The position numbers and the translations under genes were made by a program. The notes under the pieces were generated by a model, which did no database searches, had not been told where the DNA came from, and saw only the letters and a list, made by a program, of their open reading frames with translations. DNA of 64,000 bases from NCBI GenBank assembly GCA_002696735.1, contig NZSL01000007.1, forward strand, positions 383,175 to 447,174. Reading direction: 5' to 3'. Origin of the DNA: Methylophaga sp. Its GTDB lineage: Bacteria; Pseudomonadota; Gammaproteobacteria; Nitrosococcales; Methylophagaceae. The first letter of the stretch is position 1. Each line of letters begins with the position of its first letter. This document shows positions 1-64,000 of this stretch, piece after piece.

Positions 1-1771
1 TGATTAAAGACAGCATGACTTGGATGAAGAGACTTTGTCCGGCATCCCAACGATTAAAACTGTCTTTTTCATTGGCCATCAAAAACGCAAGTTCTTCATT
101 ATCACGCTCAATCAGTAATTTAACTGGCGCGGAAAAGCCACGAAGTAAAGAGACAATCGGCTTGTTATCTACCCCGATAAAACGGAATACTTGCTCTGCT
201 TCGCTTAGTTCAAGTACGCGGGTGTCGTTATCATAGGGTTGAGCTTCATCAATCAATTGTAAAGGCAAACTATTACCTGCAGCATCCAGTAACCCCATTG
301 CAACTGGAATTAAAAATGGTTGTTTTTCGGTCTGTCCCGGTGTGGCTGGGCAAGATTGCTGCAAGGTTAAGGTCAATATTTTCTTTGTTGCATCATATTG
401 ATGAGTGGCTGTAATAACCGGTGTTCCGGCCTGGGAATACCAACGTTTGAACTGGGTTAAATCAATACGGTTGGCATCTTCAATAGCTTTAACAAAATCG
501 TCCGTGGTCACTGCCTGACCATCATGGCGGTCAAAATATAAATCAGTGCCTTTACGGAACCCCTCTTCGCCAACCAGGGTTTTGATCATGCGTACAACTT
601 CCGCACCTTTCTCGTAAATGGTCACGGTATAAAAGTTACTGATTTCGATATAGCTATCGGGTCTGATAGGATGCGCCATCGGACCGGCATCTTCAGCAAA
701 TTGCAAACTGCGTAACTGATCAACATCATCAATTCGTTGCACCGCGGCAGAATTCAAATCCGCACTGAAAGATTGATCCCGCATCACGGTAAAGCCTTCT
801 TTAAGGCTTAACTGGAACCAGTCACGACAAGTCACCCGATTACCGGACCAGTTATGGAAGTACTCGTGGCCGACAATGCTTTGTATGGTGTAAAAGTCGT
901 TATCCGTAGCCGTTTTAGGACTGGCCAAAACGCAGGCAGCATTAAAGATGTTCAGCCCTTTGTTTTCCATCGCCCCCATATTGAAATCATTAACCGCAAC
1001 AATCATGAAGACATCTAAATCGTACTCACGGCCATAAGTCTCCTCATCCCAGCGCATGGATTGCTTTAAAGACACCAGTGCATGATCACATTTATCGTGA
1101 TTTTCTTTATCGACATAGATCTGCAAGGTCACGTCACGTCCGCTTAAGGTCGTAAAGCTGTCCTGTTGCATATAGAGATCACCGGCAACTAAAGCAAACA
1201 AATAACAGGGTTTAGGATGTGGATCATGCCAGCGAACCCAATGCCGTCCATCCGCTAATTCACCCTGCTCTTGCAAGTTACCGTTTGATAAGAGAATTGG
1301 CCATTTCTGTTTCTCAGCCGTGATGGTCACGCTAAATACGGCCATCACATCAGGGCGATCCGGATAATAGGTGATGCGTCGAAAGCCCTCTGCCTCACAT
1401 TGAGTGCAAACCAACGCGCCTGAATGATATAAGCCTTCGAGCGCGGTATTTTGATCTGGATAAATCTCGGTGACGATTTCCAGCTGAAACTTTTCCGGTA
1501 ATGTCGGCAACACCAGCTGAGTATTGGAGCGTTGAAATTCTGCGGCAGTTAATGTCCGTCCATCAAGTTTGATACTTATTAACTCTAAATGCTCGCCATT
1601 TAATACACAGGCTTCACCTGGCCCTTTTGGATTACGCCGCATGTTCAGAATACTGGTCACACGAGTCGTTGAAGCGTCCAGATCAAAATGCAAATCAACG
1701 TTGTCGACCAGATAAGACGGGACGGTGTAATCCGCGAGACGAATCGTTTTAGGGGACGCAGGTGCGTTCAT
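1..1771 (-). CDS. pepN: Aminopeptidase N, 5' part (C-terminus cut by window edge)
   Basis: This M1-family zinc aminopeptidase releases N-terminal residues from peptides in the cytoplasm. About 590 codons are visible, out of roughly 870-880 usual for the proteobacterial enzyme; the rest lies beyond base 1. The translation begins MNAPASPKTIRLADY and carries the GAMEN exopeptidase motif followed by the zinc motif HEYFHNW at about residues 302-308, where E. coli PepN has its HExxH. No frameshift or stop is seen. It lies 4 nt downstream of the NIF3-like gene on the same strand, so the two are probably co-transcribed with the WD40 lipoprotein further upstream. Confidence 0.96.
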   Translation of the reverse strand, partial: MNAPASPKTIRLADYTVPSYLVDNVDLHFDLDASTTRVTSILNMRRNPKGPGEACVLNGEHLELISIKLDGRTLTAAEFQRSNTQLVLPTLPEKFQLEIVTEIYPDQNTALEGLYHSGALVCTQCEAEGFRRITYYPDRPDVMAVFSVTITAEKQKWPILLSNGNLQEQGELADGRHWVRWHDPHPKPCYLFALVAGDLYMQQDSFTTLSGRDVTLQIYVDKENHDKCDHALVSLKQSMRWDEETYGREYDLDVFMIVAVNDFNMGAMENKGLNIFNAACVLASPKTATDNDFYTIQSIVGHEYFHNWSGNRVTCRDWFQLSLKEGFTVMRDQSFSADLNSAAVQRIDDVDQLRSLQFAEDAGPMAHPIRPDSYIEISNFYTVTIYEKGAEVVRMIKTLVGEEGFRKGTDLYFDRHDGQAVTTDDFVKAIEDANRIDLTQFKRWYSQAGTPVITATHQYDATKKILTLTLQQSCPATPGQTEKQPFLIPVAMGLLDAAGNSLPLQLIDEAQPYDNDTRVLELSEAEQVFRFIGVDNKPIVSLLRGFSAPVKLLIERDNEELAFLMANEKDSFNRWDAGQSLFIQVMLSLI

Positions 1772-1775
1772 TAAA

Positions 1776-2093
1776 TTAAAAATCCTCTTGATTAACTGGC
1801 CAGTACTGATAAGCAGGCTCTTCATATGGATGTGCGAGTTTCAACGCTGAGACAACAGCTTTGATAGTCTCGTTCGAGCAAATCGTTTCAACTCGATATT
1901 CGTTTACTTGTTCCAGTTTTCCGTTTTCACCAATAAATGGCTGGCTGTCTTCTAAAGGTCGGAACTGGCCCATACCTTGTGTTTCCCAACTGCAGCAGTC
2001 ATAACCATCAAAATGTCCTGCTCCGGCATTAAAAATGGCTTCTTTAACCAATTCTTTATGGGTTTCAGGAACAAAAAACACAAGTTTGTACAT
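1776..2093 (-). CDS. NIF3/YqfO C-terminal-like (CutA/PII-fold) small protein
   Basis: A 105-residue cytoplasmic protein resembling the free-standing version of the PII/CutA-like insert domain of NIF3/YqfO proteins. The beginning MYKLVFFVPE, the GxGHFxxYDCCSW stretch and the terminal AHPYEEPAYQYW are typical of that family. I chose the ATG at 2093 because GGAGG sits 8 nt upstream; an upstream in-frame start at 2114 would overlap the previous gene and has no such site. The role of the family is poorly defined. It is sandwiched between the WD40 lipoprotein gene and pepN with almost no spacing. Confidence 0.85.
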   Translation of the reverse strand: MYKLVFFVPETHKELVKEAIFNAGAGHFDGYDCCSWETQGMGQFRPLEDSQPFIGENGKLEQVNEYRVETICSNETIKAVVSALKLAHPYEEPAYQYWPVNQEDF

Positions 2094-2098
2094 GAGGT

Positions 2099-3136
2099 TT
2101 ACCTCCACTGCCATTGCTGGGCTTCACCGGTCCCAGCAATACTCAATACAGCGCTTGCATTGGCATTAAACGCTACAGCCTGTATGACCATTCCAGGATT
2201 AAGTGGATTCTGTCTGGTCACTTTCCAGCAACGTAATTTGTCACCTTGGGGTAATTGCCAGACGCAAATTCGTTCTGCCGCGTGCCCGGTTACCAGTAAC
2301 ATGCCATCTTCTGAAAAATTAACGGCCGTTGTGGTCGTATTAAAAACCGGGAATTCTGGAACTGGCAACGATTTTGGCCAGGCGGAACTGCGTAGCTGAG
2401 ATTGCAGACTGCCATCCGCCAATGACCAAAGATAAGCATGGTCATTATCCGCTGCGGTAAATGCAAAACGATTTTGTGGATCAAATTTCACCAGAGTCAC
2501 AGTATTACCATGCACCCAGTTCTGTAACTGCTCCCCACTCTGCAGATCCCATAACCGAGCAGTCCGATCATCACCGCCAGTTAAAGCCATTTTACCATCC
2601 GGTGAAATAGCCACGGTATTAATAGGATGCTTCACCGGCGAATCGACTGCAGTACCATCGTGTTCAAATACATGAAGAACCCGGTTGGCGTTAATATCAA
2701 AATAAACTGCTGTGCTATCTGCCAGTGCTAATAGCAAAAACTGGCCATCAGGCGAAATATCTAGTGCTTTCACGCGCAATGGAAATGTCAGTCTGTTTTC
2801 TGGCATTCCGTTATCCGTGTTCCATAACATCACCGTATCAAGTTCTACGGTAGCGGCAATCGGACTGGATTTAGCTAATGCCACGGTAGTGCTGCGAACC
2901 GTTTCCTTCTGCTCACTTTGCCAGCTGTATTTCACCTGATTGTTTTGCAGGTCCCATAGTCTGGCGGCGGCATCGACATCGGCTGATAGCAAAAATTTTC
3001 CATCTGCTGAAAAGGTAGCGGCATAGCTACCCTCACTATGCTGCCACTGATAAATTTGTTGCGGACGATCTTCACAACCAACCAGCAATAACAGCAACCC
3101 TGGTAAAACGAATCTGCTGATATTGCGCACAGTCAT
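2099..3136 (-). CDS. WD40-repeat lipoprotein
   Basis: A 345-residue protein with an N-terminal hydrophobic segment ending in a lipobox-like LLVGC (Cys about residue 21), so it is probably exported and lipid-anchored. The remainder is WD40-type beta-propeller: recurrent blades with SPDGK turns and xRLWDL/AYLWSL/ICVWQL strand ends, at least six of which can be recognised. WD40 propellers usually serve as protein-binding scaffolds; the partner here is unknown. It follows dcd by 8 nt and precedes the NIF3-like gene by a few bases, suggesting one operon from dcd to pepN. Confidence 0.85.
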   Translation of the reverse strand: MTVRNISRFVLPGLLLLLVGCEDRPQQIYQWQHSEGSYAATFSADGKFLLSADVDAAARLWDLQNNQVKYSWQSEQKETVRSTTVALAKSSPIAATVELDTVMLWNTDNGMPENRLTFPLRVKALDISPDGQFLLLALADSTAVYFDINANRVLHVFEHDGTAVDSPVKHPINTVAISPDGKMALTGGDDRTARLWDLQSGEQLQNWVHGNTVTLVKFDPQNRFAFTAADNDHAYLWSLADGSLQSQLRSSAWPKSLPVPEFPVFNTTTTAVNFSEDGMLLVTGHAAERICVWQLPQGDKLRCWKVTRQNPLNPGMVIQAVAFNANASAVLSIAGTGEAQQWQWR

Positions 3137-3144
3137 AATCTCAA

Positions 3145-3711
3145 TCAGGATTTTGGTAAAGTCACGCCCTGCTGACCCTGGTATTTACCAGCCCTATCAG
3201 CATAAGAGGTCTCACAGACTTCATCAGATTCAAAAAACAACATTTGTGCTACACCTTCGTGAGCATAAATTTTGGCAGGTAATGGCGTGGTATTGGAGAA
3301 CTCCAGGGTGACCTGGCCTTCCCATTCTGGTTCCAATGGTGTGACATTAACAATAATGCCGCATCTCGCATAGGTAGATTTTCCCAGACAAATAGTCAAA
3401 ACATTGCGTGGAATTTTAAATGACTCAATAGTACGAGCCAAAGCAAACGAATTTGGCGGAATGATGCAGACATCAGAATTGATATCAACAAAACTACTGG
3501 CATCAAAGTTTTTTGGATCAACAATCGCCGAATTGATATTGGTAAAAATTTTAAACTCAGTTGAACAACGTACATCGTAACCGTAACTGGACGTGCCGTA
3601 GGAAATAATACGTTGTCCTTCTTGTTCACGAACCTGTCCTGGTTCAAAAGGCGAAATCATACCTTGCTGTTCGGCCATACGCCGGATCCATTTATCTGAT
3701 TTTATGCTCAT
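3145..3711 (-). CDS. dcd: dCTP deaminase
   Basis: Deaminates dCTP to dUTP, the main route to dTMP in many Gram-negative bacteria. The product has 188 residues (E. coli Dcd has 193). It opens [13 protein letters not shown] and contains the conserved core with the catalytic glutamate in [20 protein letters not shown] and the trimer-forming VAQMLFFE strand, ending in a GKYQGQQG nucleotide-closing loop. It follows apbC on the same strand with a 40-nt gap, a common dcd neighbour in gammaproteobacteria. Confidence 0.96.
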
Positions 3712-3751
3712 AATCCGTCAATTTGCTCAAAAGATGTTGATGATAGCTTGA

Positions 3752-4834
3752 TTAGTCGTTCTTGATAACTATATTCGGGAATGCTGCGGAATAATTTTTG
3801 CCCTGCATTGCCAGGTTGGCGGCGATTCGGCGAGCTATCACACGATAGGCTAAAGCGATATCTCCATCTGGATCTTTGACTACCGTCGGCTGACCATTAT
3901 CAGCATCTTCGCGGATATGAATATCCAGTGGCAAACTGCCAAGCATATTCACACCATATTGATCAGCCATTGATTGTCCACCGCCGGCACCAAAAATATG
4001 CTCTTCATGACCACACTGGCTGCAGATATGGGTACTCATATTTTCCACTACGCCGAGTACTGGTACTTTTACTTTTTCAAACATTTTCAATGCTTTGCGA
4101 GCATCCAGTAAGGAAATATCCTGTGGCGTAGTGACGATGACTGCACCGCTGACCGGTACTTTCTGTGACAGGGTCAGCTGAATATCGCCGGTACCCGGTG
4201 GTAAATCAATCACCAGATAATCCAGCTCTTTCCAATTGGTATCGCCCAACATTTGCTGTAAAGCCTGCGTCACCATCGGGCCACGCCAGATCATTGGTTC
4301 TTCTTCATCGATTAAAAAACCAATCGACATGCTTTGGATACCATAGCTTTCAATTGGTTCGATTGATTTGCCATCAACTGATTCAGGACGTTGAGTGGTG
4401 CCGAGCATACGCGGTTGACTTGGACCATAAATATCAGCATCCAGAATACCCACGGTGGCGCCTTCCGCTGCCAGAGCCAATGCCAGATTAACTGACGTGG
4501 TAGATTTACCTACCCCACCTTTACCTGAGGCCACGGCAATAATATTTTTTACATTTTCCAGCGCTGGCACACCCTGCTGTACTTTATGTTTTACAATTTT
4601 AGTTGTGATATTGACGCTTACATTCGCTGCGCCTTCCGCTTCAATCAATTGTTTTAGGTTTTGTGCCAGTTCTGCAGCATAGCCTTTGACCGGATACCCC
4701 AAAGTCACATCGACCTGTGTCTGATTATCGTCCTGCGATACTTTGACCGTGGCGCGGGTGTCGCCCAGTGTTATCAGTGTTGATGGATCCTGATAATTTT
4801 TGACGATTTCCTCAATTTGCGCGGGGCTAGTCAT
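3752..4834 (-). CDS. apbC: Iron-sulfur cluster carrier protein ApbC/Mrp
   Basis: A P-loop ATPase that carries Fe-S clusters to apoproteins in the cytosol. The 360-residue product has an N-terminal MIP18/DUF59-like domain (about residues 5-80), the deviant Walker A GKGGVGKS at 104-111, and the cluster-binding Cys pair CSQC around residues 270-275 followed by HEEHIFG. AGGAG upstream of the ATG at 4834 supports the start. The usual metG neighbour is absent; a terminator of the preceding nitrilase gene lies upstream, so transcription probably starts between 4835 and 4940. Confidence 0.95.
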   Translation of the reverse strand: MTSPAQIEEIVKNYQDPSTLITLGDTRATVKVSQDDNQTQVDVTLGYPVKGYAAELAQNLKQLIEAEGAANVSVNITTKIVKHKVQQGVPALENVKNIIAVASGKGGVGKSTTSVNLALALAAEGATVGILDADIYGPSQPRMLGTTQRPESVDGKSIEPIESYGIQSMSIGFLIDEEEPMIWRGPMVTQALQQMLGDTNWKELDYLVIDLPPGTGDIQLTLSQKVPVSGAVIVTTPQDISLLDARKALKMFEKVKVPVLGVVENMSTHICSQCGHEEHIFGAGGGQSMADQYGVNMLGSLPLDIHIREDADNGQPTVVKDPDGDIALAYRVIARRIAANLAMQGKNYSAAFPNIVIKND

Positions 4835-4941
4835 GCACGACTCCTGTAAATTTCAAAGCTAAATTAAACTCAATATTTTATACCCTGCTAAAACTGGCTG
4901 CATCCACACTGCTTGCAGGGCTATTGGCGGATACAAAGAAA

Positions 4942-4965
4942 AACACCGCTATAACAGCGGTGTTT
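4942..4965 (-). terminator. Rho-independent terminator of the nitrilase-family gene
   Basis: AACACCGCT and AGCGGTGTT form a 9-bp stem with a short loop immediately downstream of the nitrilase stop codon at 4973. Read on the minus strand it is followed by TTTTTCTTTG. Confidence 0.8.
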
Positions 4966-4972
4966 AAAGTGT

Positions 4973-5857
4973 TTAGCGAGTTTGCTCAGGTCCAGTTAAT
5001 GTGTGTTGTAAAGGCCAATCTCGGTAATTAAAGACCTGACCTTCCTCCCGAACGCGGGCAATTTCAGTCAAATCCAGATCAGCACAGACCCAACCAGGCT
5101 TGTCAGCTACGCCTTCAATCAAGATACCGTTATCGGTAAATCCATAATCCACCGGGGTATAAATGCTGGCACGCCCGGTATTCACATCAACAGCTTCTGA
5201 CCAGCGAGCTTCACCAAATGTAGGAGATTGCACAACATAACATTGATTTTCCAAAGCCCGTGCCTGACAGCCAATCCGCACCCGATGGAAACCAGCCTGC
5301 GTATCGGTACAACTTGGGGCCAATATCAAATCGGCGCCAGCCTTAACCTGCTGATAGGTAATCAATGGAAATTCAATGTCATAGCAAATACTGACCCCAA
5401 TACGCCCGACATCGGTATCCAGCACTTTAATCTGTTGGCCTGGATGAATTAACCATTGCTCATTTTCGAATCGGGTCATGATCAATTTATCCTGGAAACC
5501 AATCAGCCCATCCGGTCCATAGAGATTGGCACGATTACGGAATGTGCCGTCTTCCTGCAGAACCGGAAATGTGCTGGCCAGCATCATCACATCGTATTGT
5601 TTACAAAGTTGATGATGCAAATCCTGCCAGTCCGCATAGACATCCTGCATTGAATGTAATTGCTTACCAAGATCGGTATAGATGGCTTCACCAAAGAGTG
5701 AGGCCAGTTCCATACTGCCATATTCGGGAAACACCAGTAGTTTGGCTTTCTCTTCAACGGCTTCGGCTACCCACTGCGTCAATTTATCAGTGAATTGCGA
5801 CCAGTCTTTGAAAAAACCAATATCGTACTGTGCTGCAGCGACTTTTACTTTGCTCAT
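4973..5857 (-). CDS. Carbon-nitrogen hydrolase (nitrilase superfamily amidase)
   Basis: A 294-residue nitrilase-fold hydrolase that should cleave an amide or nitrile C-N bond. The catalytic triad is visible: Glu45 (FPEYGSME), Lys124 (FQDKLIMTRF) and Cys158 (GVSICYDIEFP). The substrate cannot be read from the sequence. In many bacteria a GNAT domain and this type of amidase are fused or adjacent, and a GNAT gene lies just upstream here on the same strand. The nearby polyamine genes make an N-carbamoyl or acylated amine substrate thinkable, but the two-step AguA/AguB route is not needed because speB is present. An efficient terminator follows. Confidence 0.85.
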   Translation of the reverse strand: MSKVKVAAAQYDIGFFKDWSQFTDKLTQWVAEAVEEKAKLLVFPEYGSMELASLFGEAIYTDLGKQLHSMQDVYADWQDLHHQLCKQYDVMMLASTFPVLQEDGTFRNRANLYGPDGLIGFQDKLIMTRFENEQWLIHPGQQIKVLDTDVGRIGVSICYDIEFPLITYQQVKAGADLILAPSCTDTQAGFHRVRIGCQARALENQCYVVQSPTFGEARWSEAVDVNTGRASIYTPVDYGFTDNGILIEGVADKPGWVCADLDLTEIARVREEGQVFNYRDWPLQHTLTGPEQTR

Positions 5858-5993
5858 TTACATCAAACTCGGGAAATCGTTAGCGAGACATATAAGATTG
5901 GGCTTTTTAGCCTTACTTCAATGCCAGATAATATATTTTTAACGGCTTATTAATGTCTTTAATAACAAGCTGTTGATATACAAACAAAATTAC

Positions 5994-6042
5994 TAGAGTC
6001 TATCGTTCTTTCAGAAGCATTATTAATGTTCAACAGACTCTA
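5994..6042. repeat. Short palindromic element (MITE-like remnant, copy 1)
   Basis: TAGAGTCT at 5994-6001 is mirrored by AGACTCTA at 6035-6042 around a 33-nt centre containing CTTTCAGA and TTCAACAGAC. The second copy at 44784-44832 shares the same length, the CTTTCAGA stretch and the CAACAGAC end. The termini look like those of IS-derived miniature elements. The stop codon of the GNAT gene (6040-6042) lies inside this element. Confidence 0.5.
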
Positions 6043-6627
6043 AAGTTTTTTCATCCAGAAAGTCATCGGCTTAGGTGACTCATGCTCTTCATCCAGTTCT
6101 TTCCAGCTGAATGTCGTGTTGAGTTCAGGATGCTTTTCATAGCCGCGTTTACGCCAGAAGTTGTCAAGAGGCTTATAACCTGAGGGTCGGCGTGGATGGT
6201 CTTCTGGGCGCTGTACTCCACAAAAACAGCTGAATTCATATCCGCCCAGTTCTTGTGCATGTTGCTCACGATGTTCAAAAAACGCTACGCCGGCACCTTT
6301 GCCACGGTATTGTGACAACAAGACCGATTCACCACAATAAAATACGCTATCAACATCAATACCCGCTTTGATAAACGGCGCTTTAACTTCATCAGTTTCA
6401 TATCTCAGCGGAATACCCGTCGATGCACCAACGACCTTATCGCCATCAAAAGCTAAAACAATCACGCTGTCAGGCGCTTCGATATAGGTTTGCAGATAGC
6501 GAGCTTCGTAATCCGGATCACCATCATAGAGATAGGGAAAGTCACGGAAAACCTCAATGCGTAATCTGGCAAGTTCCGGGATAAATTGATTCAGTGCTTC
6601 GCCTGATAAGCGTTTCAATTCCAGCAT
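6040..6627 (-). CDS. GNAT-family N-acetyltransferase
   Basis: A 195-residue protein starting MLELKRLSGEALNQF, with GNAT hallmarks: an N-terminal FIPELARLRIEVFRDFPYLY, a central strand DSVIVLAFDGDKVVGAS, and an acetyl-CoA pyrophosphate loop region LLSQYRGKGAGVAFF. It should transfer an acetyl group from acetyl-CoA to a small amine. I prefer the ATG at 6627 (GTGAGATAACT in front) over an upstream in-frame start at 6687, which would add a non-homologous hydrophobic stretch. It lies between the NTF2-like gene and the nitrilase-family gene, all on the minus strand, and ends inside a small palindromic repeat. Confidence 0.82.
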   Translation of the reverse strand: MLELKRLSGEALNQFIPELARLRIEVFRDFPYLYDGDPDYEARYLQTYIEAPDSVIVLAFDGDKVVGASTGIPLRYETDEVKAPFIKAGIDVDSVFYCGESVLLSQYRGKGAGVAFFEHREQHAQELGGYEFSCFCGVQRPEDHPRRPSGYKPLDNFWRKRGYEKHPELNTTFSWKELDEEHESPKPMTFWMKKL

Positions 6628-6713
6628 AGTTATCTCACTTAGTGCAATGGAAAGGCAACCATAAAAAAGCCAAGCTGGATAGAACATCCCAGCCTGGCTG
6701 ATTGGCCTGCAGT

Positions 6714-7121
6714 TTAACCGACGACTTGTTTAACCCAGTCTTCCAGGTTGTAGTAGTTAGTGATGCGAGCCACTTTGCCATCACGAATCACAAAAAACGC
6801 ACCAGCAGGCAGATTGTATTTCTGGCCGTTAGCTTCTGGCAAACCTTCATCGGTGCTCAGATATTCGCCTAGTACGGTGAATTCAACAGCAGCACGATCG
6901 CCCGCTTCATTAGTGGTGATGGAAATATCCACGATTTGTTCTTTGTAATGGGCATTCATGCGATCCATAAATGCAGAGAATTTTTCTTTACCAATTTCGC
7001 GTCCGGCCTGGTTAACATCATGAATAACGTCATCAGTCAGCATATTCAAAAATGCATCCATATCCTGACGGTTGAATGCATCGTAGTAGTTTTGCAGCAA
7101 TGTGATTGTAGCTTGGCTCAT
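6714..7121 (-). CDS. NTF2-like / SnoaL-type protein
   Basis: A 135-residue cystatin-like alpha+beta cone protein of the nuclear transport factor 2/ketosteroid isomerase superfamily. The start TITLLQNYYDAFNRQDMDAF, the DDVIHDVNQAG strand and the GAFFVIRDGKVARITNYYN end are typical. Such proteins can be isomerases, hydratases or simply ligand carriers; the catalytic chemistry is not deducible here. It is the first gene of a presumptive NTF2-GNAT-nitrilase unit and is separated from speB by a composite repeat. Confidence 0.75.
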   Translation of the reverse strand: MSQATITLLQNYYDAFNRQDMDAFLNMLTDDVIHDVNQAGREIGKEKFSAFMDRMNAHYKEQIVDISITTNEAGDRAAVEFTVLGEYLSTDEGLPEANGQKYNLPAGAFFVIRDGKVARITNYYNLEDWVKQVVG

Positions 7122-7196
7122 GTCGCAGACCCCAGAGAGTAAAAAAACCGCGAATTTTAACGTGTAAACGCTTCAAAGAAAAGCAAAAACTGCTAA

Positions 7197-7488
7197 TTAA
7201 CCACAGAGACACGGAGGGCACGGAGATTTTAAAGTTATCCGCAGATTACGCAGATTTTCGCAGATTATTTTTGTCGGGTTACGCTGCGCTAACTCGACCT
7301 AAGTTTTTTAACAATATTTAGGTCGGGTTGAATTTATGAAACCCGACAAAGCACAAATGCTTAGATGATGTTGGGTTTCGCACAATCAACACAACCTAGA
7401 GTCCTGTTAAAAATTATAAATCTGCGTCCATCTGCGTAATCTGCGGATCTATTTTTTGTCTCTGTGCCCTCCGTGTCTCTGTGGTTAA
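7197..7488. repeat. Composite nested palindromic repeat, copy A
   Basis: The stretch between speB and the NTF2-like gene is one large concentric inverted repeat. The outer arms are TTAACCACAGAGACACGGAG at 7197 and the matching GTGTCTCTGTGGTTAA ending at 7488. Inside lies a second pair (ATCCGCAGATTACGCAGATT / ATCTGCGTAATCTGCGGAT), and inside that a third set of arms built on CGGGTTACGC/GGTCGGGTT/AACCCGAC. Copy B (9602-9877) has the same architecture; copy C (18212-18490) is rearranged. No open reading frame of interest lies inside. The element ends 19 nt beyond the speB stop codon. Confidence 0.9.
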
Positions 7489-7507
7489 TTTTTTTAACCG
7501 CAAAAAA

Positions 7508-8389
7508 TCATTGACGACTACGAGCAGTGATCCCCATTAACTTGTAGGTTAGCATTGATGCAGCAAAGTCATATGCATGAAACCCTTCAATTGGTGCAAA
7601 CTCCATGACATCAAAACCAATAATTTCACGTTGTTTGGCAACCGATTCAAACAGATTCAATGTCTGGTACCAGCTAAGGCCACCCGGTACTGGTGTGCCT
7701 GTTGAAGGAAACACACTCGGATCCATACCATCAATATCCACCGTAAAAAACACTTTTTTCGGGAAATCATCGGGCAAGGTAATGCTGTTGATATTATTCG
7801 GCACCAATTCATCGGCATCCTGGTAATACACACCAAACTCCTCTCGCACCAGCATCTCTTCTTCACAAAATGCACGAATTCCCAGTTGGTATAACGGGAT
7901 ACCCATATCCACAGCACGTTTCATTACTGAGGCATGGCTCAAAATATCGCCTTCATAGGCATGACGCAGATCAGCGTGGGCATCAATCTGCACAATACCA
8001 AAATCTTCGATGCCGGCATCTTTTAACCCTTTAATGACGCCATATGTCACAGTATGTTCACCACCTAACACTACAGGAATTCCGCCATTTCGGATGATTT
8101 CAGCGGTGGCATTAGCAATGTTATCAATCACCTGTTGCGAGCTAACGCTGCAATCGACTGGCGGGCAAGTATAGATGCCCAAATCACATGGATTACTTTT
8201 GCCGTCCCATTTTTCCAGCTGCCAGGATGCATTCAAAATCGTTGAAGGCCCTTTATTGGTGCCGCCACCATAAGAGACCGTTTTTTCATACGGAACAGGC
8301 AAAACATGGAACATCGCCTGTTTTGGATCGGCCTGGTCAATCTCGGAGCCCAGGAAAATCGGAAATTCTTCGTTCAATTCGGTGTTCAT
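7508..8389 (-). CDS. speB: Agmatinase (ureohydrolase)
   Basis: Hydrolyses agmatine to putrescine and urea in the cytoplasm. The 293-residue product contains the binuclear manganese motifs of the arginase/agmatinase family: GGEHTVTYG, IDAHADLR and VDIDGMDPS, in the usual order and spacing. Its ATG overlaps the nspC stop (ATGA), showing tight translational coupling. With speA upstream it makes putrescine from arginine. Family members also include guanidinobutyrase and formimidoylglutamase, but the neighbourhood strongly favours agmatinase. Confidence 0.92.
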   Translation of the reverse strand: MNTELNEEFPIFLGSEIDQADPKQAMFHVLPVPYEKTVSYGGGTNKGPSTILNASWQLEKWDGKSNPCDLGIYTCPPVDCSVSSQQVIDNIANATAEIIRNGGIPVVLGGEHTVTYGVIKGLKDAGIEDFGIVQIDAHADLRHAYEGDILSHASVMKRAVDMGIPLYQLGIRAFCEEEMLVREEFGVYYQDADELVPNNINSITLPDDFPKKVFFTVDIDGMDPSVFPSTGTPVPGGLSWYQTLNLFESVAKQREIIGFDVMEFAPIEGFHAYDFAASMLTYKLMGITARSRQ

Positions 8390-9552
8390 GACAGTCGCTC
8401 TTTAAAATCGCTGTAGCCAAAGCTTTTGACTACACGTAAATCATCGGTTTCGGAATTCCAAATAGCCAATGCCGGTAATTTGGTGCCATTAAATGTCGTG
8501 GTTTTAACCATGGTGTAATGGCTCATATCTTCAAATACTAGACGTTGACCAATTTCCAGTGGCTTATCAAAGCTGTAATCACCGATCACATCACCCGCCA
8601 GACAAGTTAATCCTCCCAATCGATAGGTATGTGAATTTTCATCAGGCAAACCTGCACCGGTGATATCCGGACGATACGGCATTTCCAACGTGTCGGGCAT
8701 ATGACAGGTAGCAGAGGTATCGAGAATCGCCTGATCAAGGTGATTCCAGCTGATATCGAGCACCTCGCAACTCAAAATACCAGTACCAATTGCCACCGCC
8801 TCACCCGGTTCCAGATATACTTCGACTTGATGCCGTTGTTTAAAATCCTGAACCAGTTGAATTAAACCATCGATGTTATAGCCATCAGCCGTAATATGAT
8901 GGCCACCACCAAAATTCACCCACTGCATCTGTGGCAGCAAATGGCCAAACTTCGCTTCCATAGCCGCCACAGTTCGCTGCAATGGTTCAAATCCTTGCTC
9001 ACATAAAGTATGAAAATGCAGCCCAGAAATACCATCCAATGCAGTTTCATCCAGTTGCGATAACGGAATGCCTAAACGTGAACCGGGAGCACACGGGTCA
9101 TAAATTGGCACTGCACCTTCAGAATGTTCTGGATTGATTCGTAAACCAAAATGCAAATCTGGACGCTGTTTTTGCATTGCCAGGCACTGATCACGAAACC
9201 GCAGCCATTGGCCACAAGAATTAAACACAATGTGGTGGGCAAAGGTCAGCAGTTCATCAATATCCTGTTGACTGAAGGCCGCAGCAAATACATGCACTTC
9301 CCCACCGTATTCTTCAAAACCAAGCCGAGCTTCATGCAAACCACTGGCGCAAGTGCCGCTCAGATATTTGGCGGTCAACGGTGCCAAAGACCACATTGAA
9401 AATGCTTTCAAAGCAGCCAGAACTTTTGCACCACTGGCCGTTTGCACATGATTCAGAATGCGTAAATTACGCTCAACAGCCACCTCGTCCACCACAAAAC
9501 AAGGCGACGGCAATCGAGATAAATCCAGCTTGGTAAAATCAGTAAATTGCAT
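8386..9552 (-). CDS. nspC: Carboxynorspermidine/carboxyspermidine decarboxylase
   Basis: A PLP-dependent, alanine-racemase-fold decarboxylase converting carboxy(nor)spermidine to (nor)spermidine. The product (388 residues) carries the early PLP-lysine region KVLAALKAFSMW, the HVFAAAFSQQDIDELL stretch, WVNFGGGHH and EPGEAVAIGTG, all characteristic of NspC rather than DapF/LysA decarboxylases. The ATG at 9552 is used; an upstream TTG at 9561 lies only 3 nt after its AGGT. It overlaps speB by 4 nt. Together with the dehydrogenase upstream it provides the S-adenosylmethionine-independent route to spermidine. Confidence 0.93.
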   Translation of the reverse strand: MQFTDFTKLDLSRLPSPCFVVDEVAVERNLRILNHVQTASGAKVLAALKAFSMWSLAPLTAKYLSGTCASGLHEARLGFEEYGGEVHVFAAAFSQQDIDELLTFAHHIVFNSCGQWLRFRDQCLAMQKQRPDLHFGLRINPEHSEGAVPIYDPCAPGSRLGIPLSQLDETALDGISGLHFHTLCEQGFEPLQRTVAAMEAKFGHLLPQMQWVNFGGGHHITADGYNIDGLIQLVQDFKQRHQVEVYLEPGEAVAIGTGILSCEVLDISWNHLDQAILDTSATCHMPDTLEMPYRPDITGAGLPDENSHTYRLGGLTCLAGDVIGDYSFDKPLEIGQRLVFEDMSHYTMVKTTTFNGTKLPALAIWNSETDDLRVVKSFGYSDFKERLS

Positions 9553-9601
9553 TATTTTCAAATACCTGAAAATGATAGTTAATTTGTATTATTAACACTT
9601 A

Positions 9602-9877
9602 TTAACCACAGAGACACGAAGATCACAGAGTTTTATCCGCAGATTACGCTAATTCTCGCAGATTATTTTTGCCGGGTTACGCTAAGCTCACCCGACCTAT
9701 GTTTTTAAAAAAATGTAGGTTGGGTTGAATTTATGAAACCCAATAAGACCCAGCAGAGTATATGATGTTGGGTTTCGCAAGCTCAACCCAACCTACATTA
9801 TTAAAATTAAAAATCTGCGTCCATCTGCGTAATCTGCGGATAAAAAAACTCTGTGCCCTATGTGTCTCTGTGGTTAA
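9602..9877. repeat. Composite nested palindromic repeat, copy B
   Basis: Fills the gap between nspC and the carboxyspermidine dehydrogenase gene. Same concentric layout as copy A: TTAACCACAGAGACACGAAG at the left, GTGTCTCTGTGGTTAA at the right end, an inner ATCCGCAGATTACGC / GCGTAATCTGCGGAT pair and a core of CGGGTT/AACCCGAC arms including GTAGGTTGGGTTGAATTTAT. It is clearly homologous to copy A over its whole length. It ends 4 nt beyond the stop codon of the dehydrogenase gene. Confidence 0.9.
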
Positions 9878-9881
9878 TGAA

Positions 9882-11081
9882 TCAATTGTCGAGATTGAAA
9901 TCATCCAGTTCAATCACTTCCCAAGGCAGTCCATATTTATTCATATCTTCCATAAATGGATCCGGATCAAACTGTTCAATGTTCCAGACGCCCGGTTTCT
10001 TCCACTTGCCTTCCAGCATCATTTTGGCGCCAATCATGGCCGGTACACCAGTGGTATAAGAAATCGCCTGCGACTGAACTTCAGCGTAACAATCCTGATG
10101 GTCTTTAATTTGATAGAGATACACAATTTTCTCTTTACCATCCTTAACACCCTTCACTACGCAACCAATACAGGTTTTACCTTTGGTACGTGGGCCAAGT
10201 GTTGAAGGGTCAGGTAATAAAGCTTTAAGGAACTGAATCGGTACAATCTGCTGACCGTTATAGTCAATTGGGTCAATACTGGTCATACCGACATTACCCA
10301 GTACTTCCAGATGTTTAAGATAGCTATCACCAAAGCTCATCCAGAACTGGGCACGTTTCAAAGTCGGGAAGTTGACTACCAGTGATTCCAGTTCTTCATG
10401 GTACATACGGTAAATATTGTAGTTACCAACCTCTTCTGGACAGGTAAAGCTGGCTTTTTTTGACATGGCCGGGGTGGTAACAAATTCACCATTTTCCCAG
10501 TGACGACACTCTGCCGTGACTTCCCGAATATTGATTTCCGGATTGAAGTTGGTGGCAAATGGATAACCATGATCGCCGCCATTGACGTCAATAATATCCA
10601 GCTCATGAATTTCATCGAAGTAATGTTTGGCAAGATAGGCAGTAAAGACGTTGGTGGCACCGGGATCAAAACCGCTGCCGAGTAATGCCATCAAACCGGC
10701 ATTTTCAAATTTTTCACGATAGGCCCACTGCCAGCTGTATTCAAACTTGGCGGTATCCAAAGGTTCGTAGTTAGCTGTATCTAGATAGTCAACACCAGCC
10801 GCCAGACAGGCGTCCATGATATGCAAATCCTGATAAGGTAACGCTACGTTGATGACCAGATCCGGTTTTTCCTTTTCCAGTAAAGCTGTCAGTTCTGGCA
10901 CGTTATCGGCATCGACCTGAGCAGTGCGGATTGGGCGATCCAGCTGCGCTGTTATGGCTTTACATTTGTCTTCATTACGGCTGGCCAGAATAATCTCTGA
11001 AAACACTTCCGGTAATTGGGCACATTTATGCGTAACGACGCCGCCAACACCACCGGCGCCAATAATGATCACTTTTGACAT
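9882..11081 (-). CDS. Carboxynorspermidine/carboxyspermidine dehydrogenase (saccharopine dehydrogenase family)
   Basis: An NADPH-dependent reductase that condenses aspartate beta-semialdehyde with a diamine (putrescine or diaminopropane) to give carboxy(nor)spermidine. The 399-residue product starts MSKVIIIGAGGVGGVVTHK, a Rossmann GxGGVGG fold, and continues with ASRNEDKCKAI, GSGFDPGATNVFTAYLA and VNGGDHGYPFATNFNPEINI, all typical of the LYS1-like CANSDH/CASDH family. AAGGA precedes the ATG. It follows speA by 24 nt. Putrescine from SpeA/SpeB is the likely substrate, giving carboxyspermidine. Confidence 0.92.
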   Translation of the reverse strand: MSKVIIIGAGGVGGVVTHKCAQLPEVFSEIILASRNEDKCKAITAQLDRPIRTAQVDADNVPELTALLEKEKPDLVINVALPYQDLHIMDACLAAGVDYLDTANYEPLDTAKFEYSWQWAYREKFENAGLMALLGSGFDPGATNVFTAYLAKHYFDEIHELDIIDVNGGDHGYPFATNFNPEINIREVTAECRHWENGEFVTTPAMSKKASFTCPEEVGNYNIYRMYHEELESLVVNFPTLKRAQFWMSFGDSYLKHLEVLGNVGMTSIDPIDYNGQQIVPIQFLKALLPDPSTLGPRTKGKTCIGCVVKGVKDGKEKIVYLYQIKDHQDCYAEVQSQAISYTTGVPAMIGAKMMLEGKWKKPGVWNIEQFDPDPFMEDMNKYGLPWEVIELDDFNLDN

Positions 11082-11105
11082 TGTTGAATCCTTATAAATC
11101 TGCAG

Positions 11106-13055
11106 TTATCTTTCAAAGAAGGTGTAGCCATTCATGCTGTCGCTGAAGGCACGTAACATTTGTTGACGCATTGGAACCGAAATCTTGCCATCTCGCACAG
11201 CTTGTTCAGCCAATTTCCGGAATTGTTCCTGCATTACTTTCGGATCGTATTCCACGTAGCTGAGTACATCGGCAATACTATCGCCATGAAACTCACGGAC
11301 AAAATCAAAGCTGCCATCCTCGTTAATATGCACACTGACCACGTTGGTATCACCAAACAGGTTATGCAAATCACCAAGGGTTTCCTGATACGCTCCAACC
11401 AGAAATACGCTCAGATAATATTCCTCACCCTCTATAAGTGGGTGTAATGGCAACGTTTTACGAATACCCTCTTCATAGGAAAACGAATCAATTTTGCCAT
11501 CACAATCACAGGTCATATCTGCGATGACCGCTGCGCGAGTGGGTTTTTCATTCAAGCGATGAATCGGCATGATGGGGAAGATCTGATCAATTGCCCAGAT
11601 ATCCGGCAACGATTGAAACAGACTGAAATTACCGTAATAAATATCGGACAGTAACTCTGGCAGACTTTCCAGTTCAGCAGAAACCCTGCGTGCCTGGGGC
11701 AACAATTCTGAGATTTTTTCCAAAATGGCCAATGAAACATTCTCGGCTAAAGCCCGTTCACGGAGAGTTGCCTGACCGTGATGGAATAACTCACGTAATT
11801 CATCACGATAATATATGGCATCGTTGTAACACTCCTGGAGGTTCTGCAGTTTTACATTATTCAGCACGGCATAGAGGTTCACCAGCATATCCGGACTATC
11901 ATCCGGAACAATCTCCGGAATCGTGCCAGGTTTATGATCACGGACTTCCAATACGTTAAATAACAACATGGAAGAATAGGCAATCAATGCCCGACCAGAT
12001 TCAGTAATGACGACTGGGTGTTCGATATCCAGCGGATCCAGACATTCCTGCAAGGTTTCGATAATGTTGTAGCAATATTCGTCCAGCCCGTAGTTCATAC
12101 TGTGTGTACTGTTCGAACGGGCACCTTCGTAATCGACTGCCAAACCGCCACCAAGGTCCATATAACCCATCGGTGCGCCTTCTTCGATTAAGCCGGTGTA
12201 AAAACGGCAGGCTTCCATTACGCCACTACGGATGTTACGGATATTGGGAATTTGTGAACCTAAGTGGCTATGCAGTAACTGCAGGCAATGCAACATATCG
12301 GCTTTTTTGAGCTGGTCGATAACTTCAAGCAGTGCATTGGTAGAGAGGCCAAAAATAGAACGGTCTCCACTGTCACCATTCCAATGACCTTCAACTGTCG
12401 AAGCCAGACGAATACGTAAACCTATCAGCGGATCAATCCCTAACGCTTTACTGCGTTCCAGAATAGTGGAGAGCTCCGTGGCGGTTTCCAATACAAAAAA
12501 GCATGGAATCCCCATTTGACGGGCATATAAACCCAGTTCAATAAATTCTTCGTCTTTATATCCATTACAGATAATCAAACTGTCATGGTCACGAAGCTGT
12601 GAAATAGCAATAATTAATTCGGCTTTACTGCCCGCTTCCAGACCATGATGGTAGCGACGACCATAATCAGCAATTTCCTCAATAACGTGGCATTGCTGAT
12701 TCACCTTGATTGGGAATACACCGCGATAGTGATTTTTATAGCCAGCTGTTTTAATCGCCCGGGCAAAAGCCTCGTTCAGTTGGGTAATTCGCAAATCCAG
12801 CAGGTTTTCAATGCGTAATACAGCGGGCATATCCAGGCCACGCTCTTTCATTCCATTAACAATATCGATCAATGGAACATGAATAGTCTTTTCACCAAAC
12901 TGCAAACTGACGACCGCATTGCCATCGGCGGAAATATCAAAATAATCCGTCCCCCAATCACGCACACCATAAAGCTTACTGCTATGTTGCGCACTCCACT
13001 CTTCAGGGGCAACATCAGGTGAGTGTGTATCAAGATTGGCATGGGTTTGTGTCAT
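11106..13055 (-). CDS. speA: Biosynthetic arginine decarboxylase
   Basis: Decarboxylates arginine to agmatine, the first step of putrescine synthesis. The 649-residue product (E. coli SpeA 658) shows the PLP-binding Lys117 in GVFPIKVNQ, the glycine-rich DLGGGLAVDYEG, and the C-terminal DMTCDCDGKIDSF segment with the substrate-contacting cysteine. It heads the polyamine block speA-dehydrogenase-nspC-speB, all on the minus strand. Upstream 13056-13164 contains no gene and should hold the promoter. Confidence 0.96.
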   Translation of the reverse strand: MTQTHANLDTHSPDVAPEEWSAQHSSKLYGVRDWGTDYFDISADGNAVVSLQFGEKTIHVPLIDIVNGMKERGLDMPAVLRIENLLDLRITQLNEAFARAIKTAGYKNHYRGVFPIKVNQQCHVIEEIADYGRRYHHGLEAGSKAELIIAISQLRDHDSLIICNGYKDEEFIELGLYARQMGIPCFFVLETATELSTILERSKALGIDPLIGLRIRLASTVEGHWNGDSGDRSIFGLSTNALLEVIDQLKKADMLHCLQLLHSHLGSQIPNIRNIRSGVMEACRFYTGLIEEGAPMGYMDLGGGLAVDYEGARSNSTHSMNYGLDEYCYNIIETLQECLDPLDIEHPVVITESGRALIAYSSMLLFNVLEVRDHKPGTIPEIVPDDSPDMLVNLYAVLNNVKLQNLQECYNDAIYYRDELRELFHHGQATLRERALAENVSLAILEKISELLPQARRVSAELESLPELLSDIYYGNFSLFQSLPDIWAIDQIFPIMPIHRLNEKPTRAAVIADMTCDCDGKIDSFSYEEGIRKTLPLHPLIEGEEYYLSVFLVGAYQETLGDLHNLFGDTNVVSVHINEDGSFDFVREFHGDSIADVLSYVEYDPKVMQEQFRKLAEQAVRDGKISVPMRQQMLRAFSDSMNGYTFFER

Positions 13056-13164
13056 CAGTATGACCCCCTTTGGCTTCAGTTAAATCGCGGGATTGTCACT
13101 ATTTTACGGATAAATTGCAAAAATATTATGACAGCACTACTACGTAACGAGATGAATCGCAGGC

Positions 13165-14220
13165 CTAGATAATTGGTTGCTCTTCTGGAACGCTGGTATC
13201 TGTTGATGGATCCAGATTGGTATTGAACGCCTCCACACTGTCCGCAACTTCGTCAGGGCGATTAAAACGCGCAATATGGAACAGCGCCTCACCCTCATTG
13301 ACCAGAGGAATATTGGTTCTGCCAATGATCACGCCACTACAGATTGCGACCACTTTGGTTTCCGATTTTTCATCACCATATGGGGCCGCGACCATTCCCA
13401 GAATATCGCCTTTGGTCACGTGGGCTCCCATAGGAACCAGCATTCTGAAAATTCCGCTTTGCGGTGCCCTCACCCAACTGCTTGAACGCGCGACAAATGG
13501 TTCTACCGGTTTTAAATGTTTCGTGCGTGATTCAGTCAACATGCCCAGCTTACGCATTACCGCCAATACGCCTCTGACACCAGCACGAATCGCCAGTTCA
13601 TTAAAACGTAATGCTTCACCGGCTTCATAGACGATAACCGGCACATTGGCCTGTTGACAGGCATAACGCAAAGAGCCCTCAATCAATCCTGAATTCAAAA
13701 TAACCGGGGCATTAAATGCTCTCGCCATTTCTTCAACGGCAGGATTATCCAACGCTGCACGAATCTGTGGCAGGTTATCGCGGTGAATGGCTGCAGTATG
13801 TAAATCTACGCCATGGGTACACTTATTCACCACCTCGCTCATAAAAAGATTGGCGAGGCGCGCCGCCAGAGAACCCTCTTCAGAACCGGGAAAACAGCGG
13901 TTTAAATCCCGGCGGTCTGGCAGATAACGCGTTTGATTGATAAAACCATATACGTTAACCACCGGGATGGTTATCAACGTCCCCTTAAGGCTTTTAAGCC
14001 GTTTACTTCTAACCAGCCGACGAATTATTTCCACGCCGACAATTTCATCTCCATGTACCGCACCGGACACAAATAAAACAGGCCCGTCACGTCGTCCACG
14101 CATCACCTGAACAGGCATACTCAAAGAGGTATGCATATACAAATCCGGTAGGGCTACATCAACTACTTTATTTTGTCCGGGGCCGATTTTTTGCCCGGCA
14201 ATAATCAACTCGTCAGGCAT
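13165..14220 (-). CDS. Succinylglutamate desuccinylase/aspartoacylase-family zinc hydrolase
   Basis: A 351-residue AstE/AspA-family metallopeptidase-like protein. Zinc-ligand motifs are visible: SGAVHGDEIVGVEI (His-x-x-Glu) and VDLHTAAIHRDNLPQ (His). A C-terminal beta-barrel includes TKGDILGMVAAPYGD. Its start codon overlaps the rimK stop by one base (TAATG), so it is translationally coupled to rimK. Genes of this type recur next to RimK and RimB in proteobacteria; a role in removing glutamates added by RimK, or in trimming another acyl-amino acid, is inference. Confidence 0.85.
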   Translation of the reverse strand: MPDELIIAGQKIGPGQNKVVDVALPDLYMHTSLSMPVQVMRGRRDGPVLFVSGAVHGDEIVGVEIIRRLVRSKRLKSLKGTLITIPVVNVYGFINQTRYLPDRRDLNRCFPGSEEGSLAARLANLFMSEVVNKCTHGVDLHTAAIHRDNLPQIRAALDNPAVEEMARAFNAPVILNSGLIEGSLRYACQQANVPVIVYEAGEALRFNELAIRAGVRGVLAVMRKLGMLTESRTKHLKPVEPFVARSSSWVRAPQSGIFRMLVPMGAHVTKGDILGMVAAPYGDEKSETKVVAICSGVIIGRTNIPLVNEGEALFHIARFNRPDEVADSVEAFNTNLDPSTDTSVPEEQPII

Positions 14221-15125
14221 TAACCACGGCCTTTGGTTTTAGTGGTTCCTGAAACAGAGTTCTTTTCAATAAAATCAATAATCAAACTGGCAATATCCTT
14301 ACCGGTTGCTGATTCGATACCTTCAAGCCCTGGCGAAGAATTAACCTCCATCACGACTGGTCCATGGTTCGAACGCAATAAATCCACACCGCACACATTC
14401 AGACCCATCGTTTTGGCTGCCCTGACAGCGGTAGCCCGCTCTGCCGGTGTAATGCGGATTAAATTGGCACTGCCCCCACGATGCAGATTGGATCGGAACT
14501 CGCCCTCTTTACCCTGGCGTTTCATTGCGGCAACCACTTTCTCACCCACTACAAAACAGCGAATATCCGCACCGCCGGCTTCTTTGATAAATTCTTGCAC
14601 CAAGATATTGGCTTTCATGCCCATAAAGGCTTCGATAACACTCTCAGCTGCCCCAGCAGTCTCTGCCAATACCACACCGATGCCCTGGGTACCTTCCAAT
14701 AATTTAATCACCAGCGGCGCACCACCGACCATCTTGATTAAATCGTCGACATCATCCGGACGATGTGCAAACCCCGTTACTGGCAGACCAATTCCGCGGC
14801 GTGACAGTAATTGCAGAGCGCGAAGTTTATCGCGTGAACGACTGATCGCCACTGACTCATTCAGTGGATATACATTCATCATTTCAAACTGGCGCAGTAC
14901 AGCAGTTCCGTAAAAGGTCACCGAAGCCCCGATCCGAGGAATCACCGCATCATAACCGGTCAGATTCTCGCCCTTGTAATGCACCTCCGGTTTCATCGAG
15001 GTGATATTCATATAACAACGCAGCACATCCAGCACATCCACTTCGTGACCTCGTGCCTCCGCTGCCTCAACCAATCGGCGAGTGGAATACAGCTTCGAAT
15101 TACGGGACAAAATGGCTATTTTCAT
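14220..15125 (-). CDS. rimK: Ribosomal protein S6-modifying glutamate ligase RimK
   Basis: An ATP-grasp ligase that adds glutamate residues to the C-terminus of ribosomal protein S6. The 301-residue product (E. coli RimK 300) opens [21 protein letters not shown] and contains the ATP-grasp signature [15 protein letters not shown], the [19 protein letters not shown] strand pair and the metal-binding [14 protein letters not shown]. It overlaps rimB upstream by 4 nt (ATGA) and touches the AspA-like gene downstream, so the three are one operon. Confidence 0.95.
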
Positions 15126-15619
15126 GCAGATTCTCCATCAAGCGCTTCATCTCTAGGCGCTTGGGTAGTGTCGTGGAATGCGGGGCTTGCTTGATAGGAC
15201 AATGCCGGATTAACCAATATATTACCAGTCGTCATGGCAGTACGTCCCAGTAACATTCGAAACAACATAGTATCGCGATTGGTCAGGGTAATTTCAATCG
15301 GCCAGCTATGCCCGCCAACGCTCAGTGGCGTTTCAATTACATAACGTTTTTCTGTGTGACCACCCGAGTCAGTAACGTTGCGCTCGTCCTTAACTCGCGC
15401 TTCGCACCAGATTTCCGTCTCGGTATCATGTTGATTGGGATGCACCCCAAATCTTACCCAAAGCTCACCGTTCTTATCAATCGGCTCAACCGAAAAGGCA
15501 TGGATGGCGGAAGTTCGGGCTCCAGTATCCACCTTGGCTTTGATTTGTTGAATACCCAACTCAGGCAAGCTCAACCACTCTCGCCAGCCAACAGTGATTA
15601 TTTTTGGATAATTTTCCAC
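15122..15619 (-). CDS. rimB: RimK-associated retropepsin-like protease (RimB family)
   Basis: A small protein (165 residues from the GTG at 15619) of the retropepsin-like family annotated as ATP-dependent zinc protease. It has the aspartic-protease-like [13 protein letters not shown] motif and a later LLGRTAM psi-loop. GGGGA lies 5 nt before the GTG; an in-frame TTG at 15631 is the alternative. In Pseudomonas the rimABK operon uses RimB to modulate RimK output; here rimB and rimK overlap by 4 nt, supporting the same pairing. Confidence 0.82.
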
Positions 15620-15777
15620 GGGATTCCCCAATTAAGAATTTATGGGGCAATTGAAAGCAATTTAGGGACAGCTGTCAAAAAGGATTTTAGATATTTCGGA
15701 TTTTAGTGAAACTTATATCTGATTTATAGTTATATCAATTATATTTTAATGTTGAAAATTAACCCGCTCCTTACAAA

Positions 15778-15803
15778 AAAAGCCCCGATGAATCGGGGCT
15801 TTT
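15778..15803 (-). terminator. Rho-independent terminator of pilA
   Basis: AAAAGCCCCGAT / ATCGGGGCTTTT with a 2-nt centre forms a strong hairpin, followed on the minus strand by a run of T. It lies just past the pilin stop codon (15825). Confidence 0.9.
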
Positions 15804-15824
15804 AACAAAATTCAACAATATTTA

Positions 15825-16232
15825 TTAGCAAAGGCCGGCTGCTAAGCAAGAGCCACCAACTGTCCATTGGATAGGTGCGGTTATACCATCTGGAGTTAAT
15901 GTATAATCATCATTAGCAGCATTAATATTTTGACTTGTAGCTGTAATAACACCATCAACCATTGTGACACTATTAACAAATCCAGATGCACCTACAGCAC
16001 CAGGAATACCATTAGAACCAGCATCAGCATCAGCTAAAGCCGTTAGGCGACCAGATTGAGCTGCAACTTCAAAAGCAATTTTATGAGGAGAAGTTGCTAA
16101 TACCACCTCAGAAAAACGGGCACGTTCAGTATATTGTTGGTACGCAGGCAAAGCGATTGCCGCCAAAATACCAATGATCGCGATAACAATCATTAATTCA
16201 ATTAATGTAAAACCTTGTTGTGTTTTTTTCAT
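15825..16232 (-). CDS. pilA: Type IV major pilin
   Basis: A 135-residue type IVa prepilin. The 7-residue leader MKKTQQG precedes the mature [20 protein letters not shown], with the invariant Glu5 needed for assembly; PilD would cleave after Gly7. The C-terminal disulfide loop is formed by Cys129 and the terminal Cys135 ([10 protein letters not shown]), an unusually short loop. The globular domain is Ala/Asn/Thr rich and lower in GC than neighbouring genes. A sigma-54 type promoter lies upstream and a strong terminator downstream, so it is monocistronic. The adjacent PglL/Wzy-like gene suggests the pilin is glycosylated. Confidence 0.93.
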
Positions 16233-16281
16233 ATTTCAATCTCCGTAAATAGACGACAAGCTTTGTGCTCCAAATTAATAG

Positions 16282-16297
16282 AGCACTCTCCATGCCA
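16282..16297 (-). promoter_or_regulatory. Sigma-54 (RpoN) promoter of pilA
   Basis: On the minus strand TGGCATGGAGAGTGCT gives the invariant GG and GC elements exactly 10 nt apart, matching the -24/-12 consensus TGGCAYG-N4-TTGCW with one mismatch. Initiation would fall near 16271, leaving about a 39-nt leader with GGAGA before the ATG. RpoN/PilR control of pilA is established in Pseudomonas and relatives. Confidence 0.75.
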
Positions 16298-16393
16298 ATG
16301 TTTTTTTATTTTTAAAAACAGTTAGTTAAGATTTAAATATTTATTTTCAATATTCGCAAATTACTCAGGCACGTCAGTTTATGACGTTTTTTG

Positions 16394-18103
16394 TCAGTTT
16401 CTTGCTAAACAATCTTTTTGTAGTTTAATTAAAACTTTATTTGCCGGGTAATACTCCAAACTTTTACGAATGGTTTCACAACGCTTTTCAGGCTTTTCCA
16501 TAGCAAAATAACCATTAATTACGTCTTCAAATAGTTTTAACTCTGGTTTTTTATTCAGTTCGTATTCAAACCAACTCACAACCTGAATAAGTTTTTCTGC
16601 ATCCTTTCTTACAATTGCATCATGCAGATGTGTTCGCATGACAATCTTCTCAGCATAGTTTTTGTAATACATATTACTTAACACATGATTAAGTTGGGGA
16701 GATTGCTGGGATTGAGTCAAATAGGTATATAGCTGCTGTTGCGCCAGTGCGGTTTGCCATAAAAAGACTAATGAAATGCTTAGCAAAAGCAGGATTAAAA
16801 CCCGAAGTGATTTATTCGCTGCATCACTAAGCAGATTCTGCTTGAATTTTAAATGATGGTTAAGTAATCCAAATAATAATGTTAACCAAATAAACCAGTG
16901 AAATGAGGATAGGTAAAAGGGATGCTCAACTTGTGTATGAAAAGTTATCGGTAGTAATAATGCAAGATAGGCAAGTATTCTTTGATGTTTATGTTTGAAT
17001 ACGAACCACAACACACTGAACATCGCTATAAGAATGCCCAGTAAAGCCAATAATCCTCCTTCAATGGCCCATTGCAAAAGTTCATTATGTGGATGGGCTA
17101 TATAACCTGGCATATTTGCAGTAGGATGTTGTTGATAAAACGCAGAAGAAGCCAAGCCAAATTTTTCCAGGAAACTGCCAATACCATGTCCTCTTATTGG
17201 GGCTTCAGAAAAAGCATCAAGAGAAATTCGGTAAATACTCAGACGTTGATCTGAATATTGCGCTGCTACCATTTGGTAAGATTTATCAAATGTTCTGTGT
17301 AACCCTTCTTTTGCTAACCAGCTGGCCACCACAATTAGCAATAAAGCAGAAACCATCGTTTTCCAGTTTTTACTGACTTGACTTCGATAGGCTATGAGCA
17401 ACATTAGTAATCCTAATACGCCTGATAACAGTCCTATTCTTGAACCTGTTGCAACCATCACATAAGCCGCAATACCTATGGTTAGTAGTAAAAAGACTTT
17501 TAGATAAAAACGCTTATAAGCAATCGGTCTTAAACAAAGATAAACTGAAACCAATATGCCGGTAGTCAGGAAACTGGCCATCACATTGACCTGTTGAAAA
17601 ACACCGGTAGCAGTCACTATCGAGGTACGTGGGATCCAATTCTGCAAAATTGGTAACTCAAACAATTGAATAACACCAACGAAACTATGGATAAGGGTTG
17701 CAATAGCAATCAGCAACAAAATCCTGTCGGTGTTTTTCAGCCGAAACTGAAATAATCCAAACAGAAAAATCACACCTGCCATTACATACACAATACGAAA
17801 CAGCCAGGTAATTGGATCCTGAACGCCAGCAAGTGCTGCAGCCAGCAGAATACCAACAGGTAAGGCCAAAAGACCTTTGTAATTTGCTGGAAGAATCAGC
17901 TTATCCTGCCCACAGAAATACCAGACTGAATAAGCAATAACTAATGTCGCCGCCGCCCAGACAGTAATATTAAATGGCAGATCAAACCCCGTACCGCCAA
18001 GACTGGAGGCCAGGTAAAAGGGAGATACCAGGAAGAGTAATGCCAATAACCATTCAATTGGCTGCTGCGGCAATAGTGGGTATTTTGAGAGATAACGCGA
18101 CAT
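16394..18103 (-). CDS. PglL/Wzy-family O-oligosaccharyltransferase or O-antigen ligase
   Basis: A 569-residue integral membrane protein with about a dozen hydrophobic segments. It has the Wzy_C-type periplasmic loop RGHGIGSFLEKFG and IAHPHNELLQWAIEGG, then a soluble C-terminal tail rich in YYPANKVLIKLQ-type helices as in the PglL subgroup. It should transfer a lipid-linked glycan to protein or lipid A in the periplasm. I use the ATG at 18103 (AGGGA in front, start MSRYLSKYPLL); a longer frame to 18166 has no good site. Its position next to pilA favours pilin glycosylation (TfpO/PglL). Confidence 0.82.
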   Translation of the reverse strand: MSRYLSKYPLLPQQPIEWLLALLFLVSPFYLASSLGGTGFDLPFNITVWAAATLVIAYSVWYFCGQDKLILPANYKGLLALPVGILLAAALAGVQDPITWLFRIVYVMAGVIFLFGLFQFRLKNTDRILLLIAIATLIHSFVGVIQLFELPILQNWIPRTSIVTATGVFQQVNVMASFLTTGILVSVYLCLRPIAYKRFYLKVFLLLTIGIAAYVMVATGSRIGLLSGVLGLLMLLIAYRSQVSKNWKTMVSALLLIVVASWLAKEGLHRTFDKSYQMVAAQYSDQRLSIYRISLDAFSEAPIRGHGIGSFLEKFGLASSAFYQQHPTANMPGYIAHPHNELLQWAIEGGLLALLGILIAMFSVLWFVFKHKHQRILAYLALLLPITFHTQVEHPFYLSSFHWFIWLTLLFGLLNHHLKFKQNLLSDAANKSLRVLILLLLSISLVFLWQTALAQQQLYTYLTQSQQSPQLNHVLSNMYYKNYAEKIVMRTHLHDAIVRKDAEKLIQVVSWFEYELNKKPELKLFEDVINGYFAMEKPEKRCETIRKSLEYYPANKVLIKLQKDCLARN

Positions 18104-18211
18104 AAGCTTCCCTGTTCTGGCGAATAAACAAAAAAGGATTATGTCGGCTGATTGATCGAGTGGCAAGGCGCGTTGGATAGAAACAACGACTATTTCATAT
18201 CAGCTGTATTT

Positions 18212-18490
18212 TTATCCGCAGATTAGGCAGATTAAAAGAATACAAACCACAGAAACACAGTTTAAAAATAATGTAGGTCGGGTTAGCGCAGCGTAACCCG
18301 ACATAAACAAGGTGTTGGACTTCGCAGGGTCAGCGCCAACCTACGGAGTTTTTTAAATTCATCAATCTAAAGATTAATGAAACAAGGTCCGTTGATATTA
18401 TGACGTGAATATTCTGCGAACATCTGCGTAATCTGCGGATAAATCTTTTAAAACCTCTGTGCCCTCTGTGTCTCTGTGTCTCTGTGGTTA
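18212..18490. repeat. Composite palindromic repeat, copy C (rearranged)
   Basis: Occupies the gap between purC and the PglL-like gene. It has the same three modules as copies A and B but in another order: TTATCCGCAGATTAGGCAG, then ACCACAGAAACACAG, then a core GTAGGTCGGGTTAGCGCAGC / GTAACCCGACA; on the right ATCTGCGTAATCTGCGGATA and a run CTCTGTGTCTCTGTGTCTCT ending GTGGTTA at 18490. The right end lies 6 nt beyond the purC stop codon. Confidence 0.85.
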
Positions 18491-18496
18491 TATCAA

Positions 18497-19207
18497 CTAC
18501 AAAGGCACACCAATCCGCTGAGCAACTTCTTCATAGGCTTCAATCACACCACCCAGCCCCTGACGAAAACGGTCTTTATCAAGTTTTTTACGGGTTTCAG
18601 CATCCCATAAACGGCATCCATCCGGGCTGAACTCATCACCGAGATAGACTTCGTCTTTGAACACACCGAATTCCAGTTTGTAATCCACCAGAATCATCCC
18701 GGCATCAGCAAACAATTTTTTCAACACCTGATTCACTTCAAAAGTCAGCGCTTTCATCCGTTGGACCTGTTCATCGGTGGCCCAGCCAAAAGTGGCGATA
18801 TGGTATTCATTAACCATTGGGTCATGCAGAGCATCATTTTTCAGGAAAAACTCAAATACCGGCGGATTAAGCTCCATTCCATCTTCCACGCCAAGCCGGC
18901 GGACCAGACTGCCTGAAGCCACATTACGCACCACACATTCCACCGGGATCATTTTCATGTTTTTGACCAGCGCTTCATTGGCACTGAGCAGTTTTTCAAA
19001 ATGCGTCGGAATACCCGCGTTGGCCAATTGCTCCATGATAAATGCATTGAACTTATTATTAATCTCACCTTTACGGCTTAATTGTTCGATACGTTCACCA
19101 TCAAATGCCGATGTATCGTCCCGGAAACTGAGCACAACATAATCCTGGTCTTCTGTAGCAAAGACGCTTTTGGCTTTACCGGCATAGAGTTGCTGTAATT
19201 TTTGCAT
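18497..19207 (-). CDS. purC: SAICAR synthase (phosphoribosylaminoimidazole-succinocarboxamide synthase)
   Basis: Joins aspartate to CAIR in purine biosynthesis. The 236-residue product (E. coli 237) starts [20 protein letters not shown] with the ATP-binding AGKAKS, then [30 protein letters not shown] and the [15 protein letters not shown] signature. It is the last gene of the dapA-bamC-MBL-purC series, an order also known in E. coli and Pseudomonas relatives. Confidence 0.97.
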
Positions 19208-19218
19208 GGTGTTTTCTC

Positions 19219-19986
19219 TTAGGCTTTTTTAAGTTCGCGCCAGTCAAATCCGGCATCTTGTTCAGCGATGCCAATCCAGTCTGGTGTGCAGTTCAGTGCA
19301 TCAGCAAATAAAGGACTCACCAAGGTCGGAGAATTATTTTTTTCGCTGATATGCATTGCAACAATGTGTTGCAAGCGTGAGGTGTCAATTTTCGCAAGTA
19401 ATTCGGCAGATTGCACGTTATTTAAATGACCAAAACGTCCACCAACCCGCTGTTTTAAATATTCCGGGTATTCCCCCTGATCCAGCATTGCCATATCATG
19501 ATTCGCTTCCAGCATCAGCCCATCACACAACGTCAAAGCTGACTCGATCACCGGTGTGATAAAACCAACATCAGTTAACAGGCCTAAGCGGAAATCACCG
19601 TTGTGGAACACAAACTGACTGGGTTCACGCGCATCGTGTGGCACCGGAAACGGTGAGACTTCAATATCATTAACATTGAAACGCTCATGACAGCTAAACT
19701 CGTGAATATGCGGCATCACATCAACAGGTAAACCTGCTGCCGTGCCGGGTGTAGCATAAACCGGAATATTGAATTTCTGTGATAAAACTCGAACGCCACC
19801 GATATGATCGGCATGCTCGTGTGTCACCAGAATAGCGGTGAGGTCCGAAGACGTCAGACCAACACGCCGCAGACGTTTTTCAGTTTCACGAGCAGAAAAA
19901 CCACAATCCACCAGAATTGTGGTTTTTCCCTGTGAAATCAGTGTTGCATTGCCCCGGCTACCGCTGCCAAGTGATGCAAAGCGCAT
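19219..19986 (-). CDS. MBL-fold metallohydrolase (YycJ/WalJ-like)
   Basis: A 255-residue metallo-beta-lactamase-fold hydrolase with the metal motif [10 protein letters not shown] at residues 55-64, a downstream [10 protein letters not shown] and EANHDMAML, and a final HISEKNNSP histidine. Relatives of this size are phosphodiesterase/5'-exonuclease-like YycJ proteins. The substrate is not deducible. The start overlaps the bamC stop by one base (TAATG), and purC follows 11 nt later. Confidence 0.88.
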
Positions 19987-21020
19987 TATTGAGTCAATTG
20001 TTCCTGAATCAGACCCAGTAAACGTTTCGCTGTTTCTGAAGAAGTACGAACCTGTTCAGAATCCAGTACGGTTATACGGGTATCTGACGCATCTGAAATA
20101 AGTTTGATGTAGTAGTACTCTTCAGGCGCCACCTCATCGTCATCTTTCCAGAAAGCCATACGACCAAAGAAGCCAGGTTCTTCTCTCTCAGCTTCGTTAA
20201 ATGGATCCAGGTAGCGCACGTAATATGTACCACGTGAACGGTCACGATCTTCAACAGCAAAACCACGGCTATCCAATACCCGACCGACACGATCCCAAAC
20301 GGTAGTGAATTCCTGCTCCACCAATAAAGCCTGTTGACCTTCGGCTTCATCCAACAAAATGACACGCGCTTCAGTTTGTTGTGCTGCTGAGCTTGGCAAA
20401 GAGGCCTCAGCACGTGCTTTATCCTGTTGGTATAAGCCACCAAGATATTCAGCCAACTGACGCAGCATCGCTTCATCTTTCTGATTGTTGCGATTGGTAT
20501 CATCTACACCATTCACATAAACTCGAGCCGAACGATTTACATCTCCGCGCTCCATACGAACACGATAGGCATAGCCATCAACGTCCGGCTGGGTATCCAT
20601 CAGACCAATACGCTGATCTTTACGGTGAATATTCATATTGATATCCGCCCAGAAAGCTTCAATACGTTGCCAGGTTTCATCACGGTCTCCCGGAACGACC
20701 AGATGCCGATCATCCCCCTCGCCCGATAAAGCAGGTTTGGATTCTGGAGTGATGTTATAACGCGCTGCTAATGGATTGGTGCTGGCTTCTTCATATTCGG
20801 AATACGTTGCTGAGCTTTGCTGATTGCCAGCGATTTGATCGTTGATTCGTGATGTGCTCAAGTCAGGTGGAATGTCCAACGGTGGCATTGTTTCTGCTTT
20901 ACGATACTTTTGGGTATTATCAGGAGCAACCTCATCCAGTGATGGCATTAACCCACAACCTGAAACGCTTACTGCGACCAGCACTCCACAGGCTTTCAAC
21001 TTAAAACGATTTGTGTTCAT
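19986..21020 (-). CDS. bamC: Outer membrane assembly factor BamC (NlpB)
   Basis: Lipoprotein component of the beta-barrel assembly machinery. The 344-residue product has a signal peptide with lipobox VSVSGC (Cys22), a proline-rich linker (AETMPPLDIPPDLSTSRI) that in E. coli winds onto BamD, and two helix-grip domains. It lies 18 nt after dapA, the conserved dapA-nlpB arrangement. Confidence 0.92.
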   Translation of the reverse strand: MNTNRFKLKACGVLVAVSVSGCGLMPSLDEVAPDNTQKYRKAETMPPLDIPPDLSTSRINDQIAGNQQSSATYSEYEEASTNPLAARYNITPESKPALSGEGDDRHLVVPGDRDETWQRIEAFWADINMNIHRKDQRIGLMDTQPDVDGYAYRVRMERGDVNRSARVYVNGVDDTNRNNQKDEAMLRQLAEYLGGLYQQDKARAEASLPSSAAQQTEARVILLDEAEGQQALLVEQEFTTVWDRVGRVLDSRGFAVEDRDRSRGTYYVRYLDPFNEAEREEPGFFGRMAFWKDDDEVAPEEYYYIKLISDASDTRITVLDSEQVRTSSETAKRLLGLIQEQLTQ

Positions 21021-21038
21021 TTAATTACATTCACTCAC

Positions 21039-21920
21039 TTAGGGATTCAGAACACCGGCAGTGACCAGCGCCTCACGAACCGGTTGATGAAATTGTTCAG
21101 ACAAAACTGTCATTGGTAAACGTATCCCTTCCGGTATCAGACCCATTTCATGGAGAGCCCATTTAACCGGAATAGGATTGGATTCAGAAAATAACCGCTG
21201 ATGCAGTAAAGATAATTTATCGTTTATTTCACGGGCATTATCAGCATCACCCTTCAAAGCAGATTCACACATCTGGCTCATTAAGGCAGGTGCCACATTC
21301 GCAGTCACTGAAATGACCCCACGACCACCCGCCAGAATAAAATCAACGGTATTGGCATCTTCGCCGGTATAAAGTTCGAAATTATCGTCACACAGTTCCT
21401 TAATTAACGACACTCTTCGTACATCTCCGGTCGCTTCTTTAATACCGATAATATTGCCGATTTTGGCCAGACGACCAACAGTTTCCGGTAATAAGTCACA
21501 GGCTGTGCGGCTGGGAACGTTATAGAGGATTTGCGGAATATCCACCGCTTCAGCAATCGCTTTAAAATGCAGATACAAACCTTCCTGAGTCGGTCGGTTG
21601 TAATAAGGTGTGACCAACAGAACGGCCGCAACACCTAATTGTTTAGCGTAATGGGACAGTTCAATGGCTTCTTCGGTAGAGTTGGCACCGGTACCGGCAA
21701 TGACGGGAATGCGACCCGCAGCCTGCTCCACCACCTGACGAATTACATCTGTATGCTCATCAATGCTTAATGTAGCGGACTCACCAGTAGTACCGACAGC
21801 CACAATCGCACTGGTGCCATTTTGAATATGAAAATCAACGAGCTTGCGCAGGCTTTCACCGTCTAACGAGCCATCCGCCCGCATGGGTGTTACCAGAGCT
21901 ACCATACTGCCGCTGAACAT
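21039..21920 (-). CDS. dapA: 4-hydroxy-tetrahydrodipicolinate synthase
   Basis: Condenses pyruvate with aspartate semialdehyde in lysine and diaminopimelate synthesis. From the ATG at 21920 the 293-residue protein begins [17 protein letters not shown], like E. coli DapA. The Schiff-base lysine is in [10 protein letters not shown], the catalytic Tyr region is [12 protein letters not shown], and the GTTGESATL motif is present. GGAG lies 10 nt upstream (4 nt before an alternative ATG two codons earlier). A longer frame to 22130 runs through the divergent bcp gene and is rejected. Confidence 0.96.
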
Positions 21921-22038
21921 ATTCATCAGACTCCGCGAAAATAAACTGGCATGGTACTTTGCCAGCCAGTAGATGACAAGACCGGACTGCTTTGGGTAAG
22001 GTACTGCCAGCAAAATAATCACTAATGGAGAACGTTTA

Positions 22039-22506
22039 ATGACGACAGTTAATTTACAGCAAACCGTACCGGATTTTGAATTGCCTTCCACTGGCGATAA
22101 AAACATCCGGCTTTCCGACTTGCATGGCAAGAATGTGCTTATCTATTTTTACCCCAAAGACAACACCCCAGGATGCACATTGGAAGGTCAGAATTTCCGT
22201 GATCATATTGAGACGTTTAATGCTCACAACACACTGATATTCGGGATCTCCAGAGACAGCGTGCGTGCTCATGAAAACTTCAAGGAAAAACAGCAATTTC
22301 CTTTTGACTTACTCTCTGATGCTGATGAAACAGTCTGTAACTTGTTTGGCGTGATGCAGCTGAAGAAAAATTATGGACGTGAATACATGGGCATTGTTCG
22401 CAGTACATTCCTTATCGATACAGAAGGAAAGCTGATCCATGAATGGCGAAATGTCAAAGTCAAACAACATATTGATGAAGTATTGGACGTCGTCAAAAAC
22501 CTATAA
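22039..22506 (+). CDS. bcp: Thioredoxin-dependent peroxiredoxin Bcp
   Basis: A 155-residue peroxiredoxin reducing hydroperoxides. The peroxidatic Cys46 lies in [15 protein letters not shown]. The resolving cysteine five residues later that E. coli Bcp has is missing here (Gln at that place); Cys near VCNLFGVM may substitute or the enzyme may act as a 1-Cys type. It is divergent from dapA, 118 nt apart, as in many proteobacteria. A terminator follows at 22598. Confidence 0.95.
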
Positions 22507-22597
22507 GATCCAACAAGAATCATAGATAATAGACTTGTAAAACAGGTATTTACATTACTCTTTTTAAGTGCACTAATAAAACCCGCTGCTCCTCCCC

Positions 22598-22628
22598 TAC
22601 CGCACCAACCCAGTGCGGTATTTTTTTC
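22598..22628 (+). terminator. Rho-independent terminator after bcp
   Basis: TACCGCA / TGCGGTA stem with a 9-nt loop followed by seven T, 92 nt beyond the bcp stop. Confidence 0.75.
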
Positions 22629-22726
22629 TCTTTAACGATTAACCACTTGTTTTTAATCGACTTCACAGACTGGTTTAGAAATTGCCTACCCCTTTTGGAG
22701 TATTCCTAACTAAGGTATCAATTGCT

Positions 22727-24871
22727 ATGTCTTTAAAAAGTCAGTCGATGAATTTGAGTGTTGCTGAACGACACTGGCTCCCCTGGTTTGGTCAAACGGG
22801 AAAGTTTGCCATGAGATGGAGCTGTTATCTCAATCGTGATACCTATGCCGAAGTTGAACATACATTCGAAGGAATTGCGGCAACTCGTGTCAAACTACTA
22901 CAGCAATGGACGCATTCCCAATGGAATCAGCTCAAGCTACTCGCAGAGCAATTACCCGGTTCTCTCGGTGATATGGATAGCTCTCTGCTTGAACAACGGC
23001 TGAACTCTGCTAAACATTTTTCCGAGATATTTATTATTGAAAAGAGCGGTCGAGTGATCCAATCGACTTATTCAGCACATATCGGCCAGCATGACCTGAA
23101 TAACAACGCCGTTGAACAAGGTCTGAAACAGCCCTTTTTGCATGGTCCCTATACCGATCCGTTAACGCTCAAGATTGGGCCCTCAAGTTCAAAGTTTCAT
23201 GATGAAGTGACTTTGATGTTTTATCTGCCGTTAGTAAACGGCGATCAGGTTGTTGGTGCGTTATGTGGCCGTGTACCCAATGACGTAGTAAGTGATTTAA
23301 TTCAACGCGAAGCAGGTCATGTTTATCCAGAGTCTGGGGACAACTATATTTTTATGGTGGAATCACGTTTTGACCCGATGATTCAGCAAGGCGTTGCTCT
23401 GTCCCGATCACGGTTTGAAGATAACACTTTCTCGCATGGTGAAAATCTTAAGTCCGGCATAAACACTCATTGGGGAGTGGTTAAAGTTAATCGGCATACC
23501 GAGTTCGAAATTCGGTTTACCGATCCGGCGACTGGCCAATTACACCCGGGGGTACGCGAAACTATTCGCAATGGCGAAAACCTGTTTGTCACTTATCCTG
23601 GTTATTCAGATTACCGGCATATTCCCGTCATTGGTAAAGGTGTGACTTTTCAATTAACAGGCTCTCCTGATCGTTGGGGAATGATGTGTGAGGGCGACCT
23701 GGAAGAGGTTTACCGTCGCCGCTCAGTGAATGTCAGCTTATTGAAAGGCTTTGTCTCAGGCATGATAGCGTTGGTGGGGGTAAACAGTGCTTTACACTAT
23801 TTCACCACGCTACCTCAATTTGCTATCGACACGGTATCCGTTTGCATGATGATTATCATTGCATTACTAATCCGTAAATTCAGTACTAAACGACTTGCAG
23901 ATCGAATGAATGAAATGACACGAGTTATCCAGGAGATTGCTGAGGGTGAGGGAAATCTCCGGCAACGCCTGAATAATGAAAAAATGATGGCCGATGAAAC
24001 AGGCGACATGGGTCGCTGGATTAACAGTTTTATCGATAATCTGGATGGCATCGTCGGACAGGTGATTTTTTCCAGTCACGACGTACACCAAACCAATAAA
24101 TCCATGTTAGATACCAACCGTGAGGCCTATCAGGTATCAGCAGAAGTGACCGACGCAATAACTAAAATGCTCGATCTGTTGAAAGAGCAAATAGAGGATA
24201 TCGGCCAGGCTAATCAAACCGCCGAGACCATGAAACTTGAAATGGACCGAGTCGTGGAAGACGCTCGGGTTCAATTTGAAAGTGCCCGCAAAGGCACTCA
24301 AGAGATACGCAACGTCGTTGAAAATACGGCTAATTCAGTCAGATCACTGAATGACCGAACCTCTGAAATCGGCAAGATAATCAATGTTATCACTGAAATT
24401 ACTAATCAAACCAATATGCTGGCATTAAATGCTGCTATTGAAGCGGCCCGGGCCGGCGAGCATGGCCGAGGTTTTTCAGTCGTGGCCGATGAGGTTCGTA
24501 ATTTGGCCTCACGCACAGCGAATTCTGCCGACGAAATTCAACGCATGATAGAAGGCATGCAACAGGAAACTCAGGAAGCCATGCGCTTTATGGAAACTGG
24601 AGTAGAAAACGTCGACAGAAGTTTGAAAATGACTGAACAAGCTTCAAGCGATAATGGTGAGTTGCATATTCTGGTCGAGCAGATGTTCTCCACCATCAAA
24701 CAACTGGCAAACAACAGCCATATACACGGCGATACTGCCCGACAAGTAGGAGTATCTGCTGAACAATTAAAGTCAGCGGTCAGTGCTTTGCAATCTCGTT
24801 CGACAATGGTTCGTAATACAGCCCAAACATTATCCCAATTAGTGGGTGTATTTCAGGTCAGTCCACGTTGA
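22727..24871 (+). CDS. Methyl-accepting chemotaxis protein with N-terminal Cache-like sensor
   Basis: A 714-residue chemoreceptor. The C-terminal signalling domain has the canonical hairpin tip ITNQTNMLALNAAIEAARAG followed by EHGRGFSVVADEVRNLASRT. The middle holds two adjacent hydrophobic segments (about residues 338-358 and 365-383) and a HAMP-like stretch. The long N-terminal part (about 100-330) looks like a double-Cache sensor (FIIEKSGRVIQSTY, MFYLPLVNGDQVVGALCGRV) but has no transmembrane helix in front of it. Start choice is uncertain: ATG 22727 has AAGG 12 nt upstream; an in-frame TTG at 22682 and an ATG at 22748 exist. Confidence 0.88.
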   Translation: MSLKSQSMNLSVAERHWLPWFGQTGKFAMRWSCYLNRDTYAEVEHTFEGIAATRVKLLQQWTHSQWNQLKLLAEQLPGSLGDMDSSLLEQRLNSAKHFSEIFIIEKSGRVIQSTYSAHIGQHDLNNNAVEQGLKQPFLHGPYTDPLTLKIGPSSSKFHDEVTLMFYLPLVNGDQVVGALCGRVPNDVVSDLIQREAGHVYPESGDNYIFMVESRFDPMIQQGVALSRSRFEDNTFSHGENLKSGINTHWGVVKVNRHTEFEIRFTDPATGQLHPGVRETIRNGENLFVTYPGYSDYRHIPVIGKGVTFQLTGSPDRWGMMCEGDLEEVYRRRSVNVSLLKGFVSGMIALVGVNSALHYFTTLPQFAIDTVSVCMMIIIALLIRKFSTKRLADRMNEMTRVIQEIAEGEGNLRQRLNNEKMMADETGDMGRWINSFIDNLDGIVGQVIFSSHDVHQTNKSMLDTNREAYQVSAEVTDAITKMLDLLKEQIEDIGQANQTAETMKLEMDRVVEDARVQFESARKGTQEIRNVVENTANSVRSLNDRTSEIGKIINVITEITNQTNMLALNAAIEAARAGEHGRGFSVVADEVRNLASRTANSADEIQRMIEGMQQETQEAMRFMETGVENVDRSLKMTEQASSDNGELHILVEQMFSTIKQLANNSHIHGDTARQVGVSAEQLKSAVSALQSRSTMVRNTAQTLSQLVGVFQVSPR

Positions 24872-24888
24872 ACCGGCTCAGGCCGGTT
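24871..24888. terminator. Possible shared hairpin between convergent genes
   Basis: AACCGGC / GCCGGTT with a 4-nt loop overlaps the stop codons of both the chemoreceptor and the convergent TPR/oxygenase gene. Only three T follow on the plus strand, so its strength is doubtful. Confidence 0.4.
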
Positions 24889-26470
24889 TCAGATCAAAGG
24901 CAATGCAAATCCGTTCCTCATCCGAGTTGAAGGGAATCGTGCGATGAAATACCGATGAGGGAAACATCACAATATCCCCAACCTCAGGTGCGATGGTTTT
25001 GCTGGGAAATTTGTCATGTTGCTTGGGATAATCATCCCCATGGGTGCTTAGCTCAATGCTGCCTTCATCGGGATGTGTTTTTTGCTTGGGCACTGCCAGG
25101 TACAACGCTCCGCTTACCCAACCTTCTTCATGAATATGCGACGTTAAATGCCCGCCGGTTTTCATTCTGACGTACCAGGAGCTGGCAAACACGGTTTGCT
25201 TAGGGAACCCTTTGGCGAAAATACCGCTTTCACCTTTTAGATTTTCGCGATAATCATCTATGGCACGCGCTACCAATTTGGCGATTTGCTGAAAGCTGGC
25301 CTCTGAGCGTTTAAACAAATTTCCTGCAGACTGCACACCATGATGCAGACGGCCCTGACTTTTTTCTTCAATATCGGCCTGTTCGATATCCGCCAGTAGT
25401 TGTTTTAGCAGTTCGCTATCGCCTTTTAATTCCGGCACTTGCACATGACAAACCAGATCCAACGGATTTTTACAGAAATTATAGTCATTCACCGTGCCAA
25501 AGTTTTCGGCGTAATGTCCTGCGAGTGTCGCCAGAAATGGCGAGCTATGGCGGGCTTTTTTCAGTTGATCCAAGCCCTGTTTGAATTCATCAAATCGCTC
25601 AGTTTTATACAGACAATATAAAGAACGTTCTTGCCAATCCGCGTACTGCGATTGTTGAAAATAGCGTAAAGCCAGCGGCAAATCGCCACTGTCATAGAAA
25701 TAGACTGCCAGACTGTAATTTGCCAAAGGTAAACTGGGATCCAGCTCCAATGCGCGTTTGTAGGCAGCAACTGATTCATCATAACGTCCCTGATCACGCA
25801 AAACTTCACCGATATTACTATGCACTTCAGCATAGTCTGGTTTTAATTCCAGCGCCTGATTATAGACAGCAATGGCATCGGCCAGTTTTCCCTGATTTTT
25901 AAGTGCTGTACCAAGATTAAAATACAGTTGGGCATCCTGTGAAATCGTTAACGCACGCTGATATATCGCTACCGATTCTTCCAACCGACCCTGTTCCTGC
26001 AGACAAACGCCAAGATTGGCAATGGCTTCCAGGAAATTCGGCTGTTGTTCAATGGCTTTTTGATAATACTGACCCGCCTCTTCAAAGCGGTTTTGGGATT
26101 GCAATGCATAGCCCAGGTTATAAAGGGCATCTGTCAATTCGGGTTTCAATCTCAGTACTTTTTTATAGCTGTTAATCGCTTCGTCAATACGATTCAAATT
26201 GGTCAATAAAATACCCATGTTGAAGTAAATCTCGGGTACATTAGGGTCAATTTCAGTAGCTTTACGAAACACACTAACCGCATCTTTAAATTTATTTTGC
26301 GCTGCCAAGGCATTGCCATAAAGATTTAATACCGGAAAAGAACGCGGATAAGATTTAAGCAGTTTTTTTGCTGCCGATTCAGCAAAACCTGCCTGCCCGG
26401 TGTTAAGGGCTTGAATAATAGGTTGTAAATCGGCCTGTCCCGGCGTTGGGCTTGGCATGGGGTGTTTCAT
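24878..26470 (-). CDS. TPR-repeat protein with C-terminal 2OG-Fe(II) oxygenase-like domain
   Basis: A 530-residue fusion. Residues about 10-310 are tandem tetratricopeptide repeats (blocks such as YFNMGILLTNLNRIDEAINS and YNLGYALQSQNRFEEAGQYY recur every 34 residues, roughly eight times). The last ~110 residues match the putative 2-oxoglutarate/Fe(II) oxygenase family seen after TPRs: HLTSHIHEEGWVSGALYL provides a His-x-His pair and VMFPSSVFHRTIPF the distal His and Arg. It may hydroxylate a protein or peptide, possibly one bound by the TPRs; that is inference. Cytoplasmic; no signal peptide. Confidence 0.85.
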   Translation of the reverse strand: MKHPMPSPTPGQADLQPIIQALNTGQAGFAESAAKKLLKSYPRSFPVLNLYGNALAAQNKFKDAVSVFRKATEIDPNVPEIYFNMGILLTNLNRIDEAINSYKKVLRLKPELTDALYNLGYALQSQNRFEEAGQYYQKAIEQQPNFLEAIANLGVCLQEQGRLEESVAIYQRALTISQDAQLYFNLGTALKNQGKLADAIAVYNQALELKPDYAEVHSNIGEVLRDQGRYDESVAAYKRALELDPSLPLANYSLAVYFYDSGDLPLALRYFQQSQYADWQERSLYCLYKTERFDEFKQGLDQLKKARHSSPFLATLAGHYAENFGTVNDYNFCKNPLDLVCHVQVPELKGDSELLKQLLADIEQADIEEKSQGRLHHGVQSAGNLFKRSEASFQQIAKLVARAIDDYRENLKGESGIFAKGFPKQTVFASSWYVRMKTGGHLTSHIHEEGWVSGALYLAVPKQKTHPDEGSIELSTHGDDYPKQHDKFPSKTIAPEVGDIVMFPSSVFHRTIPFNSDEERICIAFDLKPA

Positions 26471-26642
26471 AACTGAGATTCCAATAAAGCAGGAGATACT
26501 TCCTGCAATTTACAGGACTAATTCCTATCAGCGCAAGATATCTTCCCAGAATTTTTATTAAGATAGATTTAAAGCTGATCAACGAACCATAATTCCGCTG
26601 TTCAGGTCTGCTTAACAATCACAATAAGGAGTCATTACATTC

Positions 26643-27647
26643 ATGGATACGATTACGCAGGCGTTACTTGGCAGTGCAGTGGCTTACAGCGTTGCAGGAC
26701 GCAAAGCGCCCAGAGCTTCTGTTTTGTATGGTGCTGCTTTCGGTATCTTGCCGGACCTTGATGTATTCATCCAATATGCTAATGACCTGGACACCATGAC
26801 TTTCCACCGGAGCTGGACCCATTCATGGATTGTGCACAGTTTGCTTGCACCGTTAGTGGCCTGGCTAATGAGTAAACTGGATCAGAGAGTGGATTTTCGA
26901 CGATGGCTGGCGTTGATCTGGTTGGTGTGGATTACCCATAGTGGACTGGATGCAATGACCGTTTATGGAACGCAGCTTTTCTGGCCCTTTATGCCTCCAC
27001 CTGCTTCGATTGGCAGTATATTTATTATCGATCCGCTCTATAGTCTGCCACTCGCTGCAGGCTTCCTGGCAATACTTCTGGCCGCCGGAAAACGGCTGAG
27101 CCATGCTGTCATGATCGGTAGTCTTATCTTCAGCACGGCTTATCTTGGCTGGAGCTATGCAGCCCAATACTGGATAACACAGCAAACTGAACAGGCATTA
27201 CAAAAACAACAGATTGACTATCAGCATATTAAAATCACTCCGGCACCGTTAAATACCCTTTTATGGCGGATAGTGGTGATTGATGAAGAGGTTTATTACG
27301 AAGGTTTTCGTTCGATTTTTGACGGCGACACAGCATTTTCATTTACCCAATTCGAGCGCGGTATGGAGCTGAAAAAACTTCTGCCCGATCAAACCTATAT
27401 CAAAAGAATAAACTGGTTTACTCAGGACAACTTCAAGCTTGAGCAACAGGACAATATGATTGTTGCGACAGATTTACGTATGGGCATGGAACCCAATTAT
27501 TTCTTTCGTTTTAAACTAGCAGAGATACGTGATGGCAATGTTATTTCAGTAGGACCACAACAATTGGGTATGCAGAGAAATGCAAAAGAAGGCTTAAATT
27601 GGGTGTGGCAACGTATATGGAACCCACAGCTAAGTCCACTGCATTAG
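26643..27647 (+). CDS. YdjM-like inner-membrane metal-dependent hydrolase family protein
   Basis: A 334-residue protein of the DUF457/YdjM family. The N-terminus MDTITQALLGSAVAYSVAGR and the motif GILPDLDVFIQY followed by THSWIVHSL hold the conserved Asp/His residues that give the family its name; several membrane segments follow (about residues 50-180), then a soluble C-terminal domain. AAGGAG lies 11 nt upstream. The activity of the family is not established; relatives respond to DNA damage in E. coli (YdjM is LexA-controlled), but I see no LexA box here. Confidence 0.85.
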   Translation: MDTITQALLGSAVAYSVAGRKAPRASVLYGAAFGILPDLDVFIQYANDLDTMTFHRSWTHSWIVHSLLAPLVAWLMSKLDQRVDFRRWLALIWLVWITHSGLDAMTVYGTQLFWPFMPPPASIGSIFIIDPLYSLPLAAGFLAILLAAGKRLSHAVMIGSLIFSTAYLGWSYAAQYWITQQTEQALQKQQIDYQHIKITPAPLNTLLWRIVVIDEEVYYEGFRSIFDGDTAFSFTQFERGMELKKLLPDQTYIKRINWFTQDNFKLEQQDNMIVATDLRMGMEPNYFFRFKLAEIRDGNVISVGPQQLGMQRNAKEGLNWVWQRIWNPQLSPLH

Positions 27648-27678
27648 CAGTGACTCGGAAAACAATTGAGATTCCAGC

Positions 27679-29064
27679 TTACCCTAGGTTTTTTTCATCT
27701 TCAGCCAGACTGGATGGCAGTGGAATTCTGATGGTGACCCGCAAACCGTTGGTGTTGCCATTTTCGATATTAAGCTCACCTTTAAAACGTCTGACAATGG
27801 CATCAACAATTGCCAGCCCCAGACCGCTTCCATCACTATGGTGACCATGGACAAAGCGTCGGGTTAGCTCAGTGAGCAATTTTTCCGACACGCCAGGGCC
27901 CTCATCTTCTACCGTCCAGCATAATTGCTGTTTATCCAAATTAACTGACAGGGTAACTACACTATTCTCTGGTGCATGACGGATGGCGTTTTCCAGCAAA
28001 TTACGTAAAGCAGCCGATAATAAGATTGCCGAAGCATGGATCTTTTCATCCACACCATCATTACAACGCAATGTCACTTGGTGTTGTCTTGCCAGATGTT
28101 GCACATCACTTAATGCCATATTATTAATTTCAGCTACTGGTAAATGGGTACTTTCAGCTAATTGCCCATCGCCTTCTACTCTGGCGAGTAATAAAAGCTG
28201 ATCCAGCGTTCGTTGTAACCTGTCCGTCGCCTTTTCTGCCTGCACCAAGGCATGCATGGCCTTGCCTCCCTGCGTCAGTCTCGCGACCTGCAGCTGGGTT
28301 TTAATTCCAGCTAATGGCGTACGTAATTCATGCGCCACATCACCGGTAAACCGGCGTTCCCGTAACAAAGACTGCTGCATGCGTTGCAACAGTCGATTGA
28401 TCTCATCCACCAGCGGGCGTACTTCGGCCGGGCGTTGCTCCCAGACTAACGAGGTAAGATCTTCGGTATTACGTCTGGCCATATTCTGAGTCAAGCTATG
28501 CAATGGTTTAAATCCATGCAAAATACCAAACCAGACTACGGCCAAAGTGCCCGCCAGACTGAGGAAAAACGGTAGTCCAGCGGCGATCACCACCGACCGC
28601 ATCAACGTATCTCTGGTTTCCAATCGTTCAGCGGTGGTAATGGTCAATCCCCCCTGAGACAGATTAAACACACGCCACGGCTCTCCATCCTGCAATCGAT
28701 TTTGGTAGCCTTGCTGCGTAGTGGTCAGTACGTTTTCAGGAGCATCATGGGATACCGCGATAATATCTCCCGCGACATTGGCTACCTTGCAGGCAAGTGT
28801 CGCAGGTAAATCAAGATTTTCAGCCGGATCAAATAAAGCATTGCGTTGACCGCCATTTACTAGCGGATCCAAATCATATTGAGACATTAAAGACATCAGC
28901 ATTTTGGCGGAAGCGGCAAGACGGTTATCCAGAGTATTCTGCATTTCCTTTTGCACACTCATAAGCAACCACGGAGCCAATAGCAGCCACATCAACAGCA
29001 CTGCAATACCAATCCGCCATAGTAACTGCCAGCGTAAATAGTCCTTGGCTTTAGCGGGGCTCAT
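27679..29064 (-). CDS. Sensor histidine kinase of a two-component system (QseC/PmrB-like)
   Basis: A 461-residue membrane histidine kinase. Two transmembrane helices flank a periplasmic sensor (about residues 15-35 and 160-185). HAMP follows, then the phosphoacceptor box DVAHELRTPLAGIK, the N box LRNLLENAIRHAP and nucleotide loops VEDEGPGV and GSGLGLAIVD. I take the ATG at 29064, which has GGGAG upstream and overlaps the regulator gene by 14 nt; an earlier start at 29118 would overlap it by 68 nt. It is co-transcribed with the response regulator and divergent from the RND pump it probably controls. Confidence 0.92.
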   Translation of the reverse strand: MSPAKAKDYLRWQLLWRIGIAVLLMWLLLAPWLLMSVQKEMQNTLDNRLAASAKMLMSLMSQYDLDPLVNGGQRNALFDPAENLDLPATLACKVANVAGDIIAVSHDAPENVLTTTQQGYQNRLQDGEPWRVFNLSQGGLTITTAERLETRDTLMRSVVIAAGLPFFLSLAGTLAVVWFGILHGFKPLHSLTQNMARRNTEDLTSLVWEQRPAEVRPLVDEINRLLQRMQQSLLRERRFTGDVAHELRTPLAGIKTQLQVARLTQGGKAMHALVQAEKATDRLQRTLDQLLLLARVEGDGQLAESTHLPVAEINNMALSDVQHLARQHQVTLRCNDGVDEKIHASAILLSAALRNLLENAIRHAPENSVVTLSVNLDKQQLCWTVEDEGPGVSEKLLTELTRRFVHGHHSDGSGLGLAIVDAIVRRFKGELNIENGNTNGLRVTIRIPLPSSLAEDEKNLG

Positions 29065-29722
29065 TGAGCGCTCCCAATCGATATCCCATGCCCCGAACCG
29101 TTTCAATCCAGTCATCACCCAGTTTACGACGTAAATTATGGATATGTACGGCTACAGCATTACTTTCAATGCCTTCGGCCCAGCCATAAAGACGATCCTG
29201 CAACTGTGCAGCGGTAACCACTCGGCCGGGTTGCTGCAAAAGGGTTTCCAATACGGTAATTTCACGACGGGATAAATTCAGCGGTTTATTGTTTAGCAAG
29301 ACTTGTAAAGTGGAGGGATCAAATTGCAGACTACCGTGCTGAATCGTCTGGGTGGCACGTCCTGCCGCTCTGCGACTTAAAGAATGCAGGCGAGCGGCAA
29401 GTTCTGTTAAATCAAATGGCTTACTCATATAGTCATCCGCACCGGCTTGTAAACCACTGACGCGATCAGGTACTGCATCTCTGGCAGTTAATATTAATAC
29501 CGGTAAGTTATTTCCACGCTCCCGCCAGCGATTGAGTAAATGCATGCCATCTTCGTCTGGCAAGCCCAGATCGAGAATAACGGCATCAAAACTGGCGGTG
29601 GCCATGGCCGTTTCAGCTCCTCCGGCATTCATTACCCACTCGGCCTGAATGCCTAATGCCGTCAGACCGGCCTGTATGCCCTCACCCATTAAAGCATCAT
29701 CTTCCACAATCAATACATACAT
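29051..29722 (-). CDS. OmpR/PhoB-family response regulator (PmrA/QseB-like)
   Basis: A 223-residue two-domain regulator. The receiver holds the acidic pair VEDDALMGEG, phosphoacceptor Asp in VILDLGLPDEDG (about residue 51), LTARD and the conserved Lys in YMSKPFDL. The winged-helix domain has VTAAQLQDRLYGWAEG and VAVHIHNLRRKLG. It overlaps the kinase gene. Three TTAA blocks at 11-bp spacing in the divergent intergenic region (29764-29793) resemble the direct repeats bound by this subfamily. Confidence 0.95.
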   Translation of the reverse strand: MYVLIVEDDALMGEGIQAGLTALGIQAEWVMNAGGAETAMATASFDAVILDLGLPDEDGMHLLNRWRERGNNLPVLILTARDAVPDRVSGLQAGADDYMSKPFDLTELAARLHSLSRRAAGRATQTIQHGSLQFDPSTLQVLLNNKPLNLSRREITVLETLLQQPGRVVTAAQLQDRLYGWAEGIESNAVAVHIHNLRRKLGDDWIETVRGMGYRLGALNEPR

Positions 29723-29763
29723 CGGTCAATACCCGAAATAAAAACGTTATGTTCGTTTAACTG

Positions 29764-29793
29764 AATTAAGACAACGTTAACATTGCCTTAATT
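29764..29793. promoter_or_regulatory. Candidate response-regulator box: three TTAA at 11-bp period
   Basis: TTAA occurs at 29766, 29777 and 29788, each exactly 11 bp apart, within the gap between the regulator gene and the RND pump. The last pair reads GTTAAC-N5-CTTAAT, close to the PmrA/QseB-type direct repeat YTTAAK-N5-YTTAAK. Confidence 0.5.
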
Positions 29794-29884
29794 TTGTCGC
29801 TGCACTCTACGCATCAAGAATTGGTTGCGTAACGTCGCTGCAACCAAACCTCCCAACATTTACTAATAACATGAGAAGCTATTT

Positions 29885-32800
29885 ATGTGGCTGGTGCGTT
29901 ATGCTCTAACCCGACCTTATTCTGTGGCCGCTTTAAGCCTGCTGATATTTGCAGCAGGTTTAATCAGTTTTCTGAAATTGCCCGTCGACGTGCTTCCCAG
30001 CGTCAATATACCTTCTATAAAAGTGGTATGGACCTATAACGGTCTTAACACCAATGAAATGGCATCAAAAATCACTACTTTTAGCGAAGTAGCGATTATG
30101 AACAATGTCGATAACCTTAAGGAAATTCGTTCACAAACCCTGAATGGCACCTCAGTCATTCATATCGACTTTCATCCCGAAGTTGATATTGCCAATGCCA
30201 TGGCGCAGGTCACCGGTGTATCGCAAACCATCCGTCGGCGAATGCCGGAAGGTACTTCACCGCCATTGGTTGCCGAATACAATCAATCCAGTACGCCGAT
30301 TATCCAGCTGGTCATGTCTTCAGATACGTTGACCGATGGCCAACTGGCTGATTTTGCACGGTTACAGTTGCGTGGCATGGTTCAATCCATTAATGGCATT
30401 CGCATGACCCTGCCTTATGGTGGTGCCACCCGGCAGATCATGGTGGATCTGGATCCTGAGGCGTTATTTGCTCAAGGGTTAACAGCAAGTGACGTAACGC
30501 AGGCGATTAATGAACAGAACCTGACACTGCCATCAGGCAGCATTCGTGAAGCGCAGAATGAACTGCAAATCACTGTTAATGCCAGTCCACAGGCAGTAGC
30601 TGATTTTGAGGATCTGCCGATTCGCTCCCGAGATGGCGAACTGATATTGCTACGTGACGTCGCTGATGTTCGGGATGGCACCGCGTTGCAGACTAATATC
30701 GCCCGCGTCAACGGACAAAATGCGGTCATGGTGTCATTGATTAAGCTGGGCGGTGCTTCGACTGTAGACATTATTAATGAACTAACCGAACGACTCCCTT
30801 CAATTCAGGCTGCGGCACCTGAGGGCATTACCATATCGCCAATTTTTGATCAGTCGGTGTTTGTGAACACGGCATTACATCATATTGAAATGGAAATTCT
30901 TATCGTCGGCTCACTGGTCGCATTAATGGTACTGCTGTTTTTGGGATCATCACGGGCCACATTGATTGTCTTGACCTCTATTCCATTATCATTGCTGACA
31001 GCAGTTTTTGTATTAAATTTAACCGGCAACACCCTGAATTTAATGAGCTTGGGTGGACTGGCACTGGCCATTGGCATTCTGGTTGATAACGCATTAGTGG
31101 AAATTGAAAATATCAAACGTCACCTGGCCGATGGCATGGAACCAAGTCGGGCCATATTGACCAGCGCCAGTGAAGTTGCCTTCCCTGAACTTGTTTCCAC
31201 ACTTTCCACCTGTATCGTTTTTTCACCGATATTTTTATTAACCGGTGTGGCAGGTTATATCTTTCAGCCAATGGCGATTGTGGTCATTGCCTGTCTTGTT
31301 GCCTCTTATTTATTATCTCGCACTGTGGTTCCTGCGCTGGCCAGACTTTTACTCACCAATGAGAAAGCCGTAAATAAACACTCCAAAAATCCATTGGTCC
31401 ATTTACATCTGGCATTGGAACAACGGCTGCATAATGGTCAGCAGCATTTACAAAATACGATTGGTAAATTGCAGCGTCACATTGTGATTGCACCATTGAT
31501 TGGTGTTGTTATCGTCACAGCGGCGGGATTTGCACTTCAGGATCTCGGCAGGGATTTCTTTCCAAAAACTGATGCGGGTCTGATGAGGCTTTATCTAAGG
31601 GCCGAACCTGGCACTCGCATTGAACAAACGGCCGATCAGTTTGCACAGATTCAGCAGGAAATACGCAAAATAATCCCCGAACACGAACTTGATTTTGTAT
31701 TTGATAACATTGGCATGCCCGACTCCATTAATCGTGCCTGGATAGACAGTTTTGCTATCGGGTCCTACGATGGAGAATTACAAATTCAGTTAGCTAAAGG
31801 TCATCAACCCACCAGTCAATATGAATCGGCGATTCGGCAGATGCTGAAACAAAAATTTCCGGAAGTTACATTATTTGCTCAAGCGGCAGATACCACCAAT
31901 CAGACATTATCCGGCAGTACACCGACAGCACTTGATGTGCGGTTTACCGGCCGAAATCTGCAAGCCAGCATTGCCAAGGCGGAAACCCTCATTGAAAAGA
32001 TGCAAAACGTCGAAGGCGCTGTCGATATTGGTTTTCAGCAAGTATTTGCGTTGCCTGAATACTATGTGCACCTGGATCGCAAACGTGCAGCTGAACTCGG
32101 TGTGACCACACAAGACACCATGAACAGTCTGTTAGGTGCTTTAGGCTCTGCCGGTACTGTCTCCCCCAGCTTCTGGTCCGATCCGGTGTTTGGTTTTTCC
32201 TATGAAGTGCAAACCCGTATGCCATTACACAAATTACGCACCACCGATGATCTTATGAACTTGCAGATTCAGACTTCTGATCCCCAGGTTACTGTGCCAC
32301 TGGCAAGTATTGCTTCTATTAACCCACGAAATGTCGCTGGAAGCATTGGTCGCACCATGCTGAAACCCACCGTCAATGTGTTAATCAATACCGAAAACAT
32401 AGATTTAGGCTCGGTTTATAAAGCCACGCAGCAGATTGTGAATGAATTAAAACAAGACGTCGTTCCCGGTAATGATATTGAAATCATGGGACAGGCAGCA
32501 GCCATGGATGAAGCTTACCGTGACCTGCTGTTCGGTTTTTTACTGGCGGTATTTTTCATCTACATCATCATGCTGTTTAACTTCGCCTCCTGGATCATGC
32601 CTCTAGTTGCCTTATCCGGCGCGCCCATTGCCATATCTGGCGCGATCATCGGCTTAATGCTTACTGGAACGACTATCAGCGTACCGGCATTAATGGGTTT
32701 TATCATGGTGATTGGCGTATCAACTGCCAATAGCGTTCTGGTCACGACCTTTGCCCGAGATCAATGGGTGGCAGGTAAATCAGCATTTGAAGCAGCTCGC

Positions 32801-33040
32801 GAAGCAGCTTCGACGCGGCTAAGACCAGTATTAATGACCGCTCTCACCATGATTATTGGTTTACTGCCGATGGCATTGGCGCTTGGCGAAGGGGGTGAAC
32901 AAAATGCACCGCTGGCCCGGACGGTTATCGGTGGTTTGATGCTGGGTACATTTGCCTCACTTTTTTTAGTGCCTTGGACTTTCAGCATGATCATGCAATT
33001 TATTAAACGTCCGCAGCCCATCAAGCTGCCGACAATTTGA
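29885..33040 (+). CDS. RND-family efflux permease (HAE1 / AcrB-like)
   Basis: A 1051-residue inner-membrane proton-driven pump. It begins at the membrane with LTRPYSVAALSLLIFAAGLI, has the porter domains, and the duplicated 12-helix layout; the TM4 region GLALAIGILVDNALVEIENI contains the proton-relay Asp typical of RND pumps. It is related to the MexF/CzcA-intermediate group exporting organic compounds. It is divergent from a two-component system and followed after 10 nt by its membrane-fusion partner. No outer-membrane channel is encoded nearby. Confidence 0.95.
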   Translation: MWLVRYALTRPYSVAALSLLIFAAGLISFLKLPVDVLPSVNIPSIKVVWTYNGLNTNEMASKITTFSEVAIMNNVDNLKEIRSQTLNGTSVIHIDFHPEVDIANAMAQVTGVSQTIRRRMPEGTSPPLVAEYNQSSTPIIQLVMSSDTLTDGQLADFARLQLRGMVQSINGIRMTLPYGGATRQIMVDLDPEALFAQGLTASDVTQAINEQNLTLPSGSIREAQNELQITVNASPQAVADFEDLPIRSRDGELILLRDVADVRDGTALQTNIARVNGQNAVMVSLIKLGGASTVDIINELTERLPSIQAAAPEGITISPIFDQSVFVNTALHHIEMEILIVGSLVALMVLLFLGSSRATLIVLTSIPLSLLTAVFVLNLTGNTLNLMSLGGLALAIGILVDNALVEIENIKRHLADGMEPSRAILTSASEVAFPELVSTLSTCIVFSPIFLLTGVAGYIFQPMAIVVIACLVASYLLSRTVVPALARLLLTNEKAVNKHSKNPLVHLHLALEQRLHNGQQHLQNTIGKLQRHIVIAPLIGVVIVTAAGFALQDLGRDFFPKTDAGLMRLYLRAEPGTRIEQTADQFAQIQQEIRKIIPEHELDFVFDNIGMPDSINRAWIDSFAIGSYDGELQIQLAKGHQPTSQYESAIRQMLKQKFPEVTLFAQAADTTNQTLSGSTPTALDVRFTGRNLQASIAKAETLIEKMQNVEGAVDIGFQQVFALPEYYVHLDRKRAAELGVTTQDTMNSLLGALGSAGTVSPSFWSDPVFGFSYEVQTRMPLHKLRTTDDLMNLQIQTSDPQVTVPLASIASINPRNVAGSIGRTMLKPTVNVLINTENIDLGSVYKATQQIVNELKQDVVPGNDIEIMGQAAAMDEAYRDLLFGFLLAVFFIYIIMLFNFASWIMPLVALSGAPIAISGAIIGLMLTGTTISVPALMGFIMVIGVSTANSVLVTTFARDQWVAGKSAFEAAREAASTRLRPVLMTALTMIIGLLPMALALGEGGEQNAPLARTVIGGLMLGTFASLFLVPWTFSMIMQFIKRPQPIKLPTI

Positions 33041-33050
33041 GGACCTCACC

Positions 33051-34154
33051 ATGTCAAATATAACCAAGACAATCATAGTTGCTGCGGTCATCGCTGTTCC
33101 GGTGTGGTTTTTAATTCAACCTGCCAGCGAAGCCAATATCGAACAATCCTCTGCTAACACCCCTGAAACTCTCTCGGTGCGGGTGGCTCAACCAAAACAC
33201 ATAACTGATTATCAGCCATTGGTATTCAATGCACGCGTCGAGGCCATTGAACAGTCGGATATTTTTGCCCGAGCTGATGGTTATGTCGAAAGTCGTTACG
33301 TGGATATTGGTGATGAAGTTAAACAAGGTGACCTGTTAGCCAAACTGTCTTCCCCCGAACTGGAGCAGGAAATTCTACAGGCCAAGGCTGAAATAAAGCG
33401 CCAGAAAGCCATGCTGGATCTGACTGAAAAAGTGGCCAGACGCTACATTAATTTACGTGATTCCGGCGCCGTGAATGCTACCGAAGTAGATGAAAAAGAA
33501 GCAGAGCTCGCTGTTGCCAAAGCCACATTAGCCACTTATGAAGCAAGACTGGAGCAGTTGGAAAATGAATTTGCCTATACCGAGATTGTGGCACCATTTG
33601 ATGGCATCGTTACCCGTCGCCAGGCTGAGCGTGGTAATCGAATTACACGCAGTGATGATATGCCGTTGTTCCGTATAAGCCGTAGCGATAGATTACGGGT
33701 TATTGTGGATATTCCCCAGACCCAGCTATTCAATATTGATAAGCAACAGTCTGCACAATTAACGCTGCCTGATATGGCGAATCAGCAAATTGAAGTCCCA
33801 TTTTCTCGTATTTCAGGTGAAGTGAATCGTGAAACCGGAACAATGCGGTTGGAATATCTACTGGAAAATACCGGCCTGACAATTCCGGCCGGGGTCAGTG
33901 GAGAACTGACGATTCAGGCAATCGAAAAAGTGGATACAGTGCGTATCCCGGTTAATGCGTTAAAGACTATTAAAGGTAAACCTTCGGTAATGCTGGTCAA
34001 TGCGGATAACCAGGTTGAAATCATAACCGTTCGGGTAGGTCGGCTGGATAAAAGTGAGGTTGAGATTCTATCGGGGCTGATAGCTGAAGATCGTGTCATC
34101 CTCAATCCTAACGCAAGATTGGATGAAGGTGAAAAGGTCAACGTTTCAGACTAA
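33051..34154 (+). CDS. RND efflux periplasmic adaptor (membrane fusion protein)
   Basis: A 367-residue adaptor with a signal-anchor (TKTIIVAAVIAVPVWFLI), a lipoyl-like half motif ARADGYVESRYVDIGDEVKQ, a coiled-coil hairpin (about residues 105-175) and the second lipoyl half IVAPFDGIVTRRQAERGNRI. It links the permease to an outer-membrane channel. GAGG precedes the ATG. The order permease then adaptor is the reverse of the usual adaptor-permease order. Confidence 0.94.
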   Translation: MSNITKTIIVAAVIAVPVWFLIQPASEANIEQSSANTPETLSVRVAQPKHITDYQPLVFNARVEAIEQSDIFARADGYVESRYVDIGDEVKQGDLLAKLSSPELEQEILQAKAEIKRQKAMLDLTEKVARRYINLRDSGAVNATEVDEKEAELAVAKATLATYEARLEQLENEFAYTEIVAPFDGIVTRRQAERGNRITRSDDMPLFRISRSDRLRVIVDIPQTQLFNIDKQQSAQLTLPDMANQQIEVPFSRISGEVNRETGTMRLEYLLENTGLTIPAGVSGELTIQAIEKVDTVRIPVNALKTIKGKPSVMLVNADNQVEIITVRVGRLDKSEVEILSGLIAEDRVILNPNARLDEGEKVNVSD

Positions 34155-34162
34155 AAGCAATC

Positions 34163-34185
34163 AGGCCCACTTTTAAAGTGGGCCT
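34163..34185. terminator. Hairpin between the convergent adaptor and DUF3309 genes
   Basis: AGGCCCACTTT / AAAGTGGGCCT is a perfect 11-bp inverted repeat 8 nt past the adaptor stop. T-tracts are weak on either side, so it may act as a bidirectional terminator or an mRNA 3'-end stabiliser. Confidence 0.55.
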
Positions 34186-34199
34186 GCAGGACTTATGGG

Positions 34200-34358
34200 T
34201 TAAATTCGACCGGTCAGTAATAAAACCAACAATATAATCACCAACACACCGATCAATCCTGTCGGACCATAACCCCAGTTTCGACTATGTGGCCATGAAG
34301 GAATTACTCCGACTAATAACAGAACCAGGATAATTAATAAGATAGTACTTGTAGTCAT
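34200..34358 (-). CDS. DUF3309-family small hydrophobic membrane peptide
   Basis: A 52-residue peptide: a first hydrophobic helix (TILLIILVLLLVGVIPSW), a conserved short loop PHSRNWGYGPTGLIG and a second hydrophobic helix ending LLLTGRI. This layout, with the WPxSxxWGYxPSG-like loop, is that of the DUF3309 family. AGGGA lies 6 nt upstream of the ATG. Its function is unknown; such peptides often accompany stress-response and BON-domain genes, and a Crp/Fnr regulator lies just upstream on the same strand. Confidence 0.85.
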   Translation of the reverse strand: MTTSTILLIILVLLLVGVIPSWPHSRNWGYGPTGLIGVLVIILLVLLLTGRI

Positions 34359-34455
34359 GATCATTCCCTCTCATTGAAAAAAACACGATATAAACAAAAG
34401 CGGATAACGTCTGTGCGTTGGCGTACCAATTACCAGTCAATATTTTTTAAGCCAC

Positions 34456-35193
34456 TCACTGCATAATCCGTTTGTAGGTTTTTTTATCAATTTTATAGCA
34501 ACTGCAGGCAGATGCCTCGAGTCCTTTCACATCCAGAATGGTGATATTGCCTCGGTGATATTTGATTAACTGCCGTTTGTGCAATGCCGTGGCTGCTCGG
34601 GTAACACCGACGCGACGCACCCCCAACATGTAGGCAAGAAATTCCTGGGTAATGCGAAACTCATTGGATTCAGCCCGATCACGAGTCATTAATAACCAGC
34701 GAGCCAGCCGGGCTTCGACTAAATGAAATCGGGTACAGCCTGCAGTCTGAGATAATTGCACCATGGTGACATACAAATATTTTTTTAACATCGCTTCCAA
34801 AATGGGGCTTTGTTTAATCTGCTGCAGCAAGTTAGCCACTGGAATACGTAAAGCCTGTCCTGCCCCCTGTACCAATGAATGCAATGGCGCTATAGTCACA
34901 CCCAAAACCAGGGTATTTCCCAACATACCTTCATTGCCGATGAGTCCTACTTCCAGGTTTGAACTTTTATCAACTGGGACCGTCAACGAGATAAAACCTT
35001 GATTGGGAAACCAGGCGTATTGCATGGCCTCATTCGGTTCCGTCAGAATCTCGGCAAATACTAAATCTACCAGCTCACACTCGGCCAAAAGCCGATTTCT
35101 TTCCAGTGCAGGTAAATCAGTAATAAGATGGTTGATTAGTTGGACTTCAGAAATTAGCAATGTGGTACTCCAGTATTGCTCATAAAATGACAC
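34456..35193 (-). CDS. Crp/Fnr-family transcriptional regulator 1
   Basis: A 245-residue regulator with an N-terminal cyclic-nucleotide-binding-fold domain (VGLIGNEGMLGNT) and a C-terminal winged helix (FRITQEFLAYMLGVRRVGVT). The Fnr-type N-terminal cysteine cluster and the Crp cAMP cassette are absent; a Cys-x-Cys (ACSCYK) lies near the C-terminus, as in the neighbouring paralogue. The first codon is GTG without a clear ribosome site; a TTG at 35160 has GGAG 7 nt upstream and is a good alternative. The effector is unknown. Confidence 0.85.
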   Translation of the reverse strand: MSFYEQYWSTTLLISEVQLINHLITDLPALERNRLLAECELVDLVFAEILTEPNEAMQYAWFPNQGFISLTVPVDKSSNLEVGLIGNEGMLGNTLVLGVTIAPLHSLVQGAGQALRIPVANLLQQIKQSPILEAMLKKYLYVTMVQLSQTAGCTRFHLVEARLARWLLMTRDRAESNEFRITQEFLAYMLGVRRVGVTRAATALHKRQLIKYHRGNITILDVKGLEASACSCYKIDKKTYKRIMQ

Positions 35194-35303
35194 TGAAAAA
35201 TTTATGTCATTAAGAGGTTTACTCTACGCTTATTAATGAAAGGTCGTATTAATCTCTAGAGTCTTCTCTTTTGGCCAGCCCACGCCGATGTGAACAATGT
35301 CAT

Positions 35304-36023
35304 TTAATCGACTTCGTTATCCTTCATTAATCTGTCTGTTTCTCTTTTGACAACTTGATAACATTCGCAAACACGTTCTTCCAAACCTTTGCGATCTATT
35401 ACGGTGATTTTGCCTCGGGAATATTGAATCAACCCCGCTTTCTGCAAATGCCCTGCTGCCTCGGTAACACCTTCGCGGCGCACGCCCAACATATTTGCAA
35501 TCAACTCTTGGGTCATTCTAAGCTCATTGGACGGCAACCGATCCAGACTTAATAATAACCAACGGCATAATTGCTGATCGACCGTATGGTGACGATTACA
35601 TGATGCTGTTTGTGCCATCTGAGTGATTAACGACTGGGTGTAGCGCAACAGTAAACGCTGTAATTTTTCCGCTCGAAAAAACTCTTTTTTCAACAATCGG
35701 CCTGATAATCTGTAAGCATATCCTTCACTTTGCACCACGGCCCAACTGGAGGTCGTTTCGCCTCCCATAAACAATGAGATCCCAACAATGCCTTCATTAC
35801 CGACCACAGCGATTTCCGCTGAAGCGCCACTTTCCATAACATTTAATAAAGACACTATTGCTGTAGTCGGAAAATACACATGGTTAATCTGTTTATCAGG
35901 AGAATAAAGCACCTCCCCTAAAGGCATCTTAACCAATTCTAAACCCGGATAAAATCTTTCACGTGCTTGATTTAGTAGTGATGCCAGAATCTTATTTTTA
36001 CTGGGGTCTTGTTCTTGGCTCAT
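35304..36023 (-). CDS. Crp/Fnr-family transcriptional regulator 2
   Basis: A 239-residue paralogue of the preceding regulator, in tandem. The sensory domain contains IAVVGNEGIVGISLFMGG and the winged helix ELRMTQELIANMLGVRREGV. Again no Fe-S cysteines at the N-terminus, and a C-terminal VCECYQ. ATG start, MSQEQDPSKNK. The two are separated by 110 nt, so each may have its own promoter. Confidence 0.88.
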   Translation of the reverse strand: MSQEQDPSKNKILASLLNQARERFYPGLELVKMPLGEVLYSPDKQINHVYFPTTAIVSLLNVMESGASAEIAVVGNEGIVGISLFMGGETTSSWAVVQSEGYAYRLSGRLLKKEFFRAEKLQRLLLRYTQSLITQMAQTASCNRHHTVDQQLCRWLLLSLDRLPSNELRMTQELIANMLGVRREGVTEAAGHLQKAGLIQYSRGKITVIDRKGLEERVCECYQVVKRETDRLMKDNEVD

Positions 36024-36402
36024 ACGCTCACAATTTAATGATCTATAAATATCCGTTTATCTGATGTTTACTCCTCACACATAATCCGTGTCAGTCATTG
36101 AGTCCATACAAACGCGATCCCACTATTTATTAACACATAAATACTCTCGGCTTGTTTGTACGGTATCGCACATAACTCTCAAAAAAACAACATTACAATT
36201 TATTGGTTTGTGCGAAAACGTACATACGAATACTGCTGTTTTCTTTATCCTGAAAATTAAGCTGAAAAACTTAATGGGGAGGAAAAGCCGTTATGAAAAC
36301 CAAATTTATCTTTGAATATTCATGCTCCTCAATAAAAAAACCTGTTAATTATGTTTCACCCCGTCTGTTTCATAATTCAACACGGAACGGGTGAAATAGG
36401 TT
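36024..36402. other. Intergenic region between regulator 2 and the PAS-GGDEF gene
   Basis: 379 bases, AT-rich, with no convincing gene of normal size. A 75-codon frame at 36088-36315 shows no family resemblance and no good ribosome site and is not accepted. A 33-codon frame at 36293-36394 behind GGGAGG is listed separately. Confidence 0.6.
36293..36394 (+). CDS. Possible 33-residue leader peptide upstream of the diguanylate cyclase
   Basis: ATG at 36293 follows a strong GGGAGG 9 nt upstream and opens a short frame (MKTKFIFEYSCSSIKK...) that stops 8 nt before the cyclase ATG. The cyclase has only AGG too close to its own start, so translation could be coupled through this small frame. No known family; it may be a chance frame. 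Confidence 0.3.
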   Translation: MKTKFIFEYSCSSIKKPVNYVSPRLFHNSTRNG

Positions 36403-37800
36403 ATGCGTACTTTGCGAACCCGTAGGACGGACAGCGGTTCAATATGGCAAATCCTTCCAAAATTTCAGAGAGATAAACTCGATTACGATAATCTGAAAAA
36501 AATGTGTGATGATTTTCCGTTAGGCATTATCCTGTGCGATAAAGCAGGTCGGTGTTTATATTCTAACCATGCATATACCAACATTCTCGGATATGCTCCC
36601 GGGGAACTGCTTCATCAAGACTGGCACGCTTGTCTTTATATAGAAGATTCTGCTCAACTGAATGAAAAGTGGAAACAAGCTGTTTTAAACCGTACCCCCC
36701 TGCAGGATGATGTACGCCTCATACGGGCTGATGACGCGATGATATGGGCCCGTCTCCATGCCAGCATGCTGGAAGACGCTGAATATCCATTTGCCAGTTT
36801 GCTAATGGTTGAAGATATCTCCGAGCGTAAAGCCATGGAAAATACATTGAAACAAATCGAAAACGCCTTATTCGAGGAGAAAGAACGCGCTCAAGTTACC
36901 CTCGATTCGATTGGTGATGCAGTGCTGACAACCGATTTAGAAGGCAATATTACGTATCTCAACCTTGAGGCGGAGCGTTTAACCGGCTGGGAACGCCAGC
37001 AATCTATCGGCAAACCTTTGCTTACCGTGTTTAATATCATTGATGGTGAGTCTCGGGAAACGGCACCTAATCCAGCAAATAAGGCTATGTTAGAAAATAG
37101 AACAGTTGAGTTGGCAATAGGCTGTATTTTAATTGCCAAAGATGGCTCTGAGGTTGAAATTGAAGACTCGGCAGCACCTATCCATAACCGTGATCAGCAA
37201 GTCTGCGGTGCAGTGATTGTGTTTCACAATGTCGCCAAATCAAATGTGGTAATGGAAAAAACCAACCGACTGGCATGGTATGACTACCTGACTGGCTTAC
37301 CCAATCTGGCCTTATTTAATGAACGTTTATCGCAATCGCTTGGCATAGCGGATCGACATGATAAGCGTGTTGCATTGCTCTTTCTGGATATGGACGATTT
37401 CAAAAAATCAAACGACAGCTTCGGGCATTTAACCGGTGACTTATTACTCAAATCAGTCGCCGAACGGGTAACACAGTGTCTCCGTACCACCGACACGGTT
37501 TGTCGACGTAGCGGCGATGAGTTTCTGATATTACTGAGCGAAATAGAACATCCCGAAGATGCCATCCTTGTGGCCAGGCAGATACTTTCAGCGATTGCAG
37601 CACCTCAAAAAATTAACGATAACGACATAACTTTAGCGGCAAGCATTGGTATCAGTGTCTACCCGGATGATGGAGTGGATGCAACGACTTTAATGACATG
37701 CGCTGACAGTGCTATGTATATCGCCAAGCAAAATGGGCCAAATCAATTTTATTATTCTGGCTCTCCCTACCCTGGAAAAGTTGAGTCTTTATGTCGTTAG
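36403..37800 (+). CDS. Diguanylate cyclase with two PAS domains
   Basis: A 465-residue soluble c-di-GMP synthase. Two PAS domains (about residues 40-140 with LGIILCDKAGRCLYSNHAY and 155-285 with DAVLTTDLEGNITYLN) precede a GGDEF domain (about 295-455). The active site reads SGDEF, a tolerated variant, and the inhibitory RxxD site (RTTD) lies the canonical distance ahead, so it should be an active, product-inhibited enzyme. No transmembrane segment, so it senses a cytoplasmic cue. A BON lipoprotein gene follows. Confidence 0.9.
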   Translation: MRTLRTRRTDSGSIWQILPKFQRDKLDYDNLKKMCDDFPLGIILCDKAGRCLYSNHAYTNILGYAPGELLHQDWHACLYIEDSAQLNEKWKQAVLNRTPLQDDVRLIRADDAMIWARLHASMLEDAEYPFASLLMVEDISERKAMENTLKQIENALFEEKERAQVTLDSIGDAVLTTDLEGNITYLNLEAERLTGWERQQSIGKPLLTVFNIIDGESRETAPNPANKAMLENRTVELAIGCILIAKDGSEVEIEDSAAPIHNRDQQVCGAVIVFHNVAKSNVVMEKTNRLAWYDYLTGLPNLALFNERLSQSLGIADRHDKRVALLFLDMDDFKKSNDSFGHLTGDLLLKSVAERVTQCLRTTDTVCRRSGDEFLILLSEIEHPEDAILVARQILSAIAAPQKINDNDITLAASIGISVYPDDGVDATTLMTCADSAMYIAKQNGPNQFYYSGSPYPGKVESLCR

Positions 37801-37852
37801 ACATCTACTTTAATCATCAAACCAGCTTCAAACGACTTTTCCGGAAAACCTT

Positions 37853-38179
37853 ATGAAATCCATTACTAAACCCTTACTTTTCTGCACATTGTTTATTGTC
37901 CCTCTCGTGGGGATACTGACAATTAGTGGTTGTGCTTCTACATCCACCCAGTCCGGTACTGGCGAATACATTGATGACAGTGTGATTACCACTAAAGTCA
38001 AAGCAGCTATTCTCAATGAAGAAACACTGAAAGTTGCCGAGATCAATGTGGAGACCTTTAAAGGCGTTGTGCAATTAAGCGGCTTTGTTAATTCACAGGA
38101 AGACATTGAACGCGCTGTTGTCGTGGCACGCAGTGTCGCTGGAGTGAAATCAGTAGAAAATGATATGCGGGTGAAGTAA
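37853..38179 (+). CDS. BON-domain lipoprotein
   Basis: A 108-residue exported protein. The signal peptide ends in a lipobox-like TISGC (about Cys27), followed by a single BON domain (YIDDSVITTKVKAAILNEET...VVQLSGFVNS...GVKSVENDM). BON domains bind phospholipid or support envelope integrity, as in OsmY. GGAAAACC precedes the ATG. It lies 52 nt after the cyclase gene and before a strong bidirectional terminator. Confidence 0.88.
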   Translation: MKSITKPLLFCTLFIVPLVGILTISGCASTSTQSGTGEYIDDSVITTKVKAAILNEETLKVAEINVETFKGVVQLSGFVNSQEDIERAVVVARSVAGVKSVENDMRVK

Positions 38180-38209
38180 ACCACCTTAATTAATGAAAGC
38201 GTTTTAAAT

Positions 38210-38243
38210 AAAAAAGCCCTGTCATCGCTGACAGGGCTTTTTT
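38210..38243. terminator. Bidirectional Rho-independent terminator
   Basis: AAAAAAGCCCTGTCA / TGACAGGGCTTTTTT with a TCGC loop lies between the convergent BON and glycine-zipper lipoprotein genes and has A/T runs on both sides. Confidence 0.92.
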
Positions 38244-38263
38244 GGTCGCATGGTTCTGGTGAA

Positions 38264-38482
38264 TTAATCTTTACCAACCTGGCTACCAATAACACCGCCT
38301 ACTGCTGCTCCACCAACAGTACCAACGGCGCTACCACCGGTTAAAATAGCTCCGCCTACGGCACCGATACCGGCACCTGCCGCTGTGCTTTTATCGCGGC
38401 TGGACATATTGCCACAACCCGCTGTTGCGAGGATGGCTGTTGCTAAAAGGACGATAAGTGAAGTTTGACGAATGATGTTCAT
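38264..38482 (-). CDS. OsmB-like glycine-zipper lipoprotein
   Basis: A 72-residue small lipoprotein. A signal peptide MNIIRQTSLIVLLATAILAT ends in TAGC, and a glycine-zipper stretch (AGAGIGAVGGAILTGG ... GGAAVGGVIGSQVG) follows as in OsmB and Rick_17kDa/2TM glycine-zipper proteins. I use the ATG at 38482 with GAGAG upstream rather than the in-frame start at 38512. Likely an envelope stress protein. Confidence 0.85.
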   Translation of the reverse strand: MNIIRQTSLIVLLATAILATAGCGNMSSRDKSTAAGAGIGAVGGAILTGGSAVGTVGGAAVGGVIGSQVGKD

Positions 38483-38605
38483 GATAATGCTCTCTGAGTT
38501 CGGCCAAAACATATCTGGCGCGATAATTTGATGATACTCGCCTTATTTTTAGGCTATCGCTTTTGTTTCACTGAACTGTGATAAGAGTAGTTAAAAAGCA
38601 TTTAT

Positions 38606-39877
38606 TTAACTGACCGTTAATACTTCTCCCCACTTTGTTGTGTAGCTTGGACTTTTATGTTCCTGCTTCATTTTCCACGGACGTTTAAAGCCCTGATTGG
38701 CCAGTTGCAAGGTGTCCCGGCCCATCGTGTTATTAATGACATCAATCACCGTCATTAACTGTCCGGATTTAGCATCCTGATTCGGCGCAAACAAGTCCTG
38801 CTGCTGCCCACTTTTCGGCTGCAGTTCGGTGAGCATAATGCCGGCTTTGGCATAGTTAAATCCGGGTTGATACATCTTTTTCAATGCACTCAGCGCATGT
38901 TTGACCAATACACGCGTGTCATCAGAAGCCATCGGCAACGCTACCATCAGACTATTGCCGTAAAAAGCCTCCCCACTGCGATAAGGACTGCAACGGATAT
39001 AGACCTGGAGCATCCGCGCCACCGAGTACTGCCGTCGCAGTTTTACAGCCGCACGACTGGTATACAGACTGATGGATTCGGCCAGACTGTTCATATCCGT
39101 CACCGGAATACCAAAACTTCTCGAACTTAATATCTGCTTTTTGTCAGTGATGGCATATTCCAGCTCCAGACAGCTGATACCATTGAGTTCACGTACGATT
39201 TTTTCCATCACCACACTGTATTGGCGCCGCAGGGTTTCAGCATTGGCTTGTTTTAAATCCAAAACGCTGTAAATGCCCTGTGTTTTCAACTTCACTGCCA
39301 GTTTACGGCCCACTCCCCATACCTCACCAACATCCAGCTCCGCCAGCAAACGATTAAGCTGGCTTGGACTCAGCTGATTAAAATCACAGACCCCGTCAAA
39401 TTCAGCCCGTTTTTTAGCACAGTGATTTGCCAGTTTCGCCAGGGTTTTACTGGCACCGATACCGACACTGACCGGAAGACCAGTCCATTGCGCGACACGA
39501 TGGCGGATCTGCTGGCCATATTGCAGCAAATCAAGATGCTGGAAACCGGTCAGATCCAGAAAACACTCATCAATTGAATACACTTCCTGATCGGGCGAAA
39601 ACTGATTAAGAATACGCATCACCCGATTACTCATATCGGCATACAACGCATAGTTGGATGATAAAGCGATGATCTGCTGCTCATTCGCTATTTGCTGAAA
39701 CTTAAACCACGGTGCACCCATCGGAATATGCAGTTTGGCCTCGTTGCTTCTCGCCACTGCACAGCCATCATTATTACTGAGCACCACCACCGGTTTACCG
39801 GCCAGTTTTGGATTAAATACCCGCTCACAAGAGACGTAGAAATTATTGACGTCGATCAGGGCGATACTGCGTGACAT
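38606..39877 (-). CDS. umuC: DNA polymerase V catalytic subunit
   Basis: A 423-residue Y-family translesion polymerase. It starts [20 protein letters not shown] with the first catalytic Asp, has the palm motif [10 protein letters not shown] and the little-finger region, and ends with the UmuC-specific C-terminal part. Its ATG overlaps the umuD stop by one base (TAATG), as in other umuDC operons. Confidence 0.95.
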
Positions 39878-40485
39878 TATTTAAAACGCCGAAACGAGCC
39901 CGTCACTACACCCCATATTTCAAACTGCATACCATCCTTGATTTCAATCGGCCGATATTCACCGGACTGATTCGACGGCAGTAATCTTGGCGCCCCCTGT
40001 TTGTTTTTGGCCAGTAATTTGATGGTGAATTCGCCATCGACAACCGCCAGTACAATATCGCCGATACTGGCATTTTTAGAGCGATCCACCACCGCTTTAT
40101 CGCCGGGCAATAAACCACTGTCGATCATTGAATAGCCCTGAATGGTGACAAAAAATGTCGCTTCTTCGTCATCAATCAGGAATTCATTAGGATCCAGTCG
40201 TTTTTCGACATGTTCATCTGCCGGCGAGGGAAAACCCGCCGCCACTTTGGAACTGAATAATGGCCAGCTACGTTTAGCGGGTGCAATGATTGGACGTTCA
40301 AACTCCATTGGCTGGTCTTGCAATGGCGCGGACTGCCTGCGTCGATAAGCCGCCAGAAAATCAGTGATTACAGGCTTTTGACTCTCAGGAATACGTATCA
40401 CGGTTGTCGGTTCTTTGATCACGGAGCCTTTTTTGCGGCCGGCGCCGACGCGCCGACCACCATGTGTATTTGAGCGAGTTGTCAT
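39877..40485 (-). CDS. umuD: UmuD-like S24 peptidase with an extra N-terminal domain
   Basis: A 202-residue LexA/UmuD-fold self-cleaving accessory of polymerase V. The peptidase half is normal: cleavage site VAAGFPSPA, catalytic Ser in [10 protein letters not shown] and Lys in EFTIKLL. UmuD is usually about 140 residues; here an additional ~60 residues precede it, beginning [15 protein letters not shown] (basic, AT-hook-like) followed by [20 protein letters not shown], which resembles a short DNA-binding fold. The gene is preceded by an 11-bp inverted repeat overlapping its promoter, so autorepression, as by UmuDAb of Acinetobacter, is plausible but unproven. Confidence 0.92.
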
Positions 40486-40489
40486 AAAC

Positions 40490-40520
40490 CACTTGATTAA
40501 TTGAAACAGTTAATCAAGTG
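40490..40520. promoter_or_regulatory. Inverted-repeat operator of umuDC
   Basis: CACTTGATTAA and TTAATCAAGTG form perfect 11-bp arms separated by 9 nt, beginning 4 nt from the umuD start codon and covering the predicted -10 and start of transcription. It does not match the LexA consensus CTGT-N8-ACAG. Confidence 0.7.
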
Positions 40521-40545
40521 TACGAATCGTTTCCTCATCAGGCAA
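40517..40545 (-). promoter_or_regulatory. Predicted sigma-70 promoter of umuDC
   Basis: On the minus strand TTGCCT (40540-40545) and TACACT (40517-40522) are separated by exactly 17 nt. Each matches its consensus hexamer at four of six positions. The -10 overlaps the inverted repeat. Confidence 0.5.
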
Positions 40546-40575
40546 GGAAAAATTCACTATCCCGTGATAAAAAAA

Positions 40576-41154
40576 TTAACCACCGAACAACAACACGCTC
40601 CAGATAACGGCAATCAATACAAGAATAAAAATCGACGCACCGATTTTGTTTTCTTCAAACATTTTTTGTGTCTGATTACCAAACAGACACACCAAAAGAC
40701 CCAGACCAAAATAACGCAGACCACGAGAAATGGTGGTTGCCAGCATATACAGTAAAAATGAATAGCCCGTCACACCCGCTGCCAACATGGCAATTTGAAA
40801 TGGAATCGGCGTAACTCCGACGCTCAATACATACCAAAAACCATGTAAATGAATTTGCTGACGAATAGTTTCAAACTGCTCGGGCGTCGACAGCAGAGCA
40901 ATCAGTTGATCGCCGATCAGACCAAATACAAAATAGCCAATCACATAGCCCAATGCCGCACCAAAAATACAGCCCAGTAATGCCATAGCGCTAATGGCCC
41001 AAAGCAACTTCCGACGAGCCTGCATCAAAGGAATCAAAATGGTTTCCAGCGGGATGGGGACGATCAGTGACTCCATAAATGAAGCGAAAGCGACACCCCA
41101 CAACATATGTTTTGAGTGCACTAAACGAGAGCCCAACTGCTTGAATCTATTCAA
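40576..41154 (-). CDS. YqaA/DedA-like VTT-domain membrane protein
   Basis: A 192-residue inner-membrane protein with the VTT/SNARE-associated domain of the DedA superfamily: FASFMESLIVPIPLETILIP near the N-terminus, GAALGYVIGYF, and the re-entrant SVGVTPIPFQIAMLAAGVTG motif with its conserved Pro and Gly residues. Homologues act in lipid scrambling or undecaprenyl-phosphate recycling; the specific role of YqaA types is unclear. The start is TTG at 41154 (GGA about 11 nt before) or ATG at 41106. Confidence 0.85.
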   Translation of the reverse strand: MNRFKQLGSRLVHSKHMLWGVAFASFMESLIVPIPLETILIPLMQARRKLLWAISAMALLGCIFGAALGYVIGYFVFGLIGDQLIALLSTPEQFETIRQQIHLHGFWYVLSVGVTPIPFQIAMLAAGVTGYSFLLYMLATTISRGLRYFGLGLLVCLFGNQTQKMFEENKIGASIFILVLIAVIWSVLLFGG

Positions 41155-41333
41155 ACTGATTTATTTCCTTATTTAAGGTCAGTATGCTCAACGCAAGAAC
41201 ACACAAAACAAGTAATATCCAGATAACAAGCCGCTATCCTCATTGAAATCACTGCAGCTGTAAATAACCTGGGTTGATAAAGCAGTGAGGATTGTTGTCA
41301 TGGCTACCTGAAAAATTCCGGCAGGAGATACAA

Positions 41334-42647
41334 ATGAATTACCGCTTTCTTTTACTGATAACCACGCTGCTATGGATGCCCGCGATATACAGTGAGGAGT
41401 TAGTTGATGCAGGCGCTGAAATACAGGTAACGAATGCACCGGATGATCAAGCTATTGAAAATCGGTTGAGCGACATTCTGAACGTTATCGAAAGCTATGA
41501 AGATGTTGAGGTCACAGTCGATTCCGGAGTGGTAATCCTCAGTGGTAGCGTCTCCAGCGCTCGCGCCGGACGTGATCTGGTAGCGCTAGCCAGTCGGGTC
41601 GAGGGCGTTATTTATGTGCAAAACCGGCTCAATGAGCTAATGGACATTTCCACCCGCGTACAACCCACGACACAAAAAATCGAATCAATGCTTGCTTCAT
41701 TGTTCCGCAGTCTGCCCATTTTTCTGGTGGCAATCATCACCATCATTTTCTTTTGGCTGCTCGGTCGCTGGGTCGGTAACCGCAGTGCCTGGTTGAGTCG
41801 TATAGGGCTTTCCGAACTCGCCACCGATCTGGGTGGACGCATTATACGAATCCTGATTGTTGGCATCGGCTTTCTAATTGCGTTACAGATCCTCGATGCA
41901 ACGGCGCTGGTGGGAGCACTGCTTGGTGTGGCAGGTGTATTTGGCCTCGCTGTAGGTTTTGCGTTTCGCAATATTGTCGAAAACTATCTGGCCGGTGTAC
42001 TGCTCAGTGCACGGAATCCATTCAAAATCGGTGATTCTATTCAAATAGCTGAATTCACCGGTAATGTGGTTCGGCTGACTTCCCGAGATACCGTGCTGAT
42101 GACAGCTGATGGCAACCATTTACGTATTCCCAACAGCACGATGATCACGTCGGTCATGATCAATTACACTCGCAATCCCTTACGTCGTTTTGAATTTACA
42201 CTGGCTATCTCTGCCGAGATCGATCTGATCAAGGCTCGCCGCCTGGGCTTAGGAATTCTGCAAAATATGCAGGGACTGCTAGCTGAGCCGGGTCCACAAG
42301 TGCTGATTGCTGATATACGTGAAAATATCGTCGATCTGCACTTTATGGCCTGGATTAATCAACATGAAAGTGATTTTGCCAAAGCCCGCAGTGAAGCTAT
42401 TCGCCTGATAAAAATCGGGTTTGATGAAGCCGGCATTACATTTCATCAACCAGTACATCGACTGCAGCTGATAAATGATGAAACGAATCTGGAGCCAGAA
42501 CCCGCTGATGCATTACCAGAGACAGAATCCACTTTACCAAACGTTTCGGCTGAAGCATCGACTGTGGATATTGCCACTGATCCTACAATGTCCAGACAAG
42601 TGGCTCATGAACTGAATACATCTGACGAGGAAAACCTGCTTAAATAA
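41334..42647 (+). CDS. Mechanosensitive channel (MscS family) with periplasmic BON domain
   Basis: A 437-residue channel. A signal peptide (MNYRFLLLITTLLWMPAIYS) precedes a BON domain (about residues 35-100: SYEDVEVTVDSGVVILSGSVS...). Three membrane helices follow, the pore helix being GALLGVAGVFGLAVGFAFRN, then the MscS beta domain (GNVVRLTSRDTVLMTADGNH). The C-terminal tail is acidic and Glu/Pro rich. AGGAG lies 7 nt before the ATG; a longer frame from 41292 lacks such a site. Should protect against osmotic downshock. Confidence 0.92.
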   Translation: MNYRFLLLITTLLWMPAIYSEELVDAGAEIQVTNAPDDQAIENRLSDILNVIESYEDVEVTVDSGVVILSGSVSSARAGRDLVALASRVEGVIYVQNRLNELMDISTRVQPTTQKIESMLASLFRSLPIFLVAIITIIFFWLLGRWVGNRSAWLSRIGLSELATDLGGRIIRILIVGIGFLIALQILDATALVGALLGVAGVFGLAVGFAFRNIVENYLAGVLLSARNPFKIGDSIQIAEFTGNVVRLTSRDTVLMTADGNHLRIPNSTMITSVMINYTRNPLRRFEFTLAISAEIDLIKARRLGLGILQNMQGLLAEPGPQVLIADIRENIVDLHFMAWINQHESDFAKARSEAIRLIKIGFDEAGITFHQPVHRLQLINDETNLEPEPADALPETESTLPNVSAEASTVDIATDPTMSRQVAHELNTSDEENLLK

Positions 42648-42656
42648 CGAAGCACA

Positions 42657-43193
42657 TCAAGCGGTTGAAATCAGCGGATATTCATGCTCTGCGTAAAAGT
42701 TCTGATAGACAATTTCTATCCGCAGTCGATCACCCGCCTCTATAAACTGTAATGGCTGGCTGACATCATCAATCCACTGCTGAGCCTGTTCCGCTTTAAT
42801 AAAACTGCAGATATCTCCCACCGGCCACTGGAAATACACTTCGCGTTGTTTCTTTTCGGCCAACACTACTGGATCCGTGGTATCGGGAAGCGGAATATAC
42901 GAACTGAAAATCTCTAATCCGCCCTGCTGTTCGGGATCATTTGCATTATATTCCAGTGAAATATCCCAGCCGCGGACTAACCCATCATAGGCATCGCCAC
43001 GCTCAAAACTGAATCCATACATCGCCAGAATATCATCGTCGATTTCCGGCAATTTCTGCAGAGCATCCTGCACAGCTTTAATCGCAGTTTTATCCTGCTC
43101 CGAAAGGTTTTCCAGGCTTAGTAGCCAATCGCCTAGATTGATAGCCGCCTGAATAATGGGGGGATGCGTTTTGTCGAGCAGAATCTGTGGCAT
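42657..43193 (-). CDS. Hypothetical acidic cytoplasmic protein
   Basis: A 178-residue acidic protein without signal peptide or membrane segment. I do not recognise a family. It starts MPQILLDKTHPPIIQAAIN and has a Trp-rich middle (LVRGWDISLEYNAND) and aromatic end (IVYQNFYAEHEYPL). Codon use and length support a real gene. It is convergent with the MscS-like gene and separated by 9 nt. Confidence 0.65.
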   Translation of the reverse strand: MPQILLDKTHPPIIQAAINLGDWLLSLENLSEQDKTAIKAVQDALQKLPEIDDDILAMYGFSFERGDAYDGLVRGWDISLEYNANDPEQQGGLEIFSSYIPLPDTTDPVVLAEKKQREVYFQWPVGDICSFIKAEQAQQWIDDVSQPLQFIEAGDRLRIEIVYQNFYAEHEYPLISTA

Positions 43194-43258
43194 ATGTTTG
43201 GACTATCAATGATAAAAGCCGAAACATGATATCAAAGTGGGGAGAATAACCCCATTTA

Positions 43259-43284
43259 CGTTCCCACGCAGATGCGTGGGAACG
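43259..43284. repeat. GTTCCCACG palindrome, copy 1
   Basis: CGTTCCCACGCA / TGCGTGGGAACG, perfect 12-bp arms around a 2-nt centre, lies 19 nt past the stop of the dehydrogenase-like gene. A related palindrome is at 45199. Extragenic palindromes of this type are common in proteobacteria. Confidence 0.75.
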
Positions 43285-43302
43285 AGTCTGGAGCGAAACC
43301 CA

Positions 43303-44625
43303 TTAATCCTCTATAGGCGTTACCCGCCAAATGGTATTACCAACGTCATCAGCCACCAGCAAACCGCCTTGATTATCAACGACAACACCGACCGGGCGTC
43401 CCATAGCATCGCCGCTGCCATCAACAAATCCAGTCAGAATATCTTGTGGTTTACCAGAGGGTTCACCATTGGAGAAAGGCACAAAGATCACTCTATAGCC
43501 ACTTAACGGCTTACGATTCCATGAACCATGCTGACCGATAAAAGCCCCATTCTGATATTTATCAGCCAGTAAGTCTTCTTCGTAAAAGGCGAGCCCTATC
43601 GAAGCGGTATGTGCACCCAGCGCATAATCCGGCTTGATGGCTTTTTCTACCAAATCAGGGCGTTGTGGTTCAACACGTTCATCAACATATTGTCCATAAT
43701 AACTATATGGCCAGCCATAGAATCCACCATCCTGCACTGATGTCATGTAATCCGGGACCAGGTCACTACCGATTTCATCGCGCTCGTTAACCGTAGTCCA
43801 CAACTCACCACTTTCAGGTTGCCAGGCCAGACCATTCGGATTACGCAACCCTGAAGCGAAAAGCCGCTTTTCACCCGTTTCCAGATCTACTTCCAGAATA
43901 GCGGCACGATTTTCTTCCGCTTCCATCCCGTATTCAGCAATATTACTGTTTGAACCGACCGTGGCATAAAGTAAAGTGCCATCTTCATTGGCAATAATAT
44001 TTTTGGTCCAATGATAATTAATTGGGCCACCTGGTAAATCCGTCACATGTACTGGTTCGGCGGTAATTTGCGTCTGCCCTTCTTCATAGGGAAAACGCAC
44101 AATGCTATCCGTATTAGCAACATAAAAATCATTACCAATCAGCTCCATGCCAAAGGGTGAATGTAAATCATCCAGAAAGACATGGCGTGTTTCAGCTACC
44201 CCATCACCATCTTCATCCCGCAGCAATGTAATTCGATCAGCACTGGGCACGGCAGCCCCTGCTTTTTTCATCACCAAACCTTTTATCCAGTCTTTAATAC
44301 CCGGATCCGGTTTTTCGGTTTTGGGTGCATTTGATTCAGCCACCAATACGTCCCCATTCGGCAACACATACAACCAACGTGGATGATCCAAATCCATAGC
44401 AAAACGATTTACCTCCAATCCTTCTGCAGCCAGAGGTTTACCATCTATTGGCCATCCCACTGCCGGCGCGATATTCACTGTTGGTATCAAGGTATTATCC
44501 GGTTGGGTTATCAGTGGATCAGGGCCATAATCAGATTGTGGAGGGATTTTAGCGGTATCACCACAACCATTCAGACTAACGGCCAAAACGCCAATAACTG
44601 CGCTGTATAGATAACGATGCTGCAT
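43303..44625 (-). CDS. Sorbosone dehydrogenase-family beta-propeller lipoprotein
   Basis: A 440-residue exported lipoprotein (lipobox VSLNGC about residue 21) with the six-bladed beta-propeller of soluble glucose/sorbosone dehydrogenases. Typical blocks are [41 protein letters not shown] and [19 protein letters not shown]. The enzyme class uses PQQ to oxidise sugars; actual activity here is not proven. AGGAG precedes the ATG at 44625. A longer frame to 44667 is rejected. Confidence 0.88.
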
Positions 44626-44783
44626 ATCTCTGCTCCTGAATAAAGAATCAATACCTGAGTCTAACAAGGTTCACCTGAAGTTCGGCTTGCTTTGGGTTAA
44701 AGGACATTAAATAAATTGCCTTTATAGTGTTGGTCATTCCAGTTGAGACAGCGGAATGTTTAATAATTGTGATTGTCTTATTT

Positions 44784-44832
44784 GGGTCTGTTGAGCTTTC
44801 AGAGCCGCCACTGCTGGAATCTCAACAGACCC
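44784..44832. repeat. Short palindromic element (MITE-like remnant, copy 2)
   Basis: GGGTCTGTTGAG at 44784-44795 is mirrored by CTCAACAGACCC at 44821-44832. The left side continues CTTTCAGA as in copy 1 at 5994-6042, and both copies end CAACAGAC. Total length is the same (49 bp). Confidence 0.55.
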
Positions 44833-44861
44833 TAGGTTTTATTTCACTCAATGGAGGTTGC

Positions 44862-45179
44862 ATGCAAATTCAGGTTAATACCGATCGCCACATTCCAGGC
44901 GATGACACGCTCACCGACTCTATTCGTGAGGAACTACAACATTCTCTCAAACGATTCGATGAACACGTTACTCGTGTCGAAGTACATCTAAGTGATCAAA
45001 ACAGTGAAAATCGTGGCGGTGCTGATGATATCCGTTGCCTGATCGAAGCCCGGATAGAAGGCCACCAACCCAATGTGGTCACCCATGACGCCGCGACCAT
45101 CAAACAAGCGTTTACCGGCGCGACCGATAAAATGAAACGCGTATTGACCACAACGATTGAGCGTATGCAGTCACGCTAA
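44862..45179 (+). CDS. HPF/RaiA-family ribosome-associated protein
   Basis: A 105-residue protein of the ribosome hibernation/sigma-54 modulation family. The start MQIQVNTDRHIPGDDTLTDS and the strand RVEVHLSDQNSENRGG with later CLIEARIEGHQP match the short HPF fold. GGAGG lies 5 nt before the ATG at 44862; a longer frame from 44727 runs through a palindromic remnant. It may bind the 30S subunit under stress. A palindrome, not a classical terminator, follows. Confidence 0.82.
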   Translation: MQIQVNTDRHIPGDDTLTDSIREELQHSLKRFDEHVTRVEVHLSDQNSENRGGADDIRCLIEARIEGHQPNVVTHDAATIKQAFTGATDKMKRVLTTTIERMQSR

Positions 45180-45198
45180 GTTTTCTAACGAATACTGG

Positions 45199-45220
45199 TT
45201 CCCACGGTCCACCGTGGGAA
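45199..45220. repeat. GTTCCCACG palindrome, copy 2
   Basis: TTCCCACGGT / ACCGTGGGAA around CC lies between the convergent HPF-like and metallophosphoesterase genes; related to the palindrome at 43259. Confidence 0.7.
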
Positions 45221-45297
45221 TCCACTTCACAGATTGGCATTGCCCTCTGTTGATAAGCAACTATGCTCCGATGAATACCAACTGCAGATGTTGCTTG

Positions 45298-46170
45298 TTA
45301 GAGTCTGAAACGGTACTGATAATCGGCTAATGGCTCCAGATTACCCGTTTGATAGGTATCCACCACAACCGTGCCATCCTGCATCAGACTTAAAATCCGA
45401 TACATTGCTTGATGGTGGCTTTCATCTGGAATTTTGGTGCGTTCTAACGCCGGGATATGTAAGTAATGTACGCCGTTTAATTCTAATGAGTGGTTTACCC
45501 GTGGCATATCCATATGTAAATCGCCGGAGATTACTGCGCGTACATTTGATTGGCTAATGACTTCTGTTACAAAACCTGGGTGACTGATGCCTTTATCAGG
45601 ATTTTCTTTAAAAACACCTTGTTGAGCACCATGCACCACCAACATCACCGGTTTAGGTGCCAGTCGGCCGACTTCACTTTTTAACCAGGCAATTCCATCA
45701 TCATTAAAGTCGCGGCCAAAATCTGGCGAGGCCAGTATCAGCGCCACACTATCAAGCTCAAGCGTATATCGAGTACTGTCGATGGTGGTTTTACCCTGAT
45801 TCCACAAATTGGCAAAGCTTAAAAATCGCTCTGTGGTACTGCCGTGCTCTTCGTTGCCCATAATAGGATAAAACGGTAGATTCAACGCTTGTAATACCGG
45901 CGTGGCCTGTTCGTATTGCACCAACGTTCCTTTATGGGCGATATCTCCTACGCCAACAGCAAACGTCAGATCCAAGCTTGGAATAAGTTGATTGATATCT
46001 GCCACGGCAGCTGCCATATTTGGAAACTTGGCTTCGGGCTTTGGCTCTGCATCACCTAACACCACAAAGCGCAGCTCTGCTGTGTTGGCAGGCTCTTTAC
46101 TACAGCCCATGATCAAGACCATACCCAGTAGTAACAAGCTGCTTAATGTTAATTTGGATAACAATTTCAT
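45298..46170 (-). CDS. Calcineurin-like metallophosphoesterase lipoprotein
   Basis: A 290-residue exported lipoprotein (lipobox LIMGC, about Cys23) with the binuclear phosphoesterase fold: FVVLGDAEPK, VGVGDIAHKG, PIMGNEEHG, MLVVHGAQQG and the terminal SGDLHMDMP. It would act in the periplasm on a phosphate ester; the substrate is unknown. AGGGA precedes the ATG. It lies 48 nt after the AraC-type gene, last of a minus-strand run that starts next to the Pho-controlled operon. Confidence 0.85.
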   Translation of the reverse strand: MKLLSKLTLSSLLLLGMVLIMGCSKEPANTAELRFVVLGDAEPKPEAKFPNMAAAVADINQLIPSLDLTFAVGVGDIAHKGTLVQYEQATPVLQALNLPFYPIMGNEEHGSTTERFLSFANLWNQGKTTIDSTRYTLELDSVALILASPDFGRDFNDDGIAWLKSEVGRLAPKPVMLVVHGAQQGVFKENPDKGISHPGFVTEVISQSNVRAVISGDLHMDMPRVNHSLELNGVHYLHIPALERTKIPDESHHQAMYRILSLMQDGTVVVDTYQTGNLEPLADYQYRFRL

Positions 46171-46218
46171 TCTTTTTCCCTAACGGTAATTTGAAAAGCT
46201 TGGCAATCAGGTGGTGAT

Positions 46219-47244
46219 TCAGAACAAGGTATATGGTGACAGCCCCGTCCAGCGTTTAAAGGCACGGCGGTAGTTATTCATATCATTGAATCGAAGATAT
46301 TCGGCGATTTGCTGGTTATTGAAGTGCTTGACCTGAAACAGATAAATGGCGGTATTTTTTCGTGCCATGTCAATTTGCTGCTGAAAAGTGGTGTGATGCT
46401 TTTTTAATTTTCGTTTCATTGACGCGGGACTGATGCCAAACGCGGCTGAGACTTTTTCCAAATTAAGTGGTTGTCGAATATGCGATTGAATATAGTCGTA
46501 AAGCTGATCAATAAAGCTTTGGGGGCTATGCAGTGATAACAGCTGTTTATGAGCTTCTTTTAGTGCTCCGTGAATACTGAGCTGTGAAGTGTTTGGCCAG
46601 GGTTTATCCAGCAGTTCAATGGGCAATCGCATGCAGTTCATTTGCTGTTCAAAGGCTAGGTTCTGCCCCATATTGACCCAATATTGTTCAATATAAGTCG
46701 GTTCTGCATAAGTAAATTCACAACGCCAGGGCATTTTCTCTTTTGATAACCAGGACACCATTGAGATAAAGGCGGTCATGTGCGCTTCAATCAGAAACTG
46801 CTGTTGCTCTTGACTGCCAGTTGCGTCTTGCCAGAATAGAAATAACTCTTCTTCGTTGGTATAAAAACGTGGGGTAAATAGCGGCGATAAAATGGCGTGA
46901 AACTCACTGATAATGTCTATCGCCTGACGCAGGTTACTGACCAGCTGTAAGGCCTGACTCGCCGCACCGAAGCAGCCTGGCCATAAGCGTTGACCATACA
47001 AAAAACTGGTGTCATCGGCGTTGACTAATTTTCGGCAATTATTGATGAGCGTGAGGTATTGATCTGGACTGATACTTTTTTCTGCCAATCTGAAATCTTC
47101 AAGTTGAATACGGGTGCTTCTCAACAATTGACGACTATCGACCTCGCGTGACAAAGCTAACTCAACCAAAACTGCAGGTTGATAATGGGCAGCAATGCAC
47201 GCTGTGTCTATTTCATAGCCAAGCGTTTTAATGGGCGGCGTCAT
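46219..47244 (-). CDS. AraC-family transcriptional regulator
   Basis: A 341-residue regulator of the AraC/OruR type. The N-terminal arabinose-binding-like half (about residues 20-210) is followed by the double helix-turn-helix: LEKVSAAFGISPASMKRKLK and the conserved second motif NQQIAEYLRFNDMNNYRRAF-KRWTG. Its ligand is unknown. It follows the GGDEF gene by only 4 nt, so both are co-transcribed. Confidence 0.9.
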   Translation of the reverse strand: MTPPIKTLGYEIDTACIAAHYQPAVLVELALSREVDSRQLLRSTRIQLEDFRLAEKSISPDQYLTLINNCRKLVNADDTSFLYGQRLWPGCFGAASQALQLVSNLRQAIDIISEFHAILSPLFTPRFYTNEEELFLFWQDATGSQEQQQFLIEAHMTAFISMVSWLSKEKMPWRCEFTYAEPTYIEQYWVNMGQNLAFEQQMNCMRLPIELLDKPWPNTSQLSIHGALKEAHKQLLSLHSPQSFIDQLYDYIQSHIRQPLNLEKVSAAFGISPASMKRKLKKHHTTFQQQIDMARKNTAIYLFQVKHFNNQQIAEYLRFNDMNNYRRAFKRWTGLSPYTLF

Positions 47245-47248
47245 TTGC

Positions 47249-48163
47249 TTAGGTGGCGTTTGAAAGTTGCTGTCTGGTTTTACTGATTTCTAGATTGAGA
47301 CGTTTAATCAAAGAATCCGAATCATCCGTTCTCGCCATGGTGGTGACCACCGTGGCTGATAAATACACCCGTTGATGATGTTCGCGAGTTCGATAGGCAA
47401 AGCTGGAAACAGCGTTTTGTAAATCAATGCTCATCTGCTGCGCATCGTGTTCAGAGGTATTATGTAATAACACCACAAAGCGATCACCGGCCAAACGGCA
47501 GATCAGATCTTCATCACGCAGATTGAGCAGTAATAGCTGACAGATAAGCTGCAAAATATGATCACTTTCTGCTGCGCCATAGAGACGGTTAATCATATTA
47601 AAGTTATCCAGATCAACGGCAATTAGAGCAAGTGGTTGCTGGAGTTTTTTACTTTCAGCCAAAGAGAGTTTTAATTGTTTTTTCAGATAGGCGGCGCCCC
47701 CCACTGGGATCAGTTTGTCGAATAGGCGATGTTCACGAAAGTACCGCTCACGCTTGACCATTTGTGCACTGATGGCGATTTCTTCTTGATGCCAGTGATA
47801 GATACCAACACTTAACAGTATTAAAGCGATAGGGATAGGTAAGCTTTCTAACCAGTTATGCCAGATGAGCGACGATGGCATACGGATAAACTCATCCGCT
47901 ACATCCATTGACCATGAAAACACAATGGCACATAAGCCGAGTGCCAGTAATTGGGTCACTCTGCCTGCCGGTCGACTGCGTAATAACAGCGCCAGCCAGA
48001 ATAAAGCCAGAATGACCATTCCCCCTTCTGAAAAGACATCCAGCCAACTAATTTCAACTGTGGGTTTCAGGTCCCCCCACACACTAATAATCAGTAAACC
48101 AATGCCAATAGCTATAGCGAGGCCATAAGAATAACAAGTCTGTAAAAAAGCTCTTTTTTTCAT
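47249..48163 (-). CDS. Membrane GGDEF protein with degenerate active site
   Basis: A 304-residue protein with about four N-terminal transmembrane segments (residues 12-150, short MASE-like module) and a C-terminal GGDEF domain starting LALIAVDLDNFNMIN. The signature motif is AGDRF instead of GGDEF, losing the catalytic acidic pair, so it is probably not a cyclase; the inhibitory RxxD is also not in place. It may bind c-di-GMP or act as a membrane sensor. First gene of the minus-strand run GGDEF-AraC-metallophosphoesterase. Confidence 0.85.
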   Translation of the reverse strand: MKKRAFLQTCYSYGLAIAIGIGLLIISVWGDLKPTVEISWLDVFSEGGMVILALFWLALLLRSRPAGRVTQLLALGLCAIVFSWSMDVADEFIRMPSSLIWHNWLESLPIPIALILLSVGIYHWHQEEIAISAQMVKRERYFREHRLFDKLIPVGGAAYLKKQLKLSLAESKKLQQPLALIAVDLDNFNMINRLYGAAESDHILQLICQLLLLNLRDEDLICRLAGDRFVVLLHNTSEHDAQQMSIDLQNAVSSFAYRTREHHQRVYLSATVVTTMARTDDSDSLIKRLNLEISKTRQQLSNAT

Positions 48164-48224
48164 TGATTTAGCCGACTTTTAAAATGCGTTATAGGTTTGT
48201 TTTCGGCGAAACTACGCTACAAAA

Positions 48225-48242
48225 ATGACAACTTCATTACAT
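48225..48242 (-). promoter_or_regulatory. Degenerate Pho-box-like sequence facing the GGDEF-AraC-phosphoesterase genes
   Basis: Read on the minus strand, ATGTAAT-GAAG-TTGTCAT matches the CTGTCAT-N4-CTGTCAT consensus at 5 and 6 of 7 positions. A -10 is not clear. Confidence 0.3.
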
Positions 48243-48462
48243 ATAAGGCAGTCAAATCAGCTCACAAAAAGTTGAATTATTTTCTCCAATAAACGCTGAT
48301 TTTTTTTGCTAAACATAAATTAACCAATTGAATTAATAGAACATTTACTTCTTTAAAATTGCCTTCCTGGTTTTTAAAAACAATACATCCCTCAGTCAAA
48401 TGAGCTCTAAACAGCACCAACCATGCTTATAAGTCATTGATTTTTAGTATTTTTATTTTTAG

Positions 48463-48496
48463 CTGTCATCGATCTGTCATTTACCATCCCTAGACT
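48463..48496 (+). promoter_or_regulatory. Pho box and -10 element of the phytase operon
   Basis: CTGTCAT-CGAT-CTGTCAT (48463-48480) matches both 7-bp halves of the PhoB binding consensus perfectly. TAGACT at 48491-48496, 10 nt downstream, fits the usual spacing at which the Pho box replaces the -35. The receptor ATG follows at 48533. Confidence 0.88.
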
Positions 48497-48532
48497 TGCC
48501 GCCATCCACCACTATGACAACAAGGGTAGGTA

Positions 48533-51034
48533 ATGAAATTGACAGTAGAAACCAGAGAGCGGCCAACTCATAAACTCAGTCTGATTGCGTTGAGCATCGC
48601 GAGCGTTTTCAGTAATGGTGCTTTTGCCGCTGATGAAATCAATATGGAAAAGGTGCAGGTTTTCGGTCAAGCCGTACAGATTGATAAAGCGCTGAATGAA
48701 CAACGTAATTCAAACAGTATTGAAAGCGTGGTTCACGCCGATGGTATTGGTCAATTACCGGATGATAATGCTGCCGAAGCTTTGCAACGTTTGCCCGGTG
48801 TTTCAGTTGAAAATGATCAGGGTGAAGGACGTTTTGTCACAGTGCGAGGTCTGGCACCGGAGTTAAATGCTGTCACGATCAACGGGACCAATATCCCTTC
48901 ACCAGAGGATGGCACACGTGCCGTAGCATTAGACGTCTTACCCAGCGAGCTGATTCAGTCACTCTCTGTGGTGAAAACGTTGACACCAGATATGGATGCC
49001 AACTCTCTTGGTGGTACGGTCAATGTCAGAAGCTTATCGGCGTTTGATCATGATGGTTTGTTTTATACCCTCTCCGCTGAAGGTAGCTATGACGACAATA
49101 CCGATCAAACCAGTCCCAAAGGATCTGGTGCCTTCAGTAATATCTTTAGTATTGGCGAAGGCGTTGATAATTTTGGCGTTGCGGCGGCTCTGAGCTGGCA
49201 AAAACGGGATTTTGGTTCGGATAATGTGGAAACCGGTGGTGCTTGGGATTTTGATGGGAGCCCACGTTTAGGAGAGCTGGAACAGCGTGATTATGATATC
49301 ACCCGTGAACGGCTGGGCCTTGGCGTTAACTTTGATTACAAAGCGGATATCCATACCAACTATTATCTGCGAACCCTATTCAGCCAGTTTACCGATACTG
49401 AAACGCGTAATGCAGCGGGTATGGAGTTTGCCGATCCCCTACTCCCCAATGAGTCCGGTGACGGTGCTGAAGGTTTTCGTGAAGTAAAAGATCGTAAAGA
49501 AACCCAAGAAATCCAGTCTTATGTCTTTGGTGGTGAAAAAACTATCGACTTGTGGACAATCAATGGACAAGTTGGTTACAGCCGTGCGAGTGAAGATTCA
49601 CCCGGCCATATTGCCGGTGCAAAATTTGTCGGGGATTTTGATGGTGTTGGCTATGGCAGTACTTCAAAACCCACACTGAATGCTGGTGCAGATTATTATG
49701 ATCCCAACAGTTTTGAATTAGATAGCGTGGAATGGGAAGAGCAAAAAACCACCGATACTGAAAAAAACATCAAGTTTGATCTTGCCAGAGACTTTGATTT
49801 AAAAGGTTATGCATCACAAATAAAATTTGGTGGCAAATTATCACGTCGTGAAAAAGATAATGATTTAGAGGCTTGGGAATTTGAAGATTTCGGCAGCAAT
49901 GACACCAGTCTTGCTGCATATAGTGCTGGCAATGTGGATTATAGTTTGAATCAATTTGGTAACGGCATCAGTAGCTCGGCTGTTGAGGCGTTACTGAACA
50001 AATTGAATAAAGCCGATAACGTTAACGAAGAAGAATCACGTATTAACGATTATGTGATGAACGAGGACATTAACTCAGCCTATGTCATGAACACCCTGGA
50101 TTTGGATGAGTGGACCATCATTGCCGGTTTGCGATACGAAGGGACGCGTTTTAAAGCCAAAGGGACTGGCATCAGAGACGACGAGTTTGAAACTATCTCC
50201 AGTAAAAACAGCTACAACCATTGGTTGCCTGGTTTACACGGTACTTATTATCTAGATGATAAAACACAAATTCGGGCGGCCTGGACCAATAGCGTGGTTC
50301 GTCCGACCTTTGAAGCACTGGCTCCAGGGTTCTCAATTGAAAGTGGCGACAGTGCCAGCTTTGGTAATCCTGACTTAGATCCGATGACATCGAAAAACCT
50401 GGATCTCGGCATTGAACATTACATGGGTCGTGCGGGTGCGGTTTCTGCCTATGTTTTCTATAAAGATATATCCGACTTTGTGTATAACACCGATGTGTCT
50501 GGCACTGGCCTATTCGCTGACTTTGATGAAGCGGTGACATTTGCCAATGGTGATTCAGCTGAGGTCTACGGCATCGAACTCGCCTATTCCCAAAAGCTCA
50601 GTTGGTTACCTGCCCCCTGGAATGGCCTTTTAGTGGGTGCTAATGCGACCTTCAGTCAATCCGATGCTGAAATCGAAGGGCTTGGACAAACACGTAGCAT
50701 TGATCTGCCCGGCCAATCAAAACAAGTGGGTAATCTGATGATCGGGTGGGAAAACGACAAGCTGAGCATGCGTTTATCGACCAACTATAAATCGTCTTAT
50801 TTATCTGAAGTAGCCGCTATCGATGATGAAGCACTGGATCAATATGTGGACTCACAAGTGTTTTTGGATTTCGGCGCCAGCTATTTCTTAACTAAAAATG
50901 CTCAAATCAGTCTGGAAGTGAAAAATATCACTGACGAAAGTTTCTATGTCTACAACCGCAGCAGTTCATATAACGCGCAATATGAAGAATACGGTCCGAC
51001 CATCAAGCTTGGTTTTACATTAACCAATTTCTAA
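48533..51034 (+). CDS. TonB-dependent receptor, probable phytate/organophosphate transporter
   Basis: An 833-residue outer-membrane receptor. A signal peptide (cleaved about residue 33, NGAFA-ADE) precedes a TonB-box-like EKVQVFG, a plug domain (IGQLPDDNAAEALQRLPGVS, RFVTVRGLAPELNAVTING) at about 60-180 and a beta-barrel ending in the usual terminal aromatic (GFTLTNF). It belongs to the Xanthomonas/Caulobacter-type receptor subgroup used for carbohydrates and other large solutes. It is first in the Pho-box operon with phytase, ExbB, ExbD, TonB and PhoX, which indicates organophosphate rather than iron uptake. Confidence 0.92.
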   Translation: MKLTVETRERPTHKLSLIALSIASVFSNGAFAADEINMEKVQVFGQAVQIDKALNEQRNSNSIESVVHADGIGQLPDDNAAEALQRLPGVSVENDQGEGRFVTVRGLAPELNAVTINGTNIPSPEDGTRAVALDVLPSELIQSLSVVKTLTPDMDANSLGGTVNVRSLSAFDHDGLFYTLSAEGSYDDNTDQTSPKGSGAFSNIFSIGEGVDNFGVAAALSWQKRDFGSDNVETGGAWDFDGSPRLGELEQRDYDITRERLGLGVNFDYKADIHTNYYLRTLFSQFTDTETRNAAGMEFADPLLPNESGDGAEGFREVKDRKETQEIQSYVFGGEKTIDLWTINGQVGYSRASEDSPGHIAGAKFVGDFDGVGYGSTSKPTLNAGADYYDPNSFELDSVEWEEQKTTDTEKNIKFDLARDFDLKGYASQIKFGGKLSRREKDNDLEAWEFEDFGSNDTSLAAYSAGNVDYSLNQFGNGISSSAVEALLNKLNKADNVNEEESRINDYVMNEDINSAYVMNTLDLDEWTIIAGLRYEGTRFKAKGTGIRDDEFETISSKNSYNHWLPGLHGTYYLDDKTQIRAAWTNSVVRPTFEALAPGFSIESGDSASFGNPDLDPMTSKNLDLGIEHYMGRAGAVSAYVFYKDISDFVYNTDVSGTGLFADFDEAVTFANGDSAEVYGIELAYSQKLSWLPAPWNGLLVGANATFSQSDAEIEGLGQTRSIDLPGQSKQVGNLMIGWENDKLSMRLSTNYKSSYLSEVAAIDDEALDQYVDSQVFLDFGASYFLTKNAQISLEVKNITDESFYVYNRSSSYNAQYEEYGPTIKLGFTLTNF

Positions 51035-51067
51035 ACCATCTTGATTATCAACTTTAAAGTGAAGCAA

Positions 51068-52996
51068 ATGAAAAAAAACCAATTCAAGCTAAAACTGACC
51101 GCATTGGCGTCTTGCATGATGATGACAACCTCACTTACGGTCATGGCAGAGGCTGAACTGCTGTCTATTTCAAGTAATAGCCAGCCAATTGAAGCCGCCC
51201 AACTGTTAACTCAACCTCAAATAATGCCTAAGGCCGATAGCCTGCTGTCTTATGAACATAAGGGCATTGTTATTGAGGATAAACAAGGCCGGCAACTCAG
51301 TCTGTTAAAAGGTAATTTTGGCAGTATTGACCATAGATTAGTTCAAAAAGGCCTGTTACTGGCTACGGTAGATGTGGATCGTCAGCAAGCCATGGTGACG
51401 GTATTTGATAAAACCGCCCAAAACTGGAATCAACCCGTTTATATACCGCAACCGGCTTTTAAGATTGATGGTGTCTGCCTGTATCAGGATGAAGCCCATA
51501 ATGGCTTTTTGTTTCTAGTGGGCGAAGAAGGTCATGGTGAGCAATGGTTGGTTTCTGACGCGACCAATTCAGTAGCACAGCCAAAATTAATCCGTCGCTT
51601 GAGCACGCCTCCCAATAGTGAATATTGTCAGGTCGATGATAAACAATCATTGATGTATATCAACGAAGAAAACGTCGGTATCTGGGCCTACCAGGCACAT
51701 CCTGAGGCAGATCTCATCCGTGATCCTGTCGCATTAATGAAACCCTTTGGAGAGTTATCTCAAAGTGCGGCGGGAATGGCATTGGTACCTGGTGGATTAC
51801 TGGTACTCGATTCAGAAGCTAAGACATTACATGCCTATCAAAATAACGATGGCGTTTGGCATTCGCTTGCAAGCTACCCATTAACCAACCTATCGGATCC
51901 AGAAAATATCAGTGCTCGGCTAAACGATAAAAAATTAACCATTCGCATTAAACACGATGACGGTCTGGCAACCTTCAGCCTGCCCTGGAATTATCAAGAC
52001 ACTGCTCAAGCAGCGACGATTCCAGTGATTAAACCTCAACTACAAACTGATCCCGTGCCGAGTTTAGGTGATGCAGCGGATGATCCGGCCATTTGGGTTA
52101 ATCCAAAAAACCCTCAACAAAGTCTGATTTTAGGCACTGATAAACAAGGTGGTTTAGTGGTGTATGACTTGAAAGGGAAAACGCAACAACACCTGGCGGT
52201 GGGTCGGGTGAACAATGTCGATGTGCGAGCTGGTTTTAACTTGAACGGCCAAAAAATTGATTTAGCCGTCGCCAGTAATCGTGACCACAACTCGTTACAT
52301 GTGTTTGCCATTGCCCCTTCCTCGGGAGTTGTCAGTGAATTAGGACAGGTGCCAACGGCAAGTCAGGATATTTATGGCTTGTGTATGTATAAAAATCAGG
52401 CCGGTGATATTTACACCATTGTGAATGACAAAGATGGACGCTTTTTCCAATATCGCATGCAGGATAACCACGGCAAGATTGATGCTGAACTGGTACGTGA
52501 ATTTAGCGTGGGCTCACAACCCGAAGGCTGTGTCGCGGATGATAAAAATCATCGTTTGTTTGTCGGTGAAGAAAATAATGCCGTTTGGGTGTTGGATGCC
52601 CGTGCAGATAAAGCATCAACGTTAACGGAAGTCATTGCAGACGGTGACCATCTTAAAGCGGACATAGAAGGTCTCAGCTTGTATCAAACGCAGCAAGAGA
52701 ATTATCTGGTGATCTCCAGCCAGGGTAATGATAGTTACGTCGTAATCGATGCACTCCCCCCATTTGCTTACCGTGGTGTTTTCCGGGTTGGCTTTAATAC
52801 CGATGCAGGCATTGATGGTGTTTCGGAAACCGATGGTCTGGATGTCACCAGCGTCAATCTGGGTGAACCATGGCATCAAGGCATGTTGGTGGTACAAGAC
52901 GGACGCAACCGGATGCCGGTAGACAATCAAAATTTCAAATATGTGCCTTGGTCAGATATCGCTGACCAACTTGGCCTTTCTGCGAATAAAAAATAA
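51068..52996 (+). CDS. Beta-propeller phytase (two-domain form)
   Basis: A 642-residue exported enzyme that releases phosphate from phytate in a calcium-dependent way. A signal peptide (to about VMA-EAE) is followed by a less conserved propeller-like first half (about 40-325) and a typical beta-propeller phytase second half starting DAADDPAIWVNPKNPQQSLI and including GTDKQGGLVVYDL, VASNRDHNSLHVF and NDKDGRFFQY. Two-domain phytases of this build are known from other bacteria. ATG at 51068, 33 nt after the receptor gene; no terminator between them. Confidence 0.93.
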   Translation: MKKNQFKLKLTALASCMMMTTSLTVMAEAELLSISSNSQPIEAAQLLTQPQIMPKADSLLSYEHKGIVIEDKQGRQLSLLKGNFGSIDHRLVQKGLLLATVDVDRQQAMVTVFDKTAQNWNQPVYIPQPAFKIDGVCLYQDEAHNGFLFLVGEEGHGEQWLVSDATNSVAQPKLIRRLSTPPNSEYCQVDDKQSLMYINEENVGIWAYQAHPEADLIRDPVALMKPFGELSQSAAGMALVPGGLLVLDSEAKTLHAYQNNDGVWHSLASYPLTNLSDPENISARLNDKKLTIRIKHDDGLATFSLPWNYQDTAQAATIPVIKPQLQTDPVPSLGDAADDPAIWVNPKNPQQSLILGTDKQGGLVVYDLKGKTQQHLAVGRVNNVDVRAGFNLNGQKIDLAVASNRDHNSLHVFAIAPSSGVVSELGQVPTASQDIYGLCMYKNQAGDIYTIVNDKDGRFFQYRMQDNHGKIDAELVREFSVGSQPEGCVADDKNHRLFVGEENNAVWVLDARADKASTLTEVIADGDHLKADIEGLSLYQTQQENYLVISSQGNDSYVVIDALPPFAYRGVFRVGFNTDAGIDGVSETDGLDVTSVNLGEPWHQGMLVVQDGRNRMPVDNQNFKYVPWSDIADQLGLSANKK

Positions 52997-53005
52997 GGAG
53001 TCATC

Positions 53006-53707
53006 ATGGAATCTTCAATGCATGAAATGACCATGTGGGGCTTGGTGAGTGAAGCCAGTCTGCTGGTAAAAATCGTAATGATTATTCTGGTTTTAGCCTC
53101 TATGGTGAGTTGGTATTTAATTATCTGGCGGTCCAGGGTATTGGGCCGTTTGGAAAAACAAAATCGCCAATTCCAGCTACGGTTCAGACAAACAGCAGAT
53201 CTCACGAAGCTGGACTCGACTGCAAATAACCAGACTGTTTACCAAGCACTTCCGGCTATTTATCAAGCAGGTTTATTGGAATATGAAAAATATCGCCAAC
53301 TCGATGCGCTCCCCCAGGATGAGATTGTCGAGAATGTCGAACGGGCCATGCTGGTCAATATTGGTGAACAGGAAGTCGAGTTGGAAAAAGGGCTTTCTTA
53401 TTTAGCCACTATCGGTTCGGTCAGTCCCTATATCGGTCTGTTTGGCACTGTGTGGGGCATTATGAATTCGTTTATCGGTTTGTCTCAAGTTGAGCAAGCG
53501 ACCTTAAATACCGTTGCACCGGGTATTGCTGAGGCCCTTATCGCCACAGCAATTGGCTTGTTCGCTGCGATACCGGCGGTAGTGGCTTACAACCAATTGA
53601 GCAAACGTGCCGGATCATTAAGCACACGTTATTACCATTTTGGTAATGAATTTATTACCCGGTTGCAGCGTGTGTTGCACCGCACACCATTAGCTAAAGT
53701 TGCGTGA
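53006..53707 (+). CDS. exbB: ExbB/TolQ-like proton channel subunit
   Basis: A 233-residue MotA/TolQ/ExbB-family inner-membrane protein: one helix near residues 20-42, then two helices after YLATIGSVSPYIGLFGTVWG (the family signature, about 130-155 and 170-195). With ExbD it uses the proton gradient to energise TonB. AAGGAG precedes the ATG; only 9 nt separate it from the phytase gene. Confidence 0.92.
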   Translation: MESSMHEMTMWGLVSEASLLVKIVMIILVLASMVSWYLIIWRSRVLGRLEKQNRQFQLRFRQTADLTKLDSTANNQTVYQALPAIYQAGLLEYEKYRQLDALPQDEIVENVERAMLVNIGEQEVELEKGLSYLATIGSVSPYIGLFGTVWGIMNSFIGLSQVEQATLNTVAPGIAEALIATAIGLFAAIPAVVAYNQLSKRAGSLSTRYYHFGNEFITRLQRVLHRTPLAKVA

Positions 53708-53714
53708 ATTCATC

Positions 53715-54164
53715 ATGATAAGAAAACCTGTTACCAAACACGCCCTCAAAGCTGAAATGAATGTGGTGCCCTATATCGATGTCATGCTGGTACTGCTGGT
53801 CATCTTTATGGTTACTGCACCCTTGCTGGTGCAAGGCGTCAAACTTGAACTGCCTAAAGTCGCAGCCAAAGCGTTACCAACAGATAGTCAAAAAACCATT
53901 TTGAGTTTATCTGTGGTGGCTGATGGGAGTTATTACTGGAATGTCGGTTCTGAGGTGGACATCAAATCACGCTCTGATCAGGCGGTAACATTGGATGAGA
54001 TGGTCATAAAAATTGACCAGATCAGATTGCAACATCCTGATTTGCTTTTCTTTATTCGGGGTGACAAAGCAACAGATTATGCGTCAGTGGTCAAAGCCAT
54101 CGCGGCATTGCAACAAGTCGGCATCGAAGATATCGGACTGATCACGGAGTCACCCGATGACTGA
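53715..54164 (+). CDS. exbD: ExbD/TolR-like subunit
   Basis: A 149-residue protein with a single N-terminal helix preceded by the conserved NVVPYIDVMLVLLVIFMVTA, including the proton-carrying Asp, and a periplasmic C-terminal domain. Partner of ExbB. I use the ATG at 53715 (an in-frame TTG at 53700 overlaps exbB). It overlaps the tonB start by 8 nt. Confidence 0.92.
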   Translation: MIRKPVTKHALKAEMNVVPYIDVMLVLLVIFMVTAPLLVQGVKLELPKVAAKALPTDSQKTILSLSVVADGSYYWNVGSEVDIKSRSDQAVTLDEMVIKIDQIRLQHPDLLFFIRGDKATDYASVVKAIAALQQVGIEDIGLITESPDD

Positions 54165-55005
54165 TGTAGGATTTTATGATGACCGTTTTATCAATCCACC
54201 AGCCGAGAATGCCGGATTAAGTACATCAGCATTATTACTGGTCGGTTTATTTCATCTGGCCATGGCGGGATTGTTATTAAACTCATGGACACCTGCTCAG
54301 CAGGATGAGCCCAAACTGAGTACGATTAAAATTCAAATGTTAAGGCTGTCAAAGCCTGCCCCTGAAATCAAACCGGTTGAGCCGGTTCCGCTGACTATCC
54401 CGGAACCGACTCAACCTGTGTTTGACCCCCCACCCGTGGTACAAAAAACTGAACCAACACCCGTGGTTCAGAATGAACTGGCTTTTAAACGGGTTGAAGA
54501 AAATCCGATACCTGAGAAAGTTATACCAAAACCTATCAAGCAAAAGCAGGCTGAGCCAGAGAAAAAGATCGTCGAAAAAATGATTGAACAACCTGAAAAA
54601 AAGCGTGTTCAGCCCACCGCTAAACCGACTAAACCAGCCTTAGCGCAGCAAACAAAAAAGACCGATAGCGCTGCGAAGACACCGGTTAAGCAGGATGTGA
54701 TCGCAAGCGCTGAGGCTAGTGAGCCCTTTTCGGTCGAGCGCTATAAACCAATAGAAAAACAGGCTCCAGAATATCCTCGTGGCGCATTACGAAAAGGCCT
54801 GGAAGGTGATTGCACGGTACGTTATACCGTCAATACCCAAGGTAAAGTGGAAACACCTGAAGTCCTGGCAAACTGCCACCCATTGTTTAAAAAGCCGTCT
54901 TTAGAAGCCGCCAAAACCTTTCGATACTCACCCAGAATGGTGAATGGAAATGCGGTAGCCGTGAATAACGTACTTAATACTTTTGAATATCGTATCAACC
55001 AATGA
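54157..55005 (+). CDS. tonB: TonB-family energy transducer
   Basis: A 282-residue TonB. One helix (about residues 25-43, LLLVGLFHLAMAGLLLNSW), a long Pro/Glu/Lys-rich spacer spanning the periplasm (about 60-185, with repeats of PEP/KPT type) and the C-terminal TonB fold beginning APEYPRGALRKGLEGDCTVR. It transmits energy to the TonB-dependent receptor encoded in the same operon. It overlaps exbD by 8 nt and phoX by 4 nt. Confidence 0.92.
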   Translation: MTDVGFYDDRFINPPAENAGLSTSALLLVGLFHLAMAGLLLNSWTPAQQDEPKLSTIKIQMLRLSKPAPEIKPVEPVPLTIPEPTQPVFDPPPVVQKTEPTPVVQNELAFKRVEENPIPEKVIPKPIKQKQAEPEKKIVEKMIEQPEKKRVQPTAKPTKPALAQQTKKTDSAAKTPVKQDVIASAEASEPFSVERYKPIEKQAPEYPRGALRKGLEGDCTVRYTVNTQGKVETPEVLANCHPLFKKPSLEAAKTFRYSPRMVNGNAVAVNNVLNTFEYRINQ

Positions 55006-56993
55006 AAAATAAACTTTCTATGAATAAGCCTTGCGTTTCCGACTTTCATCAACAGATGTCAGCACATGATGATATCGCCATTAATACCAGTGCCGAACCC
55101 AATTTAAATCAAATTGTGTTGTCTCGGCGTCAAATGCTGAAAGGTAGTTTAAACGCTGCGGCATTGGGTTTTTTTGGACTCAATTTGTCGTCAAATCTGG
55201 TGTTTGCCGCAGGCAAAAACAATCTGAATATCCCCTTTATCGGCTTTAATAGCATCCAGCCTCAAACCGATCCTGGATTTGATAAAGTTATGGTTGCCGA
55301 TGGCTATCAAGCGAAAGCCTTTTTTTCTTGGGGTGATCCGGTTGAAACAGGGGCAACGGCTTGGAAGACCGATGCCACAAACAGCTGGCAAGAACAATTA
55401 AAACAAGCCGGCCAAAATCATGATGGCATGCATTTTTTTGCTTTTCCAGACGATCATAATCGCGGCTTAATGGTAATTAATCATGAATATGTGAATCCGA
55501 CCCTCCACCAAGATGGCTTCACCTATGTCGATGGAAAACGCCGAATGGAAGATGTCAAAAAAGAACAGGCTGCCCATGGTGTCAGTGTCATTGAGGTCAA
55601 AAAAGACAACCAGGGCCAATGGCAGCGCGTATATCCATCGGTTTATAACCGTCGTATTTCGGCCCTAACCGCGATGCAGGTCAGTGGGCCTTTGGCTGGT
55701 CATGATTTGTTAAAAACCGTGGATGATCCGGCGGCGATGGATATCATCGGCACGCTAAACAATTGTTCTAATGGCTTTACCCCTTGGGGCACCTATCTGG
55801 CGTGCGAAGAAAACTGGCATAACTATTTTACAAATCAGGATGCTTCGGATTATCAGTCACGGGTATCACATCATCGTTATGGCATTTCAACAGGAAAAGA
55901 AGCCAAAAACTATGGCTGGAATACCATTGATAAACGCTTTGATGCCACGCCCAACCCTGCTCTCGCCCATCAAGGCTATGTCAATGAACCTAATCGCTTT
56001 GGTTGGGTGGTTGAAATTGATCCGTTTGATCCAGAGAGCAAGCCAATCAAACGTACGGCGTTTGGCCGATTCTGTCGTGAGGGTGTCACCCCAGCTTTAG
56101 CTGAAAATGGACAGATGGCTTTTTACTCGGGCGATGATACCCGGGGTGAATATGTCTACAAGTTTGTGCCGGAACAACGTTTCGATAAAACCCAGCCTCA
56201 TAAACATCGTGACATGCTGGATCGTGGAACGTTATATGTCGCTCGTTTTAATGATAATGGTTTGGGTCGCTGGTTGCCCTTGATACATGGACATTCGGGT
56301 TTAACGGCTGAAAATGGTTTTGCCAGTCAGGCTGATGTATTGGTCAATGCCCGTGCTGCAGCTGACCAACTAGGTGCTACCCCTATGGATCGACCGGAAT
56401 GGGCAACGGTGAATCCGCATAACCTCGATGTGTATATATCGTTAACCAATAACTATTTGCGTGGTAATGAATTTTCGCTCAACGCTGCCAATCCCCGTCC
56501 TGATAATCGCCATGGACAGATTATCAAGATACAAGAAGATCAGGCCGATCCAGCCGCTATCACCTTTCAATGGGAATTATTTGTCGTGGCAGGTGAAAAA
56601 GCCGGCACACAGAATACTGATGGCCAGCCGGTTGCTGAGCATTTAGTCGGCAATATTCAAGGTGATATATTTTCTTCACCCGATGGTTTAGGATTCGATA
56701 AAGATGGTCGGTTATGGATTCTAACGGACTATGATGATGACGATCCGGTGATGGACAACATGGGCTGTAATCAAATGTTGTGCGCTAACCCCGAAACTCG
56801 TGAAATTAAACGCTTTCTGGTGGGGCCAAGAGGTTGTGAGATTACCGGGATAACCTGGAGCCCGGACTATACAGCGATGTGGGTGAATATTCAGCATCCT
56901 GGTCTAAGCTATCCTGCCAGTGATGGCAAAACCCGTCCGCGCTCCACCACTGTACTTATTACTAAAGATGATGGTGGTGTGATCGGTCGCTAG
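55002..56993 (+). CDS. phoX: PhoX-family alkaline phosphatase (Tat-exported)
   Basis: A 663-residue phosphatase of the PhoX/DUF839 family, which uses calcium and iron to hydrolyse phosphomonoesters. A Tat signal SRRQMLKGSLNAAALGFFG lies at about residues 42-60. Diagnostic blocks include GFTPWGTYLACEENWHNYF, FCREGVTPALAENGQMAFYS and GPRGCEITGITWSPD. It overlaps tonB by 4 nt (ATGA) and closes the Pho-box operon. It could remove phosphates from the lower inositol phosphates left by the phytase; this division of labour is inference. Confidence 0.93.
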   Translation: MKNKLSMNKPCVSDFHQQMSAHDDIAINTSAEPNLNQIVLSRRQMLKGSLNAAALGFFGLNLSSNLVFAAGKNNLNIPFIGFNSIQPQTDPGFDKVMVADGYQAKAFFSWGDPVETGATAWKTDATNSWQEQLKQAGQNHDGMHFFAFPDDHNRGLMVINHEYVNPTLHQDGFTYVDGKRRMEDVKKEQAAHGVSVIEVKKDNQGQWQRVYPSVYNRRISALTAMQVSGPLAGHDLLKTVDDPAAMDIIGTLNNCSNGFTPWGTYLACEENWHNYFTNQDASDYQSRVSHHRYGISTGKEAKNYGWNTIDKRFDATPNPALAHQGYVNEPNRFGWVVEIDPFDPESKPIKRTAFGRFCREGVTPALAENGQMAFYSGDDTRGEYVYKFVPEQRFDKTQPHKHRDMLDRGTLYVARFNDNGLGRWLPLIHGHSGLTAENGFASQADVLVNARAAADQLGATPMDRPEWATVNPHNLDVYISLTNNYLRGNEFSLNAANPRPDNRHGQIIKIQEDQADPAAITFQWELFVVAGEKAGTQNTDGQPVAEHLVGNIQGDIFSSPDGLGFDKDGRLWILTDYDDDDPVMDNMGCNQMLCANPETREIKRFLVGPRGCEITGITWSPDYTAMWVNIQHPGLSYPASDGKTRPRSTTVLITKDDGGVIGR

Positions 56994-57105
56994 CTATGGG
57001 AGGGGGAATGTTGCCGTATTGATAATTTTGTATTTGAGTGATGCATCGGTATGCTTGCAAGGATTCTGTTTATCCTTAAACCTTAAAAAGACATCGGGCA
57101 GCATA

Positions 57106-57561
57106 ATGAATAAAAAGTTACTTTTCGTCATCGGCATAATTCTGTTCGTTGCTATTATCATGATAGCTTCGCGTTTGATAAATACGCCTTCACCCTACCT
57201 CACTTCTGACAATGATCAGGAATTGCCAACCGAGACAACGATTGAGGAAGGTTTTATGGAGGCTGAAAAATTCATTAATTCCAGAGCGCCCATCAAAATC
57301 GATGATGAAACCCAGCTTATTAAGGCTTTAGCCGGTCCCGGCGATTTGATGACTTATTATTATTCATTAACCAATGTCACTATTAACGATGTGAATCCGA
57401 CGGCGGTGCTGGAGGATATCAAACCCAAATTGCTTGCCAGCCTTTGCAGTAATGCTGATATGCAGCCTGTTCTAAAGGCGGGTGCCAAGCTTGTATATGT
57501 CTATTCCGATAAAAATCACCAAGATGTTGGCCGTATTGAGGTAGTGGAAGCTGATTGTTAA
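57106..57561 (+). CDS. Hypothetical membrane-anchored protein
   Basis: A 151-residue protein with one N-terminal helix (KKLLFVIGIILFVAIIMIASRL) and an exported, slightly acidic domain containing an aromatic strand DLMTYYYSLTNVTI and two C-terminal cysteines (LCSNADM and the final EADC) that might form a disulfide. I do not recognise a family. I use the ATG at 57106; the longer frame from 57019 lacks a signal. It is 112 nt after phoX and need not belong to that operon. Confidence 0.6.
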   Translation: MNKKLLFVIGIILFVAIIMIASRLINTPSPYLTSDNDQELPTETTIEEGFMEAEKFINSRAPIKIDDETQLIKALAGPGDLMTYYYSLTNVTINDVNPTAVLEDIKPKLLASLCSNADMQPVLKAGAKLVYVYSDKNHQDVGRIEVVEADC

Positions 57562-57711
57562 GACCGCTTTCGCCATAAGCAATAGAGCGTGCCCACTTTT
57601 CTCCACGTTATTTTCGTTATTGTTAAATGGGAACGGACTGTATTTTTGACGGGTCTTTAATTTATCAATAAACCATTTCACGATTACTCTTTAATCAAAA
57701 GGCTGATTGTC

Positions 57712-58173
57712 ATGACGAAATACCAAAAGTCACCTAAAGTTGTTGAACAACTATCACCTGAGCAACATTACGTCACCCAACAATGCGGTACTGAACCACC
57801 ATTCGATAATGCTTATTGGGACAATCACGAAGCTGGGCTTTACGTCGATGTAGTTTCTGGTGAACCCTTATTTGCTTCAGTAGATAAGTTTGATAGCGGA
57901 ACTGGCTGGCCAAGCTTTACCCGTCCAGTGCAGAATGAAAATGTGAACGAAAATTTTGATGACAGTCTGGGCATGCGCCGTGTTGAGGTTCGCTCAGTAC
58001 ATGGTGACAGTCATTTAGGTCATGTTTTCCCTGATGGCCCTGAAGAAGCAGGAGGAATGCGGTATTGCATCAACTCAGCATCCCTGCGGTTTATTCCCGT
58101 TGAACAGCTTGAAGCAGAAGGTTACGACGAGTTTAAAAATCTGTTTTCAGAAACTTTAGGTGAAACAAAATGA
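57712..58173 (+). CDS. msrB: Peptide methionine-R-sulfoxide reductase
   Basis: A 153-residue cytoplasmic repair enzyme reducing methionine R-sulfoxide. Signature [10 protein letters not shown] and catalytic Cys in [13 protein letters not shown]. The two CxxC zinc sites of E. coli MsrB are absent, and the usual resolving cysteine position before GWPSF is Thr; the Cys in QQCGTEPPF may resolve instead. AAGG precedes the ATG. It overlaps msrA by 4 nt. Confidence 0.95.
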
Positions 58174-58670
58174 GCGAGACAAATACTGAACGTGCCGTAC
58201 TGGCCGGAGGATGTTTCTGGGGGATGCAGGATTTAATTCGAAAATTACCAGGCGTTATCTCATCGCGAGTCGGCTACACCGGCGGCGATATTCCAAATGC
58301 CACTTATCCAAACCATGGCACACATGCTGAAGGTATTGAGATCATCTTTAATCCTGAGCAGATTACTTACAGACAGTTACTGGAGTTTTTCTTTCAGATC
58401 CATGATCCAACCACTCCTAACCAACAAGGCAATGATCGGGGCATGAGTTATCGTTCAGCAATTTATTACACCAGCGATGAGCAAGCCGAAATTGCCAAGC
58501 AGACGATTGAAGATGTAAACCAATCTGGATTATGGCCAGGCAAAGTTGTTACTGAAGTGGAACCTGTCGGTGATTTCTGGGAAGCAGAACCCGAACATCA
58601 GGATTACCTGCAACATTATCCAACCGGATATACCTGTCATTATATTCGACCGGATTGGAAGCTATCTTAA
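58170..58670 (+). CDS. msrA: Peptide methionine-S-sulfoxide reductase
   Basis: A 166-residue enzyme reducing methionine S-sulfoxide. The catalytic motif [10 protein letters not shown] is near the N-terminus, followed by [12 protein letters not shown] and the [11 protein letters not shown] stretch. It overlaps msrB (ATGA), so the two repair enzymes for both stereoisomers are made together. A hairpin lies downstream at 58731. Confidence 0.95.
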
Positions 58671-58730
58671 GAAAGGAATTGGTTTTATTGATTGAGTCAG
58701 CCTCTCCTCAATTAAAACAATAATTTTTCT

Positions 58731-58763
58731 GATCAGTTGTTGCACCTTCAGCAACAACTGATC
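58731..58763. terminator. Bidirectional terminator hairpin after msrA
   Basis: GATCAGTTGTTGC / GCAACAACTGATC with a 7-nt loop (13-bp perfect stem) between the convergent msrA and HEPN genes; T-rich on the plus side and A-rich before it. Confidence 0.75.
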
Positions 58764-58764
58764 G

Positions 58765-59190
58765 TTATTTTACAATTGGCCCCAACTCTTCAACCAACGT
58801 TAATAACTCATTCGTTATCGCAATCAATTCATCCAGTAGCTGTGGAGTGATTTCCAGATGACCTTCATATTCAGCCAGATTGCGTTGCTTATGACATTTA
58901 TCTAAAACTCGCCACTTGCTAGTTGTCATGCCTACAGTGTGTTCCAAACATTGAAACACCAGATATCGATTGTCTGAGCGATATCCATGCCAACGCATCG
59001 ACGCCAAAGACAAAGCATGTGCGGCACCATAAGCTAATGAAAAACGGCTATCGTCGGATAAGCTTTCCACATTGGCATCCTGCAAACGGCGTTTGGCAGA
59101 AATCACCATGCCATCAAATTCTTTTTGATCTGCAGGTTCTGTTTTTAAATTGTTAGTTTTTACCAGGTTATCAAGATGCGCTAATGTCAT
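58765..59190 (-). CDS. HEPN-domain protein (toxin of a HEPN/MNT pair)
   Basis: A 141-residue all-helical protein partnered with the nucleotidyltransferase-fold gene upstream, with which it overlaps by 20 nt. It has the HEPN-like RNLAEYEGH near the C-terminus, resembling the catalytic R...H/Y motif, and a conserved SLAYGAAHALSLASMRWHGYR segment. HEPN toxins are usually RNases that the cognate MNT protein inactivates by AMPylation or binding. Function here is inferred from the pair. Confidence 0.78.
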   Translation of the reverse strand: MTLAHLDNLVKTNNLKTEPADQKEFDGMVISAKRRLQDANVESLSDDSRFSLAYGAAHALSLASMRWHGYRSDNRYLVFQCLEHTVGMTTSKWRVLDKCHKQRNLAEYEGHLEITPQLLDELIAITNELLTLVEELGPIVK

Positions 59191-59767
59191 TTTCTGATCC
59201 CTTCAGCCAAATCTTCGGTTGGTCCATTACCTTTGAAATAAATGCATTATCTTGCTGCCATTTCTGTTTGAAATGTTCTAATTCATAAACAGAAGGATTG
59301 ATAGGTCGCGATAAAGCTTTTTCAGCGTCAACAAGACATTCCATCAAATCCGCATAAGCCAAATTATCAGAAATAACCAGCAAATCAATATCACTTTTGG
59401 CCGTTGCCTCGCCCTTCGCGATGGAGCCATAGATAAAGGCGCATAAAACCTGCCCATCAACGCGGGTTAAAGCCTCACGAACGACATCAGCTACCCCGAA
59501 TGTCTTTGTTGCAATCGCCACCAGTTCATCAAATATCGGATTATCTGGATTTGCTTGATAATACTGCTGATTACCTTCTTTCGAACTAATCAATATGCCC
59601 GCGCTAGTAAGTTTTTCCAGTTCCCGGGTAACTGTGCCCCGACCCATCGCAGCCATGCGAACAATCTCGTTCGTATAAAAACTTTTATCAGGTTTGCCAT
59701 ATAACAAACCCAGCACACGTTGCTGTGTTTTTGTAAACAATGCTTCAGCGATGGATGTTACTGACAT
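59171..59767 (-). CDS. MNT nucleotidyltransferase antitoxin with N-terminal HTH
   Basis: A 198-residue protein fusing an ArsR/MarR-like winged helix (about residues 8-80: QRVLGLLYGKPDKSFYTNEI, GRGTVTRELEKLTSAGIL) to a minimal nucleotidyltransferase domain with the motif FIYGSIAKGEATAKSDIDLL (GSx10DxD). The HTH suggests autorepression; a 16-bp inverted repeat covers the predicted promoter 16 nt upstream of the start. Antitoxin role is inferred from the HEPN partner and family knowledge. Confidence 0.85.
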   Translation of the reverse strand: MSVTSIAEALFTKTQQRVLGLLYGKPDKSFYTNEIVRMAAMGRGTVTRELEKLTSAGILISSKEGNQQYYQANPDNPIFDELVAIATKTFGVADVVREALTRVDGQVLCAFIYGSIAKGEATAKSDIDLLVISDNLAYADLMECLVDAEKALSRPINPSVYELEHFKQKWQQDNAFISKVMDQPKIWLKGSENDISAS

Positions 59768-59782
59768 ACAACACCATTAATA

Positions 59783-59824
59783 AAATACCCAATATGGGTA
59801 CTATAATCCCCATATTGGGTATTT
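59783..59824. promoter_or_regulatory. Operator/promoter of the HEPN/MNT pair
   Basis: AAATACCCAATATGGG (59783-59798) and CCCATATTGGGTATTT (59809-59824) are perfect 16-bp arms 10 nt apart; each arm contains a CCC-N5-GGG half palindrome. The spacer contains TATAGT on the minus strand, a likely -10 for the antitoxin gene. Confidence 0.75.
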
Positions 59825-59993
59825 ACAATATTGATATAGCTCACAAGAAAAATTAGGGAATAGATCAACTTTATTTTTCAATGTCCTTGTTAGTGTTCCA
59901 TTCATTAATTACAGGCTAGAATGAACTGTGAAATGAGAAGGTATTAATATGTTCGTTCAGAAAACCATTTAATTTTGAGCAAATTTCAGGCAC

Positions 59994-60016
59994 AAAAAAA
60001 CCACCCAAAGGTGGTT
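59994..60016 (-). terminator. Rho-independent terminator of ssrA
   Basis: AACCACC / GGTGGTT stem (59999-60016) with a CAAA loop, followed on the minus strand by a run of T (59994-59998), 12 nt beyond the tmRNA 3' end. Confidence 0.88.
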
Positions 60017-60028
60017 AATTTTTTGTTT

Positions 60029-60389
60029 TGGTGGAGGCGGCGGGAATCGAACCCGCGTCCGCGAATCCTCTGCCTTCAGCTCTACATGCTTATTTCATCT
60101 ATTAATTTAACTTCAAGCTACCCGATGAACAGGGAAAACATGAAGCGATCTTGTTAGGTTTTAGTCAATCAGTACCAAGCATACGTCAAGACGATCTTGT
60201 GAGAGTCGACGCCCGATACCAGACGCACAAGCACGGATCTGGTCGGACGGCATTCACTGGTTATTAAGCAGCTAGTGCGTAGTTGTTATCGTTAGCAACT
60301 ATATTTTTCCAATCTTTTTTACGAGAAGAACTGGAGTACTCGGCATGCACCTTAGGTTTCGTAACCCGCGTCGAAGCCAGGTCGCCCCC
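60029..60389 (-). ncRNA. ssrA: Transfer-messenger RNA (tmRNA)
   Basis: A 361-nt tmRNA that rescues stalled ribosomes. The 5' end GGGGGCGACCTGGCTTCGAC pairs through a 7-bp acceptor stem (one G-U) with the 3' CGCCTCC, followed by an encoded ACCA; the T arm GGGATTCGATTCCCGC-type is clear. The tag frame reads ANDNNYALAA followed by two stops, close to the E. coli ANDENYALAA. It lies 55 nt downstream of smpB on the same strand, with its own terminator. A short reading frame on the opposite strand here is a shadow. Confidence 0.97.
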
Positions 60390-60410
60390 AAAGTTTGTTG
60401 TACGTTAGTC

Positions 60411-60416
60411 ATTATA
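60411..60416 (-). promoter_or_regulatory. -10 element (TATAAT) upstream of ssrA
   Basis: A perfect TATAAT on the minus strand, 21 nt ahead of the mature 5' end; initiation near 60404 would leave a short leader for RNase P. No good -35 is visible. Confidence 0.5.
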
Positions 60417-60444
60417 CGGATTTTAAAGTTCCGTGACGATCTCT

Positions 60445-60921
60445 TTAGATATTTTTAAACAGTCGTTCTTTATCACGCTGCCAATCACGTTCTTTCATGG
60501 TGGCGCGCTTGTCGTGCATTTGCTTGCCTTTAGCCAATGCAATTTCGACCTTGGCTTTCCCCCGCTTCCAATACATGGCGAGGGGGATCAATGTGTAGCC
60601 TTTGCGCTCAACTGCGCCAATCAGCTTATTTAGCTCGTTACGATTGAGCAGCAGTTTACGGTCGCGTTGTGGTTCTGGAACAACGTGAGTGGAAGCTGTT
60701 TTCAATGCAGTAATTAGTGCATTGGCTAACCAGGCTTCGCCATGACGAATCAGCACGTAGCTATCACTCAGCTGTGCTTTGCCTTCACGTAAGCTTTTGA
60801 CTTCCCACCCCTCCAGCACCAAACCCGCCTCGAATTTTTCTTCTATAAAAAATTCATGACGCGCTTTCCGGTTACGGGCGATAGTGTTATCTGTGTTTTG
60901 TGGTTTTTTCTTGGTGGCCAT
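60445..60921 (-). CDS. smpB: SsrA-binding protein SmpB
   Basis: A 158-residue tmRNA partner. It starts [20 protein letters not shown], has [20 protein letters not shown], and ends with the [20 protein letters not shown] tail that reaches into the mRNA channel. I use the ATG at 60921 by homology; a TATAAT sits only 6 nt before it and no ribosome site is seen, so the message may be nearly leaderless, or a start at 60963 may be used. Confidence 0.95.
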
Positions 60922-61013
60922 CGCGGCATTATACATGGGCAGATTGCTGCTTGGCTTGAGCATTTTAGGAAATTCGCCCAGAATCGAGACTATTTATTTT
61001 TAATGAGTGTGAT

Positions 61014-62390
61014 ATGAGTAGACCGTTAAAATCGGTTCATGGTGAGTGGACATCACGCTGGGCCTTCATTCTCGCAGCAACGGGGGCGGCTGTTGGCCTC
61101 GGAAATATCTGGAAATTTCCCTATATTGCTGGGGAATATGGCGGCGGCGCATTTGTTCTGGTTTATCTTGCCTGTATCTTTGCCATCGGTGTTCCCATCA
61201 TGATGGCGGAAATTCTGATTGGTCGACGCGGTCGACAAAACCCTTTTAACAGTCTGGCCAGTCTGGCTGAAGAAGAAAAAGCCTCCTCCCTCTGGAAATA
61301 TCTTGGTTTCGCTGGCGTTTTGGCCGGTTTTTTAATCCTTTCTTATTACAGCGTGATTGCCGGTCAGGCAATTGCTTATGTTCCTCGCTTATTGTTTGGG
61401 GTATTTGAAGGTGTGACGGCTGATGGTGCGCGGAACTTACATCTGTCGTTAGTGAAAGATCCAGAAAAACTTTTAGCCTGGCATACGATTTTTATGATGC
61501 TGACCATGATGATTGTCAGTCGTGGTGTACAACATGGTCTGGAAAAATCAGTACGCTTTTTAATGCCCTCTTTATTTTTAATCCTGCTGATTCTGGTCGC
61601 TTATGCTTATCAAACCGGGGTGTATTTTGATCAAGCGGTAAACTTTATGTTCAAACCGGATTTTTCCAAGCTGACCACTGAGGGTATTCTAACGGCGATG
61701 GGACATGCGTTTTTCACGCTAAGCCTGGGCATGGGTGCCATTATGGTTTATGGTTCGTACCTGCCCCAGAAAGCCTCTATTTTTAAAGTCTCTCTGGCGA
61801 TTTCCTTTATGGATACGGCTGTGGCGATCCTGGCTGGATTGGCGATTTTTCCATTGGTGTTTGCCAATGAAATGTCACCCGGCGCCGGACCAAGTCTGAT
61901 TTTTGAAACGCTGCCCATTGCCTTTGGTCATATGGAGAATGGCGCATTTTTTGGTGCCATGTTCTTTTTGTTGCTGGTATTTGCAGCTCTGAGTTCAGCG
62001 ATTTCATTGGTCGAGCCGGTGGTCACCTGGCTGGTCGAAAACTTTGAGATAAAACGGCTTAATGCCTGCATCTGGGTGGGTATATTGGTCTGGCTGTTAG
62101 GGCTGTTAAGCTTGTTCTCATTTAATCTGTTGAAAGACTGGACTTGGCTTGATATGACAGCCTTTGAGTTGCTGGATTATCTGACTGCCAATATTATGTT
62201 GCCTTTGGGCGGCATGCTCATTGCGATATTTGCTGGATGGATCATGTCGCAACGCAGTACTCAGGAAGAGCTGGGGATTAAATCCAACCTGATTTATCAC
62301 GAATGGCGCTTTTTGGTTCGTTATGTCACACCAATAGCGATTTTTGTTGTATTCGTAAGTTTGACGGGTGTATTGGATTTCATCTTTTGA
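61014..62390 (+). CDS. Sodium-dependent transporter of the neurotransmitter:sodium symporter family
   Basis: A 458-residue inner-membrane protein with 11-12 helices of the LeuT fold. The unwound TM1 region reads AAVGLGNIWKFPYIAGEYGG, which binds sodium and substrate; TM6-like GHAFFTLSLGMGAIMVYGSY follows. It likely imports an amino acid or amine; the substrate is not deducible. It sits between smpB and ratA, genes that are direct neighbours in E. coli. Confidence 0.93.
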   Translation: MSRPLKSVHGEWTSRWAFILAATGAAVGLGNIWKFPYIAGEYGGGAFVLVYLACIFAIGVPIMMAEILIGRRGRQNPFNSLASLAEEEKASSLWKYLGFAGVLAGFLILSYYSVIAGQAIAYVPRLLFGVFEGVTADGARNLHLSLVKDPEKLLAWHTIFMMLTMMIVSRGVQHGLEKSVRFLMPSLFLILLILVAYAYQTGVYFDQAVNFMFKPDFSKLTTEGILTAMGHAFFTLSLGMGAIMVYGSYLPQKASIFKVSLAISFMDTAVAILAGLAIFPLVFANEMSPGAGPSLIFETLPIAFGHMENGAFFGAMFFLLLVFAALSSAISLVEPVVTWLVENFEIKRLNACIWVGILVWLLGLLSLFSFNLLKDWTWLDMTAFELLDYLTANIMLPLGGMLIAIFAGWIMSQRSTQEELGIKSNLIYHEWRFLVRYVTPIAIFVVFVSLTGVLDFIF

Positions 62391-62422
62391 TTACATTGAT
62401 TAGAGGTCAATAGAAATACTCA

Positions 62423-62863
62423 ATGACAACTATTACGCGCAGTTCACTGGTGATGTATTCGCCGGATCAGATGTTTGATCTGGTCAACGATGTGGAAGCT
62501 TACCCAAGTTTTCTTCCCTGGTGCCGTGACAGTAAAATTATCAGTAAAAATGATAAGGTGATTTGTGCCACGCTGGATATTGCAAAAGGGGGTATTCATC
62601 ATGAATTTTCTACCCGCAATACACTGCAACATGGTGAATCCATCCGTATTGAGCTGATTGATGGTCCATTCCGTCATTTAGAAGGATTCTGGCAGTTCAG
62701 TCCGATTGGGGATAATGAAGGCTGCCGGGTACAGCTGGATATGGATTTTGAATTTTCCACCCGTTTGCTGGATTTGGCATTGGGTCCGGTATTCACTCAG
62801 ATATCCGGTTCATTAGTTGAAGCTTTTTGTGTACGTGCCAGAGAAATTTATGGAACACGCTAA
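62423..62863 (+). CDS. ratA: RatA/COQ10-like START-domain protein
   Basis: A 146-residue START-fold protein: MTTITRSSLVMYSPDQMFDLVNDVEAYPSFLPWCRDS, with typical LIDGPFRHLEGFWQF. Bacterial homologues include E. coli RatA, described both as an inhibitor of 70S assembly and as a ubiquinone-binding COQ10 relative. It overlaps rnfH by 14 nt. Confidence 0.92.
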   Translation: MTTITRSSLVMYSPDQMFDLVNDVEAYPSFLPWCRDSKIISKNDKVICATLDIAKGGIHHEFSTRNTLQHGESIRIELIDGPFRHLEGFWQFSPIGDNEGCRVQLDMDFEFSTRLLDLALGPVFTQISGSLVEAFCVRAREIYGTR

Positions 62864-63176
62864 CGCTGAATTAATCACCGTAGAAGTGGCCTACGCCCTG
62901 CCGGATGAACAGGTGATTTTGTCATTGGAAGTTCCGGATAACACTACTGTGGAACAAGCCGTTAAACGCTCCGGTATTCTGGAACGTTATCCACAAATCA
63001 ATCTTGAAACAGATAAAGTCGGGATTTTCGGCAAAATCTGTAAGTTGAATGCCACGCTCAGTCCAAAAGATCGCATTGAGATCTATCGTCCCTTGATTGC
63101 AGATCCCAAAGAATCACGTCGGCAAAAGGCTGAGATGGAAAAGAAACATAAAACTGCAGAAGCCGCTAACGATTAG
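62850..63176 (+). CDS. rnfH: RnfH/RatB ubiquitin-like protein
   Basis: A 108-residue beta-grasp protein of the UPF0125 family, coupled to ratA as in E. coli. Typical are ITVEVAYALPDEQVILSLEV, GIFGKICKLNATLSPKDRIE and IYRPLIADPKESRRQKAE. Function unclear. ATG at 62850; an in-frame start at 62817 would overlap ratA further. It overlaps the convergent DUF455 gene by 11 nt. Confidence 0.88.
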   Translation: MEHANAELITVEVAYALPDEQVILSLEVPDNTTVEQAVKRSGILERYPQINLETDKVGIFGKICKLNATLSPKDRIEIYRPLIADPKESRRQKAEMEKKHKTAEAAND

Positions 63177-63972
63177 ATTCCAGCCAATCCAGTTCTGCAT
63201 CAGTAAAGCCCGCCTGTTTGCGGGCTTCAATATGAAATGGCCCGCGTATCTCACCATTAAAGTAGGTTTTTAATAAGGTCGTGAAGGTATGAGTGGGTTC
63301 CAGATCACGCTGTTCGCATAGATAATTAAACCAACGCGTGCCAATTGCCACATGGCCAATTTCTTCACGCAATATCACTTCTAGAATCTCCACCGCTGCC
63401 AAATCGCCACTGCCACGCAGTTTATTCATCATGCCCGGCGTTACATCCAGTCCCCTCGCCTCTAATACCCTTGGTACCAGTGCCATGCGAGTTAAGGGAT
63501 CGTGATGGGTTTTCTGTGCCATTTCCCATAAACCATCATGTGCCGGAAATTCTCCATAGGCATACCCTGCCTGCTGTAAATGGGCAGATAGCATTGAAAA
63601 ATGTTTGGCTTCCTCATCGGCAACCTGTAACCAGTCACCATAAAAATCATCTGGCATATTGGCAAAACGGGCAATGGCATCCAATGCTAAATTAATGGCA
63701 TTAAACTCAATATGACAAATGGCATGAATCAACGTGGTATGACCGGTTTGCTGATTATTACGTCGCCGCGGTAAATCGCGTGGCGAGACCAGGTAGGGCT
63801 TATCGGGTCTGCCTGGGATGGCCGGAACATTCAATGGCTGATGCTGAATGACATAACCTTGTTCACGGCATTCAACAGCCAGTTGTCGTGTCTGTTGCGC
63901 TTTGTCAGCGGCATCATTAATTAAAAGACATTGTAAAGCGCGGGTGCGTATATCAATATTTGAATCAGCCAT
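63166..63972 (-). CDS. DUF455 ferritin-like protein
   Basis: A 268-residue protein of the DUF455 family, with a ferritin-like helix bundle holding possible diiron ligands: HIEFNAINLALD, ADEEAKHFSML and LREEIGHVAIG. The N-terminus ADSNIDIRTRALQCLL and the PGRPDKP linker match. Catalytic activity is not established. ATG at 63972 is used; an in-frame TTG at 63996 near the window edge is possible. Confidence 0.88.
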   Translation of the reverse strand: MADSNIDIRTRALQCLLINDAADKAQQTRQLAVECREQGYVIQHQPLNVPAIPGRPDKPYLVSPRDLPRRRNNQQTGHTTLIHAICHIEFNAINLALDAIARFANMPDDFYGDWLQVADEEAKHFSMLSAHLQQAGYAYGEFPAHDGLWEMAQKTHHDPLTRMALVPRVLEARGLDVTPGMMNKLRGSGDLAAVEILEVILREEIGHVAIGTRWFNYLCEQRDLEPTHTFTTLLKTYFNGEIRGPFHIEARKQAGFTDAELDWLESNR

Positions 63973-64000
63973 CCATTCGTACCCGTGGATCAACAAAAGT

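Follow-up and report, generated by a model that had tools for sequence, protein, structure and literature searches.

A divergent phytase locus of Methylophaga, probably a PhoB/AraC-controlled module for inositol-phosphate uptake with a putative membrane c-di-GMP receptor

Phytate is a major store of organic phosphorus, and we know of no settled route by which it enters Gram-negative bacteria. Within the stretch of DNA from the marine bacterium Methylophaga sp. analyzed here (64,000 nucleotides, hereafter the window), a TonB-dependent receptor, a phytase, ExbB, ExbD, TonB and the phosphatase PhoX are encoded behind a Pho box. This raises the question of which genes form the unit and which signals control it. 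A previous sequence-only reading had taken the six genes as a self-contained operon for the capture of organophosphates. NCBI taxonomy places Methylophaga in the Piscirickettsiaceae; Methylophagaceae is the GTDB name.

The operon as such is confirmed as a real observation. Pfam backs the receptor plug and barrel, the phytase, MotA_ExbB, ExbD, TonB_C and PhoX, and both the perfect CTGTCAT-N4-CTGTCAT Pho box and the -10 ten nucleotides downstream are present as had been reported (Table 1). The gaps of 33, 9 and 7 nt and the overlaps of 8 and 4 nt between the genes agree with the start and stop positions, the 7-nt gap holding only if ExbD starts at the inner ATG (53715). The tandem CTGTCAT repeats with their 4-nt spacer upstream of the -10 element are the sequence hallmark of the Pho regulon. 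The perfect box CTGTCATCGATCTGTCAT exists as a single copy in the 3.30-Mb genome, which encodes PhoB (329.3 bits, cut-off 296.2) and carries a further Pho box with 1 mismatch upstream of a polyphosphate kinase gene. Promoter-like sites were no commoner than in shuffled sequences (20 observed versus 22.8). On the plus strand no terminator-like site is listed between 56993 and 57800, and the 3' end of the operon is thus undefined. In the relatives' sequences a conserved imperfect dyad, CTTG...CAAG, is seen past the -10 element and was considered as a possible further operator.

Table 1. Positions of the features of the locus within the window
Feature	Position	Strand	Evidence or remark
AraC-family regulator	46219..47244	-	PF12625 Arabinose_bd 78.9 bits + HTH_18 42.4 bits (Pfam)
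Membrane protein, degenerate GGDEF	47249..48163	-	GGDEF PF00990 88.2 bits
Pho-box-like site towards GGDEF/AraC genes	48225..48242	-	3 mismatches in window
14-bp element copy 1 GTCAAATCAGCTCA	48251..48264	+	candidate AraC operator
14-bp element copy 2 GTCAAATGAGCTCT	48395..48408	+	candidate AraC operator
Pho box CTGTCATCGATCTGTCAT towards operon	48463..48480	+	0 mismatches
-10-like TAGACT	48491..48496	+	10 nt past Pho box
TonB-dependent receptor, TIGR01782 type	48533..51034	+	626.9 bits, cut-off 310
Two-domain beta-propeller phytase	51068..52996	+	PF02333 324.6 bits
ExbB, TolQ-like	53006..53707	+	MotA_ExbB (Pfam) + curated models
ExbD, TolR-leaning	53700..54164, inner ATG 53715	+	Pfam ExbD + curated models
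TonB	54157..55005	+	PF03544 53.4 bits
PhoX alkaline phosphatase	55002..56993	+	PF05787 530.4 bits

A divergent regulatory half, missed by the sequence-only reading, occupies 46219-48163 on the minus strand and encodes an AraC-family regulator and a membrane GGDEF protein. Once this pair is counted, the unit starts at 46219. The AraC gene is divergent to the receptor gene in all 12 family relatives, and the complete pair is present in the same 12. Among 27 other phytase loci of Gammaproteobacteria, 20 have the pair and 7 lack it, and among 22 from other classes none has it. Over 34 loci the distances of AraC and GGDEF proteins are correlated with r = 0.975 and those of GGDEF protein and phytase with 0.953, and correlations with the receptor are lower (0.86-0.89); all these values partly reflect shared ancestry.

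The GGDEF protein combines about four hydrophobic stretches with a degenerate GGDEF motif (AGDRF) and an intact RxxD I-site. At position 4 of the motif, the catalytic Glu, none of 37 homologues has the acid of an active diguanylate cyclase, GG(D/E)EF, with R in 35, C in 2 and E in 0. Of the I-site, R is kept in 36/37 and D in 37/37. This combination of an intact RxxD and a degenerate A-site is that of degenerate-GGDEF receptors, and the protein is accordingly regarded as a putative c-di-GMP receptor on the basis of its motifs. The metal and guanine-site residues are mostly retained in the 37 homologues, so that the domain may bind GTP or keep some residual activity. GGDEF is the sole domain found by Pfam, the N-terminal domain reaching no Pfam cut-off. 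In searches scoring about 10 candidates per genome, with a query that included some of the loci found, this membrane domain was detected in 4 of 369 genomes of the class, every one at a phytase locus, and was strong in 20 of 398 genomes of the phylum, 19 times at phytase loci and once beside a receptor and a metallophosphoesterase. A structure model of the protein (3 sequences, mean pLDDT 60.1) is confident only from about residue 155 onwards, in the GGDEF part; the membrane half mostly has a pLDDT below 50.

Of 37 pair loci, 32 carry two copies of a 14-bp element (at most 2 mismatches) between the two halves, as compared to 0 of 29 pairless phytase loci; some of the loci counted had contributed to the motif, and 22 of the 29 pairless loci belong to other classes. 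Among the 20 pair loci that played no part in drawing the motif, 17 have both copies. Genome-wide there is no enrichment of the element at one mismatch (73 sites versus 115 in the reversed control), and lone weak sites thus mean nothing. Judged by this co-occurrence, the two copies are candidate AraC operators.

The six-gene order, for which a genome-context search had been suggested, recurs in 12 of 12 relatives with the phytase, the contig of one of them (L089) stopping before phoX. All 12 also have an operon Pho box with at most 3 mismatches, 52-60 nt ahead of the receptor start as placed in this analysis. Across 13 intergenic excerpts (window included), which are related to one another, such a box is found on the operon strand in 13 versus 0.41 expected from Markov-resampled sequence. 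A Pho-like site on the minus strand is present in all 13 at the same threshold (0.41 expected) and in 9 at 2 mismatches or fewer (0.04 expected). The order receptor-phytase-ExbB-ExbD-TonB is common to nine genomes of a second family (f161) and two Acinetobacter plasmids; at 40 other phytase loci no energiser was seen. An operon-side box with at most 3 mismatches was counted in just 5 of 9 f161 loci and in 4 of 14 other pair loci, some of these excerpts being short, and near the f161 module PhoX was not seen in 4 of 9 loci. The interpretation of the sequence-only reading is hence partly supported: receptor, phytase, their own energiser and PhoX stand together behind a Pho box in a conserved order and in a genome with PhoB, and "self-contained" is incomplete, leaving out the divergent AraC/GGDEF genes as well as the second Pho-like box and the two copies of the operator-like element.

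We consider it fairly probable that the locus is a divergent phosphate-starvation module for inositol-phosphate uptake, controlled by PhoB and AraC and equipped with a putative membrane c-di-GMP receptor. At low phosphate, active PhoB would bind the two outward-facing Pho boxes and turn on both halves. The receptor, energised by its own TolQR-like ExbBD and TonB, would carry inositol phosphates, e.g. phytate, over the outer membrane, and phytase and PhoX would free phosphate, probably in the periplasm. AraC would most likely bind both 14-bp elements and allow or enhance transcription in the presence of substrate. The degenerate-GGDEF protein most likely does not synthesize c-di-GMP and would bind it at the I-site, informing AraC of the c-di-GMP state or of a signal sensed by the membrane domain. 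In favour of this reading, passages of PMC3974145 report that VCA0965 lost its effect on motility upon AGDAF mutation. More tentative, with the balance somewhat against it, is the full proposal that a membrane degenerate-GGDEF receptor, with an undescribed membrane domain specific to organophosphate loci, gates AraC on paired operators, such that phytate scavenging is licensed jointly by PhoB, substrate and c-di-GMP. Passages of PMC5082522 describe phytases of three Pseudomonas strains without evidence of PhoBR control, which counts against a PhoB-controlled reading.

The enzymes could also be arranged differently in the cell. The PhoX leader contains SRRQMLKG, which we take to resemble a twin-arginine signal; the protein is matched by PF05787 over its full length and by the solved PhoX 3zwu (E 5e-154). 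The phytase has a weak N-terminal half (35.4 bits) and a canonical C-terminal half aligning over 324-637 to the solved 3-phytase 3amr (E 7e-75), so that both PF02333 and a solved phytase match over the propeller. It might act outside the cell or at its surface, with the receptor importing, instead of intact phytate, either lower inositol phosphates or metal-phytate that supplies iron. A lipobox-like LASC in the phytase leader of the window and of L079, L080, L084 and L085, as well as a leader Cys in L087 and L090, would fit such a location, and among solved structures the receptor resembles by sequence only the colicin I receptor, weakly (50.6 bits). However, no Cys is found at the lipobox place in L081-L083 and L086 (the leader rows of L088 and L089 end there), and the phosphate-starvation boxes at the cluster favour phosphorus rather than iron as its purpose; we regard this arrangement as unlikely. 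As to the energiser, ExbB scores above the curated TolQ cut-off (249.2 versus 221 bits) and below the curated ExbB cut-off (167.9 versus 206.2 bits), and by their sequences ExbB and ExbD lean towards TolQ and TolR. TonB has a TonB_C domain (53.4 bits, cut-off 24.6) and, because its gene adjoins, the TolQ-like ExbB may still work as a TonB energiser. The module forms one clade in the ExbD tree (support 80/87) and was not resolved as a single clade in the ExbB tree. That this TolQR-like ExbBD-TonB is not dedicated, serving other receptors or leaving the receptor free to use the main cellular TonB, is suggested by further ExbB- and TonB-type loci elsewhere in the genome and by two loci with receptor, phytase and phoX and without any energiser (L104, L114), but the cassette lies within the cluster in 13/13 family loci and 9/9 f161 loci, and we hold it to be unlikely, if not strongly so.

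The core might, moreover, be a plain Pho-regulated receptor-phytase-PhoX cluster in which the GGDEF protein is unrelated to c-di-GMP sensing and only a structural partner or anchor of AraC. The kept metal Asp and guanine residues, with the catalytic Glu lost, would suit a binding scaffold, and degenerate GGDEF domains can act independently of c-di-GMP according to passages of PMC3974145. Retention of RxxD in 36/37 homologues together with loss of the A-site E in 37/37 is, however, the layout of known receptors: passages of PMC3509222 describe SgmT and PopA with a degenerate A-site and an intact I-site, and c-di-GMP binding by SgmT. We assign a low probability to a mere structural role. SgmT is predicted to be a cytoplasmic histidine kinase and PopA is a response regulator, in contrast to the membrane protein encoded here with an AraC regulator. 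In E. coli, according to passages of PMC5052742, the trigger phosphodiesterase PdeR, also a c-di-GMP protein, controls a transcription factor through direct contact, as would be the case for AraC here; PdeR is an active phosphodiesterase, whereas Pfam finds only GGDEF in our protein.

A second phytase (C-terminal half only)-ExbB-ExbD-TonB-PhoX copy is located on contig C11. Native duplication is not claimed for it: over 7189 bp its identity to a second genome of the genus (L081) is 99.15%, against just 73-75% to the window. Its ends match contigs C12, C7 and C13 of the same genome, which makes it either a recently transferred copy next to a repeated element or else an assembly chimera or contamination.

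A receptor adjoining a phytase, for which phytic acid was proposed as the substrate, was reportedly described by Lim et al. 2007 in ISME J. The pairing, which the sequence-only reading had called known, is in print for Citromicrobium with the same proposed substrate; unlike here, passages of that paper (PMC3400609) mention neither an energiser of its own nor PhoX, an AraC/GGDEF pair or a paired element. The Flavobacterium Pus systems (passages of PMC8115612) are likewise phosphate-starvation outer membrane TonB-dependent systems beside phosphatases, but they are SusCD-type systems of Bacteroidetes, described there without a dedicated ExbBD-TonB or a degenerate GGDEF partner. P. aeruginosa exbB2-exbD2-tonB4 is a TonB system under PhoB-dependent control, but belongs to the VreI regulon and lies next to two-partner secretion genes, with no phytase in the gene list given in passages of PMC7035377 and PMC4971064. 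Open-licence PMC texts yielded no paper combining phytase, TonB-dependent receptor, ExbB and PhoX, and in excerpts of the literature on phytase with TonB, diguanylate cyclase, c-di-GMP or Methylophaga the unit is recognised nowhere among the matches listed from a corpus that covers few subscription journals. In P. fluorescens, low phosphate leads to expression of the phosphodiesterase RapA and c-di-GMP is depleted (passages of PMC3032545), a link between phosphate and c-di-GMP that differs from the one proposed here.

Overall, the locus is a compact and conserved candidate in which receptor, energiser, enzymes, promoters and a specific regulator lie together and every part is testable. It may link c-di-GMP to the use of organic phosphorus and, if the proposal is true, would represent a new kind of regulatory unit that responds jointly to phosphate starvation, substrate and c-di-GMP.

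Gene calls and domain matches in the window bore out the six genes with the order, gaps and overlaps described in the sequence-only reading, and the perfect Pho box claimed there is present (see the table). A genome-wide pattern search found it to be the sole perfect copy in the organism's own genome, in which PhoB is encoded; with up to two mismatches the pattern occurred at 18 + 14 sites, as compared to 8 + 10 for the reversed pattern. One single-mismatch box lies 87 nt upstream of a polyphosphate kinase gene (Pfam name). Four more (L026-L029) adjoin genes without evident phosphate role, so single near-matches are weak evidence. An imperfect dyad, CTTG...CAAG, is present between the -10 and the receptor start and, as judged by eye, in most relatives.

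Within the order, 13 of 63 genomes, the window's own counted, contain a phytase match at E <= 1e-30. The search for the same gene order elsewhere found receptor-phytase-ExbB-ExbD-TonB-PhoX kept in all 12 relatives, some with blemishes: a contig ending before phoX (L089), TonB divided over two frames (L085) and one stop codon inside the phytase match (L088, genome G004). Two relatives, with 90% and 63% phytase identity, sit on named Methylophaga MAG contigs. Upstream of the receptor, the Pho box has no mismatch in eight relatives, two in three and three in one, and lies 52-60 nt from the receptor starts as placed by us. Thus, the six-gene unit is real and conserved. The view that it is not a standard described unit stands in part: the receptor-phytase pairing is known, but the version with energiser and PhoX was not found described in open-licence PMC texts. 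Contig C11 of the same genome carries a truncated second operon copy; aligned along 7189 bp with another genome from this genus, it is 99.15% identical. The ends of C11 match contigs C12, C7 and C13, next to an AAA/OLD-like gene. This copy is either a recent transfer or an assembly artefact.

ExbB scores above the curated TolQ and below the curated ExbB cut-off, and is 46% identical to the organism's own TolQ, against 43% for E. coli TolQ and 39% for E. coli ExbB. ExbD falls just short of the TolR model (126.5 vs a cut-off of 127.3), and shares 42% identity with the organism's own TolR, but 37% with E. coli ExbD and 32% with E. coli TolR; evidence for its TolR leaning is mixed. Judged by these cut-offs and identities, the energiser combines a TonB protein with a stator that leans towards TolQR.

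Coordinates of the features (window positions unless a contig or locus is named)
Feature	Position	Strand	Remark
AraC regulator gene	46219-47244	minus	4 nt from GGDEF gene
GGDEF protein gene	47249-48163	minus	
14-bp element copies	48251-48264, 48395-48408		candidate AraC operator
Pho box	48463-48480		
Dyad	48495-48527		
Pho box, one mismatch	L025 (C2:126575-126592)		
Truncated operon copy	L054 (C11), 2427-9615		
Pair with metallophosphoesterase	L156 (G776), 7935-14945		

Ten of the 369 class genomes and 42 of the 398 phylum genomes had a PF02333 match; the two sets share G073, G408 and the window's own genome. Forty-nine loci were fetched and scored against profiles derived from the window and from its relatives. 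Nine genomes of another family, f161, carry receptor-phytase-ExbB-ExbD-TonB. By profile scoring, PhoX is strong and downstream in four (L117, L118, L122, L126), not seen in four (L119, L121, L123, L124) and a 22-bit trace in L120, which ends at a contig edge. No energiser gene was found by this scoring at the other 40 loci. Of these, 22 have a receptor up to 4.5 kb upstream in the same orientation, nine have one on the opposite strand and two have one further off; at seven none was found. L104 and L114 hold receptor-phytase-PhoX and the AraC/GGDEF pair without ExbBD/TonB, which suggests gain or loss of the energiser cassette at the phytase-phoX junction. Plasmids of A. pittii and A. junii carry the pair, receptor, phytase and ExbB/ExbD/TonB; the former has two annotated alkaline phosphatase genes upstream, with receptor and phytase in two frames each, and the latter has phytase and ExbB broken over several frames and no PhoX within the 9 kb scanned. 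On Catenovulum and Pseudoalteromonas plasmids (L151, L152), pair, receptor and phytase occur with a second phosphatase gene between the latter two.

The divergent pair was absent from the earlier account of the unit. It is found in 12/12 relatives and at 20 of 27 other gammaproteobacterial phytase loci (absent at L101, L102, L103, L106, L107, L108 and L131), and at none of 22 phytase loci of other classes; at two of the latter, a GGDEF profile matches weakly almost 10 kb away. Co-inheritance was gauged over 34 loci (without L150, which has broken frames): distances correlate at r = 0.975 for AraC-GGDEF, 0.955 for AraC-phytase, 0.953 for GGDEF-phytase, 0.889 for GGDEF-receptor, 0.873 for AraC-receptor and 0.859 for receptor-phytase, values that include shared ancestry.

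The N-terminal 156 residues of the GGDEF protein hold four hydrophobic stretches (family mean), the last barely above the threshold set, and 15 residues invariant across 24 diverse rows; no Pfam match at cut-off was obtained for this domain in three proteins scanned. Searched alone, it was found in 4/369 class genomes, all at phytase loci, and in 21/398 phylum genomes, 20 strongly and one weakly (1.8e-7, internal stop codons). Nineteen of the 20 strong matches lie at phytase loci, among them G568 (L113), where no receptor was found by profile. At the twentieth, L156, the pair is transcribed divergently from a receptor gene that precedes a metallophosphoesterase gene, with no phytase found: the same switch with another enzyme.

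The structure model is confident only for the GGDEF fold. Among 37 homologues, the I-site retains its R in 36 and its D in all 37; the metal Asp is kept in 37, Asn in 35 and guanine Asp in 34, roles which we take to be as in PleD. At position 4 of the GGDEF motif, 35 have R, two have C and none has E. One study reports that changing the corresponding Glu of VCA0965 abolished its activity on motility and that an AGDEF form can itself be active (PMC3974145); the argument for inactivity therefore rests on the lost Glu. Receptor function for c-di-GMP is reported, in another, for domains with degenerate A-site and intact I-site (PMC3509222), and c-di-GMP binding is predicted here.

Two outward-facing Pho-like boxes lie between the halves. 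Sites with up to three mismatches occur on both strands in 13/13 family excerpts (window included) vs 0.41 expected from 200 resamples; they occur on the operon strand in 5/9 and the other strand in 3/9 f161 loci, and in 4/14 and 5/14 other pair loci, respectively. Furthermore, a 14-bp element (consensus from 65 sites, RGTCAAATYRGCTCA) is present with up to two mismatches in at least two same-strand copies in 13/13 family, 9/9 f161 and 10/15 other pair excerpts, where 50 resamples gave means of 0.14, 0.04 and 0.14, respectively. Of the remaining five, four hold a single copy (that of L125 lies on the opposite strand) and L132 has none. The motif was drawn after inspection of 17 of the 37 regions, and occurs twice in 17 of the 20 not inspected before. 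It was found in none of 29 pairless phytase loci (7 gammaproteobacterial, 22 from other classes; about 650 bp scanned each), and a slightly looser pattern has four exact matches in the own genome, two of them in this control region.

For Pseudomonas phytases, one report describes no PhoBR control seen and possible substrate induction (PMC5082522); in strains that may or may not carry the module, this fits the AraC part and counts against uniform Pho control. In the mechanism we propose, both halves would be switched on by PhoB. Inositol phosphates would enter through the receptor, powered by TonB and the TolQR-like ExbBD, and phytase and PhoX would free phosphate. AraC on the paired 14-bp element would give substrate control, with the GGDEF protein most likely handing it a membrane or c-di-GMP signal. 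The divergent regulatory unit is the more surprising part, rather than the operon.
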